A DNA stretch of 64,000 nucleotides from Actinomadura hallensis (GTDB lineage: Bacteria > Actinomycetota > Actinomycetes > Streptosporangiales > Streptosporangiaceae), in the NCBI RefSeq assembly GCF_006716765.1, contig NZ_VFPO01000001.1:1116001-1180000 (forward strand), written 5' to 3'. The stretch's first letter is position 1; each line of letters opens with the position of its first letter. Of the stretch, positions 1 to 64,000 are shown piece by piece. The position numbers and the translations under genes were made by a program. Under the pieces are notes generated by a model. The model worked only from the letters and a program-made list of their open reading frames with translations, was not told the DNA's origin and did not search any database.

Positions 1-1988
1 CGTGGGAGTCGGTCAAGTACCACTTCCGCTCCCTCGGCACGGACGTCCAGCGGGAGGACTTCACCGTCGTCGGCATCGGCGACATGTCCGGGGACGTCTT
101 CGGCAACGGGATGCTGCTGTCGAAGCACATCCGGCTCGTCGCCGCGTTCGACCACCGGCACATCTTCGTCGACCCCGACCCGGACGCGGCCGCCTCGTAC
201 GCCGAGCGCCGCCGCCTGTTCGAGCTGCCGCGCAGCAGCTGGGCCGACTACGACCCCGCGCTGATCTCCGAGGGCGGCGGCGTGTTCCCCCGCACCGCCA
301 AGTCCGTCACGATCACCCCGCAGATGCGGGAGGCGCTCGGCCTCGACGACGACGTCAAGTCCCTGACCCCGCACGAGCTCATCAAGGCGGTGCTCACGGC
401 GCCGGTCGACCTGCTGTGGAACGGCGGCATCGGCACCTACGTGAAGTCGTCCGCCGAGAGCCACGCCGACGTCGGCGACAAGGCCAACGACCCCGTCCGG
501 GTGAACGGCGCGGACCTGCGGTGCCGGGTGGTCGGCGAGGGCGGCAACCTCGGGGTGACGCAGCTGGGCCGCATAGAGTACGCGCGCGGCGGCGGCCGGA
601 TCAACACCGACTTCATCGACAACTCCGCCGGCGTCGACACCTCCGACCACGAGGTGAACATCAAGATACTGCTCGACCAGGCGGTGCGGGACGGCGAGCT
701 GACCCGCAAGCAGCGCGACAACCTGCTGTACGAGATGACCGACGAGGTCGGGCGGCTCGTCCTGCGCGACAACTACGCGCAGAACGTGGTACTCGCCGCG
801 TCCCGCGCGCAGGCGCCGGAGATGCTGCACGTCCACGCCCGCTACCTGCGCAAGCTCGAACGGGACGGCCGCCTCCAGCGCCGCCTGGAGTTCCTCCCGG
901 ACGACAAGGCGCTCGCCGAGCGGCGGAAGGCCGGGCGCGGGCTCACCGGCCCCGAGTTCGCCGTCCTGCTGGCCTACGCCAAGCTGGCCCTCTCCGACGA
1001 CCTCATGGCCTCCGACCTGGCCGACGACCCGTACCTGGAGTCCTGGCTGGTCGACTACTTCCCGACCCCGCTGCGCGAGCGGTTCCGCCCCTACATGGAC
1101 CGGCACCCGCTGCGCCGCGAGATCATCACGACGACAGTGGTGAACGACCTGGTCAACGCCAGCGGCTCGACGTTCGTGTTCCGGATGAACGAGGAGACCG
1201 GCGCGTCGTCGCCCGACATCGCCCGCGCCTACCTCGTCGCCCGCGACGTGTTCGACATGCCGCGGTTCTGGGACGCGGTGGAGGGCCTGGCGCACCACGT
1301 CTCGGAGGCCACGCAGATCGCGATGCTGCTGGAGGCCCGCAAGCTCACCGAGCGCGGCGCCCGCTGGCTGCTGCACAACCGGCGGCCCCCGTTCGACATC
1401 CGCGAGACCATCGACTACTTCGCCGGCGGCGCGGCCACGCTGCGCTCCAGCGTGTCGAAGCTGCTGGTCGGCGCCGACCTCGCCGCGTTCGAGCAGCGCC
1501 GCGACGGCTTCGCCGAGCGGGGCGTGCCGGACGAGCTGGCCGAGCAGTGCGCGGCGTTCGTGCCGATGTTCTCCACCTTCGACCTGGTGGGCATCGCCCA
1601 CCAGACGGGACGTCCGGTGGAGGAGGTCGCGGAGGTCTACTTCGACCTCGCGGACCGGCTGCAACTGGCCCGCCTGCGCGAGCGGATAATAGCTCTTCCG
1701 CGCGACGACAAGTGGCGGTCGATGGCGCGCTCCGCTCTCCGCGACGACCTCTACACGGCCCACGCGGCGCTCACCCGGGACGTCCTGGTCACCAGCGAGC
1801 CCGGCGTGGCGCCCGAGGAGCGCATGGCCCGGTGGTCGGAGAAGAACGAGTCCGCCGTCCAGCGCGCCCAGCAGACGCTCAGTGAGATCTGGGAGAGCGA
1901 CAGCTTCGACCTGGCGACCCTCTCGGTGGCGCTGGGCGCGATCCGCACCCTGGTGACCGCCAGCTCACTGCCGTCCAAGGAGACCTGA
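1..1988 (+). CDS. NAD-specific glutamate dehydrogenase, large type (C-terminal part; 5' end outside window)
   Basis: The reading frame is open from the window edge and ends at TGA 1986-1988, giving about 661 residues. It is the C-terminal part of the roughly 1,600-residue NAD-dependent glutamate dehydrogenase (Bac_GDH), which converts glutamate to 2-oxoglutarate and ammonia in the cytosol. Visible signatures are the dinucleotide-binding stretch VVGIGDMSGDVFGNG near the start, DLLWNGGIGTYVK, and VVGEGGNLGVTQLGR followed by GGRINTDFIDNSAGVDTSDHE. The rest is the helical C-terminal domain. Codon third positions are almost all G or C. An interlocked inverted repeat follows, and the next gene converges. 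Confidence 0.95.
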   Translation, partial: WESVKYHFRSLGTDVQREDFTVVGIGDMSGDVFGNGMLLSKHIRLVAAFDHRHIFVDPDPDAAASYAERRRLFELPRSSWADYDPALISEGGGVFPRTAKSVTITPQMREALGLDDDVKSLTPHELIKAVLTAPVDLLWNGGIGTYVKSSAESHADVGDKANDPVRVNGADLRCRVVGEGGNLGVTQLGRIEYARGGGRINTDFIDNSAGVDTSDHEVNIKILLDQAVRDGELTRKQRDNLLYEMTDEVGRLVLRDNYAQNVVLAASRAQAPEMLHVHARYLRKLERDGRLQRRLEFLPDDKALAERRKAGRGLTGPEFAVLLAYAKLALSDDLMASDLADDPYLESWLVDYFPTPLRERFRPYMDRHPLRREIITTTVVNDLVNASGSTFVFRMNEETGASSPDIARAYLVARDVFDMPRFWDAVEGLAHHVSEATQIAMLLEARKLTERGARWLLHNRRPPFDIRETIDYFAGGAATLRSSVSKLLVGADLAAFEQRRDGFAERGVPDELAEQCAAFVPMFSTFDLVGIAHQTGRPVEEVAEVYFDLADRLQLARLRERIIALPRDDKWRSMARSALRDDLYTAHAALTRDVLVTSEPGVAPEERMARWSEKNESAVQRAQQTLSEIWESDSFDLATLSVALGAIRTLVTASSLPSKET

Positions 1989-2397
1989 TCCTGGAAGCAC
2001 CTGCGGCGTGCCGCCCGCGTACTCGGCCAGGTAAGGGCGGCACGCCGCAGGCGGCGCCCTACCGGCCGAGTACGCGGGGCGGGTGAATGAGCGGTGGCTC
2101 AGCGGGCGGAGACGAGGGAGACCGACTCGCCGAGGATGCGGGCCTTCCCGGACTCGGGGGCGTCGCCGGAGGTGACGGCCCGGTTGCGCCAGCAGCGCGA
2201 CAGAGAACGTGACGAAAGCCACGTATGGTGCAAGTCGCACAACACGCCCGGCGGGACACGGCGGACGTATCGCGCAAGTGTCGAACGCTCCCGCCGTCCC
2301 GCCCGGCCTCCGAGGAGGCACCGCCGGGTGCCGGGCGTCCCGCTGCAGCGGTCAGAAGCGCGGGACCCGCCGGCACCCGACGGGGATCAGGGGTGAT
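1989..2397. other. 409-base intergenic region between convergent genes
   Basis: I support no gene here. The first 90 bases hold two interlocked inverted repeats (listed separately). A short minus-strand frame at about 2099-2191 keeps strong third-position G/C and ends in LGESVSLVSAR, but I see no start or RBS, so it could be a gene remnant. Confidence 0.5.
2001..2078. terminator. Interlocked inverted repeats, probable bidirectional terminator
   Basis: Arm A (2001-2016) is a perfect 16-base inverted match to 2035-2050. Arm B (2014-2028), in the loop of A, is a perfect 15-base inverted match to 2064-2078. The A-B-A'-B' order means the hairpins compete or form a pseudoknot. The element lies between the GDH gene and a convergent lipoprotein gene, which fits termination. 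No T-run follows. Confidence 0.6.
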
Positions 2398-3378
2398 TCA
2401 TTTGACGTGCACGGCCTTGCGGTACAGGCCGGTGACCGTGGCGCGGCCCTCCGGCGGTACGGCGGCCAGGTACTGCACGAGGACGGTGGTGTCCATGCGC
2501 GTCCTGCCGGACCCGGCCGGGGCGAGCCCGACGAGATCCCCGCTCACGGACAGCCTGCCCGGACGGGATGAGGAGTACGCCTCCTTCTGCTTCAGGACAT
2601 ACCAGACCAGTGCCCCGCGATCCCTGGTGCGCAGCGCGTAGACGTCATAGGGCGCGGCGGCGAACCTGGACGACAGGGTCACCCCCCGCCCCGCCAGCGT
2701 CTTCTCGCCCTCCTTCAGCGCCTTGTACGTCTCGGTGGTCTGCGCCCCCTCGGCGAGGACGGAGGCGCCCGCGGCCCGCGGCCCCTCGGTGAGCAGCGCC
2801 GCGTGCGCCGCGGGCAGCCTGCCCGGCGCGACCGCGAGATCCTTCGCGTCCGGGGCGACCGGTGTGGCGTAACCGTCCGAGCCGAGCGCCACCTTGCTCA
2901 GCGCGGTGTCCCCCACCTGGGGAGCGACGGTCAGCAGCCACGGCGCGTCCGCCTTGGCGCGCGTGAACAGCAGCGCGTGCCGCACGGTCTGCTTGTTTCG
3001 GACCGTGGCCGCCCCGGCGGCGAACCACTGCGGGTACCCCGTCAGCCTCGGGATGTAGAACGACGTGTTCGTGAAGTGCAGCTTCGTCGGCCGCTGCTTG
3101 ACCGCGCGGCGGAACTTGAGGGCGGCGACGTCCATGGTGAACTGCGGGTCGGTCTCGACCGTGCGCAGCGGCTTCGGGCTGAACGTCCGCGCGGCGCGGT
3201 CGACGGCCGCGGTGTAGGAGGCGAGCACCTTCTCCGCCTCCGCCTTGGTCAGGGGAGGCTCCCCTTTGGGCTCGGCCGAGCCGGCCGACGAGGACGAACC
3301 TGAGCAACCCGCGCTCAGCGCGGCGGCGAGCAGGCTGGACGCGAGGACTGAGGCGACGGTGATGGTGCGTGCGGGCAT
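2398..3378 (-). CDS. Secreted lipoprotein, paralogue of the protein at 4832-5953
   Basis: The protein has 326 residues from the ATG at 3378, which has a GGGGGG ribosome-binding site just upstream. An in-frame ATG at 3420 is longer but less likely. The N-terminus is a lipoprotein signal: Arg, then a hydrophobic stretch ending in LSAGC, with Cys about residue 25 as the lipidated residue. A Ser-rich linker precedes a globular extracellular domain. The domain shares GYPQWFAA, a GYA.PV-like segment and YALRTRDRG with the protein at 4832-5953, so the two are paralogues flanking prfB. No enzymatic motif is visible and the function is unknown; an extracytoplasmic binding or envelope role is a guess from location. 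Confidence 0.85.
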   Translation of the reverse strand: MPARTITVASVLASSLLAAALSAGCSGSSSSAGSAEPKGEPPLTKAEAEKVLASYTAAVDRAARTFSPKPLRTVETDPQFTMDVAALKFRRAVKQRPTKLHFTNTSFYIPRLTGYPQWFAAGAATVRNKQTVRHALLFTRAKADAPWLLTVAPQVGDTALSKVALGSDGYATPVAPDAKDLAVAPGRLPAAHAALLTEGPRAAGASVLAEGAQTTETYKALKEGEKTLAGRGVTLSSRFAAAPYDVYALRTRDRGALVWYVLKQKEAYSSSRPGRLSVSGDLVGLAPAGSGRTRMDTTVLVQYLAAVPPEGRATVTGLYRKAVHVK

Positions 3379-3539
3379 ACTGCCCCCCGAGTGGCGACGG
3401 TGATTCCGGACCGCCGTCATCCTCGCAGAGTGACCACGCAGTCACGCTGCGAACACGAAATCCCGCCGCAAGAGTCTCCGGAAGACCGCGCGGAGACGGA
3501 CGCCCCGGCGGAACGCGCCGGGGACCTCGGGAGGACGGG

Positions 3540-4649
<1,110 letters not shown>

Positions 4650-4831
4650 GCTCTTGAGCTTAGCGCCGTCGGGGCACTGCTCACCGCCGTCCCCACTCCG
4701 CTTTTTCCCGCGCGGCCCGCGGGAGGCGCCGGACGGACACCCGCGGCCAATATCATGTGGGTGGCAGAATCACGGGCCGAGGACGCCGGCCGGATGGCGG
4801 CCGGCGCGGAGATCGGTCCGGGGGACGGTCT

Positions 4832-5953
4832 GTGCACAGGTTCACGCGGGTGATGGCGGTCGCGTTGCCGCTCGTCCTGGCGCTCGCCGCGGCGGGATGC
4901 GTCGGCGACCGGCCGGACGCGCGGCCCACCGCCACCGTGCCCACGACGTCGCCGCCCGAGCCCGTGCCGCTGACCCCGCAGGTCGCGGAGCGCGCGTTCC
5001 GCACCTACGTCACCGACGAGGACGTGGCGAGGGCCGCCGGCGACGAGCGGCTGGCGCTGACCTGGACGTCCGACGGGCAGGCCCAGCTCACCGCCGCCGA
5101 GTTCCGCGAGGCCGCCTACGACGGCGACCCGGTGCGCCGCTTCGTGTACGGCGACCCCGAGCTGTACGTCCCGAAGCTGAAGGACGACGCCTATCCGCAG
5201 TGGTTCGTGGCGTCCGTCGACCGTTCGGTCCTGGGCGAGCGCAAGAGCAAGCGCAAGGTGCTGATGGCGTTCGTCTTGCGCAGCGTGTCCGACCACTGGA
5301 AGCTCGCGTTCGCGACCGTGGTGCACCGCAAGGCGAAGGTGCCCGACGTCGCCGTCGACGACGAGGGCTATGCGGAGCCGCTCAGCACGGACGACACGTC
5401 GCTGCTCATCCGGCCTCGCGACGTCATCGGCATACACGCGACGGTCGCGGCCGAAGGGGGGCGCAGCGTCGCCGCCAAGGTGATCAAGTCGAGCGCCGTC
5501 ACCACGGGCTTCTACAAGGACGCCAAACGCGCCAAGAAGAAGGCCAAGGAGGACGACCTCACGCTCCAGACCGTCTACACCGCCACGCCCTTCCCCTACT
5601 TCGCGCTCCGCACGGAGGACGGCGGCGGCCTGATCGTCTACTCGATGTTCCGCAGCACCTCGCTCACCTCCGAGGGCGCCGACGCGCCCAAGCCGGAGAT
5701 CCCGGAGGAGGCGGAGCACCTGCTCGACGGCACCGTCGAGGGCAACAAGGTCGACACGACCGCCACCCTGCACTTCGCGGCGTACGACCCGCCGCGCAAG
5801 CGGGACGGCGACGAGGGCGAGGAGAAGGACGGGAAGAAGGACGCCGGCGACGAGGACGGCGGCAAGAAGGGCGGGGGCCGGAAGGCCCACGTCATCGCGG
5901 ACGAGGGAGCGATCACCAAGGCATCGACCCCGCCGCTGGAGAAGCAGCCCTGA
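4832..5953 (+). CDS. Secreted lipoprotein with highly charged C-terminal tail
   Basis: The start is GTG 4832, preceded by a GGGGGACGG RBS; an upstream in-frame ATG at 4757 lacks one. The 373-residue product begins with VHRFTR, then a hydrophobic stretch ending in LAAAGC (lipobox), so it should be a membrane-anchored extracellular lipoprotein. The globular part contains AYPQWFVAS, DDEGYAEPL and PFPYFALRTEDGGG, matching the lipoprotein on the other side of prfB. The last 60 or so residues are a Lys/Asp/Glu/Gly-rich tail missing from the paralogue. No catalytic motif is recognised. It is divergent from prfB, with about 180 bases between. Confidence 0.85.
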   Translation: MHRFTRVMAVALPLVLALAAAGCVGDRPDARPTATVPTTSPPEPVPLTPQVAERAFRTYVTDEDVARAAGDERLALTWTSDGQAQLTAAEFREAAYDGDPVRRFVYGDPELYVPKLKDDAYPQWFVASVDRSVLGERKSKRKVLMAFVLRSVSDHWKLAFATVVHRKAKVPDVAVDDEGYAEPLSTDDTSLLIRPRDVIGIHATVAAEGGRSVAAKVIKSSAVTTGFYKDAKRAKKKAKEDDLTLQTVYTATPFPYFALRTEDGGGLIVYSMFRSTSLTSEGADAPKPEIPEEAEHLLDGTVEGNKVDTTATLHFAAYDPPRKRDGDEGEEKDGKKDAGDEDGGKKGGGRKAHVIADEGAITKASTPPLEKQP

Positions 5954-6040
5954 GAACGGGCCCTTAGGGCGGGCCCTTGAGAACTTGGGGCGGGTCCTGG
6001 GAAAGGGTGCCGAGAAGGCGCGGGTGGGGCGGCCCGCTGC

Positions 6041-6226
6041 TCAGCCGTAGGCGCGCTGCAGGACGAGTGCGACGAACAGCAGGGCGATCAGCCCCGCGAG
6101 GACGAGGGTCGGCGAGGCGAACGGCCCGTGCTGGTGCAGTTCGGAGCGGGCCTCCCGGCAGGTGGGGCAGCGCCCCTCCACCACAGGGTTGGAGCATCGA
6201 GCACAGATCAGATGTTCGCAGCTCAT
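6041..6226 (-). CDS. Small zinc-ribbon protein with one transmembrane helix
   Basis: This 61-residue protein starts MSCEHLICARC and has Cys pairs in CEHLICARC and CPTC, a treble-clef or zinc-ribbon-like arrangement. One hydrophobic helix follows at about residues 38-57 and the end is basic. ATG 6226 has a GGGG-type RBS. I infer a zinc-binding N-terminal domain tethered to the membrane. The partner and role are unknown. It is monocistronic and convergent with the preceding lipoprotein gene. Confidence 0.75.
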   Translation of the reverse strand: MSCEHLICARCSNPVVEGRCPTCREARSELHQHGPFASPTLVLAGLIALLFVALVLQRAYG

Positions 6227-6639
6227 GTCGTGGCCCCAATCTCCGGGAACGGCCTGCGGGTACGTGCCAGGAAAGTGCCGATCTGTCCGGTCTCCGCCGA
6301 CCTATTAGGTATCTTTCACCATCATCCAGCGTAGCCGGACTGTATGGTCGTTCCGGCAAGTCCGGGAGCTTGACGGTAGGAAACGGCCGGACGTCGGGAG
6401 ACGGTTCACATGGCACTGATCGGACGGCACGCTCTGATCGGGCGATGTGACGGCCCCGGGCCACCGCGCCACGTCGAGTGGGACGAGACAGTCGACCGTC
6501 CCCTCTACACTGCTCGAAGGCTCCGCGTTCCACCTGCTCGCGAAGCCGGGCGGCACAGACCGGCGACCGCGGACGACTCCGCGGCCCGCGGGCCGGGCCG
6601 CTCCCCAACCCCTAGAGACCGAACCGCCGTGATGCAGCC
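6227..6639. other. 413-base non-coding region upstream of ftsE
   Basis: This is a divergent intergenic region between the zinc-ribbon gene and ftsE. It is less GC-rich around 6295-6375. A TACACT box at 6506-6511 could be a -10, but no convincing -35 is present. The sequence GCCGTGAT is duplicated just before the ftsE start. I see no gene or strong hairpin. Confidence 0.4.
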
Positions 6640-7329
6640 GTGATCCACTTCGACAACGTCACCAAGGTCTATCCGACCCAGAACCGGCCCGCCTTGCAGC
6701 ACGTGAACGTCGCCATCGAGAAGGGCGAGTTCCTGTTCCTGGTCGGCCCGTCCGGTTCCGGAAAGTCGACCTTCCTGCGCCTCATCCTGAAGGAGGAGCG
6801 TCCTTCCCAGGGTCACGTGCACGTGGCGGGCAAGGACCTGAACCGGCTGAGCAACTGGAAGGTGCCGCACCTGCGCCGCAGGATCGGCTGCGTCTTCCAG
6901 GACTTCCGCCTGCTCCCCAACAAGAACGTCTTCGAGAACGTCGCGTTCGCCCTCGAGGTGATCGGCAAGCCGCGGCGCTTCATCGGCAAGGTCGTGCCCG
7001 AGGTCATCGACCTCGTCGGCCTGGAGGGCAAGGCCCACCGGATGCCGGACGAGCTGTCCGGCGGCGAGCAGCAGCGCGTCGCCATCGCCCGGGCGTTCGT
7101 CAACCGGCCGATGATCCTCCTGGCGGACGAGCCGACGGGGAACATCGACCCCGCCACCTCGATCGGCATCATGAAGGTGCTGGACCGCATCAACCGGACC
7201 GGCACCACCGTCGTCATGGCCACCCACGACGCCGCGATCGTCGACGCGTTCCGCAAGCGCGTCGTCGAGCTGGAGGACGGCCGGGTCGTCCGCGACCAGT
7301 CGCGCGGCGTGTACGGGCAGGCGTACTGA
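6640..7329 (+). CDS. ftsE: Cell-division ATP-binding protein FtsE
   Basis: FtsE is the cytoplasmic ATPase of the FtsEX ABC-type complex, which in actinobacteria activates peptidoglycan hydrolases at the septum. The 229-residue protein has Walker [10 protein letters not shown], the ABC signature LSGGEQQR and Walker B ILLADEPT, with HD downstream in ATHDAAIV. The opening [19 protein letters not shown] is typical. The start is GTG 6640; an ATG eight bases upstream runs straight into a stop. ftsX follows after an unusually long 212-base gap. Confidence 0.98.
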
Positions 7330-7541
7330 CCGTGTTCGCCGGGGAGCGCGGGAGCACCTCCGCCCGCGATCCGGGCCGGGACCCGGTACCCTCCACGGCA
7401 CTCCCATCTGAACCACCGATTCCTGCCGGGTCGTACGACACCCCGACGGCCCCGAGGTAGGAACGCCCCGCACCGGGCCCCGCTCCAGCGCGGGACGGCC
7501 CAGCTTTCCGGCGGGACACAGGCGATCAAGGACTACGAGGC

Positions 7542-8447
7542 ATGCGCGTACAGTTCGTTCTCCAGGAGATCTGGATCGGTCTCCGCCGGAACATGACGAT
7601 GACGATCTCCCTCGTCATCACCGTCGCCATCGCCATGGCGCTCTTCGGCACCGGGCTGCTCCTGCGGGCACAGGTCGACGCGTCCAAGAGCTACTGGTAC
7701 GACAAGATCGAGGTTTCGATCTTCCTGTGCGCCAAGACGAGCTCGAACCCGAGCTGCCAGAAGCAGGACGTCACCGACCAGCAGCGGGAGACGCTCAAGG
7801 GCCAGCTGGAACAGATGCCGCAGGTGTCCGAGGTCCAGTACGAGAACAAGCAGGAGGCCTACGAGCGGTTCAAGGACCGCTTCGCGGGCTCGCCCGGCTT
7901 CGTGGAGAGCACCCGCGAGGGCGACATCCCCGACTCGTTCCGGGTCAAGCTGAAGAACCCCGAGGAGTACAAGGCGGTCGCGCAGGCGATGCTCGGGCAG
8001 CCGGGCGTCGACACCGTCATCAACGAGCAGGAGATCCTGAAGCGGTTCTTCCGCATCCTGAACGGCCTGCAGGTGGCGGCGCTGACGATCGCGCTGATCC
8101 AGGTGATCGCCGCGGTGATGCTCGTCGGCAACACCGTCCGGCTGTCGGCGTTCAACCGGCGCCGCGAGACCGGCATCATGCGGCTGGTCGGCGCGTCCAA
8201 CACCTACATCCAGATGCCCTTCATCCTGGAGGGCGCCATCGCCGGCCTGATCGGCGGCGGGTTCGCGTCGATACTGCTGATCTTCAGCAAGAAGCTGCTC
8301 ATCGACCGGCTCGCGGGGGACGTCCAGCTCGTCAGCCAGCTCGGCTGGAGCACGGTCATCGCCGTCATCATCGTGTCCATCTGCTTCGGCGTGCTGCTGT
8401 GCGCGGTCGCGTCGTTCCTCACGCTGCGGAGATACCTGAAGATCTGA
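7542..8447 (+). CDS. ftsX: Cell-division membrane protein FtsX (permease-like)
   Basis: FtsX is the membrane partner of FtsE. The 301-residue protein has one N-terminal transmembrane helix (about 20-45), an extracellular domain of about 120 residues that binds hydrolase partners in the family, then three membrane helices. The conserved RRRETGIMRLVGAS cytoplasmic segment is present. ATG 7542 has an AAGGA RBS. Two cysteines in the ectodomain (LCAKTSSNPSC) could form a disulfide loop, as in actinobacterial FtsX. A strong hairpin and a separate promoter box follow before the protease gene. Confidence 0.97.
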   Translation: MRVQFVLQEIWIGLRRNMTMTISLVITVAIAMALFGTGLLLRAQVDASKSYWYDKIEVSIFLCAKTSSNPSCQKQDVTDQQRETLKGQLEQMPQVSEVQYENKQEAYERFKDRFAGSPGFVESTREGDIPDSFRVKLKNPEEYKAVAQAMLGQPGVDTVINEQEILKRFFRILNGLQVAALTIALIQVIAAVMLVGNTVRLSAFNRRRETGIMRLVGASNTYIQMPFILEGAIAGLIGGGFASILLIFSKKLLIDRLAGDVQLVSQLGWSTVIAVIIVSICFGVLLCAVASFLTLRRYLKI

Positions 8448-8476
8448 CCCGCGGCGCCCGCGCGGCGGGCGGGTGA

Positions 8477-8504
8477 CCGGATCCGGCGCATCCGCCGGAT
8501 CCGG
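8477..8504. terminator. Perfect 12-bp hairpin with 4-base loop after ftsX
   Basis: Bases 8477-8488 are fully complementary to 8493-8504 around a CATC loop. A second short stem lies at 8503-8515. The position after the ftsX stop suggests a terminator or attenuator that separates ftsEX from the protease gene. Confidence 0.6.
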
Positions 8505-8519
8505 CGGATCCCGCCGCTC

Positions 8520-8525
8520 TACACT
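8520..8525 (+). promoter_or_regulatory. Candidate -10 box for a leaderless protease transcript
   Basis: TACACT lies six bases before the ATG at 8532, so a transcript from it would begin at or very near the start codon. No clear -35 is visible. Confidence 0.35.
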
Positions 8526-8531
8526 TGCCGC

Positions 8532-9770
8532 ATGTTCCGGACTGCGCCGCTCCGGGGGAGGCGGCCCCGGCGACGACCCCCCGGCGACCGCGGAACGGGG
8601 CGGCTGGTGCGCGGCACCGCGGTCGCCGCCGCCATCGCCCTCGCCTACGGGGCGGGCGTCGTGACCGGCTCGGGCCCCCGGCGCCCCACCGCCGCGGCCG
8701 ACGGGTCGGTCCTCAACGAGGCGGCCGCGAAGATCGGCCGGCACGCCGCCGTCCCCGTCGAACGCGGCGACCTCGACCGCGCCGCCATCGAGGGCATGCT
8801 GGGCGTCCTCGGAGACAAGTGGGCGACCTACTACTCCGCCCGCGAGTACGACGACGTCGAGGGCCGCCTCAACGGCGACTACGGCGGCGTCGGGCTGTGG
8901 CTGGGCACCAAGGACGGCGACGGCGGCCGGGACGGCCGCGGCCGCGTGCTCGTGGCCAGCGTCCAGCCGGGCACCGCCGCGGCACGCGCGGGCGTGCGGG
9001 CCGGCGACGTGATCACCGAGGTGGCGGGATCGTCCGTGGCCGGGTGGGACGTCGGGCGCGTCGCGAAGGCGCTGCGCGGACGTCTCGGGGAGGCGGTCGA
9101 ACTGACCGTGGAGCGCGGCCGTCGAACAAGGCGGTTCCACCTCGTCCGCACACCGGTCCCAGAAGAGGACGTCACCGTGACCGATCTCGCCGACGACGCG
9201 CGGCTGATCCGCGTCGACGCGTTCACGCGCGGCACGGGACGGCGGGTCCGCGCGGCCGTCTCGGGGGAGTCGCCGCCCGGCCGTCCCGGCGGCGTCGTGC
9301 TGGACCTGCGCGGCAACCCCGGCGGGCTGCTGGAGGAGGCGGTCGAGACGGCGTCGGCGTTCCTGCGGAGCGGGCCGGTGGCGACGTACCTGCCGCGCGG
9401 CAGGCAGGCCCGCCGGTTCGGCGTCGGCACGCCGGGCGACGCGCAGACGCCGCTCGTCGTGCTCGTCGACGCCGGGACCGCCAGCGCGGCCGAGGTCGTC
9501 GCGGGCTCGCTCCGTGACCGCGACCGCGCGGTGATCATAGGATCGCGTACGTACGGCAAGGCCTCGGTGCAGGAGTCGATCACCCTCGGCGACGGGTCGG
9601 TGATCGAGCTGACCGTCGGTCGCTACCGGACCCCGAGCGGCCGTAACCTCGACGGGGTGGGGATCGAACCCGACATCGCGGTCTCCGCCGACCGCCCGCC
9701 GGCGGTGGCCGAGCGGCGCGCCCGGACGGTGCTGCGCGGCCTCAACGCGACGCTGCCGGACGAGGACTGA
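8532..9770 (+). CDS. S41-family C-terminal processing peptidase
   Basis: This 412-residue Ser/Lys protease has a basic N-terminus, a membrane anchor at about residues 30-50, a PDZ domain near 110-200 (GDYGGVGLWLG, then VQPGTAAARAGVRAGDVI), and the S41 catalytic domain. The nucleophile is Ser318 in GTASAAE and the general base Lys343 in YGKASVQ, 25 residues apart as in Prc/CtpA. It should act outside the membrane, cleaving near the C-termini of secreted proteins. The order ftsE-ftsX-S41-smpB is conserved in actinomycetes, which suggests a cell-division or envelope link. Start: ATG 8532, apparently leaderless. Confidence 0.93.
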   Translation: MFRTAPLRGRRPRRRPPGDRGTGRLVRGTAVAAAIALAYGAGVVTGSGPRRPTAAADGSVLNEAAAKIGRHAAVPVERGDLDRAAIEGMLGVLGDKWATYYSAREYDDVEGRLNGDYGGVGLWLGTKDGDGGRDGRGRVLVASVQPGTAAARAGVRAGDVITEVAGSSVAGWDVGRVAKALRGRLGEAVELTVERGRRTRRFHLVRTPVPEEDVTVTDLADDARLIRVDAFTRGTGRRVRAAVSGESPPGRPGGVVLDLRGNPGGLLEEAVETASAFLRSGPVATYLPRGRQARRFGVGTPGDAQTPLVVLVDAGTASAAEVVAGSLRDRDRAVIIGSRTYGKASVQESITLGDGSVIELTVGRYRTPSGRNLDGVGIEPDIAVSADRPPAVAERRARTVLRGLNATLPDED

Positions 9771-9787
9771 CCGCCGCCGGCGACACC

Positions 9788-9856
9788 GAGAGACGACCCC
9801 GAGAGACCGACCCCGTGAGACCGAACCCGTGAGATCGACCCGGAGAGATTGACGCG
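9788..9856 (+). repeat. Decaying 14-bp tandem repeat before smpB
   Basis: About five head-to-tail copies of a GAGAGACCGACCCC-like unit start near 9788, 9801, 9815, 9829 and 9843. Degenerate copies of the GAGAGAC core continue to about 9900. The period is not a multiple of three and the tract is non-coding. Confidence 0.75.
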
Positions 9857-9955
9857 GACGCCGAGAGACCGAGACCTACGCCGAGAGACTGAGACCGAGA
9901 CCGCCGACGACCGGAAGACCGGGCGACGGCGGAGACGCCGGACAAGGATGATGAC

Positions 9956-10447
9956 GTGGCACGGGACACCGGGCGCAAGAAGGACACCGGGCGCAGGCTC
10001 ATCGCCCAGAACAAGCGTGCCCGCTACGACTACCACATCGAGGAGACGTGGGAGGCGGGCATGGTGCTGATGGGCACGGAGGTCAAGGCCCTGCGCGCCG
10101 GACGCGCGTCCCTGACCGACGGCTACGCGCACGTGATGGACGGCGAGGTGTGGCTGGAGAACGTCCACATCCCCGAGTACACGCAGGGCACGTGGACCAA
10201 CCACGCGCCGCGCCGGCGCCGCAAGCTGCTGCTGCACAAGCGCGAGATCCAGAAGATCATCGCCAAGTCGTCCGAGCCGGGCTGGACCCTGGTCCCCCTG
10301 GCGCTGTACTTCAAGGACGGCAAGGCCAAGGTCGAGATCGGCCTGGCCCGTGGTAAGAAGACCTACGACAAGCGCCAGGCCATCGCCAAGAGAGAGGCCG
10401 AGCGGGAGATGCAGAGGGCGGCGGCGGCCCGGTTCAGGAGACGGTGA
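9956..10447 (+). CDS. smpB: SsrA-binding protein SmpB
   Basis: SmpB binds tmRNA and delivers it to stalled ribosomes for trans-translation. The 163-residue protein shows the family core: [51 protein letters not shown] and the basic tail [19 protein letters not shown]. The start is GTG 9956 with an AAGGATG RBS. Its partner ssrA lies 2.3 kb downstream on the same strand, separated by one lipoprotein gene. Confidence 0.98.
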
Positions 10448-10456
10448 AGGGTGTCG

Positions 10457-12379
10457 ATGACGAACCGAGGCCCGCGGCGGCGGGCCGGGGGGATCCGGAG
10501 CGCACGGCGCCGCGCGGCCGCCCTGACGGTGAGTGGGGCGCTGGTCGCGGGCCTGACGACGGGATGCTGGGCGGAGCCGTCGGCGATGCCCGCCGTGCGG
10601 GACTTCCTGATCGCCTGGCAGGTCGGCAACTACGAGGCGGCGGCCCGCAACACGATCGGCGTGGACCGGGAGGAGGTCGCCGACGCGCTGAGCCGCGTCG
10701 GCCGGCAGCTCGACGCCGCGTCGCTGCGGCTGTCGCTCGGCACGGGCGTCAGCGACAGCGACGTCGACCAGATCGTCCAGCGGGGCGACGAGGCCGACGC
10801 CCGCTTCACCGTCAAGATCGACCTGGGTGAGAACGGCCAGCCGTGGGAGTACCCCGGCCTGATGAACCTGCGGCGCGTCGGCGGCAAGTGGAAGGTCGTC
10901 TGGAGCCCGTCGGTCATCCACACCGCCCTGAAGCCCGGGCAGCGGCTCGCCATCGTGACCGAGGAGCCGAAGCGCGCCCCGGTCACCGACACCCACGGCC
11001 GCTCCCTGATGCGCGAGGTCGGCGCCTACGACGTCGGGGTGTACCCCGGGCAGCTCGCCGACCCGAAGAAGACCCTCGACCTGCTCGCCGAGCGCGCCAG
11101 GTTCGAGGAGGGCCGGCGCCTGGACGCCGAACGCCTCCTCGGCCGCGTCCGCTCCGCCCCGCCGCAGGACTTCCTGCCGCTGCTGACCCTGCAGGTTCCC
11201 GCGCACAACGCCCTGCTGCAGCGGCTCAGCGGCATTCCCGGGCTGAAGTTCAACCGCGTCAAGGCGCCGATCGCGCCCGCCTACGCGGCCGAGCTGGTCG
11301 GCACCCTCGGCCCCGCCACCGCCGACCGCCTCCAGCAGGTCGGCGCCCCCTACCAGCCCGGCGACACGATCGGCGTCAGCGGCATCCAGCTGCTCCAGCA
11401 GCGGCGCCTCGCCGGAACGCCCACCGTCCGCGTCGTGGCGCAGGACGAGTCCGGGAAGAACGCCAAGGAGCTGCGCTCCTGGGAGGGGCAGCCGCCGCAG
11501 GAGGTGCAGACCACCCTCGACCCGTCCTACCAGCGCAAGGCGGACAGGGCGCTGGCGGGCCTGCCGCACCCGGCGTCCATGGTGGTGGTGCGGCCCAGCA
11601 CCGGGGAGATCCTCGCCGTGTCCAACCACGGGACGGGCGGGCAGAACCTCGCGTTCGAGGGCAAGTACCCGCCGGGCATGACGTTCGGGATCGTGTCCGC
11701 CAAGGCCCTGTTCACGCAGGCGAACATGAACCAGTCGAGCGAGACCAGCTGCCCCGCCAGCGTCACGGTCGGCGGCGAGACGGTCACCAACCAGGGCCGG
11801 GGCGACAGCACGTTCGCCAACCACTTCGCCGCGTCCTGCAAGACGACCCTCGCGCAGCTCAGCACGAAACTGGACGGGCAGACCCTCGTGAACGAGGCGG
11901 CCCAGCTCGGCATCGGCCAGGAGTGGGGGCTGACCGTGCCGGCCTTCACCGGCACGGTGCCCACGCCCGCCGACGACGGCGAGAAGGCCGCAGCCATGAT
12001 CGGTGAGGGCGACGTCCAGGTGAGCCCGCTCACCATGGCCCTCGTCGCGGCCGCGGCCCAGAACGGCACCTGGAAGCCCCCGTACGTCCTCAAGGACGTC
12101 CCCAAGACCGTCCAGGCGCCCCCGCCGCAGAACCTGCAGCCGGAGTCCATCGCGAGCCTCAAGAAGGTCCTGGCCCGCACCGCGTCCCACGGCAACGCCC
12201 GAGGCGCCCGCGTCTCCGGCGACCTCGTCGGCGTCGCCGCCCTCACGGCGTACCGGGAGGGCAGCCACAACAAGACCGTCTCCTGGTTCGTCGGCTCCGT
12301 GGGCGACCGCGCCTTCGCCATCGCCGTCGAGGGCCGCGTCAACACCCCGAAGATCGCCGCCAAGTTCCTCCGCGGCTGA
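10457..12379 (+). CDS. Catalytically degenerate penicillin-binding-protein-like lipoprotein
   Basis: The 640-residue product starts at ATG 10457, five bases after GAAGGG; a GTG at 10451 is the alternative. It has an Arg-rich N-terminus, a lipobox-like GLTTGC, an NTF2-like MecA_N domain (about 40-150), a dimerisation region and a C-terminal transpeptidase fold. All three active-site motifs are lost. SxxK reads MTFG (Met408 and Gly411 replace Ser and Lys) in YPPGMTFGIVS. SxN reads SCK (460-462). The KTG strand reads DLV (about 589-591). It should therefore be a membrane-anchored non-enzymatic PBP fold, perhaps binding glycan or a partner. Regular length and codon use argue against a pseudogene. 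Confidence 0.88.
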   Translation: MTNRGPRRRAGGIRSARRRAAALTVSGALVAGLTTGCWAEPSAMPAVRDFLIAWQVGNYEAAARNTIGVDREEVADALSRVGRQLDAASLRLSLGTGVSDSDVDQIVQRGDEADARFTVKIDLGENGQPWEYPGLMNLRRVGGKWKVVWSPSVIHTALKPGQRLAIVTEEPKRAPVTDTHGRSLMREVGAYDVGVYPGQLADPKKTLDLLAERARFEEGRRLDAERLLGRVRSAPPQDFLPLLTLQVPAHNALLQRLSGIPGLKFNRVKAPIAPAYAAELVGTLGPATADRLQQVGAPYQPGDTIGVSGIQLLQQRRLAGTPTVRVVAQDESGKNAKELRSWEGQPPQEVQTTLDPSYQRKADRALAGLPHPASMVVVRPSTGEILAVSNHGTGGQNLAFEGKYPPGMTFGIVSAKALFTQANMNQSSETSCPASVTVGGETVTNQGRGDSTFANHFAASCKTTLAQLSTKLDGQTLVNEAAQLGIGQEWGLTVPAFTGTVPTPADDGEKAAAMIGEGDVQVSPLTMALVAAAAQNGTWKPPYVLKDVPKTVQAPPPQNLQPESIASLKKVLARTASHGNARGARVSGDLVGVAALTAYREGSHNKTVSWFVGSVGDRAFAIAVEGRVNTPKIAAKFLRG

Positions 12380-12454
12380 GGCGCCGTGACGGCTTTGTCA
12401 GCTCTTTACGCCGTGGGAGCAACCAACCGCGGGCCATCGGACGTCTTTACGGGT

Positions 12455-12598
12455 GACTGAGATCCCGCTTGGGGGGTTGCGGACTCAGTCGCCGTGATGA
12501 GACCAGAGCCTCGTCTCGGGGGAGGCTCTGCCGTCCGGACCGGCCCGACCCTGCCGGTCGACCCCGGTGGGCGCGCCTCACTGCGCGGCCACCGGGGT
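12455..12598. terminator. Three consecutive hairpins between the PBP-like gene and ssrA
   Basis: Three inverted repeats follow one another: 12455-12461 with 12484-12490 (7 bp), 12504-12511 with 12523-12530 (8 bp), and 12561-12570 with 12589-12598 (10 bp, GC-rich). The last could terminate the upstream gene. The first two could belong to a structured RNA, but no known riboswitch class is recognisable. The 318-base gap 12380-12697 holds no gene besides this and the ssrA promoter. Confidence 0.5.
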
Positions 12599-12615
12599 TC
12601 ACGGCTGCTCGGGGA

Positions 12616-12643
12616 ATGACATTGCGGCCGGGCGCGTTATGCT
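12616..12643 (+). promoter_or_regulatory. Probable ssrA promoter
   Basis: ATGACA at 12616-12621 (5 of 6 to TTGACA) and TATGCT at 12638-12643 are separated by 16 bases. The predicted transcript start is near 12650, which leaves a leader of about 48 bases to be processed off the tmRNA 5' end. Confidence 0.45.
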
Positions 12644-12697
12644 TGTAGCGTCAACGCGCGGACGCCCCGCGAGGCGGCCGCTTTGACAACTGAACAT

Positions 12698-13069
12698 GGG
12701 GGTGACCGGCTTCGACTTCGGTCGTTCGAGCCAGGGGAAGCGGGTCGAGGGTTGCTGTCGCGACCTCGTAAATCCTGTGACAGCGAACAAATAACTGCCA
12801 ACAAGAAGCAGTCCGAGTTCGCCCTCGCCGCCTGAGCGAGGAGCGACTCTGTCAGCCCGGGAGCGTCTCCGACCCGGGATCTGGCATCGTAAGGAGACTC
12901 CACCTGCAGGCCCGGTCGCGGGGTCTGTAGGGACACCCAACAGCGACTGAGCCCGTCGGCGACCTGCCTGCTGGAGCGCCGGGGCTGAGAAAACGCCGAG
13001 CAGGCTGCACCCGGAGAAGCCCTGACTCTTCACCGAAGGACGCGGGTTCGATTCCCGCCACCTCCACCG
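12698..13069 (+). ncRNA. ssrA: tmRNA
   Basis: The 5' GGGGGTG (12698-12704) pairs with CACCTCC (13059-13065) to form the acceptor stem. The T-arm GGGTTCGATTCCCGCC lies just before it. The resume codon GCC at 12797 opens the tag frame, which encodes ANKKQSEFALAA and ends at TGA 12833-12835. The ALAA end is the degradation signal seen in most bacteria. The genome encodes CC then G after the discriminator A, so the final CCA must be completed after transcription. Its partner smpB is upstream. Confidence 0.96.
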
Positions 13070-13084
13070 ATGAGCGCCACTCGA

Positions 13085-13167
13085 ACACCCGCCCGCAAGG
13101 GCGGTGTGGACGAGCGGCGAGCCTGACACGGCGGTTCCGTTGCCCAGAGGGGCAGGGGAGCCGCCGT
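13085..13167 (+). terminator. Two hairpins downstream of ssrA
   Basis: The first stem (13085-13094 with 13099-13107, GCAA loop, one bulge) is compact. The second is a long stem between 13128-13138 and 13157-13167 with one G-T pair, enclosing a perfect inner stem 13141-13145/13150-13154. A TTCT tail follows. Together they likely end the tmRNA precursor. Confidence 0.7.
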
Positions 13168-13218
13168 TCTGCTTGAGAACCTTCTGCGCGCCGATGAGCG
13201 GCGCGAGTTCTGCTCGTG

Positions 13219-13413
13219 CTACGAGCCGTGATGCGAAGCGGAGATCACGTCGTCCAGCGGCGTGCGAATCTGGCGCACCACATCGACGTCACCGTCGCGG
13301 TATTCGCGGTAGCCGTTTCCGGCGCGCCCGGGTGAGAGCAGCCCCTGCTCCTCGTAGTAGCGCAGCAGCCGGACGCTCACGCCCGTCCGGCGGGACAGCT
13401 CGCCGATGCGCAC
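13219..13413 (-). pseudogene. Truncated MerR-family regulator (DNA-binding half only)
   Basis: The 64-residue frame starts at GTG 13413 with an AGGAGG RBS. It encodes a complete winged-helix N-terminus, MRIGELSRRTGVSVRLLRYY then EEQGLLSPGR...GYREY, typical of MerR proteins. It stops after VRQIR plus about 14 unrelated residues. MerR proteins are usually about 130 residues, with a dimerisation coiled coil and an effector domain, both missing here. A TTGACCCTCAC half-site, like the left half of MerR-type operators, sits just upstream with no matching right half. Loss of the 3' part and of a divergent target gene is my inference. Confidence 0.7.
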
Positions 13414-13609
13414 GGTGCCGCCTCCTCGACTTGACCCTCACACCTTTCTTCATCGCCTGACTCGTCGGCCGCGGGCGACAGGTCAGGAGCGTCCGCGATT
13501 CGGGCCGGTCTGGTTGAATCGCCGCGTTGTATTGCGGATCGTCGGCGGCCGGTGCTGTGATTCATCACGCCCGGCGGCGGGGGCGGTTTGCCGAGGGAGG
13601 AACACGGGC

Positions 13610-15064
13610 GTGGAATCGGGAGCGGTGCTCGCCGACAGGTATCGGCTCACCAAGCGGCTCGGCCAGGGCGGCATGGCCGACATGGGGGAGCACGACGGCC
13701 ACCCGTTCTTCGTGATGGAACTGCTGGACGGCACCGATTTCACCGAGATCCTGGCCCGCGACCCCGGCGGCCTGCCCGTCGACCGGGTCCTGGAGACGGG
13801 CGCCGCGGTGGCCGACGCGCTGGCCTACGCGCACCGCAGGGGCGTGGTGCACCGCGACATCAAACCGGCCAACCTGATGGAGCTCGCCGAGGGCGGCGTG
13901 AAGATCTGCGACTTCGGGATCTCGCGGTCCGCCGACGCCACCGGCCGGCTCACCGCCACCGGCGGGATGCTGGGCACGCCCGCCTACATGGCGCCCGAGC
14001 AGTACGAGGGACGGCCCGCGGACGCCCGCACCGACCTGTACGCCTTCGGCTGCACCCTGTACGCGCTGCTGACCGGCGACGCGCCGTTCGACGGCGAGAC
14101 GGTGCCCGCGCTGATGCGGCAGCACCTGACCGTCGAACCGGCGCCGCCGTCGCGGCACCGGCCCGACGTTCCCGCGGAGCTGGACCGGCTCGTCCTGTGG
14201 CTGCTCGCCAAGGACCCCGCCGACCGGCCCGGCTCGGCCGAGGACGTGGCGGAGCGGCTGCGGGCCCTGGCCTCCGGCCGCCCCGTGCCGTCCCCGGAGC
14301 AGGCGCCGTCCTGGTCGCCGCCCCCGATCCCGAGTCCGGTCCCGGCGCCTCCGCAGGCGGATCCGGTCCCCGCCGTCCCGTACCCGGGTGCGCCGCCGCC
14401 CGTCCACCCCGCCCCCGGCGTGCAGACCCCGCAGCCGTGGCCCACCCCGGTGCCCGCCCCGAACGTCCCGCCCGCCGTGGGCGCCGTCCCCGCCCCGGCA
14501 GGCCCGCCGGCCGCGGGAGTCGGGCCGATGGCTCCGCCGGTGGCCGGGATGCCGCAGGGCGGGCCCCCGCCGAGCCGGAGGACGGGGCGCCGCTCGTTCC
14601 TGATCGGCGGGCTCTTCGTCGTGGGCGGCGCGGCCGTGGGGGCGACCGCCTGGGCGGCGGACCTGCTGTCCTCCGGCCAGCCTGAGAACACCACGCTCAA
14701 GGGTCACACCGACAACGTGAACGCGGTGGCGTTCAGCCCGGACGGCAGGACCGTGGCGTCCGGCGGGGGCGACAACAAGGTGCGGCTGTGGAGCGTGGCG
14801 GCCAGGCGCATGATCGGCACCTTCGACGACGCCGCCAACTGGATCAAGTCGCTCGCCTACAGCCCGGACGGCAAGTACCTGGCCGCCGGCGACGGCGACG
14901 GCACGACGTGGCTGTGGGATCTGGCCACCAACCGGCCCGAGACCTACGAGGTCCGTGTCATGACGGTCGACGCGGTCGCCTTCAGCCCCGACGGCAGGAC
15001 CCTCGCCACCGGCCATGTCGACAACATGGTCCGGCTGTGGAAGGTCGGTTCCGGCACCAAGTGA
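13610..15064 (+). CDS. Kinase-WD40 protein with deleted ATP-binding segment (pseudokinase or decaying gene)
   Basis: The start is GTG 13610 after a GGAGG RBS; 484 residues. The N-terminus reads YRLTKRLGQGGMAD and jumps directly to GEHDGHPFFVMELLDG. The beta-2/beta-3/helix-C segment, about 55-65 residues carrying the catalytic VAxK lysine and helix-C glutamate, is missing in frame. The catalytic loop HRDIKPANLM, DFG and APE motifs are intact. A Pro-rich linker (about 230-320) leads to RRSFLIGG and a hydrophobic anchor, then only three WD40-type repeats (AFSPDG...VRLW), fewer than the usual seven. The protein probably cannot phosphorylate normally. It may be a binding pseudokinase or a decaying gene. 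Confidence 0.85.
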   Translation: MESGAVLADRYRLTKRLGQGGMADMGEHDGHPFFVMELLDGTDFTEILARDPGGLPVDRVLETGAAVADALAYAHRRGVVHRDIKPANLMELAEGGVKICDFGISRSADATGRLTATGGMLGTPAYMAPEQYEGRPADARTDLYAFGCTLYALLTGDAPFDGETVPALMRQHLTVEPAPPSRHRPDVPAELDRLVLWLLAKDPADRPGSAEDVAERLRALASGRPVPSPEQAPSWSPPPIPSPVPAPPQADPVPAVPYPGAPPPVHPAPGVQTPQPWPTPVPAPNVPPAVGAVPAPAGPPAAGVGPMAPPVAGMPQGGPPPSRRTGRRSFLIGGLFVVGGAAVGATAWAADLLSSGQPENTTLKGHTDNVNAVAFSPDGRTVASGGGDNKVRLWSVAARRMIGTFDDAANWIKSLAYSPDGKYLAAGDGDGTTWLWDLATNRPETYEVRVMTVDAVAFSPDGRTLATGHVDNMVRLWKVGSGTK

Positions 15065-15074
15065 GGCACCCCCG

Positions 15075-15599
15075 GTGAGTGCGACGTTGAAGGCGGGGGA
15101 GCGGGTCGTCGTCCGGCGGGTCAGCGCGGACGACGAGGCTCGGTTCGTCGAGCTGGCCTGCATGAGCACCGGGTTGCATCGGCCCTGGGTCAACCTGCCG
15201 GTGTCCGTGGCGGAGTTCAAGGAGTACCTGGCGCGATTCGACCAGGTCAGCGCCGTCGGGATGGTGGTGTGCCTGCGGGACGGGGGAGACCTCGCAGGCG
15301 TCGTGAACATCAACGGGATCGTGCGGGGCTCCTACCAGCGGGGTGTCCTGGGGTACGCGGCCTTCCTCCCTCATGCGGGCCGCGGATATCTGACGGAAGG
15401 GGTCGGGCTGGCGGTCCGGTACGCGTTCGAGGAGCTGGCCCTGCACCGGGTCGAGGCCGACATACAACCGGGGAACACGGCGTCCATCAGGCTCGTCCGG
15501 CGGCTCGGCTTCCGCAAGGAGGGATTCTCGCCCGGATTCATCAGGATCAACGGGGTGTGGCGGGACCATGAGCGCTGGGCCCTCACCGATGACGGCTGA
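15075..15599 (+). CDS. GNAT N-acetyltransferase, RimJ/RimL type
   Basis: The 174-residue GNAT protein transfers an acetyl group from acetyl-CoA to an amine; the family includes N-terminal ribosomal protein and small-molecule acetylases. It opens VSATLKAGERVVVRRVSADD. The acetyl-CoA-binding motif A lies in YAAFLPHAGRGYLTEGVGLA, and RVEADIQPGNTASIRLVRRL then GFRKEG is the typical RimJ-like motif B. GTG 15075 starts 10 bases after the preceding stop with a weak GAGG RBS. The substrate cannot be inferred. Confidence 0.88.
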   Translation: MSATLKAGERVVVRRVSADDEARFVELACMSTGLHRPWVNLPVSVAEFKEYLARFDQVSAVGMVVCLRDGGDLAGVVNINGIVRGSYQRGVLGYAAFLPHAGRGYLTEGVGLAVRYAFEELALHRVEADIQPGNTASIRLVRRLGFRKEGFSPGFIRINGVWRDHERWALTDDG

Positions 15600-15689
15600 A
15601 CACATGTTTAGTGATCATGAAATGCAGACATATCTGTACGAACAGAAGCGCAGCGCCGTGTCTTGATCTCGTTTGGGGGTCAGCAGCAG

Positions 15690-16937
15690 GTGGGCGTCCA
15701 TAGGGACGAGCCCGGCAGACCGACGGAATGGCCGGGCGCCTTGGACGTGCGCGCCCTCCTCGAAAGCGGCTGGCGGCCGACCCCCATCCGCGACTTCATC
15801 CTCAAGGTCCACAGCAGGTGCAACCTCGCGTGCGACTACTGCTACATGTACGAGATGGCCGACCAGGGCTGGCGGCGGCAGCCGCGGCGGATGTCCCGGC
15901 AGGTCCTCGAATGGACGGCGCAGCGCATCTGCGAGCACGCCAGGACCAACCGGCTCTCCGAGGTGCAGGTCGTCCTGCACGGCGGCGAACCGCTGCTGGC
16001 GGGCGTCGGCCATCTGCGGTACGCGCTGGAGACCATCACCGCGGCCGCCGAGCCGGACGTTGAGGTCGCGTTCAGCGTGCAGACGAACGGCGTCCTGCTC
16101 GACGAGCTGTTCCTCGACCTCTTCGCCGAGTACGGCGTCTCCGTCGGCGTGAGCGTGGACGGCGACGAGGAGGGCCACGACCTGCACAGGCGGCGCGCCG
16201 ACGGCCGCGGCAGCTACCGCGACGTGGTCGGCGGGCTGGAGCGCCTCACCGGCCCGCGCTACCGGTGGCTGTTCGGCGGCCTGCTGAGCACGATCGAGCT
16301 GCGCAACGACCCGATCACCACGTACGAGTCGCTGCTGACGTTCGGGCCGCCGGAGATGGACTTCCTGCTGCCGCACGGAAACTGGGACACGCCGCCTCCC
16401 GGTCGCCCGCCGGACGAGTCGACGCCCTACGGGGACTGGCTCATCGCCATCTTCGACCGCTGGTACGCCGAGGAGGCCGACCAGGTGCGGATCCGGCTGT
16501 TCAGCGAGATCATCAGGCTGCTGTTCGGCCGGATGTCGGCGAGCGAGGCGGTCGGGCTGTCCCCGGTCGCGGTGGCCGTGGTGGAGACCAACGGGGAGAT
16601 CGAGCAGGTCGACTCACTGAAGTCGGCGTACGACGGGGCGGCCGGCACGCGGCTGCACGTGTCCCGCGACCCGTTCGACACGGTGCTGTCGCTGCCGTCC
16701 GTCGCGGCGCGGCAGATCGGCCGCCGGGCGCTGTCGGACGAGTGCCTGGCCTGCGCGGCGCACGAGGTCTGCGGCGGCGGCCTCTACCCGCACCGCTACC
16801 GGTCGGGCACGGGTTTCCGCAACCCGTCGGTGTTCTGCCGCGACCTGTTCAAGCTGATCAGCCACATCCGGGACGTGCTCGGCCGCGACCTCGGCCTCAC
16901 GGCGCCCGAGCCGCTGGCCATCGTCACCGCCGGCTGA
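15690..16937 (+). CDS. fxsB: FxsB-type radical SAM/SPASM peptide maturase (module A)
   Basis: The 415-residue enzyme has the radical SAM cluster CNLACDYC (Cys44, 48, 51), the HGGEPLL glycine-rich motif and SVQTNG. A C-terminal SPASM domain follows with CLACAAHEVCGGGLYPHRY and SVFCRDLF. This is the FxsB family, which installs three-residue cyclophane crosslinks on aromatic residues of ribosomal peptides. The start is taken as GTG 15690 (GGGGG RBS); a TTG at 15663 would add nine residues. It converges on an FxsT-like gene with five bases between stops. No canonical FxsA lies beside it; the closest candidate substrate is at 19763. The enzyme at 30531 is a homologue. Confidence 0.92.
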   Translation: MGVHRDEPGRPTEWPGALDVRALLESGWRPTPIRDFILKVHSRCNLACDYCYMYEMADQGWRRQPRRMSRQVLEWTAQRICEHARTNRLSEVQVVLHGGEPLLAGVGHLRYALETITAAAEPDVEVAFSVQTNGVLLDELFLDLFAEYGVSVGVSVDGDEEGHDLHRRRADGRGSYRDVVGGLERLTGPRYRWLFGGLLSTIELRNDPITTYESLLTFGPPEMDFLLPHGNWDTPPPGRPPDESTPYGDWLIAIFDRWYAEEADQVRIRLFSEIIRLLFGRMSASEAVGLSPVAVAVVETNGEIEQVDSLKSAYDGAAGTRLHVSRDPFDTVLSLPSVAARQIGRRALSDECLACAAHEVCGGGLYPHRYRSGTGFRNPSVFCRDLFKLISHIRDVLGRDLGLTAPEPLAIVTAG

Positions 16938-16952
16938 GCCGATCAGATCGGC
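16938..16952. terminator. Perfect dyad between convergent fxsB and fxsT stops
   Basis: GCCGATC-A-GATCGGC is a perfect 7-bp inverted repeat centred on 16945 and contains the fxsT stop codon. It could act as a compact bidirectional terminator. Confidence 0.5.
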
Positions 16953-19480
16953 GGCGGGTCGAAGTCGGCGTCGAGCCTGCGTCCCTCCAGGAACACCTGC
17001 GCGTCGGGATGATCGAGGGTGAGGGTGCGGCGGTAGCCCTCCTCGGTCTCGGCGAACAGCTCCGCGGCCTCCTCGTCCCTGCCGAGATCCCGGAGGTTCG
17101 CCACGGTGTTCGCCGCGGCCCCCAGGGTCGTCGGATGGGTATCGCCCAGCAGTGCCTTGAGGCGTCGCAGACTCCCGGAGGAGAGGCGGAAGGCCGCCTC
17201 CGTCTCACCGAGGGCCGCCAGGTCGCTGGCCAGGTTGACGGCGACGGTGAGAGAGTAGTGGTGATCGCGGCCGAGCTTCAGCTCCAGGCCGGTCAGGGCG
17301 TCCTCGTTCATCTTCCGGGCGATCTCCGGATCACCGGTGATCCGCCGCAGGAGCGCCAGGTTCCCGGCGCAGGCGTGGTTGTACGGGTGCTCGGGGGTGT
17401 AGACGCGGGGGTAGCGGCGGACGGTGTCGTCCGCGAGCACCAGGGCGTCCTGGAACTGGCCCATCGTGCGCAGGATGTTCGAGAGGCAGATGGCGGCCGC
17501 GAGGGTGTCCGGATGGTTGAGTCCGAGCGTCCTGACGTACCGCTGGTGGATCTCCTCCGCCAGCTCCCTGGCGCGGTCGTAGTCGCCGGCCCTCCGCCAG
17601 GCGATGGAGAGGTCCTTCCCGGTGCGGAGCGTCCATGCGTGGTCGGGGCCAAGATGCTCGATGCCGAAGGCGTAGGCGTCCTCCCCGAGGTCGCAGGCTT
17701 CGGAGAAGTCCCCGCTGAGCCGCACCGCCCGTGCCAGCCCGGTGTAGATGTTGAGGTAGGAGGCGGGGGCGGGGCTCGGGTCACCGGCTCGAATCTCGCG
17801 GATGACCTGCTCAAGGAGCTCCCGAGCCTTCTTGTAGTTGCTCTTGAGACCGTGATCGAGCGCGAGGTTGTTGAGGGCGCGCCATGTGTCCCAACTTTGT
17901 TTTCCGAGCGTTGACTCGAAACGGCGCAGCGCCTCTTCGTCGATCTCGTGCGCCTGCCAGAAGTCACCACTCGACCTAAGGTCCGCTGCTCGTCCGCGGA
18001 GGGCGCGAAGCGTTGTGCCGTGGTCGGGGCCGAGAACCTTCTCAGCCGCCTGGAGCGTCTCCAGGTTGTTGATCGTGGCTTCGTCGTACTGTCCTAGTTC
18101 GCGCAGAAGGTCGCCGAACTCGACCCTCATTTCCAGTACGTTCTCGTGGTCCGATCCGGAAACCGACGACCATTCCTCGATGAAACGCTGTGCGAAATCT
18201 CGCGCCGAAGCGTAGTCAGCCGAGGTGTACAGGAATTTGATCATGTTGACGGCGAACACGCGCACCGTCGGTTCCTGGCAGTGCGCCACTCCGGAAGGCC
18301 CGAGATGCCCGAGCGCATTCAGATACTTATCCCAGGTGGTGGCGTCTGCGGGTTGGTCCGGAGTGTAGTTGGCCAGCAGTAGGTGGACTTCATGGCGGAG
18401 TCTGCCCTGCTCAGCCTCCGGCAACTCGTCGCGGACGAGGGCCTGGATCAGCCGGTGAACCTGGATGGTCCGGGCGCGAATGTCCAGTCTCGCCAAGGCG
18501 AAGCGACCGAGTTCGGCGATGGCCCTCCCCAACCGGATCGGGTCGGCGATGAGCTCGGAGAGCGCGGGGCTCAAGCCGGGAACGACCTGATTGAAGGCGT
18601 CTCGCGGAATCGGCTCCGGACCGAAGAACGCGCAGTAACGCAGCAGATCCAGAGCCTCGGGAAGTTTCTCCTCGAGGCTGGCGACAGAGAGTGCCCAGGC
18701 GGCCGTCATCGGGGCGGGATACTCGCTCGGCCGCCCTTGGGAGAGCAACTGGCTGGTGCGCTGTTTGAGAAGCCGCAGGTACTCGTCCACGGCGATGCCG
18801 GTCTCGGTGTGGAGCGCGCCCGCCTGCTCCAGGGCGAGCGGAAGATCCCCGAGTTCCTCGGCCAGTCGGTTCGCGTCGTCACGACTGATGCCTCTTGGCA
18901 CACGCCGGGTGAGGAACTCCACGCTCTCCTCGCGTGAGAACACGTCGACCGGAACCGCGTCGACGACACTCGCCCACCGGTGGTTGCGGGACGTGATCAG
19001 TACGTGGCCCGGGCCCTGGGGCAGGATGTCGATCAGCTCTTCGGGCTCGTCGGCGTTGTCGAAGATCAGCAGCCAGCTGGCGTAGGGTTCTCCTCGACGC
19101 AGTGCCTCCAACACCGCGCTGGCCGCCTCCTCGACGCCGCTCACAGACGCGGACGGAAGGCCGAGGGACGGCGCCAGGCTCGCGAGTGAAGATCGCACCA
19201 GAACGGGCTGGTCGGCCGGAATCCACCACACCAAGTCATAATCCGACTGGTACCGATGTGCGTACTCCACGGCCATCTGGGTCTTTCCCACGCCGCCCAA
19301 GCCGTGCAGAGCATGCGGCAGCACCGCCGTGACCCTGCCGCCCAGGCCCTGATGGAGCCGCTCGAGCAGATCCGCGCGCCCGGTGAAGTTCTTGTTCCGT
19401 GGAGGGATCTTGCCCCAGACCTGAGGAATTCTGGACGGCGGGCCCGGCTGTGTACTTGTCACTCGATCCCCCTGCGTCAT
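16943..19480 (-). CDS. fxsT: FxsT-like NB-ARC ATPase with TPR array (module A)
   Basis: The 845-residue STAND protein begins with a short lead (PPRNKNFTGRADLLERL), then an NB-ARC domain with Walker A GLGGVGKTQ (60-68) and Walker B LLIFDNAD (137-144). It continues with the winged-helix region and about ten tetratricopeptide repeats (for example LGPDHAWTLRTGKDLSIAW and LGLNHPDTLAAAICLSNILR). It ends DADFDPPPI, like other FxsT proteins. STAND ATPases are switches that oligomerise when their repeats sense a ligand. Unlike the protein at 26355 it lacks the SAV_2336/vWA-like N-terminus. A GTG six codons in (19462) has the better RBS (AGGGGG). It converges with fxsB and is divergent from the peptide gene at 19763. 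Confidence 0.9.
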   Translation of the reverse strand: MTQGDRVTSTQPGPPSRIPQVWGKIPPRNKNFTGRADLLERLHQGLGGRVTAVLPHALHGLGGVGKTQMAVEYAHRYQSDYDLVWWIPADQPVLVRSSLASLAPSLGLPSASVSGVEEAASAVLEALRRGEPYASWLLIFDNADEPEELIDILPQGPGHVLITSRNHRWASVVDAVPVDVFSREESVEFLTRRVPRGISRDDANRLAEELGDLPLALEQAGALHTETGIAVDEYLRLLKQRTSQLLSQGRPSEYPAPMTAAWALSVASLEEKLPEALDLLRYCAFFGPEPIPRDAFNQVVPGLSPALSELIADPIRLGRAIAELGRFALARLDIRARTIQVHRLIQALVRDELPEAEQGRLRHEVHLLLANYTPDQPADATTWDKYLNALGHLGPSGVAHCQEPTVRVFAVNMIKFLYTSADYASARDFAQRFIEEWSSVSGSDHENVLEMRVEFGDLLRELGQYDEATINNLETLQAAEKVLGPDHGTTLRALRGRAADLRSSGDFWQAHEIDEEALRRFESTLGKQSWDTWRALNNLALDHGLKSNYKKARELLEQVIREIRAGDPSPAPASYLNIYTGLARAVRLSGDFSEACDLGEDAYAFGIEHLGPDHAWTLRTGKDLSIAWRRAGDYDRARELAEEIHQRYVRTLGLNHPDTLAAAICLSNILRTMGQFQDALVLADDTVRRYPRVYTPEHPYNHACAGNLALLRRITGDPEIARKMNEDALTGLELKLGRDHHYSLTVAVNLASDLAALGETEAAFRLSSGSLRRLKALLGDTHPTTLGAAANTVANLRDLGRDEEAAELFAETEEGYRRTLTLDHPDAQVFLEGRRLDADFDPPPI

Positions 19481-19568
19481 GCCGCTGCCCGTGGGGACAC
19501 CTGCATCACGACGTGGTCAAGAATTACGTCCTACGAAGATAGAGTAATGATGCCGGACGTTCCAGCCC

Positions 19569-19634
19569 GTGTCGTGTGACACAGTGATCGCTCTTTTCGG
19601 TATGCCGTTATTGATGTATCGACGTAACCGATAC
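19569..19634. promoter_or_regulatory. Two operator-like dyads between fxsT and the candidate precursor
   Basis: GTGTC-GTGT-GACAC (19569-19582) and GTATCG-ACGTAAC-CGATAC (19616-19634) are perfect inverted repeats in the 282-base divergent region. This region is clearly less GC-rich than the genes around it. They are plausible regulator sites shared by the two directions. Confidence 0.4.
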
Positions 19635-19762
19635 CGACGGTCGTTGTTGGGTCTATGGTGAGCGGTCGATCCTTGAGAGGATGGTGGCGTCACCTTGCCG
19701 CAGTGGAACCGCAGACGGACAGAGGCAAAGGGCTCCCGACCGTCGGCGCAGAGGAGAGTTAG

Positions 19763-19963
19763 ATGCATCAGGACGCCTCCCATCCTCGGACTTCCTTCGT
19801 CTTCACCAGTGACACGCTTTCGTCCGCCTCCGCCTCTGGTGAGGGACCCGGCCTTGCGCGGGTGAGGATCGAATTGGCCAGGCCGGGCAGGATCGGCGCG
19901 GAGTTCGACAATCGGTCGAGCCGACCCCTGGCGCCGAGGCCGGACGCGAGCCGGCGCTTGTGA
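19763..19963 (+). CDS. Candidate radical-SAM precursor peptide with an FDN motif
   Basis: The 66-residue frame starts at ATG 19763 with a strong GAGGAGAG RBS six bases upstream and ends 12 bases before a GC-rich palindrome. It begins MHQDASHPRTSFVFTSD. Its C-terminal part contains GAEFDNRSS, followed by a Pro/Arg-rich tail. Phe-Asp-Asn fits the aromatic-X-Asn/Asp/Ser pattern of three-residue cyclophane substrates. It also matches ASFDNNL in the FxsA-like peptide at 31752. The gene lies 2.8 kb from the fxsB at 15690 and upstream of a STAND ATPase and an MFS exporter. Coding status rests on the RBS and context; the substrate role is an inference. Confidence 0.5.
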   Translation: MHQDASHPRTSFVFTSDTLSSASASGEGPGLARVRIELARPGRIGAEFDNRSSRPLAPRPDASRRL

Positions 19964-19974
19964 TCGGCTAGCGG

Positions 19975-19990
19975 AGGCCGCCGGCGGCCT
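19975..19990. terminator. GC-rich palindrome after the candidate precursor
   Basis: AGGCCGCC-GGCGGCCT is a 16-base perfect palindrome 12 bases after the stop at 19963. Further downstream, ATTCCCA (20072-20078) and TGGGAAT (20091-20097) form another dyad just before the STAND gene, which may be an operator. Confidence 0.35.
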
Positions 19991-20127
19991 GGCCGCCGGT
20001 TCGGCGGGCGGATCGTTTCGGATCGTCCCCGTGGGGAAGCGGCGATGAGTTAGTCTCTTGGGACCTGGGGCATTCCCAGTCCCATGCCGATGGGAATCTC
20101 CAGCGGAGAACCGCTCATGGGGACGGA

Positions 20128-21786
20128 ATGATGACAGCGCAGTCTCCTCTCGGCTCACGAGGTCCCCATGTGGGTGCGTGCCCGTTCGTTGAAGCAGAAC
20201 GGGAGATGTTCCACGGAAGAGGCCGGGAGACTCGCGAGGTCGCCGAAGCCTGGAAACGAAACCGGCTCGTGGTGCTCCATGGGAGCGCCGGTGTCGGCAA
20301 GACTTCGCTGTTGCATGCGGGCGTCGTTCCCCTGCTGAGGGGAGAGGGCGCCCACGTACTTCCGGTGGCCGACCTGGCGCACCGGTCGTCGTTCCCAGTG
20401 GCGGCACTGGCCGAGCACGATCCCTTCAGGCTCGCCGTACTGGCCGCTTGGCACACCCCTGTGCCGCCGGTCCATGTCTCCGAGGTGCCCGTAGGGACCT
20501 TCCTGCGCCGAGACCCCCGCATGGACAGGTTCGGCAATGCGCTGCCGATACTCGGGGCCATCGACGGCGCGGAGATGCTCCTGCGCGAGTCGAAACGCAA
20601 CGAACGGCATCGTCAGAACTTCCTTGCCGAGCTGGCTCAGGCCATGCGGGAGATACCCGGTCTGCACCTCCTGCTCGTCGTCCGGGACGACATGCTCCCC
20701 GAGACGATGGACGTCGCCGATGGGCTGAGCCCAGCCGAGCCCACCGCCTACTCGCTCGGTCCCCTGGCTCCTGAGGCGGCTGGCGAAGTACTCAAGTCGC
20801 TTCCTTGCCTCCCGACCATGCCGCGGGGTGGGATCACGGCCGGTGCGTTGGTCGACGAGCTCAGGACGGTGCGGCTGCAGCACGGTGTGCAGCGAACCTC
20901 GCACGTCCACCCCGTCCTGTTACAACTGGTTCATCGGCACTTCTCGCAGCGACTGTCCGAAGATGCCGAGATCGTTCCCGAACGTCTGCGCGCCGAGGTC
21001 GACTCGGCGCTGAAGGATTTCTGCGCGCAGAGTCTCTCCACGATCGCCGCCGACCACAGCTTCCCGGCGAGCACACTGTTCCCCTGGTTCCGTTCCGCTT
21101 TCGGCGGACCGCAGGGGCGTGCGGGCGTCTCCGTTCACTCATGTGAGGACGTTCCCCGAGCCGTGCTCCATGCTCTGGAAAACTCGCATCTCATTCGTGC
21201 CCGCACGAGGGACGGAAGCCTGTACTACGAGGTGCTGCACCCCAGACTCGCCGAACCGATCACGCAACTCGGGGATCGCGCCGTTCCCATCCACAGGCCC
21301 GGGCCGCCGACGCGACTGTGTCAGGCGCACCGGGCACTGGCCGACGGCGACGCCGAACTCGCGCGCCGCCACGCGGAGGCGGCCATCCGGGCCTGCGGCG
21401 AAGGTGATCTCAGGACCAAGGCGAACGCCGCATCCTTCCTCGGCGACATCGCCTACGAGCGCGGTGACACCGATGCGGCCGTGGCGCGCTACCGGGAGGC
21501 CGCAGCGATCTTCGAGGCCGTTCCGGACAACGCAGCAGTCGGCTGGCTCCTGGCCGGAATCGGTCGAGTCCTCCTGGAGCACGATCCCGGGCAGGCGGTG
21601 CGGCAACTCCGGGCCGCTGCCGGCAGGCTCCCTCATGAGCTGTCCATCCAGACCGCTCTCGGACGTGCGCTTCTGGAAACCGGACGAACCCACGCCGCCC
21701 GTGCCGTCTTCGAGGACGTCCTCGGGCGTGACAGCAAGAACCGCGAGGCACTCCACGCAAAGAGAGCCATGTCCGGCATCGGGTGA
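20128..21786 (+). CDS. STAND-type ATPase with C-terminal TPR region
   Basis: The 552-residue protein opens with [20 protein letters not shown], the entry motif of nSTAND1-like NTPases. Walker [10 protein letters not shown] (52-60) follows. The Walker B position reads [13 protein letters not shown], with a single acid and weaker than usual, and VVRDDMLPE is the sensor-like segment. After a winged-helix region ([20 protein letters not shown]), residues from about 390 form about four TPR-like helical repeats. Such proteins act as ligand-triggered switches in signalling and conflict systems. No effector domain is fused. ATG 20128 is used; an ATG one codon later is equally possible. Confidence 0.82.
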
Positions 21787-21882
21787 ACGCCACTATCGGC
21801 CGATTGCGTAGTCCTCTGTAGGGGCCGATCTCATGAACGAGTGAACGAGGCGCCGATACCGTGTGCCATGCCCTGTGATAAC

Positions 21883-21888
21883 TATAAT
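21883..21888 (+). promoter_or_regulatory. Consensus -10 box in AT-rich intergenic DNA
   Basis: A perfect TATAAT stands in an AT-rich stretch (21865-21960) between the STAND and MFS genes, with no good -35. Downstream, GGGG-CATTT-TCCCC (near 22015-22030) forms a small hairpin right before the first possible MFS start, perhaps a leader structure. Confidence 0.35.
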
Positions 21889-22078
21889 ATTGCAAAGTCC
21901 CAAGGCAGGTTTCTGGCTTGGTTGCTTAAGGAAAACATGGGTGCTCCTTAGCGGTGATGAAACTCCTCCTCGGATACATCCCACTGAGGGAGCTGAGATA
22001 GCTGCATGTCTGTTTTGGGGCATTTTCCCCTAGATGGGGTTTGGTGTCTACTTGAGGCCCGAATGGGTGCGGAGCGAT

Positions 22079-23668
22079 GTGAATGGTAGGGGACGTCAGG
22101 AATCGACGTCTCCCGTTCCGTCGATCCCCGCCAGCAGACGGCCAGGGGCCCTGACGGGGAGACACTTTCCTCGCATTACGAAGCGGCGTCGGGATTTCGC
22201 CATCTTCTCCGGCGCGTCGGCTATATCGCAAACCGGATCGATGAGCGTGGCGGCTGCCGGGCCCCTTCTCGCTCTCGCCATCACGGGATCTCCGATCGCC
22301 GCGGGACTGGTGACCGCCGCCAGTGTGCTTCCCGCGCTTCTCCTTCAGTTGCCGGCGGGAGCGCTGGTCGACCGAGTGGATCGGCGTAAGGTGATGTGGG
22401 CGAGCCAACTGGTTCGCACGGCTTCGGCGATCGGCGCCTTCTCGTGCCTGGCCCTCTCGTGCGATTCGGTGATCGTTCTGATCGTCGCCGCGCTGGTCGA
22501 CGGCTCCTGCTCGGTGTTCTACGAAGTGGCGGAGATCGCCACGGTTCCTGACCTGGTCTCGAAGAAGTCGCTCAACCTGGCGATCGGCAGCAACGAGGCG
22601 AAACTCAACGCCTCGATGCTTTTCGGCCGTCCGTTAGGGGGCGCACTGCTCGCCGTCGCGCCGATGATTCCCTGGCTCGTGGCGGCCGGTACCTCGTTTC
22701 TATCGCTACTCGCCTTGCTGCTGCTGAGGCGTCCAAAACTCGGGGGCGTGTCCGAAAAGAGCAAGGCCGGCGTTCGGGCGGCCGAGTCGGCCGGGCGTAT
22801 CCCCGTCGTCCCCGCCCGGCCCGGGACGGGAGCCGCAGGCGAGGCCGCCGACCTGCCGCTGCGCGGCGTGCTCGCGCTGCTGATGCGCGACTCCTTCTCA
22901 CGAGCAGTGCTGACGGCCTGCGTTCTGGCGAATTTCCTCTTCCAGGTGATCGTGCTCCTCCAGATTCTGCTGGCCGAACAAGAGGGGCTTCCCAGCTACC
23001 TGGTCGGGCTTCTGCTCGCCTGTTCTGGACTGGGAGGGATCGTCGGTGCCGTTGGATCTCCCTTGCTCCTCCGCAGGTCATTTTCAGTGTCGGTGAGTTT
23101 CTGTGCGTTGGCCTGGGTCCTGCTCGCTTGGATAATAGCCGCCACCAACGACCCCGTCATCGGATTGGTCATGTGGGGCCTGTGCAGCGTTATCGGCGCG
23201 CACATCAATGTGACGTTCCGTGCCCACCAGGCGAATGCATATCCCAGTGAGTTGCTGGGCAGGGTTACGGGTATCACCCGATTTCTGAGCGTCGGGGCGG
23301 TCGGACTCGGGGCGCTCAGCGGTGGCTGGATCATTCATTTCATGGGCACGCAGGGTACCTCGGTTCTCATCGGCGTGGCTTTCTCTTGCATCGCGCTCTT
23401 CCTGCTGGGGGTGCTGCATTTCGCCACCGTGCGAAGCGCTCTTCATGCACTTGCGGTGATCGTGATCGCCTTGGTCGTGACGGCCGCCCTGCGCTTCGTG
23501 GCTGCACTGAGCGATGTCGTCGGTGCCGGCAGGAAGATCTGGAGCAGTGCTCGGGACACCGCGGTTCCGGCGTCGGGCACGCGGAGCGCGAACGCCGATC
23601 CGGTCGCCGATCCGGAAATCTGGCACGAACCTGCCGTCCGGGGCTCGGCCCCGGTGGGGAACGGCTGA
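22079..23668 (+). CDS. MFS transporter, probable exporter
   Basis: The product is about 529 residues with roughly 12 hydrophobic helices starting at FAIFSGASAISQTGSMSVAA. The loop between helices 2 and 3 reads GALVDRVDRRKVMW, the classic MFS motif A. A long cytoplasmic loop (about residues 220-265) splits the halves and a polar tail follows the last helix. The layout resembles MFS_3 exporters of siderophores, antibiotics and peptides. GTG 22079 has a GGAG RBS; an ATG at 22034 would add 15 residues but lacks one. Codon use is visibly less GC-biased than in flanking genes, suggesting transfer. Its place in module A suggests export of the modified peptide. Confidence 0.85.
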   Translation: MNGRGRQESTSPVPSIPASRRPGALTGRHFPRITKRRRDFAIFSGASAISQTGSMSVAAAGPLLALAITGSPIAAGLVTAASVLPALLLQLPAGALVDRVDRRKVMWASQLVRTASAIGAFSCLALSCDSVIVLIVAALVDGSCSVFYEVAEIATVPDLVSKKSLNLAIGSNEAKLNASMLFGRPLGGALLAVAPMIPWLVAAGTSFLSLLALLLLRRPKLGGVSEKSKAGVRAAESAGRIPVVPARPGTGAAGEAADLPLRGVLALLMRDSFSRAVLTACVLANFLFQVIVLLQILLAEQEGLPSYLVGLLLACSGLGGIVGAVGSPLLLRRSFSVSVSFCALAWVLLAWIIAATNDPVIGLVMWGLCSVIGAHINVTFRAHQANAYPSELLGRVTGITRFLSVGAVGLGALSGGWIIHFMGTQGTSVLIGVAFSCIALFLLGVLHFATVRSALHALAVIVIALVVTAALRFVAALSDVVGAGRKIWSSARDTAVPASGTRSANADPVADPEIWHEPAVRGSAPVGNG

Positions 23669-23840
23669 CGGCGGCGAAGACGTCCCGAAGTCCTGTCCGG
23701 CATCGTCCGGAATGTGTCTTAAGACGCTGTTATCGACGGCCCTGTACGTCATAGTGTGGCGGTTAGTTCACGGGCGCCCACGCAGTGTCGGCGGGCAGGC
23801 GGACCTCGTCATGCGTGGGCGGGGGCGGAGGCACGGGGTT

Positions 23841-25313
23841 GTGAGCACGTCGCTGAATGTCGAGGATCAGCATCGGCTCGTCGAGGCGATCCTGCGCATC
23901 GACGCGATGAGCGTCCGGCGGGAGCGCGCGGTCCATCTGGCGGCGCTCGAACGCGACCTCGGGCACCGTCTGCACTACGCCCAGCACAACCGGGAGATGC
24001 TGGACGTGTGGGCGCTGGTCGACGCGCTCCTCAACTACCCGGGAGCCGCGCAGGCCCTTGTCCGCATCCTGCAGACCTTCTACCCGAACAGCCTGTCAGT
24101 GCGGGCCCTCGACGAACTGGTCAGCGAGCTGCTGCCCGAGCCGTGGCTCGACCAGGCCGACCGGCGCGAGCTGCACGAGCTGATCACGTGGCTGGAGCGG
24201 GTCGATCCCGGGCTGACGCATCTCGGCAGGTTCCCGATGCTCTACCGGCGGGCGGTCGGGCCCGCCTGGCCGGCGCTGGACCGGGAGATCCGCAGCATGC
24301 ACGACGTGGTCGCTCTCCTGGAGGAGATGCCGGCCGGGCCGGAGGGAACGCCCCCGCTGCTGGTCTTCGTCAGCGATCTGGCGGAGGAGGCGGGTCACCC
24401 GACGGCTCCGGCCCTGCGCGACTGGGTGCGCCGCCAGGCGGAGACGCAGGGGCTGGACAGGGCGCTCTTCGAGCGCCGGTTCGCTCCGATCGAAGCGCGT
24501 AGAGAACCGGAGCCCTCCGAGAACTACCTGATCATCGAGTGCGCTCCCGACGCGCTGGAGGAGGACCGCTACCTGGTGACCGCGTGGCTCCAGGTGGGCC
24601 GCGAACCCGGCAGCACCCTGCAGTGCGGTGACGAGGCGCTGCCGCTCAGCCGGATCCCCGAACTGCTGGAGTGGCTCCTCACCTCGGACAGTTCCGTCGT
24701 CGGCAGGCGCAACCCGGACCTCACCATCGAGTTCATCCTGCCCCGTCCCTTGCTGGACCACCCGTTCGAGCAGGAGATGGTCAGCATCGCCGGGGTCGAG
24801 TACCGCATCGGCATCCGGTACCCGGTCGTCGTGCGGAGCCTCGACAGGATGCGCCTGGCGGCCGTCCACCCAGACTGGCGGCACAAGTGGGAGTGGCTGT
24901 CCGGCCACTCCGTCGACGCCCCCGTGTGCCTGGTGACCCGGCGCGGCGAGTACGGCAAAGAGGAACTGCTCTCCCATTTGTCGGAGTCGTCCAAGGCCGT
25001 TCTCGCCCTGGCCTTCCCGCCGTGGGGCGGCGCGAATGACGAGACGGACGAGCACTGGGTCGGGCTGGTCGCCGGCATCCCCGTCGTCGCCTGGTGCCGG
25101 GACGGGCGCGACCCCGCCCAGTTCGCCAGGGAGGTGAAGGGCCTTCTGTCAGACGACCTGATGGACCTGCCGCGCAGGGCGCTGGAACTGCGGCGGCAGG
25201 CGCTGAAGGGCGAGGGCGCCGGGGCCGGCCACCTCGGCCTGCATCTGACCCTCCTGTTCGACGATGCCGACCGCATCCCCGAGCCGTACGTGCGGCTCCG
25301 ACCCCCCGCATAG
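23841..25313 (+). CDS. VMAP protein: effector-associated domain plus VMAP-C (module B)
   Basis: The 490-residue protein starts at GTG 23841, chosen because the conserved domain starts just after it. Residues about 5-95 (DQHRLVEAILRIDAM, then MLDVWALVDALLNYPGAAQA and SLSVRALDELV) form a helical effector-associated domain. It resembles the C-terminus of the cyclase-like protein at 32288. A helical middle region leads to a VMAP-C-like domain (about 225-490) ending HLTLLFDDADRIPEPYV. VMAP is the linker of vWA-MoxR-VMAP ternary conflict systems, joining the sensor pair to EAD-tagged effectors. The next two genes encode the MoxR and vWA-like partners. Confidence 0.8.
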   Translation: MSTSLNVEDQHRLVEAILRIDAMSVRRERAVHLAALERDLGHRLHYAQHNREMLDVWALVDALLNYPGAAQALVRILQTFYPNSLSVRALDELVSELLPEPWLDQADRRELHELITWLERVDPGLTHLGRFPMLYRRAVGPAWPALDREIRSMHDVVALLEEMPAGPEGTPPLLVFVSDLAEEAGHPTAPALRDWVRRQAETQGLDRALFERRFAPIEARREPEPSENYLIIECAPDALEEDRYLVTAWLQVGREPGSTLQCGDEALPLSRIPELLEWLLTSDSSVVGRRNPDLTIEFILPRPLLDHPFEQEMVSIAGVEYRIGIRYPVVVRSLDRMRLAAVHPDWRHKWEWLSGHSVDAPVCLVTRRGEYGKEELLSHLSESSKAVLALAFPPWGGANDETDEHWVGLVAGIPVVAWCRDGRDPAQFAREVKGLLSDDLMDLPRRALELRRQALKGEGAGAGHLGLHLTLLFDDADRIPEPYVRLRPPA

Positions 25314-25335
25314 GACCGTACTTCGGAAGGCGTCC

Positions 25336-26358
25336 ATGACGACACGACCTGAGACCGGCGGCCTCGACGGAGACTGGCGCATCTACCGGGGCGACGGTCG
25401 GCCGCACGACCGGGTGCGGCGGCTGCCGCCGCCCCCTCCGTGGCGCCGCTTCAGCCCCGAGGCCGGGGCCGACGGCCGCCGGGAGCGGGACCTGCAGCAG
25501 GCGATCTCCTACCGGCCGGACGAATCGGTGATCGACCGGGTGAACGCCGCGATACTGCTGCGGCGTCCGCTGCTGGTGACGGGCAAGCCGGGGTCCGGGA
25601 AGTCGACCCTCGCGCACAACGTCGCCTACGAGCTGGGGCTCGGCTCGGTCCTGTACTGGCCGATCAGCAGCAACACCACGCTGCAGAGCGGGCTGTACCA
25701 CTACGACGCGATCGGCCGCCTCCACGAGACCAGCCTCCGCGGGGCGGGCGGCCGGGAGGACACCGCCGAACCGCCCGACATCGGCCGCTACATCCGTCTC
25801 GGGCCGCTGGGCACGGCGCTCGTGCCGGGTGACCTGCCGCGCGTCCTGCTCATCGACGAGCTGGACAAGAGCAACATCGACCTGCCGAACGACCTGCTCA
25901 ACGTGTTCGAGGAGGGCAGGTTCACCATCCTGGAGCTGCAGCGGCTCCCGGAGGAGCAGTCGCGGGTCCACGTGATGACCGCGGACGGCGGGGCCAGGGT
26001 GCCGGTCGACCGCGGTGAGGTGCGGTGCGGCAACTTCCCCATCGTGATCATCACCAGCAACGGGGAGCGCGAGTTCCCGCCCGCGTTCCTGCGCCGGTGC
26101 GTCCGGCTGTCGATCGAGCCGCCCGGCCCGGAGCGGCTCGCCGAGATCGTCGAGGCGCATCTCGGGGTGGACGCCAGGGCCGCGAGCGAGGAGCTCATCG
26201 AGGAGTTCCTGGTCCGCAGGTCGGAGGGGGCGCTCGCCACCGACCAGCTGCTCAACGCCGTCTACCTCGCGACGTCCGGGAGCAGGCCGCCCGAGACGAA
26301 GTTCAAGGAGATCCTCGACACCGTCCTCCGCCCGATCGAGCGGCCCGGCGCGGGATGA
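25336..26358 (+). CDS. MoxR-type AAA+ ATPase (module B)
   Basis: The 340-residue AAA+ ATPase has Walker A GKPGSGKST (83-91), Walker B VLLIDELDK, and VIITSNGEREFPPAFLRRC as sensor 1 and arginine-finger region. MoxR ATPases remodel vWA partners. The N-terminal segment before the P-loop is Pro/Arg-rich. ATG 25336 has a GGAAGG RBS, 22 bases after the VMAP stop. Its stop overlaps the next start (ATGA), so VMAP, MoxR and the vWA-like gene form one operon. Confidence 0.92.
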   Translation: MTTRPETGGLDGDWRIYRGDGRPHDRVRRLPPPPPWRRFSPEAGADGRRERDLQQAISYRPDESVIDRVNAAILLRRPLLVTGKPGSGKSTLAHNVAYELGLGSVLYWPISSNTTLQSGLYHYDAIGRLHETSLRGAGGREDTAEPPDIGRYIRLGPLGTALVPGDLPRVLLIDELDKSNIDLPNDLLNVFEEGRFTILELQRLPEEQSRVHVMTADGGARVPVDRGEVRCGNFPIVIITSNGEREFPPAFLRRCVRLSIEPPGPERLAEIVEAHLGVDARAASEELIEEFLVRRSEGALATDQLLNAVYLATSGSRPPETKFKEILDTVLRPIERPGAG

Positions 26359-29300
26359 CCGAGCAGTTCGCCGAGGTGATGCGGGCGCTCAGCCCGGAGC
26401 CCACGGCGGTGGAACTGGCGGACGCGCTGTGGCTCGCCGGCTGGCTCCGGTCCCACGACGGTCCGGCCGGTGAGGCCGCGCCCGGGCCGGAGGAGGCCGG
26501 CGAGAGCGGTCCCGCCGACCCGGCGGCGTCTCCGCCGAGTCCGCACGAGCCGCGGCCCGCGCCGGAGCCGGAGCCCTCGCCGCCGCGGACGGTGGAGGCG
26601 GGCCTCTACGTGGCCGACCAGGAGGTGCCCGCCACGGCCTTCCCCGTCCGGATGCCGGCGATGCCGGCGATACCGCGCTCGCTCGACCTGTCCCGCGCCC
26701 TGCGTCCGCTGCGCGCGAGCGTCCCCTCGCCGACCCGCAGGAACCTCGACGAGGACGCGACCGCGGAACGCATCGCCGAGACCGGCGTGTGCTGGCCCGT
26801 CATGGTGGCCGCCCAGGAACGCCGGCACGACCTGGCGCTGGTCGCGGACGTCGGCCCGTCGATGGTCGTGTGGCGGCAGACGGTCGAGGAGTTCCGGATG
26901 CTGCTGCAGCATCTCGGGGCCTTCCGCGACATGAGGACCTGGTACCTGGACTCGGGGGCCTCCCGGCTGTCCCTGCGCACCGGTTCCGCGTTCGGGCCCG
27001 GCGCCGACCGCGACCCCGACGAACTGGCCGACCCGACGCACCGGCGTCTCGTCCTGGTCGTCAGCGACTGCATCGGGGCGGCGTGGCAGGACGGACGGGC
27101 GGCCGCGCTGCTCGACCGGTGGGGCCGCACGAGCACCGTCGCGATCGCCCAGCCGCTGCCGCAGCGGCTGTGGCGGCGGACCGCGGCGGCCATCGAGCCC
27201 GTCCGCTTCGGCGCCTCCGGTCCGGCGGTCGTCAACGAGCGGCTCGCCGTGACCCGGACGCACCCGCAGCTGCCCGACGACCGTCCCCAGGGCATCCCGA
27301 TCCCGGTGGTCGAGCTCAGCGAACGGTGGCTGCGGTCCTGGGCGGAGATGGTCGCGCGCGGCGGCCGGAACCTCAAGGGCATGGCGCTCTTCACCGGGCG
27401 GCCGGTCGTGTTCCCGCCGCCCGCCGAGACCGGCTCCGAGGACGTCTCGCCGGAGATGCGGGTCAAGCAGTTCCGGGCGTCGTCGTCGCCGGCGGCGTTC
27501 AAGCTCGCCACGTACCTGGCGGCCGCCCCGCTGCGGCTGCCGATCATGCGGCTGGTCCAGCAGGCGATGCTTCCGTCCTCCACGTCCGCCGACCTCGCCG
27601 AAGTCTTCCTCAGCGGAATGCTGCGGACGGTGAGCCGGCCGTCCGACGGCGACGTGGAGGAGATCGTCTACGAGTTCCACGACGGGGTGCGGGAGATCCT
27701 GCTCCAGGGGCTGCGCCGGCGCGAGGTGCTCCAGGTGCTGCGCGCGGTGTGGGGCGTCGTGCGGGACCGCATCGGGTCGTCCATGGACTTCCCCGCGTTC
27801 CTCGCGGCGGTGCAGCGGGGCGAGGCGCAGCTCCCGCCGGATCTTCCGTTCGCGCAGGTGGCGGCCCAGGCGCTGGCCGGGCTCGGCGGCAGGTACCGCG
27901 AGCTGGCGAGGCGGCTGACGTCCGAGGCCCCGCCGGACGCGTCCCCGTATGAAGAGGTGGTGGACGACGACGCCGGGGCGGGGCGCGCCAGCGAAAGCGT
28001 CGGCGCCGACCCGCTGCCTGCGCCGCGCAGCGAGCTTCCTGCCCGCAACCGTGACTTCGTCGGGCGTGACCGGCTGCTCACCGGGGTCCGGGAGGCTCTG
28101 GACGGCGGGATGGCGGCGCTCCTGCCGCACTCCGAGCTGGGCATGGGCGGAGAGGGCAAGTCCAACCTGGCGCTGGAGTACGCCCACCGCCACCTCGATG
28201 ACTACGACCTCGTGTGGTGGATTCCCGCCGAGCAGACGACCTCGGCGCGGGCGGCGCTGGCGCTGCTGGGGCGTCAGCTCGGCCTGCCGGTCAACGACGA
28301 CATCAAGAGCACGGTGGACGGTGTCCTCTGGGCCCTGCGGGCGGGCAGACCCTACGGCCGCTGGCTGCTCATCTACGACAACGCGAAGGACCCCGATCAG
28401 ACCCTCCCGCTGACCCCCCTCGGAGTCGACGGGCCCGGCCTCGGACCCGACCGCCACGTCCTGGTCACCTCGCGCGAACGCGGCTGGGAACGGCACGCGC
28501 CGGTGGTCGAGATCGGCGCCTTCGAGCGGCCGGAGAGCATCGCGCTGCTCCGGCGCCTGGTGCCCCGCCTGTCGGAGACCGAGGCCGATCTGCTGGCCGA
28601 GCGCGTCGGCGACCTTCCCTTGGCGGTGCATCAGGCCGCGGCATGGCACGCGGTCACGGACGGCACCGTCGAGGACTACCTGCGCCTCTTCGACCGGCGG
28701 CTGTCGGAGCGTACCGGGGCGGACTCGTCCGGCGAGGAGCTTCCAAGGCTCCTGGCCGCGGGGGTGAGCCTGAATCTGGACCTGCTCCGGGAGCATGACC
28801 CCGTCGCCTGGGCGCTGCTGGAACTGTGGGCGGTCTTCGATCCCGAGCCGGTCTCCTGCGGGCTGCTCAGCGCCGGTGGAACGGCCGACCTTCCCGACGA
28901 ACTGCGGGAACTGCTGGCCGACGAGACGCGCCTCCGCGATGCCATGCGCGACATCTCGCGCTTCTCCCTTGCGAGATTCGACGAGGAGTCGGGCACTCTT
29001 CAGGTCCATCGGCTGGTCCGGGCGATCCTCAATGACCGGCTCCCCGAGGAGCGTCTGCGGCGGGCGAGAGAGCACGTGCATGCGATTCTCGCCGCAGCCA
29101 CTCCAAGCCAGCAGCCAACGGTGGAGTCGACGTGGGCACGCCGCTCGGAGATCACGCCGCACGTCATCCCGTCCGGTGTGGTCGAGTCGGACGACCCCGA
29201 GATCCGCAGTGTGGGCATCGACCAGGCGATGTTCCTGTACCAGTCGGGAGAGTACGAGGGCGCTCAGCGGCTGGCGGAGATCGCGCTGGGCGTCTGGCTG

Positions 29301-30512
29301 GACCGATACGGCCCCGACGACGATCTGGTGCTCGACATCTCCCGGGTCTTGGCGAACGCCTTGCGCGGCCTGGGAGACAACAGAGCGGCCGCCGAGCTCA
29401 GCGAGGACAACCTCAAGCGCACGCGCAGAAAGTTCGGCGTCGACCACCCACAGACACTCCTCGCCGCCAACGGGTTCGGTGCGGATCTGCGCTTCCGCGG
29501 GCGATTTCGCAGGGCTTATGAGATCGACCTCGAAGCATGGCGTCGCATGGGACGTCTGCACGGACCGGACGAGGTCGATACCCAACGCGCCGCCAGCAAT
29601 CTCGCACTCGACCTGCGCATCCTGGGACGGTTCCAGGAGGCGTACGAGATCGATCTGGAGGTTTGGCGAAGGCAGACGGAACTCCAGGCTCCCTACCGGC
29701 AGCGCTTCCGCACAGTGCACAACCTCGCGCGTGACCTGCACGCGTTGGGGCGGTACCACCAGGCGCAGGAAAGGCAGGCCGAGAGTCTGGGCAACCTGCT
29801 CCCTGTCCTCGGGCCAGGGCACGCATTGGTGTTGCAAGCGAAGATGAGCCACGCGGGGACGCTGCGGAAGCTCGGGCGATACGAGCAGGCGCATCGCCTG
29901 GCCACCGAGACGTTCGCCGCTCATGTCCGCCGATTCGGCGAGGAGCATCCGAACACGCTCGCAAGCAAGGTCTGCCTAGCCCTTGCCACCGAATCGATCG
30001 GGCGGCCCGCCGAGGCATTGGCGCTCATAGACGAGGCGCTGCACGGCTACAGCCGGGAGATGGGGGAGGACCACCCCTTCGTCCTTGCCTGCGCCGTCGA
30101 CAAGGCGGTCATACTCCGGAGGCTGTCAGAGGTGTACGAGGCGCAGGCGACCGACCAGGCGGCGTTGTCGAAGCTCGAAGCCGGCGTCCTCGGTACCAAT
30201 CATCATTACGCGTTGTGCGCCAAGGCGGGCCTGGCCAAGGACTCTTACCTCCTGGGCGAGCTGGATGCCGCGGTCCGGTCGCTGACTGAGGTGCGGGAAG
30301 CGTTCGTCGCCTCTCTTGGAGAGCGGCATCCGTACTCGCTGGCCGTCACGCTCAATCTGAGCCGTGCCCGCGCCGGGAGGGGAGACGGCGAGCACGACGT
30401 CGTCTCGGTGCTGACCTCGCTGGTGCACGTGCTCGGTCGTGACCATCCGGAGGTGCGGGCTGCCCAACGTGGCGAGCTGCTCGAGTGCGACATTGAGCCC
30501 ACCGCCCTCTGA
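26355..30512 (+). CDS. fxsT: vWA-like (SAV_2336-type)/NB-ARC/TPR protein, FxsT type (module B)
   Basis: The 1,385-residue protein starts at ATG 26355, overlapping the MoxR stop. The first 540 or so residues are the SAV_2336-type region, including a degenerate vWA-like fold: LALVADVGPSM (about 165) replaces the DxSxS metal site and LVLVVSDCIG (about 236) follows. An NB-ARC ATPase comes next, from NRDFVGRDRLL (about 565), with Walker A GMGGEGKSN near 598. About eleven TPRs fill the rest, to LLECDIEPTAL. It thus supplies the vWA component and a STAND switch in one chain. The NB-ARC/TPR half resembles the protein at 16943. It converges with fxsB at 30531, 18 bases away. Confidence 0.9.
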   Translation: MTEQFAEVMRALSPEPTAVELADALWLAGWLRSHDGPAGEAAPGPEEAGESGPADPAASPPSPHEPRPAPEPEPSPPRTVEAGLYVADQEVPATAFPVRMPAMPAIPRSLDLSRALRPLRASVPSPTRRNLDEDATAERIAETGVCWPVMVAAQERRHDLALVADVGPSMVVWRQTVEEFRMLLQHLGAFRDMRTWYLDSGASRLSLRTGSAFGPGADRDPDELADPTHRRLVLVVSDCIGAAWQDGRAAALLDRWGRTSTVAIAQPLPQRLWRRTAAAIEPVRFGASGPAVVNERLAVTRTHPQLPDDRPQGIPIPVVELSERWLRSWAEMVARGGRNLKGMALFTGRPVVFPPPAETGSEDVSPEMRVKQFRASSSPAAFKLATYLAAAPLRLPIMRLVQQAMLPSSTSADLAEVFLSGMLRTVSRPSDGDVEEIVYEFHDGVREILLQGLRRREVLQVLRAVWGVVRDRIGSSMDFPAFLAAVQRGEAQLPPDLPFAQVAAQALAGLGGRYRELARRLTSEAPPDASPYEEVVDDDAGAGRASESVGADPLPAPRSELPARNRDFVGRDRLLTGVREALDGGMAALLPHSELGMGGEGKSNLALEYAHRHLDDYDLVWWIPAEQTTSARAALALLGRQLGLPVNDDIKSTVDGVLWALRAGRPYGRWLLIYDNAKDPDQTLPLTPLGVDGPGLGPDRHVLVTSRERGWERHAPVVEIGAFERPESIALLRRLVPRLSETEADLLAERVGDLPLAVHQAAAWHAVTDGTVEDYLRLFDRRLSERTGADSSGEELPRLLAAGVSLNLDLLREHDPVAWALLELWAVFDPEPVSCGLLSAGGTADLPDELRELLADETRLRDAMRDISRFSLARFDEESGTLQVHRLVRAILNDRLPEERLRRAREHVHAILAAATPSQQPTVESTWARRSEITPHVIPSGVVESDDPEIRSVGIDQAMFLYQSGEYEGAQRLAEIALGVWLDRYGPDDDLVLDISRVLANALRGLGDNRAAAELSEDNLKRTRRKFGVDHPQTLLAANGFGADLRFRGRFRRAYEIDLEAWRRMGRLHGPDEVDTQRAASNLALDLRILGRFQEAYEIDLEVWRRQTELQAPYRQRFRTVHNLARDLHALGRYHQAQERQAESLGNLLPVLGPGHALVLQAKMSHAGTLRKLGRYEQAHRLATETFAAHVRRFGEEHPNTLASKVCLALATESIGRPAEALALIDEALHGYSREMGEDHPFVLACAVDKAVILRRLSEVYEAQATDQAALSKLEAGVLGTNHHYALCAKAGLAKDSYLLGELDAAVRSLTEVREAFVASLGERHPYSLAVTLNLSRARAGRGDGEHDVVSVLTSLVHVLGRDHPEVRAAQRGELLECDIEPTAL

Positions 30513-30530
30513 AGAGGCGATCAGCTGAGG

Positions 30531-31745
30531 TCAGCGGCTCTGCGCGGGCTGCGCAAGGGCGAGATCGTACTGGACGGTGCGGCCGATGTGGGTGATCAGC
30601 TTCATGAGGTCCGGGCAGTAGACGGACGGGTTGAGGTAGCCGTGGCCTTTCCGGTAGCGATGCGCGTACAGGCCTCCGCCGCAGATGTCGCGTACCGCGC
30701 ACGTCCTGCACATTGGGGCCAGTGCCGCGAGGCCGATCTGGCGCGCGACCACGCCCGGGTGGTACATCGCTTCGTCGAACCGGTGGGCGAAGACGTTGAG
30801 GCCGGTCTCCGGCGCCCCCGCATAGGAGGTCTTCAGCGTGTCGACCTGTTGGAGCGTGCCATCCGTGTCCACCACGAGCATGGCGACCGGAGACAGTCCG
30901 ATGGTCTCGCTCCGGCTCTGCCCGCCGAGAAGGAGGTTGATGATCTCCTCGAACAGGCGGACGCCCGTCTCTCTCCGCGGCGCGTGATACCAGCGGTCGA
31001 ACACCGCGATGAGCCATTCGGCATAGGGGGTGCCTCCGCCGGCGGCGGGACGGCGGGGCGGAGGGACCGTCCACGTGCCGTGGGGAAGCAGGAAGTCGAT
31101 GCGCGGGGGCCGCGTCTCCAACAGCGCCTCGTACGTCCGGAGGGGATCGTTGTCGAGGTCCACGGTGCAGAGCAGTCCGTGGTAGAGCCTCCGGTGAGAA
31201 TTCGCCAGGCGGTTCAGTCCGCGCACGACCTCGGCGTGACTTCCGCGCCCGTTGGCGTGGACCCGGTGCCGGTCGTGCCCTGCGCGGTCGCCGTCGAGGC
31301 TCACAGAGACGCCGATGTCGTGCTCATCGAGCATCGCCAGCATCTCGTCGGTGAGGAGCACGCCGTTCGTCTGGATGCACATCTCAACGGCGCAGGCTGG
31401 AGGCATGGCCGCACGGAACCGTTCGACGGCGGAGGCAAGGTTCGCCTTCCCCGCCAGTAGCGGCTCGCCCCCGTGGAGGACGACCGTCACCTTGGGGAGC
31501 TCGTGGTCTCGGGCGTGCTCGGCGAGCCTGGCGGCCGTGGCGGAGACCACCCGGGGTGGCATTGATCTGGGCCTGCGCTGCCAGGACTTGTCGGCGCTTT
31601 CGTAGACGTAGCAGTAGTCACACGCCAGGTTGCAGCGGCCGTGAATCTTCAAGACGAGTTCGGAGAAGGGCAAGGGACGCCATCCGCCGGCCACCAGAGC
31701 GGAAACGTCGAGGCCGTGAGACGGCCATTCACCGGACTCTGCCAC
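30531..31745 (-). CDS. fxsB: FxsB-type radical SAM/SPASM peptide maturase (module B)
   Basis: The 404-residue homologue of the enzyme at 15690 has the radical SAM motif CNLACDYC, HGGEPLLAGK, and a SPASM domain with MCRTCAVRDICGGGLYAHRY and SVYCPDLMK. It is expected to form an aromatic-to-backbone-carbon crosslink in a ribosomal peptide. GTG 31745 lies six bases after the stop of the FxsA-like precursor, so the two form an fxsA-fxsB operon. Both copies share the EWP...LDV.ALV..GWRP opening, supporting the chosen starts. Confidence 0.93.
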   Translation of the reverse strand: MAESGEWPSHGLDVSALVAGGWRPLPFSELVLKIHGRCNLACDYCYVYESADKSWQRRPRSMPPRVVSATAARLAEHARDHELPKVTVVLHGGEPLLAGKANLASAVERFRAAMPPACAVEMCIQTNGVLLTDEMLAMLDEHDIGVSVSLDGDRAGHDRHRVHANGRGSHAEVVRGLNRLANSHRRLYHGLLCTVDLDNDPLRTYEALLETRPPRIDFLLPHGTWTVPPPRRPAAGGGTPYAEWLIAVFDRWYHAPRRETGVRLFEEIINLLLGGQSRSETIGLSPVAMLVVDTDGTLQQVDTLKTSYAGAPETGLNVFAHRFDEAMYHPGVVARQIGLAALAPMCRTCAVRDICGGGLYAHRYRKGHGYLNPSVYCPDLMKLITHIGRTVQYDLALAQPAQSR

Positions 31746-31751
31746 GAACGG

Positions 31752-31973
31752 TCAGCCGGGGGTGACTGCCGACGGGTCCGTCAGGTTGTTGTCGAAGGAG
31801 GCCAGGACGGGCCGAGGATCACGGCGCTCGGCGCTCGCACGCCGCAGGGCCGCGTTCAGAACCGACCCTTCGGCCGTTCGTGCCGCGGCCAGTTCGCAGA
31901 GGGTGGGAGGCGTCCAGGCGAAGGAGACCACATGGTCACTGGATTCCGTTGTGCTGCCATGAGCGACCAGCAC
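31752..31973 (-). CDS. fxsA: FxsA-like cyclophane precursor with non-canonical C-terminus
   Basis: The 73-residue peptide starts at GTG 31973 with a GAGGGGGAG RBS and lies directly upstream of fxsB. The middle part (LNAALRRASAERRDPRPVLA then SFDNNL) matches the usual FxsA pattern of a short helix, Ala-Leu-Arg-Arg and a Pro-Val-containing lead into the motif. FxsA peptides normally end with FxSxx at the very C-terminus. Here the motif reads FDNNL, with Asn in place of Ser, and nine further residues (TDPSAVTPG) follow. It would therefore have to be trimmed or be recognised differently. Position next to fxsB makes the substrate role likely. Confidence 0.75.
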   Translation of the reverse strand: MLVAHGSTTESSDHVVSFAWTPPTLCELAAARTAEGSVLNAALRRASAERRDPRPVLASFDNNLTDPSAVTPG

Positions 31974-32287
31974 GGCCGTCTCCCCCTCTTGTCCCGCCTA
32001 ATAGGAAAAGTGTCGCGTTTCCTCTGTGGTCTCAGGGGCACCGGTTAAGCCGCGACCTGATGAACTATACGGATCCGCGGTACCGGGATGCGAGGCGATG
32101 CGGCGGTTCCCGCGCCGAAAGTTTCCCCCGGCCACGCCAATGTCCGGGACAGTCCGGGACAGTCGGTGTTTCGCGGGGCGAAACAAGCACGCCGGTAATG
32201 CGCGCTGAGTTACCTTGACTGTGACGACCATCGCCCTTCCGGGTGGGTGGGGGCCAGTCGTCGGCGGCGACCATCGGTGAGGTGCTC
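31974..32287. promoter_or_regulatory. Divergent control region of fxsAB and the cyclase-like gene, with palindromes
   Basis: The region holds overlapping dyads TGTCC-G-GGACA and GTCC-G-GGAC in the tandem stretch 32141-32161. It also holds TGTTTCGC-GGG-GCGAAACA at 32167-32185, a perfect 8-bp inverted repeat. These look like operators between fxsA (leftward) and the cyclase-like gene (rightward). No gene is supported in between. Confidence 0.5.
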
Positions 32288-33316
32288 GTGACGGAGACCG
32301 TGCGTCCGGCTTCGGGGCAGTGGCGGCCGAGGGGAATGTGCTCGTTCTTGGTCTGTGATCTCGCTCGGTTCAGTGACCCGTCTCGCGCCGATCCGGTGCG
32401 GACGCGGGTGCGGAAGGCCATGTACGAGGGGCTCGAGCGGAGCCTGGCGGACCTCGGGCTGCGGCCGCACGAGTGGTACCACGAGGACCGCGGGGACGGG
32501 GTGATGGTCGTCCTGCCACCGGAGGTCGCGGTGGATTCGCTGCTGACGACGGTGGTGGGGCGGCTGCGCGCGGAGGTGCGGCATCACAACGGGGCTGCGA
32601 GCGAGGCGGCGCAGATGCGGCTGCGGGTGGCCGTCAACGTGGGGGAGGCCGAGTCGGACGGGCGCGGCATCGTCAGCACCGCGTTGACGCACGCGTTCCG
32701 GTTGCTGGACGCGGAGCCGCTCAAGGAGGCGGTGGCCGGGGCCGAGACCGCGATCGCGGTGATCGTGTCGCGCCGGGTGTACGAGGACGTGGTCAGCCAT
32801 GGCCGGGGGCTGGTCGATCCAGGCGACTACTACCCGGTCGAGGTGAAGGTCAAGGAGACCTCCGACCAGGCGTGGATCACGGTGCCGGGGGCGCGGCCGC
32901 CTCGGCCGGCCGGGGTGCCCGCGTCGGCGGGCCCGGAGGGTCGGGTTGCGCCGGCGGGGCAGGAGGGTCCGGTCGGCGGAGGCGGCGGGCGTCCGCCGAT
33001 GGCGGCGGACGTGCGGCCGTCGTCGCTGTTCCGCATCGTGGACGCCCTCCTCGACATCGAGCGGTTCCGGGCCGAGCGCGGCCGCGACCAGCTGGTCGGC
33101 GCGTTGTCGGCGGACATCGCGGGCGCGGTGCCGCGGGCGGCGGAGGCGCGGGCCGACCTGTACGCCATCGTGCGGACGTGCCTGGACTATCCGGGCGGTC
33201 TCCAGGAGTTCCTCCAGGCCGTCCGGGGGTTCGTGGGGGGATCGATGGCGGTGCGGCGTCTGGAGCAGACGATCGCCGGGTCGCTGATGCCGCGGCAGGA
33301 CGACTCCTGGCCCTGA
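32288..33316 (+). CDS. Nucleotidyl-cyclase-like protein with C-terminal effector-associated domain
   Basis: The 342-residue protein starts at GTG 32288 (GGTGAGG RBS); a GTG at 32243 is the longer option. Residues about 15-200 resemble a class III nucleotidyl cyclase. Both metal aspartates appear to be present, in FLVCDLARFS and in DRGDGVMVV. GIVSTALTHAFRLL keeps the Arg of the catalytic VNxAARL motif but has Thr for Asn by my alignment. A Pro/Gly-rich linker leads to a helical domain (LFRIVDALLDIERF, then ADLYAIVRTCLDYPGGLQEF) like that at the N-terminus of the VMAP protein. Such domains pair homotypically, so this is the likely effector of module B, making a nucleotide signal or acting as a dead sensor. 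Confidence 0.78.
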   Translation: MTETVRPASGQWRPRGMCSFLVCDLARFSDPSRADPVRTRVRKAMYEGLERSLADLGLRPHEWYHEDRGDGVMVVLPPEVAVDSLLTTVVGRLRAEVRHHNGAASEAAQMRLRVAVNVGEAESDGRGIVSTALTHAFRLLDAEPLKEAVAGAETAIAVIVSRRVYEDVVSHGRGLVDPGDYYPVEVKVKETSDQAWITVPGARPPRPAGVPASAGPEGRVAPAGQEGPVGGGGGRPPMAADVRPSSLFRIVDALLDIERFRAERGRDQLVGALSADIAGAVPRAAEARADLYAIVRTCLDYPGGLQEFLQAVRGFVGGSMAVRRLEQTIAGSLMPRQDDSWP

Positions 33317-33754
33317 TCAGGGTCTGGTGAGGGTCGCCATGGCGCGGTCGGGTTCCCAGTGGGCGCGCAGGGACGTGATGAGGCCGTCCTCGTCGACGGT
33401 GTAGACGAGGACGCAGTCGATGGTCATGGTGGAGCCGTCGCCCATGGTGGTGGTGATGGTGGCGACGTTGGCGCAGCAGTCGCCGTTGGCGAAGGAGTCG
33501 GCGACGGTGAACCGGAAGCCTTCGATGGTGGAGACGAACTTGTCCCAGAAGGCGCCGATGCCGTCGTGGCCGCGGTGACCGTCGCCGGACGGGTCGAGGA
33601 AGGACGGGCCGACGGGGTCCTCGACGAGGGCGTCGGGGGCGAACAGCTTCAGCCAGGCGTCCTTGTCGCCGCCGATGACGGCCGTCATGGAGGCGCGGGC
33701 GGCGCGGCGGGCGGGATGGTCGGCGTCGGGCGCGTTCCAGGTGATGGCGTCCAT
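33317..33754 (-). CDS. NTF2-like/SnoaL-type protein
   Basis: The 145-residue protein has the NTF2-like fold pattern: an N-terminal helix pair (ARASMTAVIGGDKDAWLKLF), DALVEDPVGPSFLDPSG, and GHDGIGAFWDKFV, then four strands. Members include ketosteroid isomerase-like and polyketide cyclase-like enzymes as well as binding proteins. The pocket Asp in VEDPVGP could be catalytic, but the substrate cannot be named. It is the second gene of an operon with the LLM oxidoreductase (25-base gap). The KstR-like operator upstream of that gene suggests a steroid-related role. Confidence 0.82.
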   Translation of the reverse strand: MDAITWNAPDADHPARRAARASMTAVIGGDKDAWLKLFAPDALVEDPVGPSFLDPSGDGHRGHDGIGAFWDKFVSTIEGFRFTVADSFANGDCCANVATITTTMGDGSTMTIDCVLVYTVDEDGLITSLRAHWEPDRAMATLTRP

Positions 33755-33779
33755 GGCTCGTACTGCAACCTGTTCTCGT

Positions 33780-34643
33780 TCAGGAGACCTTGGCGATGAC
33801 CGTCTCGGCGTAGCGTTCGAGGTGCTCGATCTTCTTGTCCAGGGGCTCGGTGTCGGGACCCTTCACGTAGGGCATCCGGAAGCCCACGATCACGTCGGTG
33901 ACGCCCTTGTCCTCCAGCCGCCTGATCCCGTCGGGGGTGTAGGCGTCCGCGGAGATCACGTGGATCTCGAAGGGGCGGTCCGCCGTGCCCTCGGCCTCGC
34001 GGATGCGGGCGAGCCTGGCGAGGAGTTCGTCCAGGTCGTCGCCGCCCGCGTGCATCCAGCCGTCGCCGCGGACGGCGGCGCGCCGCAGGGCCGCCTCGCT
34101 GTGCCCGCCGACCAGGATCGGGAACGGCTCCGCCGGTGCGATCTTGATGGCGGGGATGTCGTAGAACTCGCCGTGGAACTCGAAGAACCCGCCGGCGCTC
34201 AGGCCGCGGACGATGTCGATGGCCTCGTCCATCCGCCTGCCGCGCCGCTCCCAGGGGACGCCCATGACCTCGTAGTCCTCCGGCCAGGGGCTGACGCCCA
34301 CGCCGAGGCCGAGCCGCCCGCCGGTCAGGCGCGCGACCGACGTGGCCTGCTTGGCCACCAGGACGGGCGGGCGCACCGGCAGCTTGAGCACGAACGGGGT
34401 GAACCTGATCCGGCGGGTCACCGCGCCCATGGCCGCGATCAGCGTGAACGTCTCGATGAACTCCTTGTCCTCGAGGAACTCGCGGCTTCCGTCCTCGGTG
34501 TAGGGGTACACCGAGTCGGACTCCTTCGGGTACGCGAGCGAGTCGGCCACCGCCATGCTCGTGTAGCCCGCCGCCTCCGCGGCCTTGGCCAGGGGCAGGT
34601 AGTGGGACGGGTCTGTCATCGCCTCGGCGTAGGTGAACCGCAT
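33780..34643 (-). CDS. LLM-class F420-dependent oxidoreductase
   Basis: The 287-residue luciferase-like TIM-barrel protein carries VSPWPEDYEVMGVPWERRGRR and PILVGGHSEAALRRAA, typical of F420-dependent LLM enzymes. The start MRFTYAEAMTDPSHY at ATG 34643 lies 11 bases from a perfect KstR-type palindrome. Mycobacterial sterol loci contain a related LLM gene (Rv3520c) beside the DUF35/Ltp genes. Here those genes are 23 kb away, but the operator suggests the same regulon. The specific substrate is unknown. Confidence 0.85.
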   Translation of the reverse strand: MRFTYAEAMTDPSHYLPLAKAAEAAGYTSMAVADSLAYPKESDSVYPYTEDGSREFLEDKEFIETFTLIAAMGAVTRRIRFTPFVLKLPVRPPVLVAKQATSVARLTGGRLGLGVGVSPWPEDYEVMGVPWERRGRRMDEAIDIVRGLSAGGFFEFHGEFYDIPAIKIAPAEPFPILVGGHSEAALRRAAVRGDGWMHAGGDDLDELLARLARIREAEGTADRPFEIHVISADAYTPDGIRRLEDKGVTDVIVGFRMPYVKGPDTEPLDKKIEHLERYAETVIAKVS

Positions 34644-34653
34644 CCCCGCATGC

Positions 34654-34667
34654 TAGAACGCGTTCCA
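34654..34667. promoter_or_regulatory. KstR-type operator upstream of the LLM gene
   Basis: TAGAACGCGTTCCA matches TnnAACnnGTTnnA, the motif of the sterol-catabolism repressor KstR, at every fixed position. It ends 11 bases from the LLM start codon, a natural repressor position. Confidence 0.6.
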
Positions 34668-34748
34668 CCCCCCGCCAACCGTCACTCCCACCGGCCGGGA
34701 CCGGGGCGGCGTTGGGCGGTTCGGGTCATTCTGAGCGGGTGGCGGCAC

Positions 34749-34754
34749 TAGGGT
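34749..34754 (+). promoter_or_regulatory. TAGGGT -10 box, leaderless start of the EI24 gene
   Basis: TAGGGT lies eight bases before the GTG at 34763, so transcription would begin at or next to the start codon. The same box and spacing recur at 51149, and the box also occurs at 49684. Confidence 0.45.
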
Positions 34755-34762
34755 TTGGCGGC

Positions 34763-35623
34763 GTGGGTGAAGCGTTCGTGCCGGCGGGGCGGCCGCAGGC
34801 TCCCGTCGCCGGCGGGCCCGGAGTCGTCAAGGATCTGTTCAGCGGGGTCGGGTACCTGCTGCGCGGCCTGGGGTGGGTCGCCCGGCGTCCGTTGCAGTGG
34901 CTGTTCGGGCTGATCCCCGCGCTGATCGTGCTGGCGGTGTACGCGGCGGCGCTGGTCCTCCTGGCGTTCCAGGTCGGTGACCTGGCCGGGTGGGTGACGG
35001 GCTTCGCCGACGACTGGTCCGGCGCCGCGCGCGCGTCGGCGCGGGTGATCGCCGGGATCGCGATCTTCGGGGCGGCGCTGTTCCTCGCGCTGGTGACGTT
35101 CACCGCGGTGACGCTGCTGGTCGGGGACCCGTTCTACGAGGCGATCTCGGTGCGGGTCGAGGAGTCGCAGGGCGGTGCGCCCCCGGAGCCGGACGTCCCG
35201 CTGATGGTCTCGATCGGGCGGGCGGTCAAGGACACGGTGGTCCTCGGGCTGGTCGCGCTGGGGTTCGCGGTGGTGTTCTTCGCGTGCGGGTTCATCCCGA
35301 TCGTGGGGCAGACCGTCGTGCCGGTCGTGGCGGGACTGGTCTCCGGATACTTCCTGGCGGGGGAGCTGACGTCGGTCGCGATGGACCGGCGGGGCCTCCT
35401 GCGCAGGGAGCGGTTCGCGCGCATGCGGCGGAACCGCGCGCTGTGCGTCGGTTTCGGCGCCGCGACCGTTGTGGTGTTTCTCATCCCGCTGGGCGCGGTG
35501 CTGGCGATGCCGGGCGCCGTCGCGGGCGGCACGCTGCTGGCCAGGGAGCGGCTGGCGGACGGCCCGCGGGCCGGGGACGCGCTGGTCGCGCCCGGTGGCG
35601 GCGGACCGGCAGTGAATCACTGA
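34763..35623 (+). CDS. EI24/CysZ-like membrane protein
   Basis: The 286-residue protein has about five to six hydrophobic segments (for example PLQWLFGLIPALIVLAVYAA and a stretch from VLGLVALGFAVVFFACGF) and the EI24 signature FIPIVGQTVVPVVAGLVSGY. EI24 proteins include the sulfate permease CysZ, but many actinobacterial members are uncharacterised, so transport is only possible. The GTG 34763 start is supported by the leaderless promoter; an upstream ATG at 34712 lies ahead of it. Confidence 0.85.
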   Translation: MGEAFVPAGRPQAPVAGGPGVVKDLFSGVGYLLRGLGWVARRPLQWLFGLIPALIVLAVYAAALVLLAFQVGDLAGWVTGFADDWSGAARASARVIAGIAIFGAALFLALVTFTAVTLLVGDPFYEAISVRVEESQGGAPPEPDVPLMVSIGRAVKDTVVLGLVALGFAVVFFACGFIPIVGQTVVPVVAGLVSGYFLAGELTSVAMDRRGLLRRERFARMRRNRALCVGFGAATVVVFLIPLGAVLAMPGAVAGGTLLARERLADGPRAGDALVAPGGGGPAVNH

Positions 35624-35698
35624 GGCGATAGGAAGATGTGTCCAGAGCGTGATTACACGCCGAAACCCAAGCGCTGATCTTCGCGTAACGTGTGGCGC

Positions 35699-37015
35699 AT
35701 GTCCGATCAGGGGGAGCGCGGTGTGCGCTGGACCGACATGAGCGAGAGCGAGCCGCGGGACGAGTCCCGCGAGGACCCGCGGACCGGTGAGACGACCGGG
35801 CCGCAGGCGGCGTTCCCCGATTCCGAGGCGTTCCCCGAGGCCCCCGAGGGCTTCCCGTCCCCCGCCGGTGCGGAGTCCTCCGGGAGTGCCGCGGCGAGTG
35901 CGCATGACGTGTGGGGCAAGGTCGAGGAGCCGCGGCAGGCGTCCGCCGAGCCGCAGGCCGAGCACCCCGAAGACGTCCGGGTCGCGCCCGCCGAGAGGGC
36001 CGCGCCCGCCGAGAGGGCCGGGAGGCCCGAGGCCGGGGAGCCCGCCGGAGCGCGGGCGGAGGCGCCGCAGTGGGAGGGCGACCTGTTCGACGAGGAAGGT
36101 CCCTCCGGCGACGGCCCCGGGGACGAGCGGTACGTGCCGGCGGTCCCGACCGGGTCGGGCGCGCCCGCCAAGCCGGGCAAGCCCAGCAGCGGCAACTGGC
36201 AGATGCCGGAGTGGATGGCCGACGAGGCGTCCGCCGACGCCAAGCTCGGAGCCGGTGGGCGCGACATCCTGGACGAGGGCGGCGGCCGGTCGCGGCTGCT
36301 GCTGTTCGGCGGGGTTGGGCTGCTGGTGGTCGCGCTGATCGCGGCCGCCGTCGTGTTCCTGCTGAAGGGCGGCGACGACGCGGCGGAGGCGGACGGCAAC
36401 GCCGGCCGGACGGTCTCGGAGCGGTCCGAGGCGCCGCAGGCGGAGCTGCCGCCGGACAAGAAGCTCGCGACGTTCGCCGGCCGGCCGAGCCGGGTGAGCG
36501 GGCAGGTGGAGGACGCCCATTCGGGGCTGTCGTACCCGCGGATGGCGGCGCCCTGGCAGGTGCCGACCAAGCGGAACCGGCTGGGGACGCCGGGCTGGTC
36601 CGGGCAGCAGATCCTGGTGACGGAGAACCGGGGCGGGCAGCTCTGGTACGGGCAGCTGCTCACCGGCACGCTGCACCCGAGCATGCAGGCCGCCTACCAG
36701 GGGCCGGAGAGCGTGAAGAACGCCACGGCGGTGGTCGCGCAGAGCCACCAGGAGCAGTACTACGCGTTCCCGCACGAGAAGAAGCCGCTGGCGTCGCAGG
36801 CGCTGAACGTGGGCGGGCGTCCGGGCTGGCTGGTCGCGTCGTACCTGACGTACCAGCGCGAGGGGGTGCGGGCGACCGGCGAGATCGTCGCCACCGCCGT
36901 GATCGACACCGGCCGCGAGACGCCCGCCGTGGTGTTCGCGTCGATGCCGAACACCCACAAGCAGATGTGGCCGGACGTCAACACGTTCTTCTCCCGCCTG
37001 AAGATCGCGTCCTGA
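35699..37015 (+). CDS. Single-pass membrane protein with long acidic N-terminus
   Basis: The 438-residue protein starts at ATG 35699, about nine bases after TAACGT, so it may also be leaderless. Residues 1-200 are Pro/Glu/Ala-rich and likely disordered, including a repeated APAERA unit. One transmembrane helix (about 200-222, LLLFGGVGLLVVALIAAAVV) follows. The extracytoplasmic domain has SYPRMAAPWQVP, QQYYAFPHEKKPL and a C-terminal TFFSRL. The exterior domain looks conserved, but I recognise no enzyme motif and give no function. Confidence 0.8.
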   Translation: MSDQGERGVRWTDMSESEPRDESREDPRTGETTGPQAAFPDSEAFPEAPEGFPSPAGAESSGSAAASAHDVWGKVEEPRQASAEPQAEHPEDVRVAPAERAAPAERAGRPEAGEPAGARAEAPQWEGDLFDEEGPSGDGPGDERYVPAVPTGSGAPAKPGKPSSGNWQMPEWMADEASADAKLGAGGRDILDEGGGRSRLLLFGGVGLLVVALIAAAVVFLLKGGDDAAEADGNAGRTVSERSEAPQAELPPDKKLATFAGRPSRVSGQVEDAHSGLSYPRMAAPWQVPTKRNRLGTPGWSGQQILVTENRGGQLWYGQLLTGTLHPSMQAAYQGPESVKNATAVVAQSHQEQYYAFPHEKKPLASQALNVGGRPGWLVASYLTYQREGVRATGEIVATAVIDTGRETPAVVFASMPNTHKQMWPDVNTFFSRLKIAS

Positions 37016-37069
37016 CAAACCGAATGACGTTCTAATAGGCTGTGGCCACTTCTGAGAGAGGTGGGGACC

Positions 37070-39205
37070 ATGGCGATCGGACTGACCGAGGAGCACGAGG
37101 CGCTGGCGGCGTCCGTGCGCGGGTTCGCGGAACGGAACATCACGTCGCAGGTTGTCAGGGAGGGCGGCGAGGGCGTCCTGGCGGGGCTCGCCGCGCAGGG
37201 GCTGCCCGGCCTGCATCTGCCGGAGGACGCGGGCGGCCAGGGTTTCGGGATCCTTGAGCAGGCGGTGGCGCTGGAGGAGCTCGGCCGCGCCCTCGTGCCG
37301 GGGCCGTACACGCCGACCGTTCTCGCGTCGGCGGTGCTGCACGCGTCCGGTGCGTCGAAGCTGCCGGCGGGCCTGGCGGACGGTTCCCGCACGGCGGCGG
37401 TGGGGCTGTCCGGCAGCCTCGAACTGGACGGCTCCACCGTCTCCGGGACGGTGGAACCGGTGCTCGGCGCTCCGCTGGCCGACGTGTTCGTGCTCCCGGC
37501 GGGCGAGCGTTGGGTCGTCCTTGAGCGGGACGAGGTAACGGTCGGTTCGCTCGAGTCCCTGGACGTGACCCGTCCAGTGGGTTCCGTCACGGTCGACGGG
37601 GTCGCCGTCCCGGACGAGCGGATCTTGGACGCCGACGTGCGGGCCCTCGCCGTCGTCCTCCTGGGCGCCGAGGCATGCGGTGTCGCGGGACGCGCTCTGG
37701 ACGACGCCGTCGCCTACGCCAAGCTGCGCGAGCAGTTCGGCCGCCCCATCGGGCAGTTCCAGGCCGTCAAGCACAAGTGCGCCCGCATGCTCATCGACGT
37801 CGAGCGCGCCAGGGCCGCCGTCTGGGACGCGGCGCGCGCGCTCGACGAGCCGGAGGAGCAGCGCGCCTACGCCCTCGGCGTCGCCGCGGCACTGGCCGCG
37901 GACGCGGCCGTCACCTGCGCCGAGGGCAACATCCAGGTGCACGGCGGCATCGGCTACACCTACGAGCACGACGCCCACCTGATCTACCGCAGGGCCCTGA
38001 CGCTGCGCGCGCTCCTCGGCCGGGCGAGCGCGCACCGCGCGGAGGTCGCGGCCCTGGCCGTCGCGGGCGTCCGCCGCCCCATGAGCATCGACCTGCCCGA
38101 GGAGGCCGAGCCGCTGCGGGAGGAGATCCGCGCCCGCGTGGCCGAGCTCGCCGCGATGGAGCCCCTCGAGCAGCGCGCCGCGATGGCGGAGGGCGGCTGG
38201 GTCACCCCGCACCTGCCGAAGCCGTGGGGGCGGGACGCCGGGCCGATGGAGCAGATCGTCATCCAGCAGGAGCTGAAGGCGGCGAAGGTGCGCCCGGTGC
38301 CGCTGATGATCGCCGCGTGGGTCGTCCCGTCGCTGGTCCAGTACGGCACGCGCGAGCAGCAGGAGCGGTTCCTGCCGCCGACGCTGCGCGGTGAGATCAT
38401 CTGGTGCCAGCTGTTCTCCGAGCCGGGCGCGGGCTCGGACCTGGCGGGGCTGCGGACCCGCGCCGAGCGCGTCGAGGGCGGCTGGAAGATCACCGGCCAG
38501 AAGATCTGGACGTCGCTGGCCCGCGACGCGCAGTGGGGCATCTGCATCGCCCGCACCGACCCCGACAGGCCGAAGCACGACGGCATCACGTACTTCCTCG
38601 TGGACATGACGTCGCCGGGCATCGACGTCCGGCCGCTGCGCGAGTGCACCGGCGACGCCGTCTTCAACGAGGTGTTCCTGGACGGCGTGTTCGTGCCCGA
38701 CGACCTCGTGGTCGGGCCCGTCAACGCCGGGTGGCGCGTCGCCCGCACCACGCTGGCGAACGAGCGCGTCGGCCTGACCAGCACCTTCCAGCTCGGCGGC
38801 GACCTGCCGAAGCTGCTGGAGCTCGCGGCCGCCCTCGGCCTCGCCGACGACCCGGTGGTCCGCGACGGGATCGGCCGCCTCGCCTGCGACGAGCACTCCT
38901 TCAACCTCCTCGGGCTGCGCGCCACGCTGAAGCAGCTGTCGGGCACCGACCCGGGCGCGACCGCGAACGTCCGCAAGCTGGTGGCGATGGAGCACGGCCA
39001 GCAGGTGACCGAGTTCGGGTTCACGCTCCTCGGCGAGGAGGGCGCCCTGACCGGCGGCCGGAAGGACGAGCTGCGGCGCCGCTGGACCCGCTACCTGCTG
39101 GCGTCCCGCGCCATGAGCATCGGCGGCGGGACGACCGAGGTGAACCTCAACGTGATCGGCGAGCGGATCCTCGGCCTGCCCCGCGACCCGGAGCCGGGGC
39201 GGTAG
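37070..39205 (+). CDS. Two-domain acyl-CoA dehydrogenase, FadE34-like
   Basis: The 711-residue protein contains two acyl-CoA dehydrogenase domains in tandem, about 1-340 and 345-711. This is the length and layout of mycobacterial FadE34, which oxidises steroid side-chain CoA thioesters as a fused alpha-beta unit. The N-terminal half has YAKLREQFGRPIGQFQAVKH and VHGGIGYTYEHDAHL. The C-terminal half has LFSEPGAGSDLAG and GGGTTEVNLNVIGERILGLP. FAD-dependent alpha,beta-dehydrogenation is expected. ATG 37070 has a GAGGTGGGG RBS. A GTTCTA half-site about 40 bases upstream resembles half a KstR operator. Confidence 0.9.
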   Translation: MAIGLTEEHEALAASVRGFAERNITSQVVREGGEGVLAGLAAQGLPGLHLPEDAGGQGFGILEQAVALEELGRALVPGPYTPTVLASAVLHASGASKLPAGLADGSRTAAVGLSGSLELDGSTVSGTVEPVLGAPLADVFVLPAGERWVVLERDEVTVGSLESLDVTRPVGSVTVDGVAVPDERILDADVRALAVVLLGAEACGVAGRALDDAVAYAKLREQFGRPIGQFQAVKHKCARMLIDVERARAAVWDAARALDEPEEQRAYALGVAAALAADAAVTCAEGNIQVHGGIGYTYEHDAHLIYRRALTLRALLGRASAHRAEVAALAVAGVRRPMSIDLPEEAEPLREEIRARVAELAAMEPLEQRAAMAEGGWVTPHLPKPWGRDAGPMEQIVIQQELKAAKVRPVPLMIAAWVVPSLVQYGTREQQERFLPPTLRGEIIWCQLFSEPGAGSDLAGLRTRAERVEGGWKITGQKIWTSLARDAQWGICIARTDPDRPKHDGITYFLVDMTSPGIDVRPLRECTGDAVFNEVFLDGVFVPDDLVVGPVNAGWRVARTTLANERVGLTSTFQLGGDLPKLLELAAALGLADDPVVRDGIGRLACDEHSFNLLGLRATLKQLSGTDPGATANVRKLVAMEHGQQVTEFGFTLLGEEGALTGGRKDELRRRWTRYLLASRAMSIGGGTTEVNLNVIGERILGLPRDPEPGR

Positions 39206-39212
39206 CCGGGGC

Positions 39213-40949
39213 GTGAAGGGGCGGGCGCGGCACCTGGTGGCCGCGGTGACCGGGCTGGGGCTCGGGCTCGCGGCGCTGGGGCCGGGGCTCGCACCCGGGT
39301 TCGTGCTGTCCTACGACATGGTGTTCGTGCCGGACCCGGCGTTCACCGCGCTGACGTTCGGCACGACGGGGATCGTGCCGCGGCACGTGCCGAGCGACGC
39401 GTTCGTCACCGCGCTCGCCTCCGTCGTCCCGGCGGACGCCGTCCAGAAGCTCCTCCTGCTGGCGATCTTCGTGATGGCCTGCACGTCGGCGGCGTCGCTG
39501 GTGCCGACCGCCCGGCTGCTGCCGCGCCTGGCCGCCGGGGTCTGCTACGCCTGGAACCCGTTCGTGGCGGAGCGGCTCCTGCTGGGCCAGTGGGCGCTGC
39601 TCCTCGGCTACGCCGCCCTTCCCTGGGTGGTCGCGGCCGCGGCCGGGCTGGACGGGAGGGGCGGCGGGAGACGGCTCGTCCGCGCCCTGCTGCCCGCCGC
39701 GATCGGGGGGTTCGCCGCGCTGGCCGTGTCGGCGCTGACGGCGCTGGCCGTGGCCGTCGTGTCCGCGGGCTCCGGCGACCGCGCGGGCGTGCGGGCGCGG
39801 GCGCGGGCGGCGGCGCGGGTGGCGGCCGCCGCGGGCGTGCTGAGCCTTCCGTGGCTGGTGCCGGGGCTGCTCCGCCCGGCGGGGGTGCCGGGCGACGAGA
39901 CCGCGGTCGGGCTGTTCGCGGCGAGGGCCGACACGCCGTTCGGGACGCTCGGGAGCCTGCTCCTGCTCGGCGGCGTGTGGAACGGCGAGACGGTGCCGGA
40001 CGGCTACGGCGCGCCGCTGACCGCGTCCCTCTGGCTGGCCGTCGTGCTCGCCGCGCTCGCCGGCTACGGGAAGTGGTGCCGGGGAGAGGTGCGGTGGCGG
40101 CGCGGCCTGGCCGCGGCCGCGGCGGCGGGGTTCGCGGTGGCGGCGCTGGGGGCGGTGGCCGCGCCGGTCCTGGAGGGGATGATCCGGCTCTGGGCGGGGT
40201 TCGCGGTGCTGCGGGACGGCCAGCAGTACGTGGCGCCGCTCGCCGTCCTGGTCGCGGTGGGGCTCGGCTCGGCGGCCGACCGGGCGGCGGAGGCGCGGCT
40301 GCCGGGCGTGCCCGTGGCCGCCGTGGCGGCGCCGGTGATCCTGCTGCCGACGCTGGCGTGGGGCGCGGCGGGCGACCTGCGGTCCGTCCGGTATCCGGAC
40401 GACTGGGCGCGGGCGCGCCGGATCGTCCACGGGGACCCGGCCGGGGGAGACGTGCTGGTGCTGCCGTGGGAGGCGCACCGCAGCTACCCGTGGAACCGCG
40501 GGCGGCGCGTCCTCGAACCGCTGCCCCGCTATCTGCACGGCCGCCGCGTCGTCGTGAACGACGCCGTCACCGTCGGGGACGTCACCGTCCCGCCGGAGGA
40601 CCCGAGGGCCGTCCGGCTGGCGGCGGCCGCGCGGACCGGCTCGCCGTCCGTCGCCACGCTGCGGGAGGAGGGGATCCGGTACGTCGTGGTGGACGCCGAG
40701 ATCGGCTCGCAGCGCCCGTCCGGTCCGGCCGTCGAGGTGATGCGCGGCCGGGATCTGGCCGTCTACCGGATCGACGGGGCCTCGCGGCCCGCGGGGGACG
40801 GGGTCCCGGCGGCGCCGGTCATCGCGGCGTGGGCCGTGGTGAGTCTTGCGGTTTTCTGGTCATTTACGGTCCCAGGTACTAATCTGAGCATCCCGTTACT
40901 CGGGAGTATCAAACCCCGCAGATCACCGCACCGACGAAGGACCCCCTGA
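39213..40949 (+). CDS. Multi-pass membrane protein, GT-C-like (Rv0226c-type)
   Basis: The 578-residue protein starts at GTG 39213. It has about 11-12 hydrophobic helices, an early extracytoplasmic loop (LSYDMVFVPDPAFTALTFG) with an acidic pair after the first helix, as in GT-C polyprenyl-sugar transferases, and a soluble C-terminal part. Its size and position beside AftD, a GT4 enzyme, a methyltransferase and a DUF3068 protein match mycobacterial Rv0226c. A transferase role in envelope polysaccharide assembly is an inference. Its stop overlaps the next start (ATGA). Confidence 0.82.
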   Translation: MKGRARHLVAAVTGLGLGLAALGPGLAPGFVLSYDMVFVPDPAFTALTFGTTGIVPRHVPSDAFVTALASVVPADAVQKLLLLAIFVMACTSAASLVPTARLLPRLAAGVCYAWNPFVAERLLLGQWALLLGYAALPWVVAAAAGLDGRGGGRRLVRALLPAAIGGFAALAVSALTALAVAVVSAGSGDRAGVRARARAAARVAAAAGVLSLPWLVPGLLRPAGVPGDETAVGLFAARADTPFGTLGSLLLLGGVWNGETVPDGYGAPLTASLWLAVVLAALAGYGKWCRGEVRWRRGLAAAAAAGFAVAALGAVAAPVLEGMIRLWAGFAVLRDGQQYVAPLAVLVAVGLGSAADRAAEARLPGVPVAAVAAPVILLPTLAWGAAGDLRSVRYPDDWARARRIVHGDPAGGDVLVLPWEAHRSYPWNRGRRVLEPLPRYLHGRRVVVNDAVTVGDVTVPPEDPRAVRLAAAARTGSPSVATLREEGIRYVVVDAEIGSQRPSGPAVEVMRGRDLAVYRIDGASRPAGDGVPAAPVIAAWAVVSLAVFWSFTVPGTNLSIPLLGSIKPRRSPHRRRTP

Positions 40950-41080
40950 TGCGCATCGCCATCGCCGCACTCGTCGGCGTCATCCTCGCCGCCGGAGCGT
41001 CGCTCGGCACGGTCCAGCTCGTGGAGTCCTCCCAGAAGGACCCTGTCATCAAGCCGCTGTACCAGTACGGCGACCGCTGA
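40949..41080 (+). CDS. DUF2613-type small secreted or membrane peptide
   Basis: The 43-residue gene overlaps the previous stop (ATGA). The protein is MRIAIAALVGVILAAGASLG, then TVQLVESSQKDP and a short Tyr-rich end: one hydrophobic helix plus a short polar tail. Tiny proteins of this form (Rv0236A, DUF2613) lie next to aftD in mycobacteria. The function is unknown; translational coupling suggests a partner of the membrane protein upstream or of AftD. Confidence 0.8.
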   Translation: MRIAIAALVGVILAAGASLGTVQLVESSQKDPVIKPLYQYGDR

Positions 41081-41115
41081 CGCGCAGGCCCCCCGATGCT
41101 GACGCGTAGGTCCTG

Positions 41116-41979
41116 ATGAGGACCCGGCGAGACGGCCCCGTCCTCCTGGAGATCGTCGTCCCGGCCTACAACGAGGCGGACCGGCTCCCCGAGGGCCTGG
41201 GCCAGCTGTGCGACAAGCTCGCCGGACTGCCGGTGCGCGCCGAGGTCATCGTCGTCGACAACGCCAGCACCGACGGCACCGCCGACATCGTCCGGGCCTG
41301 GGAGGGACCCGTGCCGGTGCGGCTGGTGAGCTGCGAGCGTCGCGGGAAGGGGGCCGCGGTCCGCGCGGGCCTGCTGGAGACGAGCGCCCCCTACGTGGGG
41401 TTCATGGACGCCGACATGGCGACAGACCTCGCAGCGTTGGACGAAGCCATCGTCCTGCTGCGCGAGGGCCGCCCGGTCGTGGTGGGGTCAAGGCGCCACG
41501 GTCGGTCGGTCGTCGAGGCCTACTCGCTGCCCCTCAGGCGGCTCGGCGCCATCACCTTCAACTGGATCGTCCGCGACCTCGTGGGCGGCATCGCCGACAC
41601 CCAGTGCGGGTTCAAGTTCTTCGACGGGCCGCTGGCCCGCGAGGCGGCGGCCGACCTGCGGACGGCGGGCTTCGCGTTCGACGTCGAGCTCCTCGCCCAC
41701 TGCGTGCGGCGGGGAGCGTCGGTGACGGCCATCCCGGTGGTGTGGCGGGACCGTCCCGGCTCGACGTTCTCGGTGCGGCGGCACTCGGTGCAGTGCATGC
41801 TCGACCTCGTCCGCATCCGCGCGCGCGCCGGTTTCCGGTTGCCCGCCGTGCCTGCGGCTCCGGTCACCCCGGTCGTCCGGGCGATGCACTCCGAAGCGGA
41901 GCCCTGGCCGGTGTCCAAAGCGGTGCCCATCACCCTGGAGAAAGGGCTGCCGTCCACGTCCACCGCCCAGTCGGGATGA
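41116..41979 (+). CDS. Family 2 glycosyltransferase, polyprenyl-phosphate-sugar synthase type
   Basis: The 287-residue protein opens with EIVVPAYNEADRLPEGL and has VIVVDNASTDGTADIV and FMDADMATD, the nucleotide-sugar and metal-binding DxD-like motif. DTQCGFKFF is the signature of dolichyl-phosphate glucose/mannose synthase-like enzymes. It probably transfers a sugar from a nucleotide donor to a polyprenyl phosphate, feeding the GT-C enzymes nearby. No membrane helix is evident. It starts at ATG 41116, and its stop overlaps the next start (ATGA). Confidence 0.9.
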   Translation: MRTRRDGPVLLEIVVPAYNEADRLPEGLGQLCDKLAGLPVRAEVIVVDNASTDGTADIVRAWEGPVPVRLVSCERRGKGAAVRAGLLETSAPYVGFMDADMATDLAALDEAIVLLREGRPVVVGSRRHGRSVVEAYSLPLRRLGAITFNWIVRDLVGGIADTQCGFKFFDGPLAREAAADLRTAGFAFDVELLAHCVRRGASVTAIPVVWRDRPGSTFSVRRHSVQCMLDLVRIRARAGFRLPAVPAAPVTPVVRAMHSEAEPWPVSKAVPITLEKGLPSTSTAQSG

Positions 41980-43304
41980 ACGAGACCTTCCCCGACCGAA
42001 GCGCAACCCCCGCGGACCCTGACGCGACCTCAGGAATCGGCTCCTCCGACCCCGGCGCGGCCTCCGCGCACCTCCGGCTGGCCATCGTCAACTGGAGGGA
42101 CCCCTGGCATCCCGCCGCCGGCGGAGCCGAGCGCTACGCGTGGGAGCTCGCGCGCAGGTTCGCCGCTCAGGGCGACCGCGTCCACTACGTGACGTGCAGG
42201 GCGCCCGGGCAGAAGCGCCGGGAAAGGGTCGAGGACGTGGAGTTCGTGCGCCTCGGCGGCCGCTTCACCGTCTACCCCTTGGTCCTGCTGTGGATGCTGG
42301 CCCGCCGCCTGGGCCGGCCGTCGCGGAGCCGGGCCCGCTCGTTCGACGCGGTCATCGACTGCCAGAACGGCATCCCGTTCTTCACCCCCTGGGTGTTGCC
42401 CCGCCGCGTGCCGGTGTACTGCGTCATCCACCATGTCCACGACGCCCAGTTCGGCTTGTACTTCCCACGGTGGCTGGCCTGGCTCGGCCGCGTGCTGGAA
42501 GGCCCGGTGAGCCGGTGGACGTACCGCCGGCACGCGTTCGTCGTGGTCTCGCAGTCCACGCTGCGCGCCGTGAGGGAACGGCTGAAGTGGACGGGCCCGG
42601 CCCACGTCGTCCCCAACGGGACGACGGTCGCCGAGCCCGGCGTGGCCCCCGGCCCCGCCGGTGACCCGGACCTGGTCTGCGTGACCCGGCTCGTCCCGCA
42701 CAAGCGCCTCGACCTGCTCCTCGACCTCGCGCAGCGGCTCGCGGAGCGGCGCCCTGGACTGCGGCTGCACATCGTCGGCGACGGGCCGGACGCGCCCGCG
42801 CTGGCCGCCGCCGTCGCCGAACGCGGCCTCGGCGGCGTCGTCGTCGCCCACGGCTACGTGCCCGAGGAGACCAAGGCCGCGCTGGTCGCCCGCGCCGACC
42901 TGCACCTCAGCACGTCGCAGGGCGAGGGCTGGGGGCTCAGCGTGATCGAGGCCGCCGCGCTCGGCGTCCCGACCGTCGCCCACAATGTGGACGGGCTGCG
43001 CGACGCCGTCCGCGACACGGTCACCGGGTGGCTCGTCCACCCCGGCGAGGACCAGGCCGACGTCGTCGAGCGGGCCCTCAAGGAACTCGACGACCCCGCG
43101 CGCCGCGCGGAGATCGCCGCCGCCTGCCGGGACTGGGCCGGCCGGTTCGACTGGGCGCGCACGGCCGGGCGCATGCGCGACCTCGTCCTCGCGGGCGGGA
43201 CCGCCGGGGGCGGTGCCGCCCCGCCGTCCCCGCCGCCGCGTCCCGCCGGCGCGGGCGACCGCCCGCGCGCGGACCGGCGGTACGGTGACGGGCACCCGGG
43301 TTGA
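41976..43304 (+). CDS. Family 4 glycosyltransferase (Rv0225-type)
   Basis: The 442-residue GT-B enzyme starts at ATG 41976. After a 35-residue variable lead it has LRLAIVNWRDPWHPAAGGAE (acceptor-domain opening), VVPNGTTV, CVTRLVPHKRLDLLLDL and STSQGEGWGLSVIEAAALG, with the EGWGLSVIE retaining-GT motif for the nucleotide sugar. The end is Pro-rich. In the conserved envelope locus this position is held by Rv0225. The sugar and acceptor are unknown. Confidence 0.9.
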   Translation: MNETFPDRSATPADPDATSGIGSSDPGAASAHLRLAIVNWRDPWHPAAGGAERYAWELARRFAAQGDRVHYVTCRAPGQKRRERVEDVEFVRLGGRFTVYPLVLLWMLARRLGRPSRSRARSFDAVIDCQNGIPFFTPWVLPRRVPVYCVIHHVHDAQFGLYFPRWLAWLGRVLEGPVSRWTYRRHAFVVVSQSTLRAVRERLKWTGPAHVVPNGTTVAEPGVAPGPAGDPDLVCVTRLVPHKRLDLLLDLAQRLAERRPGLRLHIVGDGPDAPALAAAVAERGLGGVVVAHGYVPEETKAALVARADLHLSTSQGEGWGLSVIEAAALGVPTVAHNVDGLRDAVRDTVTGWLVHPGEDQADVVERALKELDDPARRAEIAAACRDWAGRFDWARTAGRMRDLVLAGGTAGGGAAPPSPPPRPAGAGDRPRADRRYGDGHPG

Positions 43305-43338
43305 CGATCCGGCGGGCAGAAAGGGACGAAGCGCGAGC

Positions 43339-46300
43339 ATGGCCGTGGGAGAGGCGGACCCGCCTCGCACCGGCGCGCCCCGCCCCCTTCCCGGCGGGGG
43401 GACGCCGGACGGCGCGGACCTCGGCGAGCGGCTGCGGGAGCGGCTGCGCGTCCTGGCGTGCTGCCTGACGCTCACCGCGCTGGCGTTCGCCACCCGCCCC
43501 GGCGAGATCCTCGCCGACACCAAGATCGACATGGCGGTGAACCCGCTCGGGTTCCTCGGGCGCGCCCTGCACCTGTGGGACCCGGAGCAGTTCGGCCAGC
43601 TGCAGAACCAGGCCGTCGGCTACCTGTTCCCCATGGGCCCGTTCTTCGCGCTCGGCGACGTCGCCGGGATGCCCGCGTGGATCACCCAGCGGCTCTGGAC
43701 GTCGCTGCTGCTGTGCGTGGCGTTCGTCGGCATGTGGCGGCTGGCAGGACGGCTCGGCATCGGCGGGCCGTCCGCGCGCATGTTCGCCGCGATGGCCTAC
43801 GCGCTCGCGCCGAACGGGCTGGCGACGCTCGGGCAGATCTCGTCGGAGTACATGCCGGTCGCGATGCTGCCGTGGATCGTCCTGCCGCTGGCGGCCGCGG
43901 CGTCCGGCGAGACCGGGCGGGTGCGGGCGGCGGCCCGGTCGGGGCTGGCGATCGCCTGCTGCGGCGGCATCAACGCGACCGCGACCGTCGCCGTCCTCGT
44001 CGTCCCGTTCCTGTACGTCCTGACGCGGCCGCGCGGGTCGTTCCGGATGCGGCTGCTCGCCTGGTGGTCGGCCGCCTCCGCCGCGGCGACGGCCTGGTGG
44101 CTGGTCCCGCTGCTGCTCACCGGGACGTACGGGTTCTCGTGGCTCACCTACACCGAGAAGGCGGAGACGACCACCGGGCCCACCGGCGTGATCAACGTGC
44201 TGCGCGGCGCGGAGCGCTGGGTCAACTACCTGTTCGTGGACGGGCAGGTGTGGTGGCCGGTCGGGCACGCGCTGTCGGTCTCCCCGCTGCCGATCCTGTT
44301 CACCGGCGCGGTCGCGGCGCTCGGGCTCGCGGGGCTGCTCGGGCGGCTGCTGCCGGAACGGACGTTCCTGGTCGTCACGCTGCTCGCCGGCGTGGCGATC
44401 ATGTCCGCCGGGCACCTCGGCGACCTTCCCGGCCCGTTCGCCGCGCAGGTGCGCGACCTGCTGGACGGGCCGCTCGCGCCGCTGCGCAACCTGCACAAGT
44501 TCGACGCGGTGGTCCGGTTGCCGCTCGCGCTCGGGCTGGCGCACCTGCTGGCGGTGGCGACCGTGCGGCATCGGGAGGGCCGGGCCCGCGACGGCCGGGT
44601 CCGCAGCCTCGGCGGCGCGGCCCCCGCGGGCGCCCGGGTCCTGAGGGCCCTGGTCAGCCTGCCGGTCGCGGCGGCCGTCGCGCTCGGCGGCGTCGGCGTC
44701 ACGGCCGTCTCGCACGGGCTGAGCGGGCCGGGCGAGTTCCAGGACGTCCCCAAGTACTGGCGGGACGCGGCGTCCTGGCTCAACGCGCGGGCCGGGCAGC
44801 AGGGCGTGCTCGCCGTTCCCGGGGCGCCGTTCGGCGAGTACCTGTGGGGACGCCCGATGGACGACATCGTCCAGCCGCTGCTGACCGCGCGGTGGGGCGT
44901 CCGGCAGCTCGTCCCGGCGGGCTCGCCCGGGTACACGCGGGCGCTCGACGCGATCGACCTCCAGGTTCGGTCGGGGCGGGGGTCGGCGGGCCTGAGCGCG
45001 TTCCTCGGCCGGATGGGCATCCGGTACGTGCTGGTCCGCAACGACCTGCGGCGCGAGACGCTGCGCGGCGGCTGGCCCGCCCGCGTCCACCAGACGCTGG
45101 AGGACTCGCCGGGCCTGCGCCGGGTCGCCGCGTTCGGCGGTCCGGTGGGCTTCGACACCGGCGACGCCGTGTCCGCCGCCGACCAGGCGTTCCCGGCCCT
45201 GGAGGTCTACGAGGTCGAGGGCGCCGCGGCCGTGGCGAACCTCGCCGAGGCGTCCAGTCCCGTCCGCGTGTACGGGGGGCCGGAGTCGCTGCTGGCGATG
45301 GCCGACGACGGCGCGCTCCCCGAGGGGCCCGTCCTGCTGAACGACGACGCCCCCGGCCTGGAGGGGCGCCCGGTGGTGACCGACTCGCCCCGGCTGATCC
45401 GCCGCCACTTCGGCGAGCTGCACCTGACGTCCCCGACGATGACGGCCGCGCACCGCCGCGAGGCCACCGACGTCCTCGACGACGGCTGGAAGAAGTACGC
45501 CACCCACGTGACCTACGGCGGCGGCGTCCGCGACATCACCGCCTCCAGCTCCGCGTCGGACGAGGACGGCGTCCCGCAAACCCAGAAGCCGGACGCGATG
45601 CCGTACGCCGCGTTCGACGGCAACCAGTTCACCGCCTGGGAGACCGGCGGCTGGGACGGCCCCGTCGGGCAGTGGCTGCGCGTCGACTTCGACGAGCCGA
45701 AGGAGGTGCCGAGCCTGATGGCGGCGTTCGTCCAGAACGCCGCGCTCGGCCCTCCCGTCACGCGCGTCCAGGTCGAGACCGAGGGCGGGACGGTGGCGCA
45801 GGACGTGGAGCGGACCGCGCTTCCGCAGCCGCTGCGCGCCCCCGAGGGCCCCACCCGCTGGCTGCGGCTGCGCATCACCCGCCTCGCCTCCGAACCGGCC
45901 GTTCCGGCCTTCGCGCGGGCGGGCGTGGCGGAGCTGTCCATCGGCGGGGTGAACCCGACCCGCACGTTCACGCTGCCCGCGCCCTCCGGGATCGACGGCC
46001 CGGCCACGTATGTGATGGACCGCAGGCCCGGCGCCAGGGACGAGTGCATGGAGGGCGCGCAGCGCCGGGTGTGCTCGCCGTCGCTCGGCTCCGGGGACGA
46101 GGAGGGCGCCGGCTTCGACCGGACGTTCACGTCCGCGGCGGCCGGCAGGGTCCCCGTCACGGGCACGGCCGTCCTCACCGACCCCGCGCTGATCGAGCGG
46201 TACACGGCGGTCGCCGGTCAGCCCGCCGTCAGCGCGACCTCGACGATCTCGCGGCACCCGTCCGCCCAGCCGAGGTCCGGCTTCGACGGCGACCCCGCCA

Positions 46301-47763
46301 CGACCTGGGTCGCGTCGGACGAGGAGGACGCCCCCGCCTTCGCCGTCCGGTGGCGGAGGCCGGCGCGGCTCTCGACGATCACCCTCCAGCGCCCGCCCGG
46401 GGCGTCCGGCCCGGTCCGGCTGCGGATCGAGGGCGCCGGCGAGCAGGTGCGGGAGGGGCTGACGGACGCGCAGGGGCGGCTGTCGTTCGCTCCGATGACC
46501 ACCGACCGGCTGAAGATCACCATCTTCCGGGAGAGCCAGGTCCCGCCGGTGCAGGTGACCGATCTGGTCATCCCCGGCGTGCAGCCGCTCCCGGACGTGC
46601 GCACCTACCCGCTGAAGCTGCCGTGCGGGTACGGGCCGAAGCTGCGCGCGGGCCCGGCCGGGACCCGGGGCTCCCTGATCCAGACGCGGGCCGTCGGCAC
46701 GCTCGGCGACCTGCTCGCGGGCCGTCCCCTGACGTTCACCGCGTGCCGGCGGGCGACGCTGGCGGAGGGGGCGAACCGGCTGGCCGCCGAGCCGCTCGAC
46801 GCCTTCCGCATCGACACGGTGACGGTCGGCGCCAAGCCGGCCGAGGAGGAGGCGGCCGGGGCGCCGCGTCCGGTGAAGATCCGCAGCTGGGGGCCCGGCT
46901 CCCGCGAGCTGGAGGTGGACGCCGCCGCGACCTCGTTCCTGATGGTGAACGAGAACTTCAACGAGGGCTGGACCGCCGCGGTGGGCGGGAAGGAGCTGCG
47001 GCCCGTCCGGCTGGACGGGTGGAAGCAGGGCTGGATCGTTCCCGCGGGCACCAGCGGCGTCGTCGAGCTGACCTACGGGCCCGACCGGGCGCAGCGGATC
47101 GCCGTCGTCGTGGGGCTCAACCTGCTGCTCCTCCTGTTGATCGTCGCGGTGTGGCCCCGCCGGGCCGGGGACCGCGGCGGGACGGCCCCGCCGGTCCGCG
47201 CCGCCGTGGCCGGGACCGGCTGGCCCGCGTGGGCGGCGGTCGGGCTCGCGGCGGCGCTCGGCGGCTGGATCGCCGGGGCGCCCGGCCTCGCCGTCGCGGC
47301 CGCCGTCGCCGCCGGCTGCGGCTGGGCGCGGACCCGCCGCTCCGCCGCCGTCCGCGCCCTGGCGTCGCCGTGGACGATCGCGGTCGCCATGCTCGCCGGG
47401 GCGGGCTGCCTCGCCGCCGGGGCGTGGCTGGACCTGATCGACAACCCCGGGTCCCCGTCGGGGGCGCTGGGGGACCTCGCGCCGCAGCTGCTCGGGGTCG
47501 CCATCGTCGGGCGGATCGCGGCGGAGCTGTGGCGGCCGCCGCCCGCCGGCGGCGACTCGCGCGGCCCGATCGCGCTCAGCTGGACGGCGCCGGGTCAGGG
47601 GCCCGGGGAGAACGGTCACGGCGGGTCAGCCACTGGACCGGCCGCTCGATCAGGTGGTAGCTCAGCGTCCCCGCTGCGATGGACGCCGCGGCCATCAGCG
47701 GAAGATCCGTCGCCACGTCCCCCCGGAAAACCCGGTCCGCGGCCTCGTACCAGGCAACGATGA
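43339..47763 (+). CDS. aftD: AftD-like arabinofuranosyltransferase
   Basis: The 1,474-residue protein starts at ATG 43339. Its N-terminal half is a GT-C membrane domain with RPGEILADTKIDMAVNPLGF as the first loop, where the catalytic acid lies, and NGLATLGQISSEYMP. A large extracytoplasmic part follows with F5/8-type carbohydrate-binding modules (AFDGNQFTAWETGGWDGPVG; FDGDPATTWVASDEEDAPAF). Helices close the C-terminus at about 1,250-1,400. Mycobacterial AftD (about 1,400 residues) adds alpha-1,3-arabinofuranose from decaprenyl-phosphoarabinose. The last 60 residues are antisense to the end of the acyltransferase gene and Pro/Arg-rich, so they may be an overprinted extension. Confidence 0.9.
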   Translation: MAVGEADPPRTGAPRPLPGGGTPDGADLGERLRERLRVLACCLTLTALAFATRPGEILADTKIDMAVNPLGFLGRALHLWDPEQFGQLQNQAVGYLFPMGPFFALGDVAGMPAWITQRLWTSLLLCVAFVGMWRLAGRLGIGGPSARMFAAMAYALAPNGLATLGQISSEYMPVAMLPWIVLPLAAAASGETGRVRAAARSGLAIACCGGINATATVAVLVVPFLYVLTRPRGSFRMRLLAWWSAASAAATAWWLVPLLLTGTYGFSWLTYTEKAETTTGPTGVINVLRGAERWVNYLFVDGQVWWPVGHALSVSPLPILFTGAVAALGLAGLLGRLLPERTFLVVTLLAGVAIMSAGHLGDLPGPFAAQVRDLLDGPLAPLRNLHKFDAVVRLPLALGLAHLLAVATVRHREGRARDGRVRSLGGAAPAGARVLRALVSLPVAAAVALGGVGVTAVSHGLSGPGEFQDVPKYWRDAASWLNARAGQQGVLAVPGAPFGEYLWGRPMDDIVQPLLTARWGVRQLVPAGSPGYTRALDAIDLQVRSGRGSAGLSAFLGRMGIRYVLVRNDLRRETLRGGWPARVHQTLEDSPGLRRVAAFGGPVGFDTGDAVSAADQAFPALEVYEVEGAAAVANLAEASSPVRVYGGPESLLAMADDGALPEGPVLLNDDAPGLEGRPVVTDSPRLIRRHFGELHLTSPTMTAAHRREATDVLDDGWKKYATHVTYGGGVRDITASSSASDEDGVPQTQKPDAMPYAAFDGNQFTAWETGGWDGPVGQWLRVDFDEPKEVPSLMAAFVQNAALGPPVTRVQVETEGGTVAQDVERTALPQPLRAPEGPTRWLRLRITRLASEPAVPAFARAGVAELSIGGVNPTRTFTLPAPSGIDGPATYVMDRRPGARDECMEGAQRRVCSPSLGSGDEEGAGFDRTFTSAAAGRVPVTGTAVLTDPALIERYTAVAGQPAVSATSTISRHPSAQPRSGFDGDPATTWVASDEEDAPAFAVRWRRPARLSTITLQRPPGASGPVRLRIEGAGEQVREGLTDAQGRLSFAPMTTDRLKITIFRESQVPPVQVTDLVIPGVQPLPDVRTYPLKLPCGYGPKLRAGPAGTRGSLIQTRAVGTLGDLLAGRPLTFTACRRATLAEGANRLAAEPLDAFRIDTVTVGAKPAEEEAAGAPRPVKIRSWGPGSRELEVDAAATSFLMVNENFNEGWTAAVGGKELRPVRLDGWKQGWIVPAGTSGVVELTYGPDRAQRIAVVVGLNLLLLLLIVAVWPRRAGDRGGTAPPVRAAVAGTGWPAWAAVGLAAALGGWIAGAPGLAVAAAVAAGCGWARTRRSAAVRALASPWTIAVAMLAGAGCLAAGAWLDLIDNPGSPSGALGDLAPQLLGVAIVGRIAAELWRPPPAGGDSRGPIALSWTAPGQGPGENGHGGSATGPAARSGGSSASPLRWTPRPSAEDPSPRPPGKPGPRPRTRQR

Positions 47764-48814
47764 TCAGCAGCTGCCACAGGAACACCCCGTAGGAGATCCG
47801 GCCGAGGAACCGCATCACCGGGTTGCCGAGGACGGCGCCGATCGCGGGCTGCCCCGCCGGGGCCAGCGCCACCGGGGCGAGCAGCGCCGCCGCGCACAGA
47901 CCGCCCACGACGAGGTGCAGGGTGGACGTCCAGAACTGGTCGGGCACCTGCAGGGTGACGGGCCCGGTCGCGGGGGTGGCGGCCACCACGTACAGCATCG
48001 CCGCCGCGATCCAGCACGCCGCCCAGGAGTCCGAGACGGCCCGGCACGCCCACGCGACGGGGCGCCGCTCGTCCAGCCGCGCCCACACCGTCACCACCGC
48101 GAGCGCCATTCCGATCGCGAACCAGACGAAGAACCGCGGCAGCCACAGGCCCATCAGCGGATGGCGCCCCTGGACGAACATGGCCGCCGTGTAGGGGAAC
48201 GACAGCGCCCCGTACACCCCGATGCCGATCAGGAGGCGCCTGGCCCGGACGCCGACGTCGGCGGTGCTCTTCCGGCGCGCGAACCAGCCGAGGGCGGCGG
48301 CGGTGAACGGCAGCGAGACGTACCAGGCCATCTCGACCACCAGGCTCCACATCTGCCCCAGATGCGCGGGCCCCAGCGCGCTCTCCCACCACATGTCGGG
48401 AACGTAGGTCTGGGTGAGGGTCATGAGCGACACCCAGGTGACGAGGTCGCCGATGTGGTCGCGTCCTGCCGTGAGCATGAAGCACACGACCACGGCCCAG
48501 TAGGCGGGCATGATGCGGAACACCCGCTTGCGGAGGTACGTGCCCACGCGCGGGGCTGCGCGTCCGTCCAGCGCGGCCGCGGCCCAGGGCCGGTAGAGCA
48601 GGAGCCCCGACAGGGCGAAGAAGATGGGCACGCCGACCTGGCCGCCGTTGAACAGCCACCGCGCCCCCGCCGGATTGGTGATGGAGCCCGCCGTGGCCGC
48701 CACGTGGTAGACGAGGACGGCCAGCGCCGCGACCGCGCGCAGTCCCTCCAGCGTGACCTGGTGCCCTGAGATCGGCGGAGGCGTCGGCCTGGCCGCCCTC
48801 GGCGCGGACGTCAC
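47576..48814 (-). CDS. Acyltransferase 3 family membrane protein (Rv0228-type)
   Basis: The 412-residue protein starts at GTG 48814 (AGAAGGGG RBS; overlaps the previous stop as GTGA). A longer frame to 49219 is antisense noise. It has about ten membrane helices and the family motifs LEGLRAVAALAVLVYH (substituting for the R-x10-H motif start), VGVPIFFALSGLLLYRPW, and YGVFLWQLLI with SYHLIERPVQWL at the end. These enzymes acylate extracytoplasmic sugars or lipids. It runs 188 bases antisense into the end of aftD. Confidence 0.9.
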   Translation of the reverse strand: MTSAPRAARPTPPPISGHQVTLEGLRAVAALAVLVYHVAATAGSITNPAGARWLFNGGQVGVPIFFALSGLLLYRPWAAAALDGRAAPRVGTYLRKRVFRIMPAYWAVVVCFMLTAGRDHIGDLVTWVSLMTLTQTYVPDMWWESALGPAHLGQMWSLVVEMAWYVSLPFTAAALGWFARRKSTADVGVRARRLLIGIGVYGALSFPYTAAMFVQGRHPLMGLWLPRFFVWFAIGMALAVVTVWARLDERRPVAWACRAVSDSWAACWIAAAMLYVVAATPATGPVTLQVPDQFWTSTLHLVVGGLCAAALLAPVALAPAGQPAIGAVLGNPVMRFLGRISYGVFLWQLLIIVAWYEAADRVFRGDVATDLPLMAAASIAAGTLSYHLIERPVQWLTRRDRSPRAPDPAPSS

Positions 48815-49602
48815 GTCCCCTTCTTCCTGAGGACGAGGAGCAGGTTCCAGGTGAGGATCTCCCTCAGCCCCGGCACGTGGACGACGCCGGCGGCCCAGCG
48901 CGGGTGGTAGCGCGGCAGGGCGTCGACGACGTCCACGTCGGGACGCCTTCGTGCCCATCTCAGGGCGGCCGACACCGACACCGGGTGGAGGCTTTGCCCG
49001 TACCGGTTCTTCGGCGGGCGGCCGTGGCGGCGCTCGTACCGCCGGGCGGCGCGGTCGCCGCCGAAGTAGTGCCACGGCGAGGTCTCGTGCCCGCCCCAGG
49101 GGGACAGCCAGTTGGTGAACGACAGGAAGACCGTTCCGCCGGGTCGGGTCACGCGGACCATCTCGTCCGCCATCCGCCACGGCTCGGCGACGTGCTCCAG
49201 CACGTTCGACGACAGGCACACGTCGGCGCAGCCGGTGCGGAACGGGAGGGCGAGGGCCGAGCCGACGAACGTGTTCTTCTGGACGGCCCGGTGCGCGGTC
49301 AGTTCGGCGAGGTCGTGGTCGATGCCCGCACAGCGCGCCCCGGCGGCCGTCAACGCGCGGGCCAGGAACCCCGACCCCGTCCCCACGTCGATGACGACGG
49401 CGCCTTCCAGTTCGGTGTACGAGGCGAGCTGGGCGATCGTGTCACGTGCCATCAGCCCGTAGAAGTACTCGGGGTCGCCCTTCTCGTGGCGGAAAGCGCT
49501 CAGAAGCCGCACCGACCGCGCCAGCGTGGCCCGGTGCCGGGGGCCGCCCGGGGCGCCGGGAAAGGGCGACGAACGGTCCGGTCGTGGGGGAGCCGAGGTC
49601 AT
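48811..49602 (-). CDS. Class I SAM-dependent methyltransferase (Rv0224c-type)
   Basis: The 263-residue protein starts at ATG 49602 (GAGGTGG RBS), although the frame is open to 49737. Motif I is VVIDVGTGSGFLARAL, the acidic loop AGIDHDLAE, then SSNVLEHVAEPWRMADEMVR and VRVTRPGGTVFLSFTNWLSP. A related methyltransferase (Rv0224c) lies at the same place in the mycobacterial locus. The target, a sugar or lipid of the envelope, is not known. It is translationally coupled to the acyltransferase. Confidence 0.9.
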   Translation of the reverse strand: MTSAPPRPDRSSPFPGAPGGPRHRATLARSVRLLSAFRHEKGDPEYFYGLMARDTIAQLASYTELEGAVVIDVGTGSGFLARALTAAGARCAGIDHDLAELTAHRAVQKNTFVGSALALPFRTGCADVCLSSNVLEHVAEPWRMADEMVRVTRPGGTVFLSFTNWLSPWGGHETSPWHYFGGDRAARRYERRHGRPPKNRYGQSLHPVSVSAALRWARRRPDVDVVDALPRYHPRWAAGVVHVPGLREILTWNLLLVLRKKGT

Positions 49603-49660
49603 CGCCACCTCGCTGTCGATCATCAGGGGGCCGGTTCCGGTGTGAACGTTCCAGCGGAGC

Positions 49661-49689
49661 TTACCGGCCAGTACAGGGTCCTGTAGGGT
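49661..49689 (+). promoter_or_regulatory. Candidate promoter of the DUF3068 gene
   Basis: TTACCG (49661-49666) and TAGGGT (49684-49689) are 17 bases apart in the divergent region between the methyltransferase and DUF3068 genes. ACAGG-GT-CCTGT overlaps the spacer as a short dyad. Confidence 0.35.
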
Positions 49690-49754
49690 AACGCGCACCT
49701 GCCGAGCACCGGCCTTCCGGCCCGACTTCCACGGCATACCCCCCGGAGGTGTTC

Positions 49755-50945
49755 ATGCGGCGACCGATCGGAATGGTCCTGATCGGCCTGGGCGCATTCT
49801 TCCTCACGCTCGCCCCGCTGGTCCGCTTCTATGTCGCGGACCAGGTCGTAGTGGCGCCGCTGAACCGCTACCAGGTGACGCTTCTGGAGTCGAAGGACTC
49901 CACCTACTTCGACCAGGCCGAGCTCAAGACGAAGAAGGGCGCCACCCTCAAGGCGATCAGCACCGTCCGCGGCGACGTCCGCGCCAACGAGGGCGACGAC
50001 GACATCGCGGTCTGGGACGCGACGACCAACATTTTCGACGAGGCCAAGCCCGACAACCCGATCCAGATCCAGGCGTACCGGATCGCCTTCGACCGCCGGT
50101 CGTCCGTCCTGACCGACTGCTGCGGGACGCACGTCGACGGCGACAGCAGCGTCCGGATGGCGGGGAGCTACGGGCTGCTGCTGCCGCTCGCGAACGTCGA
50201 GCAGAAGGACTACCCCGTCTTCGACCCGACGACGAAGCAGTCGGCGCCGATGGAGTACAGCGCCGTCGAGAAGGTCCAGGGGCTCACGACCTACCGCTTC
50301 ACCCAGACGATCCCCCTGACCAAGACCGCCGAGATGGACACCAAGCTGCCGGCCGAGATGCTCGGCCTGCCGGAGGACGCCGGCGACCAGAAGGTCGCCC
50401 GCTACACCGAGGCGTACAACACCGTCTGGGTGGACCCGCGCACCGGGATCCCGGTCAAGCACCGCAGGAACATCCGCAGCACCGTCCAGACCGCGGACGG
50501 CAAGGGCAAGATGATCGCCGCGCAGGCCGACCTCATCACGGTCGAGAAGGACCAGAAGGCCGCGGTGGACATGGCGAACAAGACGGCCCTGAAGATCGAC
50601 GCGGTGCGCAGCTACATTCCGGCCGCCGCGATCCTGCTCGGCCTGGTCCTGCTGGGGGTCGGCGCCTTCCTCGGCCTCGCCCGCGGAGCCGCCCCGCCCC
50701 CGCCCGCCGCCCCGCGCCGCGCCGACGGCAAGTTCGGCGACGTGGGCCCGTCCGGTCCGCCGACGCCGCCGCGGCCCGGGTCCGCCGGGGAGCCCCCGGC
50801 CGGGAGGCCCTCCGACGGGAAGCCCTCCGACGGGTCCCCGCCGCGGGCGGCCGCCGGGTCCGCGCCGCCGAAGCAGGGGCGCCGTCCCGCGCCCGCCGGA
50901 CGGCGCCAGCGGGGCGGGTCGCCCGGCCCCTCCCGCCGCCGCTGA
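49755..50945 (+). CDS. DUF3068/PorA-family membrane protein (Rv0227c-type)
   Basis: The 396-residue protein starts at ATG 49755, six bases after GGAGG. An N-terminal helix (IGMVLIGLGAFFLTLAPLV) is followed by a large beta-rich extracytoplasmic domain with DCCGTHVDGD and WVDPRTGIPVKHRR. A second helix lies at about 293-318, then a Pro/Gly/Arg-rich cytoplasmic tail of about 80 residues. DUF3068 proteins accompany AftD-type glycan loci. The CysCys pair and the two-anchor layout are family features; the molecular role is unknown. Confidence 0.88.
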   Translation: MRRPIGMVLIGLGAFFLTLAPLVRFYVADQVVVAPLNRYQVTLLESKDSTYFDQAELKTKKGATLKAISTVRGDVRANEGDDDIAVWDATTNIFDEAKPDNPIQIQAYRIAFDRRSSVLTDCCGTHVDGDSSVRMAGSYGLLLPLANVEQKDYPVFDPTTKQSAPMEYSAVEKVQGLTTYRFTQTIPLTKTAEMDTKLPAEMLGLPEDAGDQKVARYTEAYNTVWVDPRTGIPVKHRRNIRSTVQTADGKGKMIAAQADLITVEKDQKAAVDMANKTALKIDAVRSYIPAAAILLGLVLLGVGAFLGLARGAAPPPPAAPRRADGKFGDVGPSGPPTPPRPGSAGEPPAGRPSDGKPSDGSPPRAAAGSAPPKQGRRPAPAGRRQRGGSPGPSRRR

Positions 50946-50981
50946 CGCCCGCCCCGGACGCCTCCGCCCCGCGGTCCCCGC

Positions 50982-51130
50982 TGATACGTGTTCTAGATGA
51001 ACGCCCAGCGCGGGGGCCGCGGGGCGTTCTCGTGTGCGCCCTATCGCGCTCCTTGTGTGGACGGCGTCCCCGGTGCCGCGGTGCCGGAGGTGCGAACCGG
51101 TGCCGATCTTCCTAACTAGAACCTGTTGCA
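50982..51130. promoter_or_regulatory. Two KstR-like palindromes upstream of the flavin oxidoreductase
   Basis: TAGAACCTGTTGCA at 51117-51130 fits TnnAACnnGTTnnA fully and overlaps the -35 region. TGATACGTGTTCTA at 50982-50995 has one mismatch. Paired sites suggest cooperative repression by a KstR-like TetR protein. Confidence 0.55.
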
Positions 51131-51154
51131 GTTTCGGGGTGACGCGCTTAGGGT
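51126..51154 (+). promoter_or_regulatory. Promoter for a leaderless oxidoreductase transcript
   Basis: TTGCAG at 51126-51131 and TAGGGT at 51149-51154 are 17 bases apart. The GTG start at 51162 is seven bases after the -10. The -35 overlaps the KstR-like operator. Confidence 0.5.
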
Positions 51155-51161
51155 CGGGGTT

Positions 51162-52274
51162 GTGCGGACACGAGTCACCGAACTATTCGGCATCGAGTAC
51201 CCGATCTTCGCGTTCAGTCACTGCCGCGACGTCGTCGCCGCGGTGAGCCGCGCAGGCGGCATGGGCGTCCTCGGCGCCCTCCACTTCAGCCCCGAGGAGC
51301 TTGAGCTGGAGCTCAAGTGGCTCGACGAGAACGTCGGCGGCAAGCCCTACGGCGTGGACACGGTGATGCCCGCCAAGTACGAGGGCGGAGACCTGGGCGA
51401 CGCCGAGGAGCTGCTCGGCAAGCTGCAGGGCATGATCCCCGAGGAGAACCGCAGGTTCCTGGAGGATCTGCTCGCCGAGCACGGCGTCGAGCCGTCCACC
51501 GAGAGCGCCGGCAAGGCGCTGCTCGGCTGGACGGACCAGACGGCCCGGCCGCAGGTCGAGGTGGCGCTCCGGCACCCGATCGCGCTGCTGGCCAACGCGC
51601 TCGGCCCGCCCCCGGCCGACATCGTCGAGCAGGCCCACGAGCACGGCGTCAAGGTCGCCGGGCTCGCCTCCAACGCCCGGCACGCCCGCAAGCAGGTCGA
51701 CGTCGGCGTCGACATCATCGTGGCGCAGGGCACCGAGGCGGGCGGCCACACCGGCGACGTCGCCACGATGGTGCTCGTCCCCGAGATCGTGGACGCCGTC
51801 GGCGAGGACACGATCGTGCTCGCGGCGGGCGGCATCGGAAGCGGGCGGCAGATGGCGGCGGGCATGGCCCTCGGCGCCGACGGCGTCTGGACCGGCTCCA
51901 TCTGGCTGACCGTGGACGAGGCCGACACCCCCGAGCGCGCCCTGCCGAAGCTGCTCGAGGCGACGTCCAGGGACACCGTCCGGTCCCGCGCGTGGACGGG
52001 CAAGCCCGCCCGGTTCCTCAAGTCGGCGTGGACCGAGGCGTGGGAGAGCGAGAAGTCGCCCGGCTACCTGCCGATGCCGCTGCAGTTCATGTTGATCGCG
52101 GACGCGCTGCCCCGGATCGCCCGCTCCGGCGACGGCGAGCTGGTCACCTTCCCCGTCGGCCAGATCGTCGGCTCGATGAACCAGATCAAGCCCGCCGCCC
52201 AGGTCGTCTACGACCTGATCGAGGAGTACGTCGAGGCCATCGAGCGCCTCAACGCCATCACCGGCGCGGACTGA
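51162..52274 (+). CDS. Nitronate-monooxygenase-family flavin oxidoreductase
   Basis: The 370-residue FMN TIM-barrel protein starts at GTG 51162. Motifs are FGIEYPIFAFSHCRDVVAAV, SRAGGMGVLGALHFS, IIVAQGTEAGGHTGDVATMV (phosphate-binding loop) and VLAAGGIGSGRQMAAGMALG. The family includes nitronate monooxygenases and the ring-degradation enzyme IpdC. A KstR-like operator and neighbouring sterol genes point to steroid catabolism, but the sequence does not closely match IpdC from memory, so the substrate is left open. Confidence 0.85.
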   Translation: MRTRVTELFGIEYPIFAFSHCRDVVAAVSRAGGMGVLGALHFSPEELELELKWLDENVGGKPYGVDTVMPAKYEGGDLGDAEELLGKLQGMIPEENRRFLEDLLAEHGVEPSTESAGKALLGWTDQTARPQVEVALRHPIALLANALGPPPADIVEQAHEHGVKVAGLASNARHARKQVDVGVDIIVAQGTEAGGHTGDVATMVLVPEIVDAVGEDTIVLAAGGIGSGRQMAAGMALGADGVWTGSIWLTVDEADTPERALPKLLEATSRDTVRSRAWTGKPARFLKSAWTEAWESEKSPGYLPMPLQFMLIADALPRIARSGDGELVTFPVGQIVGSMNQIKPAAQVVYDLIEEYVEAIERLNAITGAD

Positions 52275-52503
52275 CGCCCGGACCGGCCGGACCCGTGCCC
52301 CGGATCTCGCCGTCGCGCCCCTGCCCCTTGGGGCGCGACGGCGAACCCTTCCAGCGCCGCGGCCTGCGCTCGACCACGACGGTCTTCTCCGGGGAGCCGT
52401 CCGGCCGCGGGCCGGGCCTCCACCGCGGCCTGCGGAGCCCGAACCGGCGCCGGGGCGCCTCCTTCGCGGTCTCGTGCCGCCTGCGTCCCAGATGCGGGGC
52501 CAT
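52258..52503 (-). CDS. Possible small, very basic protein
   Basis: The 81-residue frame from ATG 52503 has strong third-position G/C throughout (MAPHLGRRRHETAKEAPRRR, then PEKTVVVERRPRRWKG) and a GGAAGGA about 12 bases upstream. It overlaps the end of the oxidoreductase gene by 17 bases on the opposite strand. Its Arg/Pro-rich composition gives no fold hint. It could be a real small protein or a compositional artefact. The gap 52275-52590 holds nothing else I can support. Confidence 0.35.
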   Translation of the reverse strand: MAPHLGRRRHETAKEAPRRRFGLRRPRWRPGPRPDGSPEKTVVVERRPRRWKGSPSRPKGQGRDGEIRGTGPAGPGVSPRR

Positions 52504-52590
52504 GGCCTGCTCAGTCCTTCCGTGACTCGCTTGGTCCGGCCATGCCACGGCGGCGCCGCGGGAAACGGGCCTTCTGGTTTCGGTCGGCCG

Positions 52591-53301
52591 TTATTTGCCC
52601 TGGAGCGCCGGAGCGCTCTCCCCGGACGCCCCTCGGGAGAGCTGGTCGTTCAACGCCGGCGGGAGGGCGGTGGTGGCCATGAGCAGGGCGACGATGTAGT
52701 CGATCAGGTGGTCGCGGCTCGTGACGACGTCTCCCCGAAGCCACGACGCGACGGTCTCCCAGAGCCCGGCGGTGATGGTGAGCGCGGTGAGACGGAGGTC
52801 CCGCTCCGGCAGGCCGGTCTCGTCCAGCAGCTCGTGGACCTCGGCGACGAAGATCTCGGCGATCGCGTGAATGATCTTGTGCTTGCGGTCCTGGAGCGCC
52901 GGGGACGCGGCGAACTCCCAGGCCATGACATGGCCGCGGCGGGGATCCTCGGCGAGGAAGTCGAAGACGGCCGACACCGCCGCCCGGGTGCGGGGCGGCA
53001 TGTGCCGCGGGGCCTCGCGGGCCGCCGCCTGGATCGCCGCCATTCCCCTGGCGGCCTGCTCGTCGACGACGGCCACCAGCAGGCCGGTCACGTCGGGGAA
53101 GCTCTCGTAGAAGTACCGGTCGTTGAGCCCGGCGTGCGCGGACACGCCGCGGACGGTCACGCTCCGCCAGCCCGCGGTGCCGAGCAGGTCCCAGGCCGCC
53201 TCCATGAGCGCGGCGCGCCGCTGCGCCCGGCGCTCGGCCGCGGGCACGCCCTTGTACGGGCGTGCGGCGTACGGGCGCGCGGCCCGTCCCTGCTCGCTCA
53301 T
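52591..53301 (-). CDS. TetR-family transcriptional regulator
   Basis: The 236-residue regulator starts at ATG 53301; the frame extends to 53340 but overlaps the operator side. Residues 15-75 form the DNA-binding domain, with helix-turn-helix TVRGVSAHAGLNDRYFYESF. The C-terminal helices form the ligand pocket and dimer. It is divergent from the P450 gene, with a strong dyad (53356-53374) between them, so it probably represses the P450 gene and itself. The ligand is likely a steroid or acyl-CoA intermediate (inference). Confidence 0.88.
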   Translation of the reverse strand: MSEQGRAARPYAARPYKGVPAAERRAQRRAALMEAAWDLLGTAGWRSVTVRGVSAHAGLNDRYFYESFPDVTGLLVAVVDEQAARGMAAIQAAAREAPRHMPPRTRAAVSAVFDFLAEDPRRGHVMAWEFAASPALQDRKHKIIHAIAEIFVAEVHELLDETGLPERDLRLTALTITAGLWETVASWLRGDVVTSRDHLIDYIVALLMATTALPPALNDQLSRGASGESAPALQGK

Positions 53302-53355
53302 GGTTCCGATTGTGCCCCAGTCCTTGACACCTCCGGCCAAAGTTGGTGATAGTGA

Positions 53356-53374
53356 ACACCAGATTTTCTGGTGT
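53356..53374. promoter_or_regulatory. TetR operator between regulator and P450
   Basis: ACACCAGA-TTT-TCTGGTGT is a perfect 8-bp inverted repeat, flanked by GGTGA at 53345 and TCACC at 53381 as outer arms. It sits between the divergent starts. Confidence 0.65.
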
Positions 53375-53418
53375 CACCTGTCACCAGAATCAGCCCGGCA
53401 GAGACGGAGGTGGCGACC

Positions 53419-54756
53419 GTGGCCCGAGCAGCGGCCGAGCCGGCCCCGACCGACCTGAGCGACCTGCGATTCTGGGCGAGGCCGCTGAACGAGCGCGCGG
53501 CGGTGTTCGCAGACCTGCGCACGCGGGACCCGCAGTTCTACGAACTGCCGCGGATGCCGTTCCTGCCGAAGAATCCGGGCTACTGGGCGATCGTCCGGCA
53601 CGCCGACATCGCGGAGATCAGCCGGACGCCCGAGGTGTTCTCCAGCGAACCGAGCGCGACCGCGCCCGGGGACATGCCGAACTGGATGAACAAGTACTTC
53701 AACTCGATGATCGACATGGACGATCCGCGGCACGCCAAGATCCGCCGGATCGTCTCCCGGGCGTTCACCCCCAAGGTCCTGGCCAAGGCCGAGGAGGACA
53801 TCGCCGCGCGCGCCCGGCGGATCGTCGACGAGCTCGTCCGGACCGGGCCGTGCGACTTCGTGGAGCACGTGGCGTCGCGGCTGCCGACCGAGGTCATCTG
53901 CGACATGCTCGGCATCCCCGCCGACCAGCACCGGCGGGTCGTCCGGCTGACCAACGTCATCGTGGGCTACTCCGACCCCGAGTACGTCGGCGCCGGCCTC
54001 CGCTACGACGACGGGGAGGCGAAGCTCGGCCGCCTCGCCACCCTGCGGGTGCTCGGCACGATCGCGCGGGCGGGCTGGGAGCTGCACCGGCTCGCCGCCC
54101 GGCTGGGGCGCCGCAGGCGCCGCGAGCCCACCGGCGACCTGACCTCGCTCCTGGTCAACGCCAACGTCGACGGCGAGCGGCTGAGCCCGCGCGAGTTCGG
54201 GGCGTTCTTCCTCCTGCTGGTGGTCGCCGGCAACGAGACGACGCGGAACGCGCTCGCCCACGGCCTCAAGCTGCTCACCGACCACCCCGACCAGCGCGCG
54301 CTCCTGCTGGAGGACTTCGACGGGCGCATCGCCGGCGCGGTGGAGGAGATCGTCCGCTACTGCTCGCCGGTGATCTTCATGCGGCGCAACGTCACCCGCG
54401 ACTACGAGCTGAACGGCCACCGGTTCCGCAAGGGCGACAAGGTCCACATGTTCTACGGGTCGGCGAACCGGGACGAGACCGTCTTCACCGACCCCGACGT
54501 CTTCGACATCACCCGCTCGCCGAACCCGCACTTCGGGTTCGGCGGTCCCGGGCCGCACTTCTGCCTGGGCGCGAACCTCGCCCGCAGGGAGATCACGGTG
54601 ATGTTCCGCGAGCTGCTGACCCGGCTGCCCGACATCACCGCCGGCGAACCGGACCGGCTCCTCTCCGGCTTCATCAACGGCTACAAGCGCCTGCCGTGCT
54701 CCTTCACCGTCCCCGAGGACGTCCCGGCCGCCTCGTCCGCGGGGACGCCGGGCTAG
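53419..54756 (+). CDS. Cytochrome P450, CYP125/CYP142-like
   Basis: The 445-residue P450 starts at GTG 53419, eight bases after GGAGG; earlier GTGs overlap the operator. The I-helix reads VVAGNETTRNALAHG with the acid-Thr pair, ExxR is in EEIVRY and nearby segments, and the heme loop is FGFGGPGPHFCLGANLARRE with the Cys ligand. MDDPRHAKIRRIVSRAFTP is typical of CYP125/CYP142, which oxidise C26/C27 of the sterol side chain to the acid. The neighbours fit, but the exact subfamily needs alignment. Confidence 0.85.
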   Translation: MARAAAEPAPTDLSDLRFWARPLNERAAVFADLRTRDPQFYELPRMPFLPKNPGYWAIVRHADIAEISRTPEVFSSEPSATAPGDMPNWMNKYFNSMIDMDDPRHAKIRRIVSRAFTPKVLAKAEEDIAARARRIVDELVRTGPCDFVEHVASRLPTEVICDMLGIPADQHRRVVRLTNVIVGYSDPEYVGAGLRYDDGEAKLGRLATLRVLGTIARAGWELHRLAARLGRRRRREPTGDLTSLLVNANVDGERLSPREFGAFFLLLVVAGNETTRNALAHGLKLLTDHPDQRALLLEDFDGRIAGAVEEIVRYCSPVIFMRRNVTRDYELNGHRFRKGDKVHMFYGSANRDETVFTDPDVFDITRSPNPHFGFGGPGPHFCLGANLARREITVMFRELLTRLPDITAGEPDRLLSGFINGYKRLPCSFTVPEDVPAASSAGTPG

Positions 54757-54774
54757 GGCGGCCCCCGGCGGGGC

Positions 54775-55587
54775 TCACCTGCCCTTGTAGACGGCGGGCC
54801 GCTTCTCCTTGAAGGCCAGGGACCCCTCCTTGGCGTCCTCGGAGCCGATGATCGGCCAGCCGATCTCGTCGGAGATCTTGAGGGCCTCCTCCTCCGGCAG
54901 GTGCTCGGTCTCGCGGTAGGTGCGCAGGATGCCCTGGACGGCCAGCGGGGCGCACTCGGCGATCTGGTCGGCCAGCTCGCGGGCCGCCTCCAGGGCGGCG
55001 CCGTCCGGGACGACCTTGTTGATCAGCCCCATGGCGAGGGCCTCCTGCGGGGTCACCGAGCGGGCGGTGAGGAGGATGTCCATCGCGTTGGCGTAGCCGA
55101 TCTGGCGGGGGAGCCGGATCGCGGAGCCGCCCATGGGGAACAGGCCGCGCTTCGCCTCGTACAGGCCGAGGGTGGCGCCCTCGGCGACGACGCGCAGGTC
55201 CGTGCCCACCAGCAGCTCGGTCCCGCCCGCGACCGCGTAGCCCTCGACGGCGCAGATGATCGGCTTGGTGGGGCGGCCCTCCCGCAGGAGGCCCTTCCAG
55301 TGGAAGTTGGGGATCTGCGCCATCCGCTCCTGGACGCGGGGGTCGGACGGCGTCTGCCCCATGGCCTTCAGGTCGGCGCCGGCGCAGAAGGTGCCCTCGG
55401 CCCCCGTGAGGATGCCGACGCGGACCTCGGGGGTCTCGGAGATGTAGGCCCAGGCGTCGGCGAGGCCCACCAGCATGGACGAGCTGAGCGCGTTGCGCGC
55501 CTCGGGCCGGTTCATCGTGACGATGACGACGTGGCCGTCGCGCTCGACGACGCAGTGCTCGGTGCTGATCGGCAGCCGTTCCGCCAT
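54775..55587 (-). CDS. Enoyl-CoA hydratase/crotonase, EchA19-like
   Basis: The 270-residue crotonase starts at ATG 55587 (GGAGGG RBS). The oxyanion-hole segment is GTFCAGADLKAM. EGYAVAGGTELLVGTDLRV carries the first catalytic Glu and YEAKRGLFPMGGS the second, so hydratase activity is plausible. EchA19 hydrates the steroid enoyl-CoA in side-chain beta-oxidation. It converges with the P450 (18-base gap) and is divergent from the acyl-CoA synthetase. Confidence 0.88.
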   Translation of the reverse strand: MAERLPISTEHCVVERDGHVVIVTMNRPEARNALSSSMLVGLADAWAYISETPEVRVGILTGAEGTFCAGADLKAMGQTPSDPRVQERMAQIPNFHWKGLLREGRPTKPIICAVEGYAVAGGTELLVGTDLRVVAEGATLGLYEAKRGLFPMGGSAIRLPRQIGYANAMDILLTARSVTPQEALAMGLINKVVPDGAALEAARELADQIAECAPLAVQGILRTYRETEHLPEEEALKISDEIGWPIIGSEDAKEGSLAFKEKRPAVYKGR

Positions 55588-55613
55588 GGGACCCTCCAGC
55601 TCAGATGTCAAAC

Positions 55614-55682
55614 GAGAACAGATTCTAGTAAGACCACAGCCCTACCGGTAGGTCTTGATTAGCAAAACGAGAACGTGATCTA
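55614..55682. promoter_or_regulatory. Divergent operator region: two near-KstR sites around a palindrome
   Basis: GAGAACAGATTCTA (55614-55627) and GAGAACGTGATCTA (55669-55682) each differ from TnnAACnnGTTnnA at two fixed positions. Between them, CTACCGGTAG (55642-55651) is a perfect palindrome inside the wider AAGACC/GGTCTT dyad (55630-55656). The region drives echA19-like (left) and the synthetase operon (right). Confidence 0.45.
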
Positions 55683-55741
55683 CTTTGGGCGCCGGGGCGT
55701 CGCCTGTGACGGCGCTCACCGTGCTCACGTAGGGAGATCCG

Positions 55742-57301
55742 ATGGGGTCATTGGGCTTTTGGCGGCTGGCGCAGGCCGATCCCGAGTGGGTCGCGGCCGT
55801 GGATCCGGACGGGACGCAGTACACCGCGGGTGAGCTGCTCGCCCGCTCCAACAGGCTCGTCCACGGGCTTCGGGCGCTCGGCCTGAAGAACGGCGACGGC
55901 ATCTGCGGGCTCGTCCCGAACGGCGTCGAGGGGCTCGTCCTGTACCTGGCCGCGCTGCAGGCCGGCTGGTACTACACGCCGATCAACTGGCATCTGGCCG
56001 GACCGGAGATCGGGTACATCGTCGCCGACAGCGAGGCCAAGGCGTTCTTCGTCCACGAGCGCTACGCGGCCGAGGGGATCCGCGCCGGCGAGGAGATCGA
56101 GCCGCACCGGCGGTTCGCGTTCGGGGACGTCGAGGGCTTCCGCCCGTACGCGGAGCTGGTCGACGGGCAGCCCGACACGCTGCCCGAGGACCGCAGCAAC
56201 GGCGCGACGATGCACTACACGTCCGGGACGACCGGGCGGCCGAAGGGCGTCAAGCGGCCACTGATGGGCATCGACCCCGACGACAGCGCCGAGCTGATGA
56301 CGTTCCTGCTGACCCTGTTCGGGATGGGTCCGGGACGCCCGGCCGGCGGGGAGCACCAGGCCCACCTGATCACGTCGCCGAACTACCACACGGCCGTCAC
56401 CCAGTTCGGCGGCACCGCCCTGCACATGGGCCACACCGTCGTCTACATGGACAAGTGGGACGCCGAAGAGACCCTGAGGCTCATCCAGGAGCACCGCGTC
56501 ACCAACACCCACATGGTCCCGACGCACTTCAAGCGCCTGCTCGCCCTGCCCGAGGACGTCAGGAACCGCTACGACGTGTCGAGCATGAAGTGGGCGATCC
56601 ACGCGGCGGCGCCCTGCCCGGTGCCGATCAAGCAGCAGATGCTCGACTGGTGGGGCGACTGCATCTGGGAGTACTACGCGGCGACCGAGGGCGGCGGCAC
56701 GATCGCGAGCCCGGCCGACTGGCGGGCCCACCCCGGCACGGTCGGGAAGGCGTGGCCGATCAGTGAGCTGCTCATCGTCGACGACGACGGGAACCCCGTC
56801 CCGCCGGGCGCGCACGGCACGATCTACATGAAGATGGCCGGCGTCGACTTCGAGTACAAGGGCGACAAGGAGAAGACGGAGAAGAGCCGCCTGAAGGACT
56901 TCTTCACCGTCGGCGACATCGGCTACCTCACCGAGGACGGCTTCCTGTTCCTGTCCGACCGCAAGGCGGACATGATCATCTCCGGCGGGGCGAACATCTA
57001 CCCCGCAGAGATCGAGAACGAGATCATCCTGCACCCGAAGGTCGCGGACGTGGCCGTGTTCGGCATCCCCGACGACGAGTGGGGCGAGCAGATCAAGGCC
57101 GTCGTGGAGCCCGCCGAGGGCGTCGCGCCCGGCGACGGGCTGACCGCCGAGATCCTCGCGTCGCTGGAGGGCCGGCTCGCGAAGATGAAGTGGCCCAAGT
57201 CGATCGACTACATCGAGAAGATGCCGCGCGAGCCGAACGGCAAGCTCCTCAAGCGCAAGCTCCGCGACCCGTACTGGAAGGACCGCGGCAGTGCCATCTG
57301 A
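55742..57301 (+). CDS. Acyl-CoA synthetase (AMP-forming)
   Basis: The 519-residue ANL-superfamily ligase starts at ATG 55742 (AGGGAGA RBS). The P-loop is YTSGTTGRPKGVKRP; YYAATEGGG is the A5 motif, VGDIGYLTEDGFLFLSDRK the A7-A8 hinge region, and NGKLLKRKL carries the A10 lysine. It activates a carboxylic acid to its CoA thioester. It heads an operon with the DUF35 and two thiolase-fold genes, so a steroid or branched side-chain acid is the likely substrate. It overlaps the next gene by 11 bases. Confidence 0.92.
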   Translation: MGSLGFWRLAQADPEWVAAVDPDGTQYTAGELLARSNRLVHGLRALGLKNGDGICGLVPNGVEGLVLYLAALQAGWYYTPINWHLAGPEIGYIVADSEAKAFFVHERYAAEGIRAGEEIEPHRRFAFGDVEGFRPYAELVDGQPDTLPEDRSNGATMHYTSGTTGRPKGVKRPLMGIDPDDSAELMTFLLTLFGMGPGRPAGGEHQAHLITSPNYHTAVTQFGGTALHMGHTVVYMDKWDAEETLRLIQEHRVTNTHMVPTHFKRLLALPEDVRNRYDVSSMKWAIHAAAPCPVPIKQQMLDWWGDCIWEYYAATEGGGTIASPADWRAHPGTVGKAWPISELLIVDDDGNPVPPGAHGTIYMKMAGVDFEYKGDKEKTEKSRLKDFFTVGDIGYLTEDGFLFLSDRKADMIISGGANIYPAEIENEIILHPKVADVAVFGIPDDEWGEQIKAVVEPAEGVAPGDGLTAEILASLEGRLAKMKWPKSIDYIEKMPREPNGKLLKRKLRDPYWKDRGSAI

Positions 57302-58235
57302 CACGGGCTCCACCGGGCCCAACCACGTTCTGGAGTTCCCCGGCGGATACACGCGCTCGGTCGGCCCGGTCATCGGGCGGTTCCTCAGCGAGCTGCGCGA
57401 CGGGCGGCTCGTCGGCGTCCGGACGGCCGGCGGCCGGGTGCTCGTCCCGCCGTCGGAGCACGACCCCGACACCGGCGAGGACGTGACGGACGAGTTCGTC
57501 GAGGTCGGCCCGGTCGGCACGGTCACGACGTGGTCGTGGGTGGCGCACCCGGCCAAGGAGCACCCGCTGGACCGGCCGTTCGCGTGGGCGCTGATCCGCC
57601 CGGACGGCGCCGACACGGCGCTGCTCCACGCCCTGGACGTCGGCCTGTTCGAGGAGGGCGCGCAGCCGCCGCGGTTCCTCAAGACCGGGATGCGCGTCCG
57701 GCCGAAGTGGCGGGTCGAGCGCACCGGCGCGATCGGCGACATCGAGTGCTTCCGGCCGGAGGTCACGGTGATCAACGCGCCGACCCGGCTGGAGTACGAG
57801 CTGCGCGGCGGGAAGGCGCTGCAGCGGTTCCTCGAGGGCATCTCGGAGGGCCGGATCCTCGGGCACCGGTGCCCGGTGTGCGAGCAGGTCATCGTCCCGA
57901 TGAAGGGGCTGTGCCCGCGCGACGGGGTGGCCACCACCGAGGAGGTGGAGCTGCCCGACACCGGCACCGTCACCACCTTCGCCGTCAACAACATCCCCGA
58001 CCCGCGCGCCCCCGACGTCCCGTTCGTGTCGGCGTACGTGCTGCTGGACGGGGCCGGCCTGACGATGCTGGCGCTCGTCGCCGGCGTCCCGGCCGACCAG
58101 GTCCGGATGGGCATGCGGGTGAAGGCGGCGTGGCGCCCCCGCGAGGAGTGGGGCCGCTCGATGGACAACATCAAGTGGTTCGAGCCGATCGACGAGCCCG
58201 ACGTCCCCTTCGAAGAGATCAAGGACTTCATGTGA
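57291..58235 (+). CDS. Double DUF35 (OB-fold/zinc-ribbon) protein, Rv3521-like
   Basis: The 314-residue protein contains two DUF35-type units. The second has a zinc ribbon, CPVCEQVIVPMKGLCPRDG, and an OB fold (GTVTTFAVNNIPDPRAP); the first has an OB fold but no cysteines. DUF35 proteins such as ChsH2 bind thiolase-fold aldolases (Ltp2) and are needed for their activity. The next two genes encode thiolase-fold proteins, so a complex is expected. Mycobacterial Rv3521 has a similar length and context. The start is GTG 57291 inside the preceding gene. Confidence 0.85.
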   Translation: MPSDTGSTGPNHVLEFPGGYTRSVGPVIGRFLSELRDGRLVGVRTAGGRVLVPPSEHDPDTGEDVTDEFVEVGPVGTVTTWSWVAHPAKEHPLDRPFAWALIRPDGADTALLHALDVGLFEEGAQPPRFLKTGMRVRPKWRVERTGAIGDIECFRPEVTVINAPTRLEYELRGGKALQRFLEGISEGRILGHRCPVCEQVIVPMKGLCPRDGVATTEEVELPDTGTVTTFAVNNIPDPRAPDVPFVSAYVLLDGAGLTMLALVAGVPADQVRMGMRVKAAWRPREEWGRSMDNIKWFEPIDEPDVPFEEIKDFM

Positions 58236-58287
58236 TGTGCGAGCGGCGCCGGGACGCGGCCGCGAGCCGCCGAGCGGAGCGAGGCAA

Positions 58288-59334
58288 ATGAACGCGAACA
58301 GAGAGATCGCCGTCGTCGCCTTCGCGCAGACCCGGCACAGCGGCGAGGACCAGGGGCTGGCGGAGATCGAGATGCTGGCGCCCGTCATCACCGAGATCAA
58401 GGAGCGGACGGGCATCGCGCAGTTCGGCTTCACCTGCTCGGGGTCGTGCGACTACCTCGCGGGCGCGCCGTTCTCGTTCGTGTCGGCGCTGGACGCGGTC
58501 GGCGCCTGGCCGCCGATCTCCGAGAGCCACGTCGAGATGGACGCGGCGTGGGCGCTGTACGAGGCGTGGGTGCGGCTGCTGCACGGCGACATCGACACGG
58601 CGCTCGTGTACGGGTTCGGGAAGTCGACGCAGGGGAACCTTCGCGCGATCCTCACCCAGCAGCTCGACCCGTACCACCTGGCGCCCCTCGGCATCGACCA
58701 GGTGTCGCTGGCGGCGCTCCAGGCCCGCGCCTACATGGAGCGGTCGGGCGCCAAGGAGGACGACCTGCGCGCGGTCGCCGCGCGGTCGAGGGCGTCCGGG
58801 CGGGACAACCCGTACGCGCTGCACCTGCCGGACCCGGCGGACGAGGGCTACGACGTGGCCCCGCTGCGCCCGTACGACGTCGCGCCCGTCACCGACGGCG
58901 CCGCGGCGATCGTCCTCGCGGCGGGGGACCGGGCGCGGGAGCTGTGCGAGCGGCCCGCGTGGATCACCGGGATCGACCACCGCACCGAGGTGCACTCGCC
59001 GGGCGCGCGGGACCTGACCCGCTCGGAGTCGGCGCGCATCGCCGGGGAGAAGGCGGGCGCGGCCGGCGTCGAGGTCGCCGAGCTGCACGCGCAGTTCTCC
59101 CACGAGGAGCTGATCCTCCGCGAGGCCCTCGGGCTGGGCGACGACGTGACGGTCAACCCGTCCGGCGGCGCGCTGTCGGCCAACCCCGTGATGGCGACGG
59201 GCCTGATCCGGATCGGGGAGGCCGCCGCCCGCGTCCACGACGGGTCGGCGTCGAGGGTGCTCGCCCACGCGTCGTCCGGGCCGTGCCTCCAGCAGAACCT
59301 CGTCTGCGTGCTGTCGGGAGAGAAGAATGGCTAA
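58288..59334 (+). CDS. Thiolase-fold protein lacking the nucleophilic Cys, Ltp4-like
   Basis: The 348-residue protein starts at ATG 58288 (GGAG RBS). Thiolase features remain: DDLRAVAARSRASGRDNPYA, PVTDGAAAIVLA, LHAQFSHEELILREALGLGD and NPSGGALSANPVMATGLIR. The position of the usual reactive Cys lies in ISESHVEMDAAWALYEAW, with no Cys. Members such as Ltp2 are retro-aldolases. In Rhodococcus, Ltp3 and Ltp4 are needed for C-24-branched sterol side chains. An aldol-lyase role with the DUF35 partner is likely. Confidence 0.82.
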   Translation: MNANREIAVVAFAQTRHSGEDQGLAEIEMLAPVITEIKERTGIAQFGFTCSGSCDYLAGAPFSFVSALDAVGAWPPISESHVEMDAAWALYEAWVRLLHGDIDTALVYGFGKSTQGNLRAILTQQLDPYHLAPLGIDQVSLAALQARAYMERSGAKEDDLRAVAARSRASGRDNPYALHLPDPADEGYDVAPLRPYDVAPVTDGAAAIVLAAGDRARELCERPAWITGIDHRTEVHSPGARDLTRSESARIAGEKAGAAGVEVAELHAQFSHEELILREALGLGDDVTVNPSGGALSANPVMATGLIRIGEAAARVHDGSASRVLAHASSGPCLQQNLVCVLSGEKNG

Positions 59335-60484
59335 CCCCTGTGCGGTCATCGGCGTCGGGCAGACGGCGTACAAGAGCAAGCGGTTCGACGTGTCGATGGC
59401 GGGGCTGGTGCGCGAGGCGGCCCGGCGGGCGCTCGACGACGCCGGGCTGACCTGGAAGGACATCGACGCGGTCGTCGTCGGCAAGGCCCCCGACCTGTTC
59501 GAGGGCGTGATGATGCCGGAGACGTTCCTGGCGGACGCGCTGGGCGCGAAGGGCAAGCCGATCATGCGCGTGCACACGGCCGGCTCGGTCGGCGGGTCCA
59601 CGGCGATCGTCGCGGCGGGCCTGATCCAGAGCGGCGTGCATCAGCGCGTCCTCACGGTGGCGTGGGAGAAGCAGTCGGAGTCGAACGCGACGTGGGCGCT
59701 GACGGTGAACTCGCCGTTCAACACGTCGCTGGTCGTCGGCGCGGGCGGCTACTTCGCCCCGCACATCCGCGCCTACATGCGGCGGTCGGGCGCCCCCGAC
59801 CACATCGGCACGCTGGTGGCGGTCAAGGACCGGCAGAACGCGCTGCGCAACGAGTACGCGCACCTGAAGATCCCCGGCATCTCGCGGGAGATGGTCGAGT
59901 CGACGCCGATGCTGTGGGAGCCGATCCGGTACCTGGAGACGTGCCCGTCGTCGGACGGCGCGTGCGCCATGGTCCTCGCCTCCGAGGGCGCGGCCAGGAA
60001 GGCGCCGAACCCGCCGGCATGGGTGCACGGCACGTCGATGCGGTCGGAGCCGATGATGTTCGCGGGGCGCGACAGCGTGAGCCCGCAGGGCGGCAAGGAC
60101 GCGGCGGCGGACGTGTACCGGCAGGCCGGCATCACCGACCCGCGCAGCGAGCTGGACTGCGCCGAGGTGTACGTCCCGTTCTCCTGGTACGAGCCGATGT
60201 GGCTGGAGAACCTCGGGTTCTGCGGCGAGAACGAGGGCTGGAAGCTCACCGAGGCGGGCGCGACGGCGATGGACGGCGACATCCCCTGGAACCCGTCCGG
60301 CGGCGTGCTGTCGTCCAACCCGATCGGCGCGTCCGGGATGATCCGGTTCGCGGAGGCGGCGCTGCAGGTGCGCGGAATGGCGGGCGAGCACCAGGTGGAC
60401 GGCGCGCGCCGCGCCCTCGGCCACGCCTACGGGGGCGGCGCGCAGTTCTTCTCGATGTGGATCGTCGGAACCGACAAACCCTGA
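59327..60484 (+). CDS. Thiolase-fold protein lacking the nucleophilic Cys, Ltp3-like
   Basis: The 385-residue protein starts at ATG 59327 and overlaps the previous gene by eight bases, implying equal production. It begins CAVIGVGQTAYKSKRFDVSM and keeps the thiolase/SCP-x core. At the active-site loop it reads VHTAGSVGGSTAIVAAGLI, without the reactive Cys. The C-terminal glycine loops NPSGGVLSSNPIGASGMIR and GHAYGGGAQFFSMWIVG are conserved. Its size matches Ltp3. It probably pairs with the preceding protein. Confidence 0.84.
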   Translation: MANPCAVIGVGQTAYKSKRFDVSMAGLVREAARRALDDAGLTWKDIDAVVVGKAPDLFEGVMMPETFLADALGAKGKPIMRVHTAGSVGGSTAIVAAGLIQSGVHQRVLTVAWEKQSESNATWALTVNSPFNTSLVVGAGGYFAPHIRAYMRRSGAPDHIGTLVAVKDRQNALRNEYAHLKIPGISREMVESTPMLWEPIRYLETCPSSDGACAMVLASEGAARKAPNPPAWVHGTSMRSEPMMFAGRDSVSPQGGKDAAADVYRQAGITDPRSELDCAEVYVPFSWYEPMWLENLGFCGENEGWKLTEAGATAMDGDIPWNPSGGVLSSNPIGASGMIRFAEAALQVRGMAGEHQVDGARRALGHAYGGGAQFFSMWIVGTDKP

Positions 60485-60569
60485 TTCTTCGCATGCCTGG
60501 GGACGTTCTGACCGATCGCCCCAGACCCGGTAGTCGTCATTGGCGCGAACATCCCTTCCCTTCCCCTTA

Positions 60570-60613
60570 GGGGCGACCCCAGACCCCCTTCTCTGGGGGC
60601 GACCCCAGACCCC
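60570..60613 (+). repeat. Perfect 18-base direct repeat upstream of the second synthetase gene
   Basis: GGGGCGACCCCAGACCCC occurs at 60570-60587 and again at 60596-60613, 26 bases apart. It lies 15 bases before the start codon and touches the RBS region. The unit is itself partly self-complementary. Confidence 0.7.
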
Positions 60614-60627
60614 GAAAGGGACGTCCG

Positions 60628-62202
60628 ATGGAGTACAACCACGCTGATCTGTTCGAGGGAGTCGCGGACGCGATCGGGGAGCGAGTCGCCCTGGTGTGCG
60701 GTGACGAGCGGCTCACCTACGCCGAGTTGGACGAGCTGGCCAACCGGCTCGCCCACCACCTGGAGGACGCGGGCGTCCGGCCGGGGCAGCACATCGCGGT
60801 CCAGCTCTACAACGGCGTCGAGTACGCGGCGGCGCTCCTCGCGGCGCTGAAGATCCGGGCCGTGCCGATCAACGTCAACTACAGGTACGTGGAGAACGAG
60901 CTCCTCTACGTGTACCGGGACTCCGACAGCGTCGCGCTTCTGTACGACGTCGAGTTCGAGGACCGGGTCGCCGCGACGGTCCCCGAGGCGCCGGCCCTGA
61001 AGCATCTGATCGCGGTGGGCGGCCGGCCGTCCATTCCGGGCGCGGTGGCCTACGAGGACGCGGTGAGGGAGGCGGACGGGACGCGGGGCTTCCCGCCGCG
61101 TTCCGCCGACGACCTCTACATCATCTACACGGGCGGCACCACGGGGATGCCGAAGGGCGTCATGTGGACGACCGAGAACCTGCTGCTCGGGTTCTGGAAC
61201 CCGTCGCTGCCGCGCCCGTCCCGTCCGGAGGACGTCGTCGAGAACGCCCGCAACGGCGGCCCGCTGGTGATGATGCCGGTCGCGCCGCTGATGCACGGCG
61301 CGGCGCAGATGGCCACGTGGATCGCCTGGTTCATGGGCGCGACGCTGGTCTACACGCGCAGGTTCGACGCCGCCGAGGTGTGGCGGACGATCGAGCGGGA
61401 GAAGGTCAACTCGCTGACCGTCACCGGCGACGCCATGGCGATCCCGATGGCGGACGAGCTGGCGCGCGGCGACTACGACACGTCGTCGCTGCTGGTCTTC
61501 GTGTCCACCGGCGCGATCTTCAGCGGGACCGTCCGCGACCGCATCCAGGAACTCCTGCCCAACACGATGGTCCTGGACCGGTTCGGGTCGACCGAGTCGG
61601 GCTCGACGGCCGAGGCGGTGGCGGGGTCGACGCCGGAGAAGGGCCTGCGGTTCGCGCCGGACGTGGAGGACGTCACCGTCCTGGACGACGCGCTCCAGCC
61701 GGTCAAGCCCGGGTCGGGCGTCATCGGGCAGGTGGCCCGCACCGGGCACATCGCGATGGGCTACTACAACGACCCGGAGAAGACGGCGAAGACGTTCCCC
61801 GTGGTGGACGGGCGGCGCTGGCTGCTGACCGGCGACATCGCCACCGTGGAGGAGGACGGGTCGATCGCCGTGTACGGGCGGGGATCGCAGGCCATCAACA
61901 CCGGCGGCGAGAAGGTGTTCCCGGAGGAGGTCGAGGCCGTCCTCAAGGGGCATCCCGCCGTGTACGACGCGGTGGTGACGGGCATCCCGGACGAGCGCTG
62001 GGGCAACCGCGTCGCGGCGGTGATCCAGCCGTCGGGCGGCGGGCGTCCCTCGCCCGAGGACCTGGACGCGCACTGCCGGCGGCGGCTGTCGGGCTACAAG
62101 GTGCCGCGCGTGTACGCGTTCGTGGACGAGATGAAGCGCTCCCCGGCGGGCAAGGCCGACTACCGGTGGGCGAAGCAGGTCGCCCAAGAGGCGGAGGAGT
62201 GA
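60628..62202 (+). CDS. Steroid acyl-CoA synthetase, FadD19-like
   Basis: The 524-residue AMP-forming ligase starts at ATG 60628 (AAGGGACG RBS). Motifs are IIYTGGTTGMPKGVMW, then DRFGSTESG, TGDIATVEEDGSIAVYGRGS, INTGGEKVFPEEVE and SPAGKADYRWAKQ with the A10 lysine. The opening DAIGERVALVCGDERLTYAE and ending strongly resemble FadD19, the CoA ligase required for C-24-branched sterol side chains in Rhodococcus. A terminator follows, so this gene closes the locus. Confidence 0.88.
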   Translation: MEYNHADLFEGVADAIGERVALVCGDERLTYAELDELANRLAHHLEDAGVRPGQHIAVQLYNGVEYAAALLAALKIRAVPINVNYRYVENELLYVYRDSDSVALLYDVEFEDRVAATVPEAPALKHLIAVGGRPSIPGAVAYEDAVREADGTRGFPPRSADDLYIIYTGGTTGMPKGVMWTTENLLLGFWNPSLPRPSRPEDVVENARNGGPLVMMPVAPLMHGAAQMATWIAWFMGATLVYTRRFDAAEVWRTIEREKVNSLTVTGDAMAIPMADELARGDYDTSSLLVFVSTGAIFSGTVRDRIQELLPNTMVLDRFGSTESGSTAEAVAGSTPEKGLRFAPDVEDVTVLDDALQPVKPGSGVIGQVARTGHIAMGYYNDPEKTAKTFPVVDGRRWLLTGDIATVEEDGSIAVYGRGSQAINTGGEKVFPEEVEAVLKGHPAVYDAVVTGIPDERWGNRVAAVIQPSGGGRPSPEDLDAHCRRRLSGYKVPRVYAFVDEMKRSPAGKADYRWAKQVAQEAEE

Positions 62203-62218
62203 GAGCGGGAGCGGGATA

Positions 62219-62266
62219 GAGGTCGGCCCCGAACCTTCGTGGGATTCGGGGCCAGGAGCGGACCTC
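62219..62266 (+). terminator. Strong nested hairpin after the FadD19-like gene
   Basis: GGCCCCGAA (62225-62233) pairs with TTCGGGGCC (62245-62253), and outer GAGGTC (62219-62224) with GACCTC (62261-62266). The transcript of the synthetase gene probably ends here. Confidence 0.7.
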
Positions 62267-62371
62267 TGTGGTGGCCCGGACTGCTCGATCGTACGGCCCG
62301 GCCGCGGGTACTTTGATCATCTTCGGGTGTCGGCTTCGCCACACGGCCCCCAACCCCCTAGAGTCCCTTGG

Positions 62372-62390
62372 TGCAGAGTTGCTCTCTGCA
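62372..62390. promoter_or_regulatory. Probable MarR autoregulatory operator
   Basis: TGCAGAG-TTGCT-CTCTGCA is a perfect 7-bp inverted repeat 33 bases upstream of the MarR start. A weaker GAGAATCTC dyad follows it directly. Confidence 0.55.
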
Positions 62391-62422
62391 TGAGAATCTC
62401 TGGAAACGAGAAGGGTGGGGCG

Positions 62423-62893
62423 GTGGAGTCGTCGGAGCGTGAGCGGATGGTGGCCGAGCTGCAGCAGGCGGTGCGGCGGGACACGATGTTCACGGTCCTG
62501 CTGCACCACTCCACCGCGAGCAAGGCCGGCATGAACGTGACCGACGCGCAGTGCGTCAACGCGCTGGCGCTGGACGGTCCCCAGACGCCTGGGCAGCTCG
62601 CGCGCCTGATGGGCATCACGACCGGCGGCGCCGTCACCGCCGTGATCGACCGGCTGGAGAAGGCGGGCTACGTCCGGCGCACCCGCGACCCCGACGACCG
62701 CCGCCGCGTCATCGTGGAGCTCGTCGAGGAGAACGCCGACCGGTTCTACCGGTACTTCGAGCCGATGAGGCGGACCCTCCGCGAACGGCTGGAGGGCTGC
62801 TCCGACGAGCAGTTGGCCTTCCTGCTGGACTGGATGCGCCGCGGCAACGAGGTCATGCCGCAGGTCATCAGGGAGATCAGGAAACTCGCCTGA
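62423..62893 (+). CDS. MarR-family transcriptional regulator
   Basis: The 156-residue regulator starts at GTG 62423 (GGGTGGGG RBS); an ATG at 62390 overlaps the operator. The winged helix is QTPGQLARLMGITTGGAVTA, then VIDRLEKAGYVRRTRDPDDR and RRVIVELVE, the MarR wing. Helices at both ends form the dimer. It likely controls itself and perhaps the adjacent sterol genes. The ligand is unknown. Confidence 0.9.
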   Translation: MESSERERMVAELQQAVRRDTMFTVLLHHSTASKAGMNVTDAQCVNALALDGPQTPGQLARLMGITTGGAVTAVIDRLEKAGYVRRTRDPDDRRRVIVELVEENADRFYRYFEPMRRTLRERLEGCSDEQLAFLLDWMRRGNEVMPQVIREIRKLA

Positions 62894-63217
62894 ACCCGGG
62901 CCCCTCGGCTCCGGGACAGCCCCCGCGGTCCCGGAGCCGATCCGGGGCCCAGGAACGGCCGCCGCGGTCCCCCCGGCCGCGCGACCGTTCCTGGAGTCCG
63001 ATCCCCGGGCGCCAGGCGGGTGTCCGGGGGTCAAGGACACCCCTGACCGCTACGCCGCAGGCCACACGGATTTCGGGCAGTGACTTACGTCACATTGTGG
63101 TATTTCGGACATGCCCGGCCTGCGATCGGGGCCCGCGGTCGCCCCGTTTCCCGTGCGGCGGGGCCGCGCGCAATGAGATCATGCGCGGCATGCACGCACG
63201 ACCGGACGCCCGCTGAC
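62894..63217. other. 324-base intergenic region with terminator and a dyad
   Basis: It holds the hairpin at 62949-62994 (listed) and GTGAC-TTAC-GTCAC near 63078-63091, possibly an operator for the kinase gene. An 11-codon frame MRGMHARPDAR ends at the TGA directly before the kinase GTG. No other gene is visible. Confidence 0.4.
62949..62994 (+). terminator. Hairpin after the MarR gene
   Basis: CCAGGAACGG (62949-62958) is perfectly complementary to CCGTTCCTGG (62985-62994), 56 bases after the MarR stop. Confidence 0.6.
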
Positions 63218-64000
63218 GTGGAACCCCTGCGCCCCGAGGACCCCGCGGAGATCGGCGGATACCCCGTGGTCGCCCGCATCGGCGCGGGCGGCATGGGCCA
63301 GGTGTACCTGGGCCTGACCGCCGGCGGCAGGCACGTCGCGCTCAAGGTCGTCCGCGCGGACTTCGACGGCCCGCAGGCGCTCGCCCGGTTCCGCCGCGAG
63401 GTCGCCACGGTCGAGCGCGTGCGCAGCCGGTTCGCCGCCGCGATGGTCGGCGCCGGGCTGGACGAGCCGCCGTACTGGCTGGCGACCGAGTACGTCCCGG
63501 GCCCGACGCTCCGCCAGGCCGTCGCCGAGCACGGGCCGCTCCCGCCGGACACCTGCATCCGGCTGCTCGCCGCCCTGGCCCAGGGGCTGCTGGAGATCCA
63601 CGGGCAGGGCGTCCAGCACCGCGACCTCAAGCCCGGCAACGTGATCCTCGCGCCGGACGGGCCCCGGCTGATCGACTTCGGCATCGCCCGCGGCGAGGGC
63701 CAGACGCAGATCACCCGCACCGGCGCGTGGAACGGCACCCCGGGCTACGTCGCGCCCGAGGTCGTCCGCGACCAGGAGCCCGTCCCCGCCTCGGACGTGT
63801 TCTCCCTCGCCGGGACCATCGCCTACGCCGCCACGGGACGCCCGCCGTTCGGCGGCGGCCGCATCGAGGCCATCATCCACCGCACGCTCGACGGCGAGAT
63901 CGACCTCGACGGCGCCGACCCGCGCGTCGCCGACCTCGTCCGGCTCTGCGCCGCGAAGGACCCCGCCTCCCGCGTGCGGCCGGAACGGCTGATCGAGATG
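63218..64000 (+). CDS. Serine/threonine protein kinase (3' end outside window)
   Basis: The frame opens at GTG 63218 and runs to the window edge (261 residues seen). It has a complete Hanks-type N-lobe and most of the C-lobe: glycine loop IGAGGMGQVY, catalytic lysine in HVALKVV, HRDLKPGNV, DFGIA, and GTPGYVAPE. It is therefore an active-looking receptor-type kinase, unlike the deleted kinase at 13610. There is no clear RBS. An upstream mini-frame ends TGAC just before the GTG, so coupled or leaderless initiation is possible. The domain after the kinase is not visible. Confidence 0.92.
   Translation, partial: MEPLRPEDPAEIGGYPVVARIGAGGMGQVYLGLTAGGRHVALKVVRADFDGPQALARFRREVATVERVRSRFAAAMVGAGLDEPPYWLATEYVPGPTLRQAVAEHGPLPPDTCIRLLAALAQGLLEIHGQGVQHRDLKPGNVILAPDGPRLIDFGIARGEGQTQITRTGAWNGTPGYVAPEVVRDQEPVPASDVFSLAGTIAYAATGRPPFGGGRIEAIIHRTLDGEIDLDGADPRVADLVRLCAAKDPASRVRPERLIEM

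Follow-up and report, generated by a model that had tools for sequence, protein, structure and literature searches.

A putative FxsA-type precursor with an internal F-D-N core, and another precursor sharing that core, in a probable VMAP-MoxR-type island of Actinomadura hallensis

The FxsA peptides form a widespread family named for a serine residue and a free C-terminus (FxSxx-COOH), and their genes adjoin those of the FxsB radical SAM/SPASM maturases. In a 64,000-nucleotide stretch of the Actinomadura hallensis genome, referred to here as the window, a small open reading frame next to an fxsB gene reads FDNNL at the place of this motif, with asparagine for serine, and nine further residues follow. 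An earlier note on this DNA considered that the enzyme may accept asparagine and an internal site, or that a protease may remove the tail, and the locus raises the further question of whether the peptide is a working precursor at all. We consider it likely that this peptide, P1, functions as a precursor of the FxsA/triceptide type with asparagine as its third core residue, that it is crosslinked by the adjoining enzyme, FxsB1, and that it belongs to an island of the VMAP-MoxR type.

The P1 gene and the limits of the FxsA family

P1 is encoded on the complementary strand at positions 31752..31973, starts with GTG and comprises 73 amino acids. FDNNL corresponds to residues 60-64 (31782-31796), the core F60-D61-N62, which is the predicted crosslink site, lies at 31788..31796, and the tail TDPSAVTPG, whose length and sequence vary among orthologues, extends to the C-terminus (31755..31781); FDNNL and the nine residues after it are as the earlier note had read them. 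The gene has a good ribosome-binding site, the DNA 5' of the start being AGGGGGAGAC-GGCC-GTG, and this stretch is identical or nearly so before the start codon in the printed plus-strand P1 orthologues. Only 6 nt separate the P1 stop codon from the start of fxsB1 (30531..31745, same strand), and the direct coupling that had been proposed extends to other genomes, with a P1-like peptide ending at most 200 nt from the aligned FxsB1 start in all 19 loci of the FxsB1 set (L072-L090). A scan for promoters and terminators around P1, which is uninformative for a GC-rich actinomycete, found none.

Against the FxSxx-COOH model TIGR04268, P1 scores 16.9 bits, below the cut-off of 28, and its end departs from the C-terminal F-x-S-x-x of that model. 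When the whole 6.7-Mb genome was scanned, with 150 of 535 candidates scored, P1 was the top match (E 0.07) and nothing exceeded the cut-off; a canonical FxsA elsewhere in the genome, acting as the true substrate of FxsB1, was rejected on this basis. Eight of 18 aligned P1 peptides match TIGR04268 at E values up to 1, the best at 9.7e-06, and a profile of the P1 orthologues (A1) matches two peptides that lie above the TIGR04268 cut-off, at G064:C20:168296 (E 3.8e-6) and G016:C3:97680 (E 2.3e-6). By these profile comparisons, P1 is homologous to accepted FxsA members.

Defining FxsA peptides by a C-terminal FxSxx, as had been done for this locus, proves too narrow. There are 26 places in the genus above the TIGR04268 cut-off, and none of the 21 for which C-termini were printed carries an exact FxSxx-COOH end: 18 carry residues beyond the five of the motif, two stop at its fifth position with alanine as the third residue and one is a residue short (examples are FDSSLTGPPANATG, FQSVIDEDLK, FENTPSTLTEGTDVGERR, FDAFVEGEPAAR and RFDAAI). 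Two further Actinomadura FxsBs do have neighbours with exact ends, FQSYI at L095 and FNSFI at L131. Beside the best 80 of 156 FxsB1 relatives, the peptides include FDNSTPP (Nonomuraea), FNNQNGG (Micromonospora), FIN (Nocardiopsis) and FDNRM (Actinocorallia), as well as F-x-Q forms in Nonomuraea and Streptosporangium; classical ends, FNSFI and FKSSI among them, occur there too. On an FxsB tree of 120 sequences, for which the third core residue was assigned by eye and 99 of the 120 rows were labelled, asparagine at this place needs seven changes, at least six of them forced by well-supported branches; for the island FxsB2 rows, the label N presupposes that the second precursor described below, P2, is their substrate, and the ambiguous peptides at L240, L267, L271 and L295 were left unlabelled. 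Since other FxsBs likewise adjoin peptides with FxN cores and tails, and such features are seen again among members above the family cut-off, P1 is not an oddity of one locus, and the recurrence together with the lack of exact ends among the 21 printed members leads us to regard it as one case of a recurring variant. The family also includes a conserved asparagine type with internal cores. Among the papers that a literature search listed, none concerned an FDN-type FxsA, and the study of Phan and Morinaka (2022) on a prevalent actinobacterial maturase group may already cover asparagine-type substrates. A few FxsA-like cores carry histidine in place of phenylalanine, reading HQSSV or HDSMI, at L242 and L243 in Streptosporangium and at G062:C78:10114 (L158).

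The island that carries P1 is present in 21 of the 345 genomes of the order that were sampled, 65 of which belong to Actinomadura, and 20 of the 21 fall within that genus. The remaining one, the metagenome bin G112, is assigned to another genus, but its contig matches the window at 99.7% identity over 7.6 kb and is probably also of Actinomadura origin. Profile A1 yielded strong matches (E <= 4e-13) in 20 of the 345 genomes, the P1 of the 21st (G028) being recognised by its adjacency to FxsB1, so that one and the same set of 21 genomes carries both P1 and P2. The P1 core is F-D-N in 20 island genomes and F-D-S in one (G043). When only the copies adjoining FxsB1 are considered, there are 19 FDN, one FTN and one FDS, with the G046 copy cut by a contig end; the FTN copy is from G052, in which two upstream copies carry FDN. 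FDN in P1 is therefore not absolute. In this same genome (L089), three tandem P1-like peptides, ending at 1532, 1784 and 2158, precede a single FxsB1, their cores being FDN with a long tail, FDNKM and FTNHV, and both short copies end directly after the five-residue core.

Among 18 aligned orthologous P1 peptides the phenylalanine is invariant and the aspartate and asparagine are each conserved at 90% or more, on a mean column identity of 53%, compared with 36% for aligned P2 peptides. Alignment A1 holds 18 peptides from 17 genomes and omits the P1 of G028, G062, G064, G112 and G046 and the third G052 copy, while alignment A2 holds 17 P2 peptides and omits those of G052, G060, G062 and G112; the omitted members were inspected separately for the FDN and tail counts. 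The core invariance in the 18 peptides, dN/dS values of 0.24-0.51 in 11 P1 pairs and an FDN copy in 20 of 21 genomes together indicate that P1 is more than a chance reading frame. The number of residues after FDNxx is zero in six of the 21, one in three and 7-12 in 12. The asparagine and the internal site, to which the earlier note had drawn attention at this locus, are thus family traits, being kept in the P1 and P2 of the 21 island genomes (FDN in 20 and 21 of them, respectively, with P1 tails of 0-12 residues); the features themselves stand, and they are no isolated oddity.

A second precursor and the two maturases

A search for small open reading frames conserved near FxsB2 orthologues revealed a second, unannotated FDN precursor, P2, on the forward strand at 19763..19963, between fxsT2 and an nSTAND1 gene. 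It starts with ATG, comprises 66 amino acids, contains ...GLARVRIELARPGRIGAEFDNRSS... and carries its core, F48-D49-N50, at 19904..19912, with 16 residues after it. BLAST detected P2 homologues near FxsB2 in 12 other loci and the P2 profile (A2) gave strong matches (E <= 1.1e-9) in 21 of the 345 genomes. An internal F-D-N is present in P2 of all 21 island genomes, with D and N both invariant in the alignment, and 10-27 residues follow the core, except in G044, where 38 and 17 residues follow its two motifs. Seven P2 pairs gave dN/dS values of 0.21-0.92, the highest being that of a very close pair. A chance open reading frame was rejected, since the charted islands carry homologues in the corresponding position and G052 carries one on another contig. 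NCBIfam models gave no match when run against the 17 aligned P2 peptides, and this precursor, missed entirely by those models, is the main addition of the present work.

The P1 profile matches seven P2 peptides (E 0.0004-0.009) and the P2 profile eight P1 peptides (E 0.0004-0.008), and the two precursors may be distant homologues, the shared FDN contributing to these cross-matches. The P2 of G044 (L074) has two FDN motifs and that of G060 (L305) has FDN followed by FGN, and both are possible multi-core precursors, to judge by their motifs. An additional P2-like match lies off the island at G009:C55:8335-8496 (in L307; E 2.1e-7).

Two proteins of the genome exceed the TIGR04269 cut-off of 370 bits, and both lie within the window: FxsB1 (404 amino acids, 496.6 bits) and FxsB2, encoded on the forward strand at 15663..16937 (463.4 bits). 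Reading of the translations by eye located the radical SAM/SPASM cysteines in CNLACDYC and CGGG stretches, and on the FxsB tree the island FxsB1 and FxsB2 fall into different clades. The FxsB family is, we presume, that of IPR026335. The XyeB model, which we take to stand for XncB, and the GrrM/OscB model score 133 and 98 bits on FxsB1, with cut-offs of 450 and 310, so the enzyme families differ. The second-best model for both FxsBs is that of the cyclophane maturase YhhB (NF041707; 364 and 375 bits), yet these scores are below its cut-off of 445, and YhhB is described as working on Tyr and His motifs (PMC11002830).

The pairing of peptides with enzymes was approached through protein distances in 19 loci, namely the window, L072-L083, L085-L089 and L302. 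L084, which is without P2 and nSTAND1, was left out, neither FxsB2 of L302 nor FxsT2 of L089 was used, and the P1 of L085, the P2 of L089 and the FxsT2 distance of L081-L083 are absent; the backbone control includes large VMAP distances for L073 and for L089, and a MoxR distance between L081 and L083, that look like faults of ORF extraction. Under one backbone control, all 21 tested pairs remained significantly correlated, so that partial correlations of this kind are loose, and weight was therefore given only to the comparison in which the other FxsB was held constant. P1 distance then correlated with FxsB1 at r 0.82 and with FxsB2 at r 0.38, and P2 distance with FxsB2 at r 0.42 and with FxsB1 at r 0.05. 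We therefore read the pairs as P1 with FxsB1 and P2 with FxsB2, a probable assignment based on these distances. With two such natural pairs sharing a core within a single island, substrate choice, serine versus asparagine and end versus internal site, becomes directly testable.

The predicted crosslink and the fate of the tail

P1 resembles the FxsA/FxsB systems, and with them the MscB-type triceptides (TIGR04268/TIGR04269), in its leader homology, in an adjoining FxsB above the family cut-off and in an aromatic residue with a presumed partner two residues on. The island peptides differ from them in carrying asparagine, not serine, within an internal core. The triceptide enzymes XncB and OscB form Phe-x-Asn and Trp-x-Asn cyclophanes. 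According to PMC11002830, the bond made by XncB and OscB runs from Phe C4 to the Asn C-beta, and that made by MscB (IPR026335) from Phe C4 to the Ser C-beta. Given this chemistry, the formation of a Phe-x-Asn bond by an FxsB would be a short step, and by analogy an F60-N62 cyclophane in P1 is likely, with the same predicted Phe C4 to Asn C-beta bond as for XncB/OscB. The FDS core of G043, which occurs inside the FxsB1 clade, suggests that the same type of enzyme handles both serine and asparagine.

In the mechanism that we propose, FxsB1 would probably be translated from the same transcript as P1 and would read the conserved P1 leader, ELxxxxxxxGSVLxxALRRAxxE. By comparison with the related enzymes, it would then join Phe60 to the beta carbon of Asn62, yielding a three-residue F-D-N cyclophane with a loss of 2 Da. 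Residues beyond FDNxx would be irrelevant to FxsB1, which would allow tail length to drift, and P2 with FxsB2 would constitute another pair within this island, acting on an identical core.

Alternatively, the tail may be a follower whose removal by a protease exposes FDNxx as the C-terminus, which would accord with the six of 21 P1 peptides that end exactly there; we consider this possible but rather unlikely. No HExxH-domain protein (TIGR04267) was found in the whole genome, nor a match to the FxsC C-terminal domain, for which control genomes gave no match either, and Pfam peptidase domains are lacking in the neighbouring kinase and in eight island proteins, a set without FxsB2, GNAT and P2. 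The TPR part of the nSTAND1 protein gave a sub-cut-off NCBIfam match to a C39 peptidase model. Moreover, the 12 P1 tails of 7-12 residues show no shared cleavage motif, although those of four close relatives have an LTEDD/LAEDD start in common, and all 21 P2 peptides carry tails of at least 10 residues. The protease suggested in the earlier note, in the sense of a dedicated enzyme, thus finds no support, and a housekeeping protease is possible.

Less probable again is a reading in which the phenylalanine is activated and asparagine is not its partner, FxsB1 oxidising the peptide elsewhere or forming another bond, for example to Asp61, with FDN kept for target recognition. Aspartate is indeed kept as strictly as asparagine in both precursors, and in other FxsA members this place holds other residues. 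Against this, the crosslinks of XncB, OscB and MscB join residues i and i+2 (PMC11002830), and across the FxsB clades the third residue is S, A, N or Q while the spacing is constant, which favours the Phe60-Asn62 bond. That P1 is instead a decaying relic beside a retained fxsB, its FDN drifted from FxS, could be argued from its low TIGR04268 score and from FDS in G043 and G064, by which serine may be ancestral, and is dismissed as highly improbable in view of the conserved FDN, the dN/dS values, the ribosome-binding stretch and closeness to fxsB kept in P1 orthologues, and the second precursor with the same core.

The island and the possible role of its peptides

The gene order of the island is GNAT, FxsB2, FxsT2, P2, nSTAND1, MFS, VMAP, MoxR, T1, FxsB1, P1 and EAD2. 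FxsT2 (16943..19480, complementary strand) is an NB-ARC/TPR protein (NF040586, 1001 bits), and is followed on the forward strand, beyond P2, by an nSTAND1 NTPase with C-terminal TPRs (20128..21786), an MFS transporter (22034..23668), a VMAP protein with EAD2, VMAP-M0 and VMAP-C domains (23514..25313), a MoxR-like AAA ATPase (25264..26358) and T1 (26355..30512), in which a SAV_2336 domain precedes NB-ARC-like and TPR parts (NF041121, 460 bits; NF040586, 865 bits). Beyond P1, a protein with a C-terminal effector-associated domain, EAD2, is encoded at 32243..33316, also on the forward strand. A Ser/Thr kinase with C-terminal WD40 repeats (13406..15064, forward strand) lies just before the GNAT gene and has one match in the charted loci, of 39% in L077, the loci hardly extending that far.

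Order and strand are kept in 16 loci (L072-L083 and L085-L088) as far as their contigs extend, with P2 in L073, L074, L077 and L082 and P1 in L081, L083 and L085, all missed by BLAST, supplied by direct inspection and profile matches. L084 (G064) is without a P2, nSTAND1 or GNAT match, the island of L089 (G052) is rearranged or fragmented, and the partial contigs L090 and L302-L305 are consistent with the island order where they overlap.

FxSxx-type peptides have been tied to VMAP-MoxR systems with AP-ATPase/TPR proteins, and the peptide proposed to act as a toxin or signal (PMC7159879). As portrayed in that source, the peptide modules of these ternary systems are like the island in combining VMAP, a MoxR ATPase and an AP-ATPase with TPRs, as well as a small, fast-diverging peptide and a radical SAM/SPASM enzyme. 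A VMAP-C protein and an AAA protein are present here in conserved order, and the third protein matches SAV_2336, for which no Pfam vWA model was listed. The island differs in that its FDN peptides lie outside the four types given there (FxSxx, RxD, acidic and FtsH-associated), in having two peptides and two maturases and no metallopeptidase found, where a metallopeptidase is part of the described core, and in the fusion of its NB-ARC/TPR unit to the SAV_2336 protein (PMC7159879). In our reading, the island would represent a VMAP-MoxR-type conflict system with two NB-ARC/TPR proteins, and the matured peptides would most likely be its signal, sensed by the TPR parts.

Strain variation bears on this role. 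A near-identical strain (L302, G112:C53) was compared with window positions 17065-33842; the comparison concerns a single metagenome contig, which is of low coverage by its title and may be chimeric, and VMAP, nSTAND1 and MFS differ as well as the peptides. DNA identity per 250 bases is 95-100% across VMAP, MoxR and T1 as far as its NB-ARC part, and likewise in EAD2. It falls to 86-92% in the T1 TPR part and to 64-85% over FxsB1 and P1 (96-97% at the C-terminal end of FxsB1); the middle of the FxsT2 TPR part stands at 74-87%, and the lowest values, 40-56%, belong to the surroundings of P2 and to the MFS gene. The corresponding amino acid differences are 48% for P1, 58% for P2, 66% for MFS and 16% for FxsB1, 9% and 17% for the TPR parts of T1 and FxsT2, 4% for FxsT2 NB-ARC, 7-14% for nSTAND1, 6% for VMAP and 0-1% for MoxR, T1 SAV/NB-ARC and EAD2. 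Peptides, FxsB1 and TPR parts therefore differ on a backbone that is mostly 99% identical, suggesting exchanged peptide-sensor cassettes. For the close pair L072-L073, the distances are highest for P2 (0.66), followed by the nSTAND1 N-terminal part and MFS (each 0.37), the TPR and NB-ARC parts of FxsT2 (0.23 and 0.13), P1 (0.08), FxsB1 (0.06) and FxsB2 (0.05).

When each TPR part was compared under control for the NB-ARC part of its own protein, r was 0.41 between P2 and the FxsT2 TPR part and 0.28 between P1 and the T1 TPR part, and the cross peptide-TPR pairs gave r 0.38 and 0.33. Since the cross pairs are about as high as the matched ones, these correlations do not support specific peptide-sensor matching. 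We can propose only tentatively, as an unlikely possibility, that the island is a polymorphic peptide-recognition locus, in which two FDN cyclophanes serve as TPR ligands and peptide, maturase and sensor are swapped together on a constant VMAP-MoxR backbone, providing strain-specific self/non-self or kin signalling. Should peptide and TPR sensor truly covary, this would offer a handle on what FxsA-type peptides do, a matter on which the literature consulted offers predictions. The MFS transporter, among the most variable of the island proteins, is about as variable as the peptides, with a median amino acid difference of 62% between loci, and is a candidate exporter of the mature peptides.
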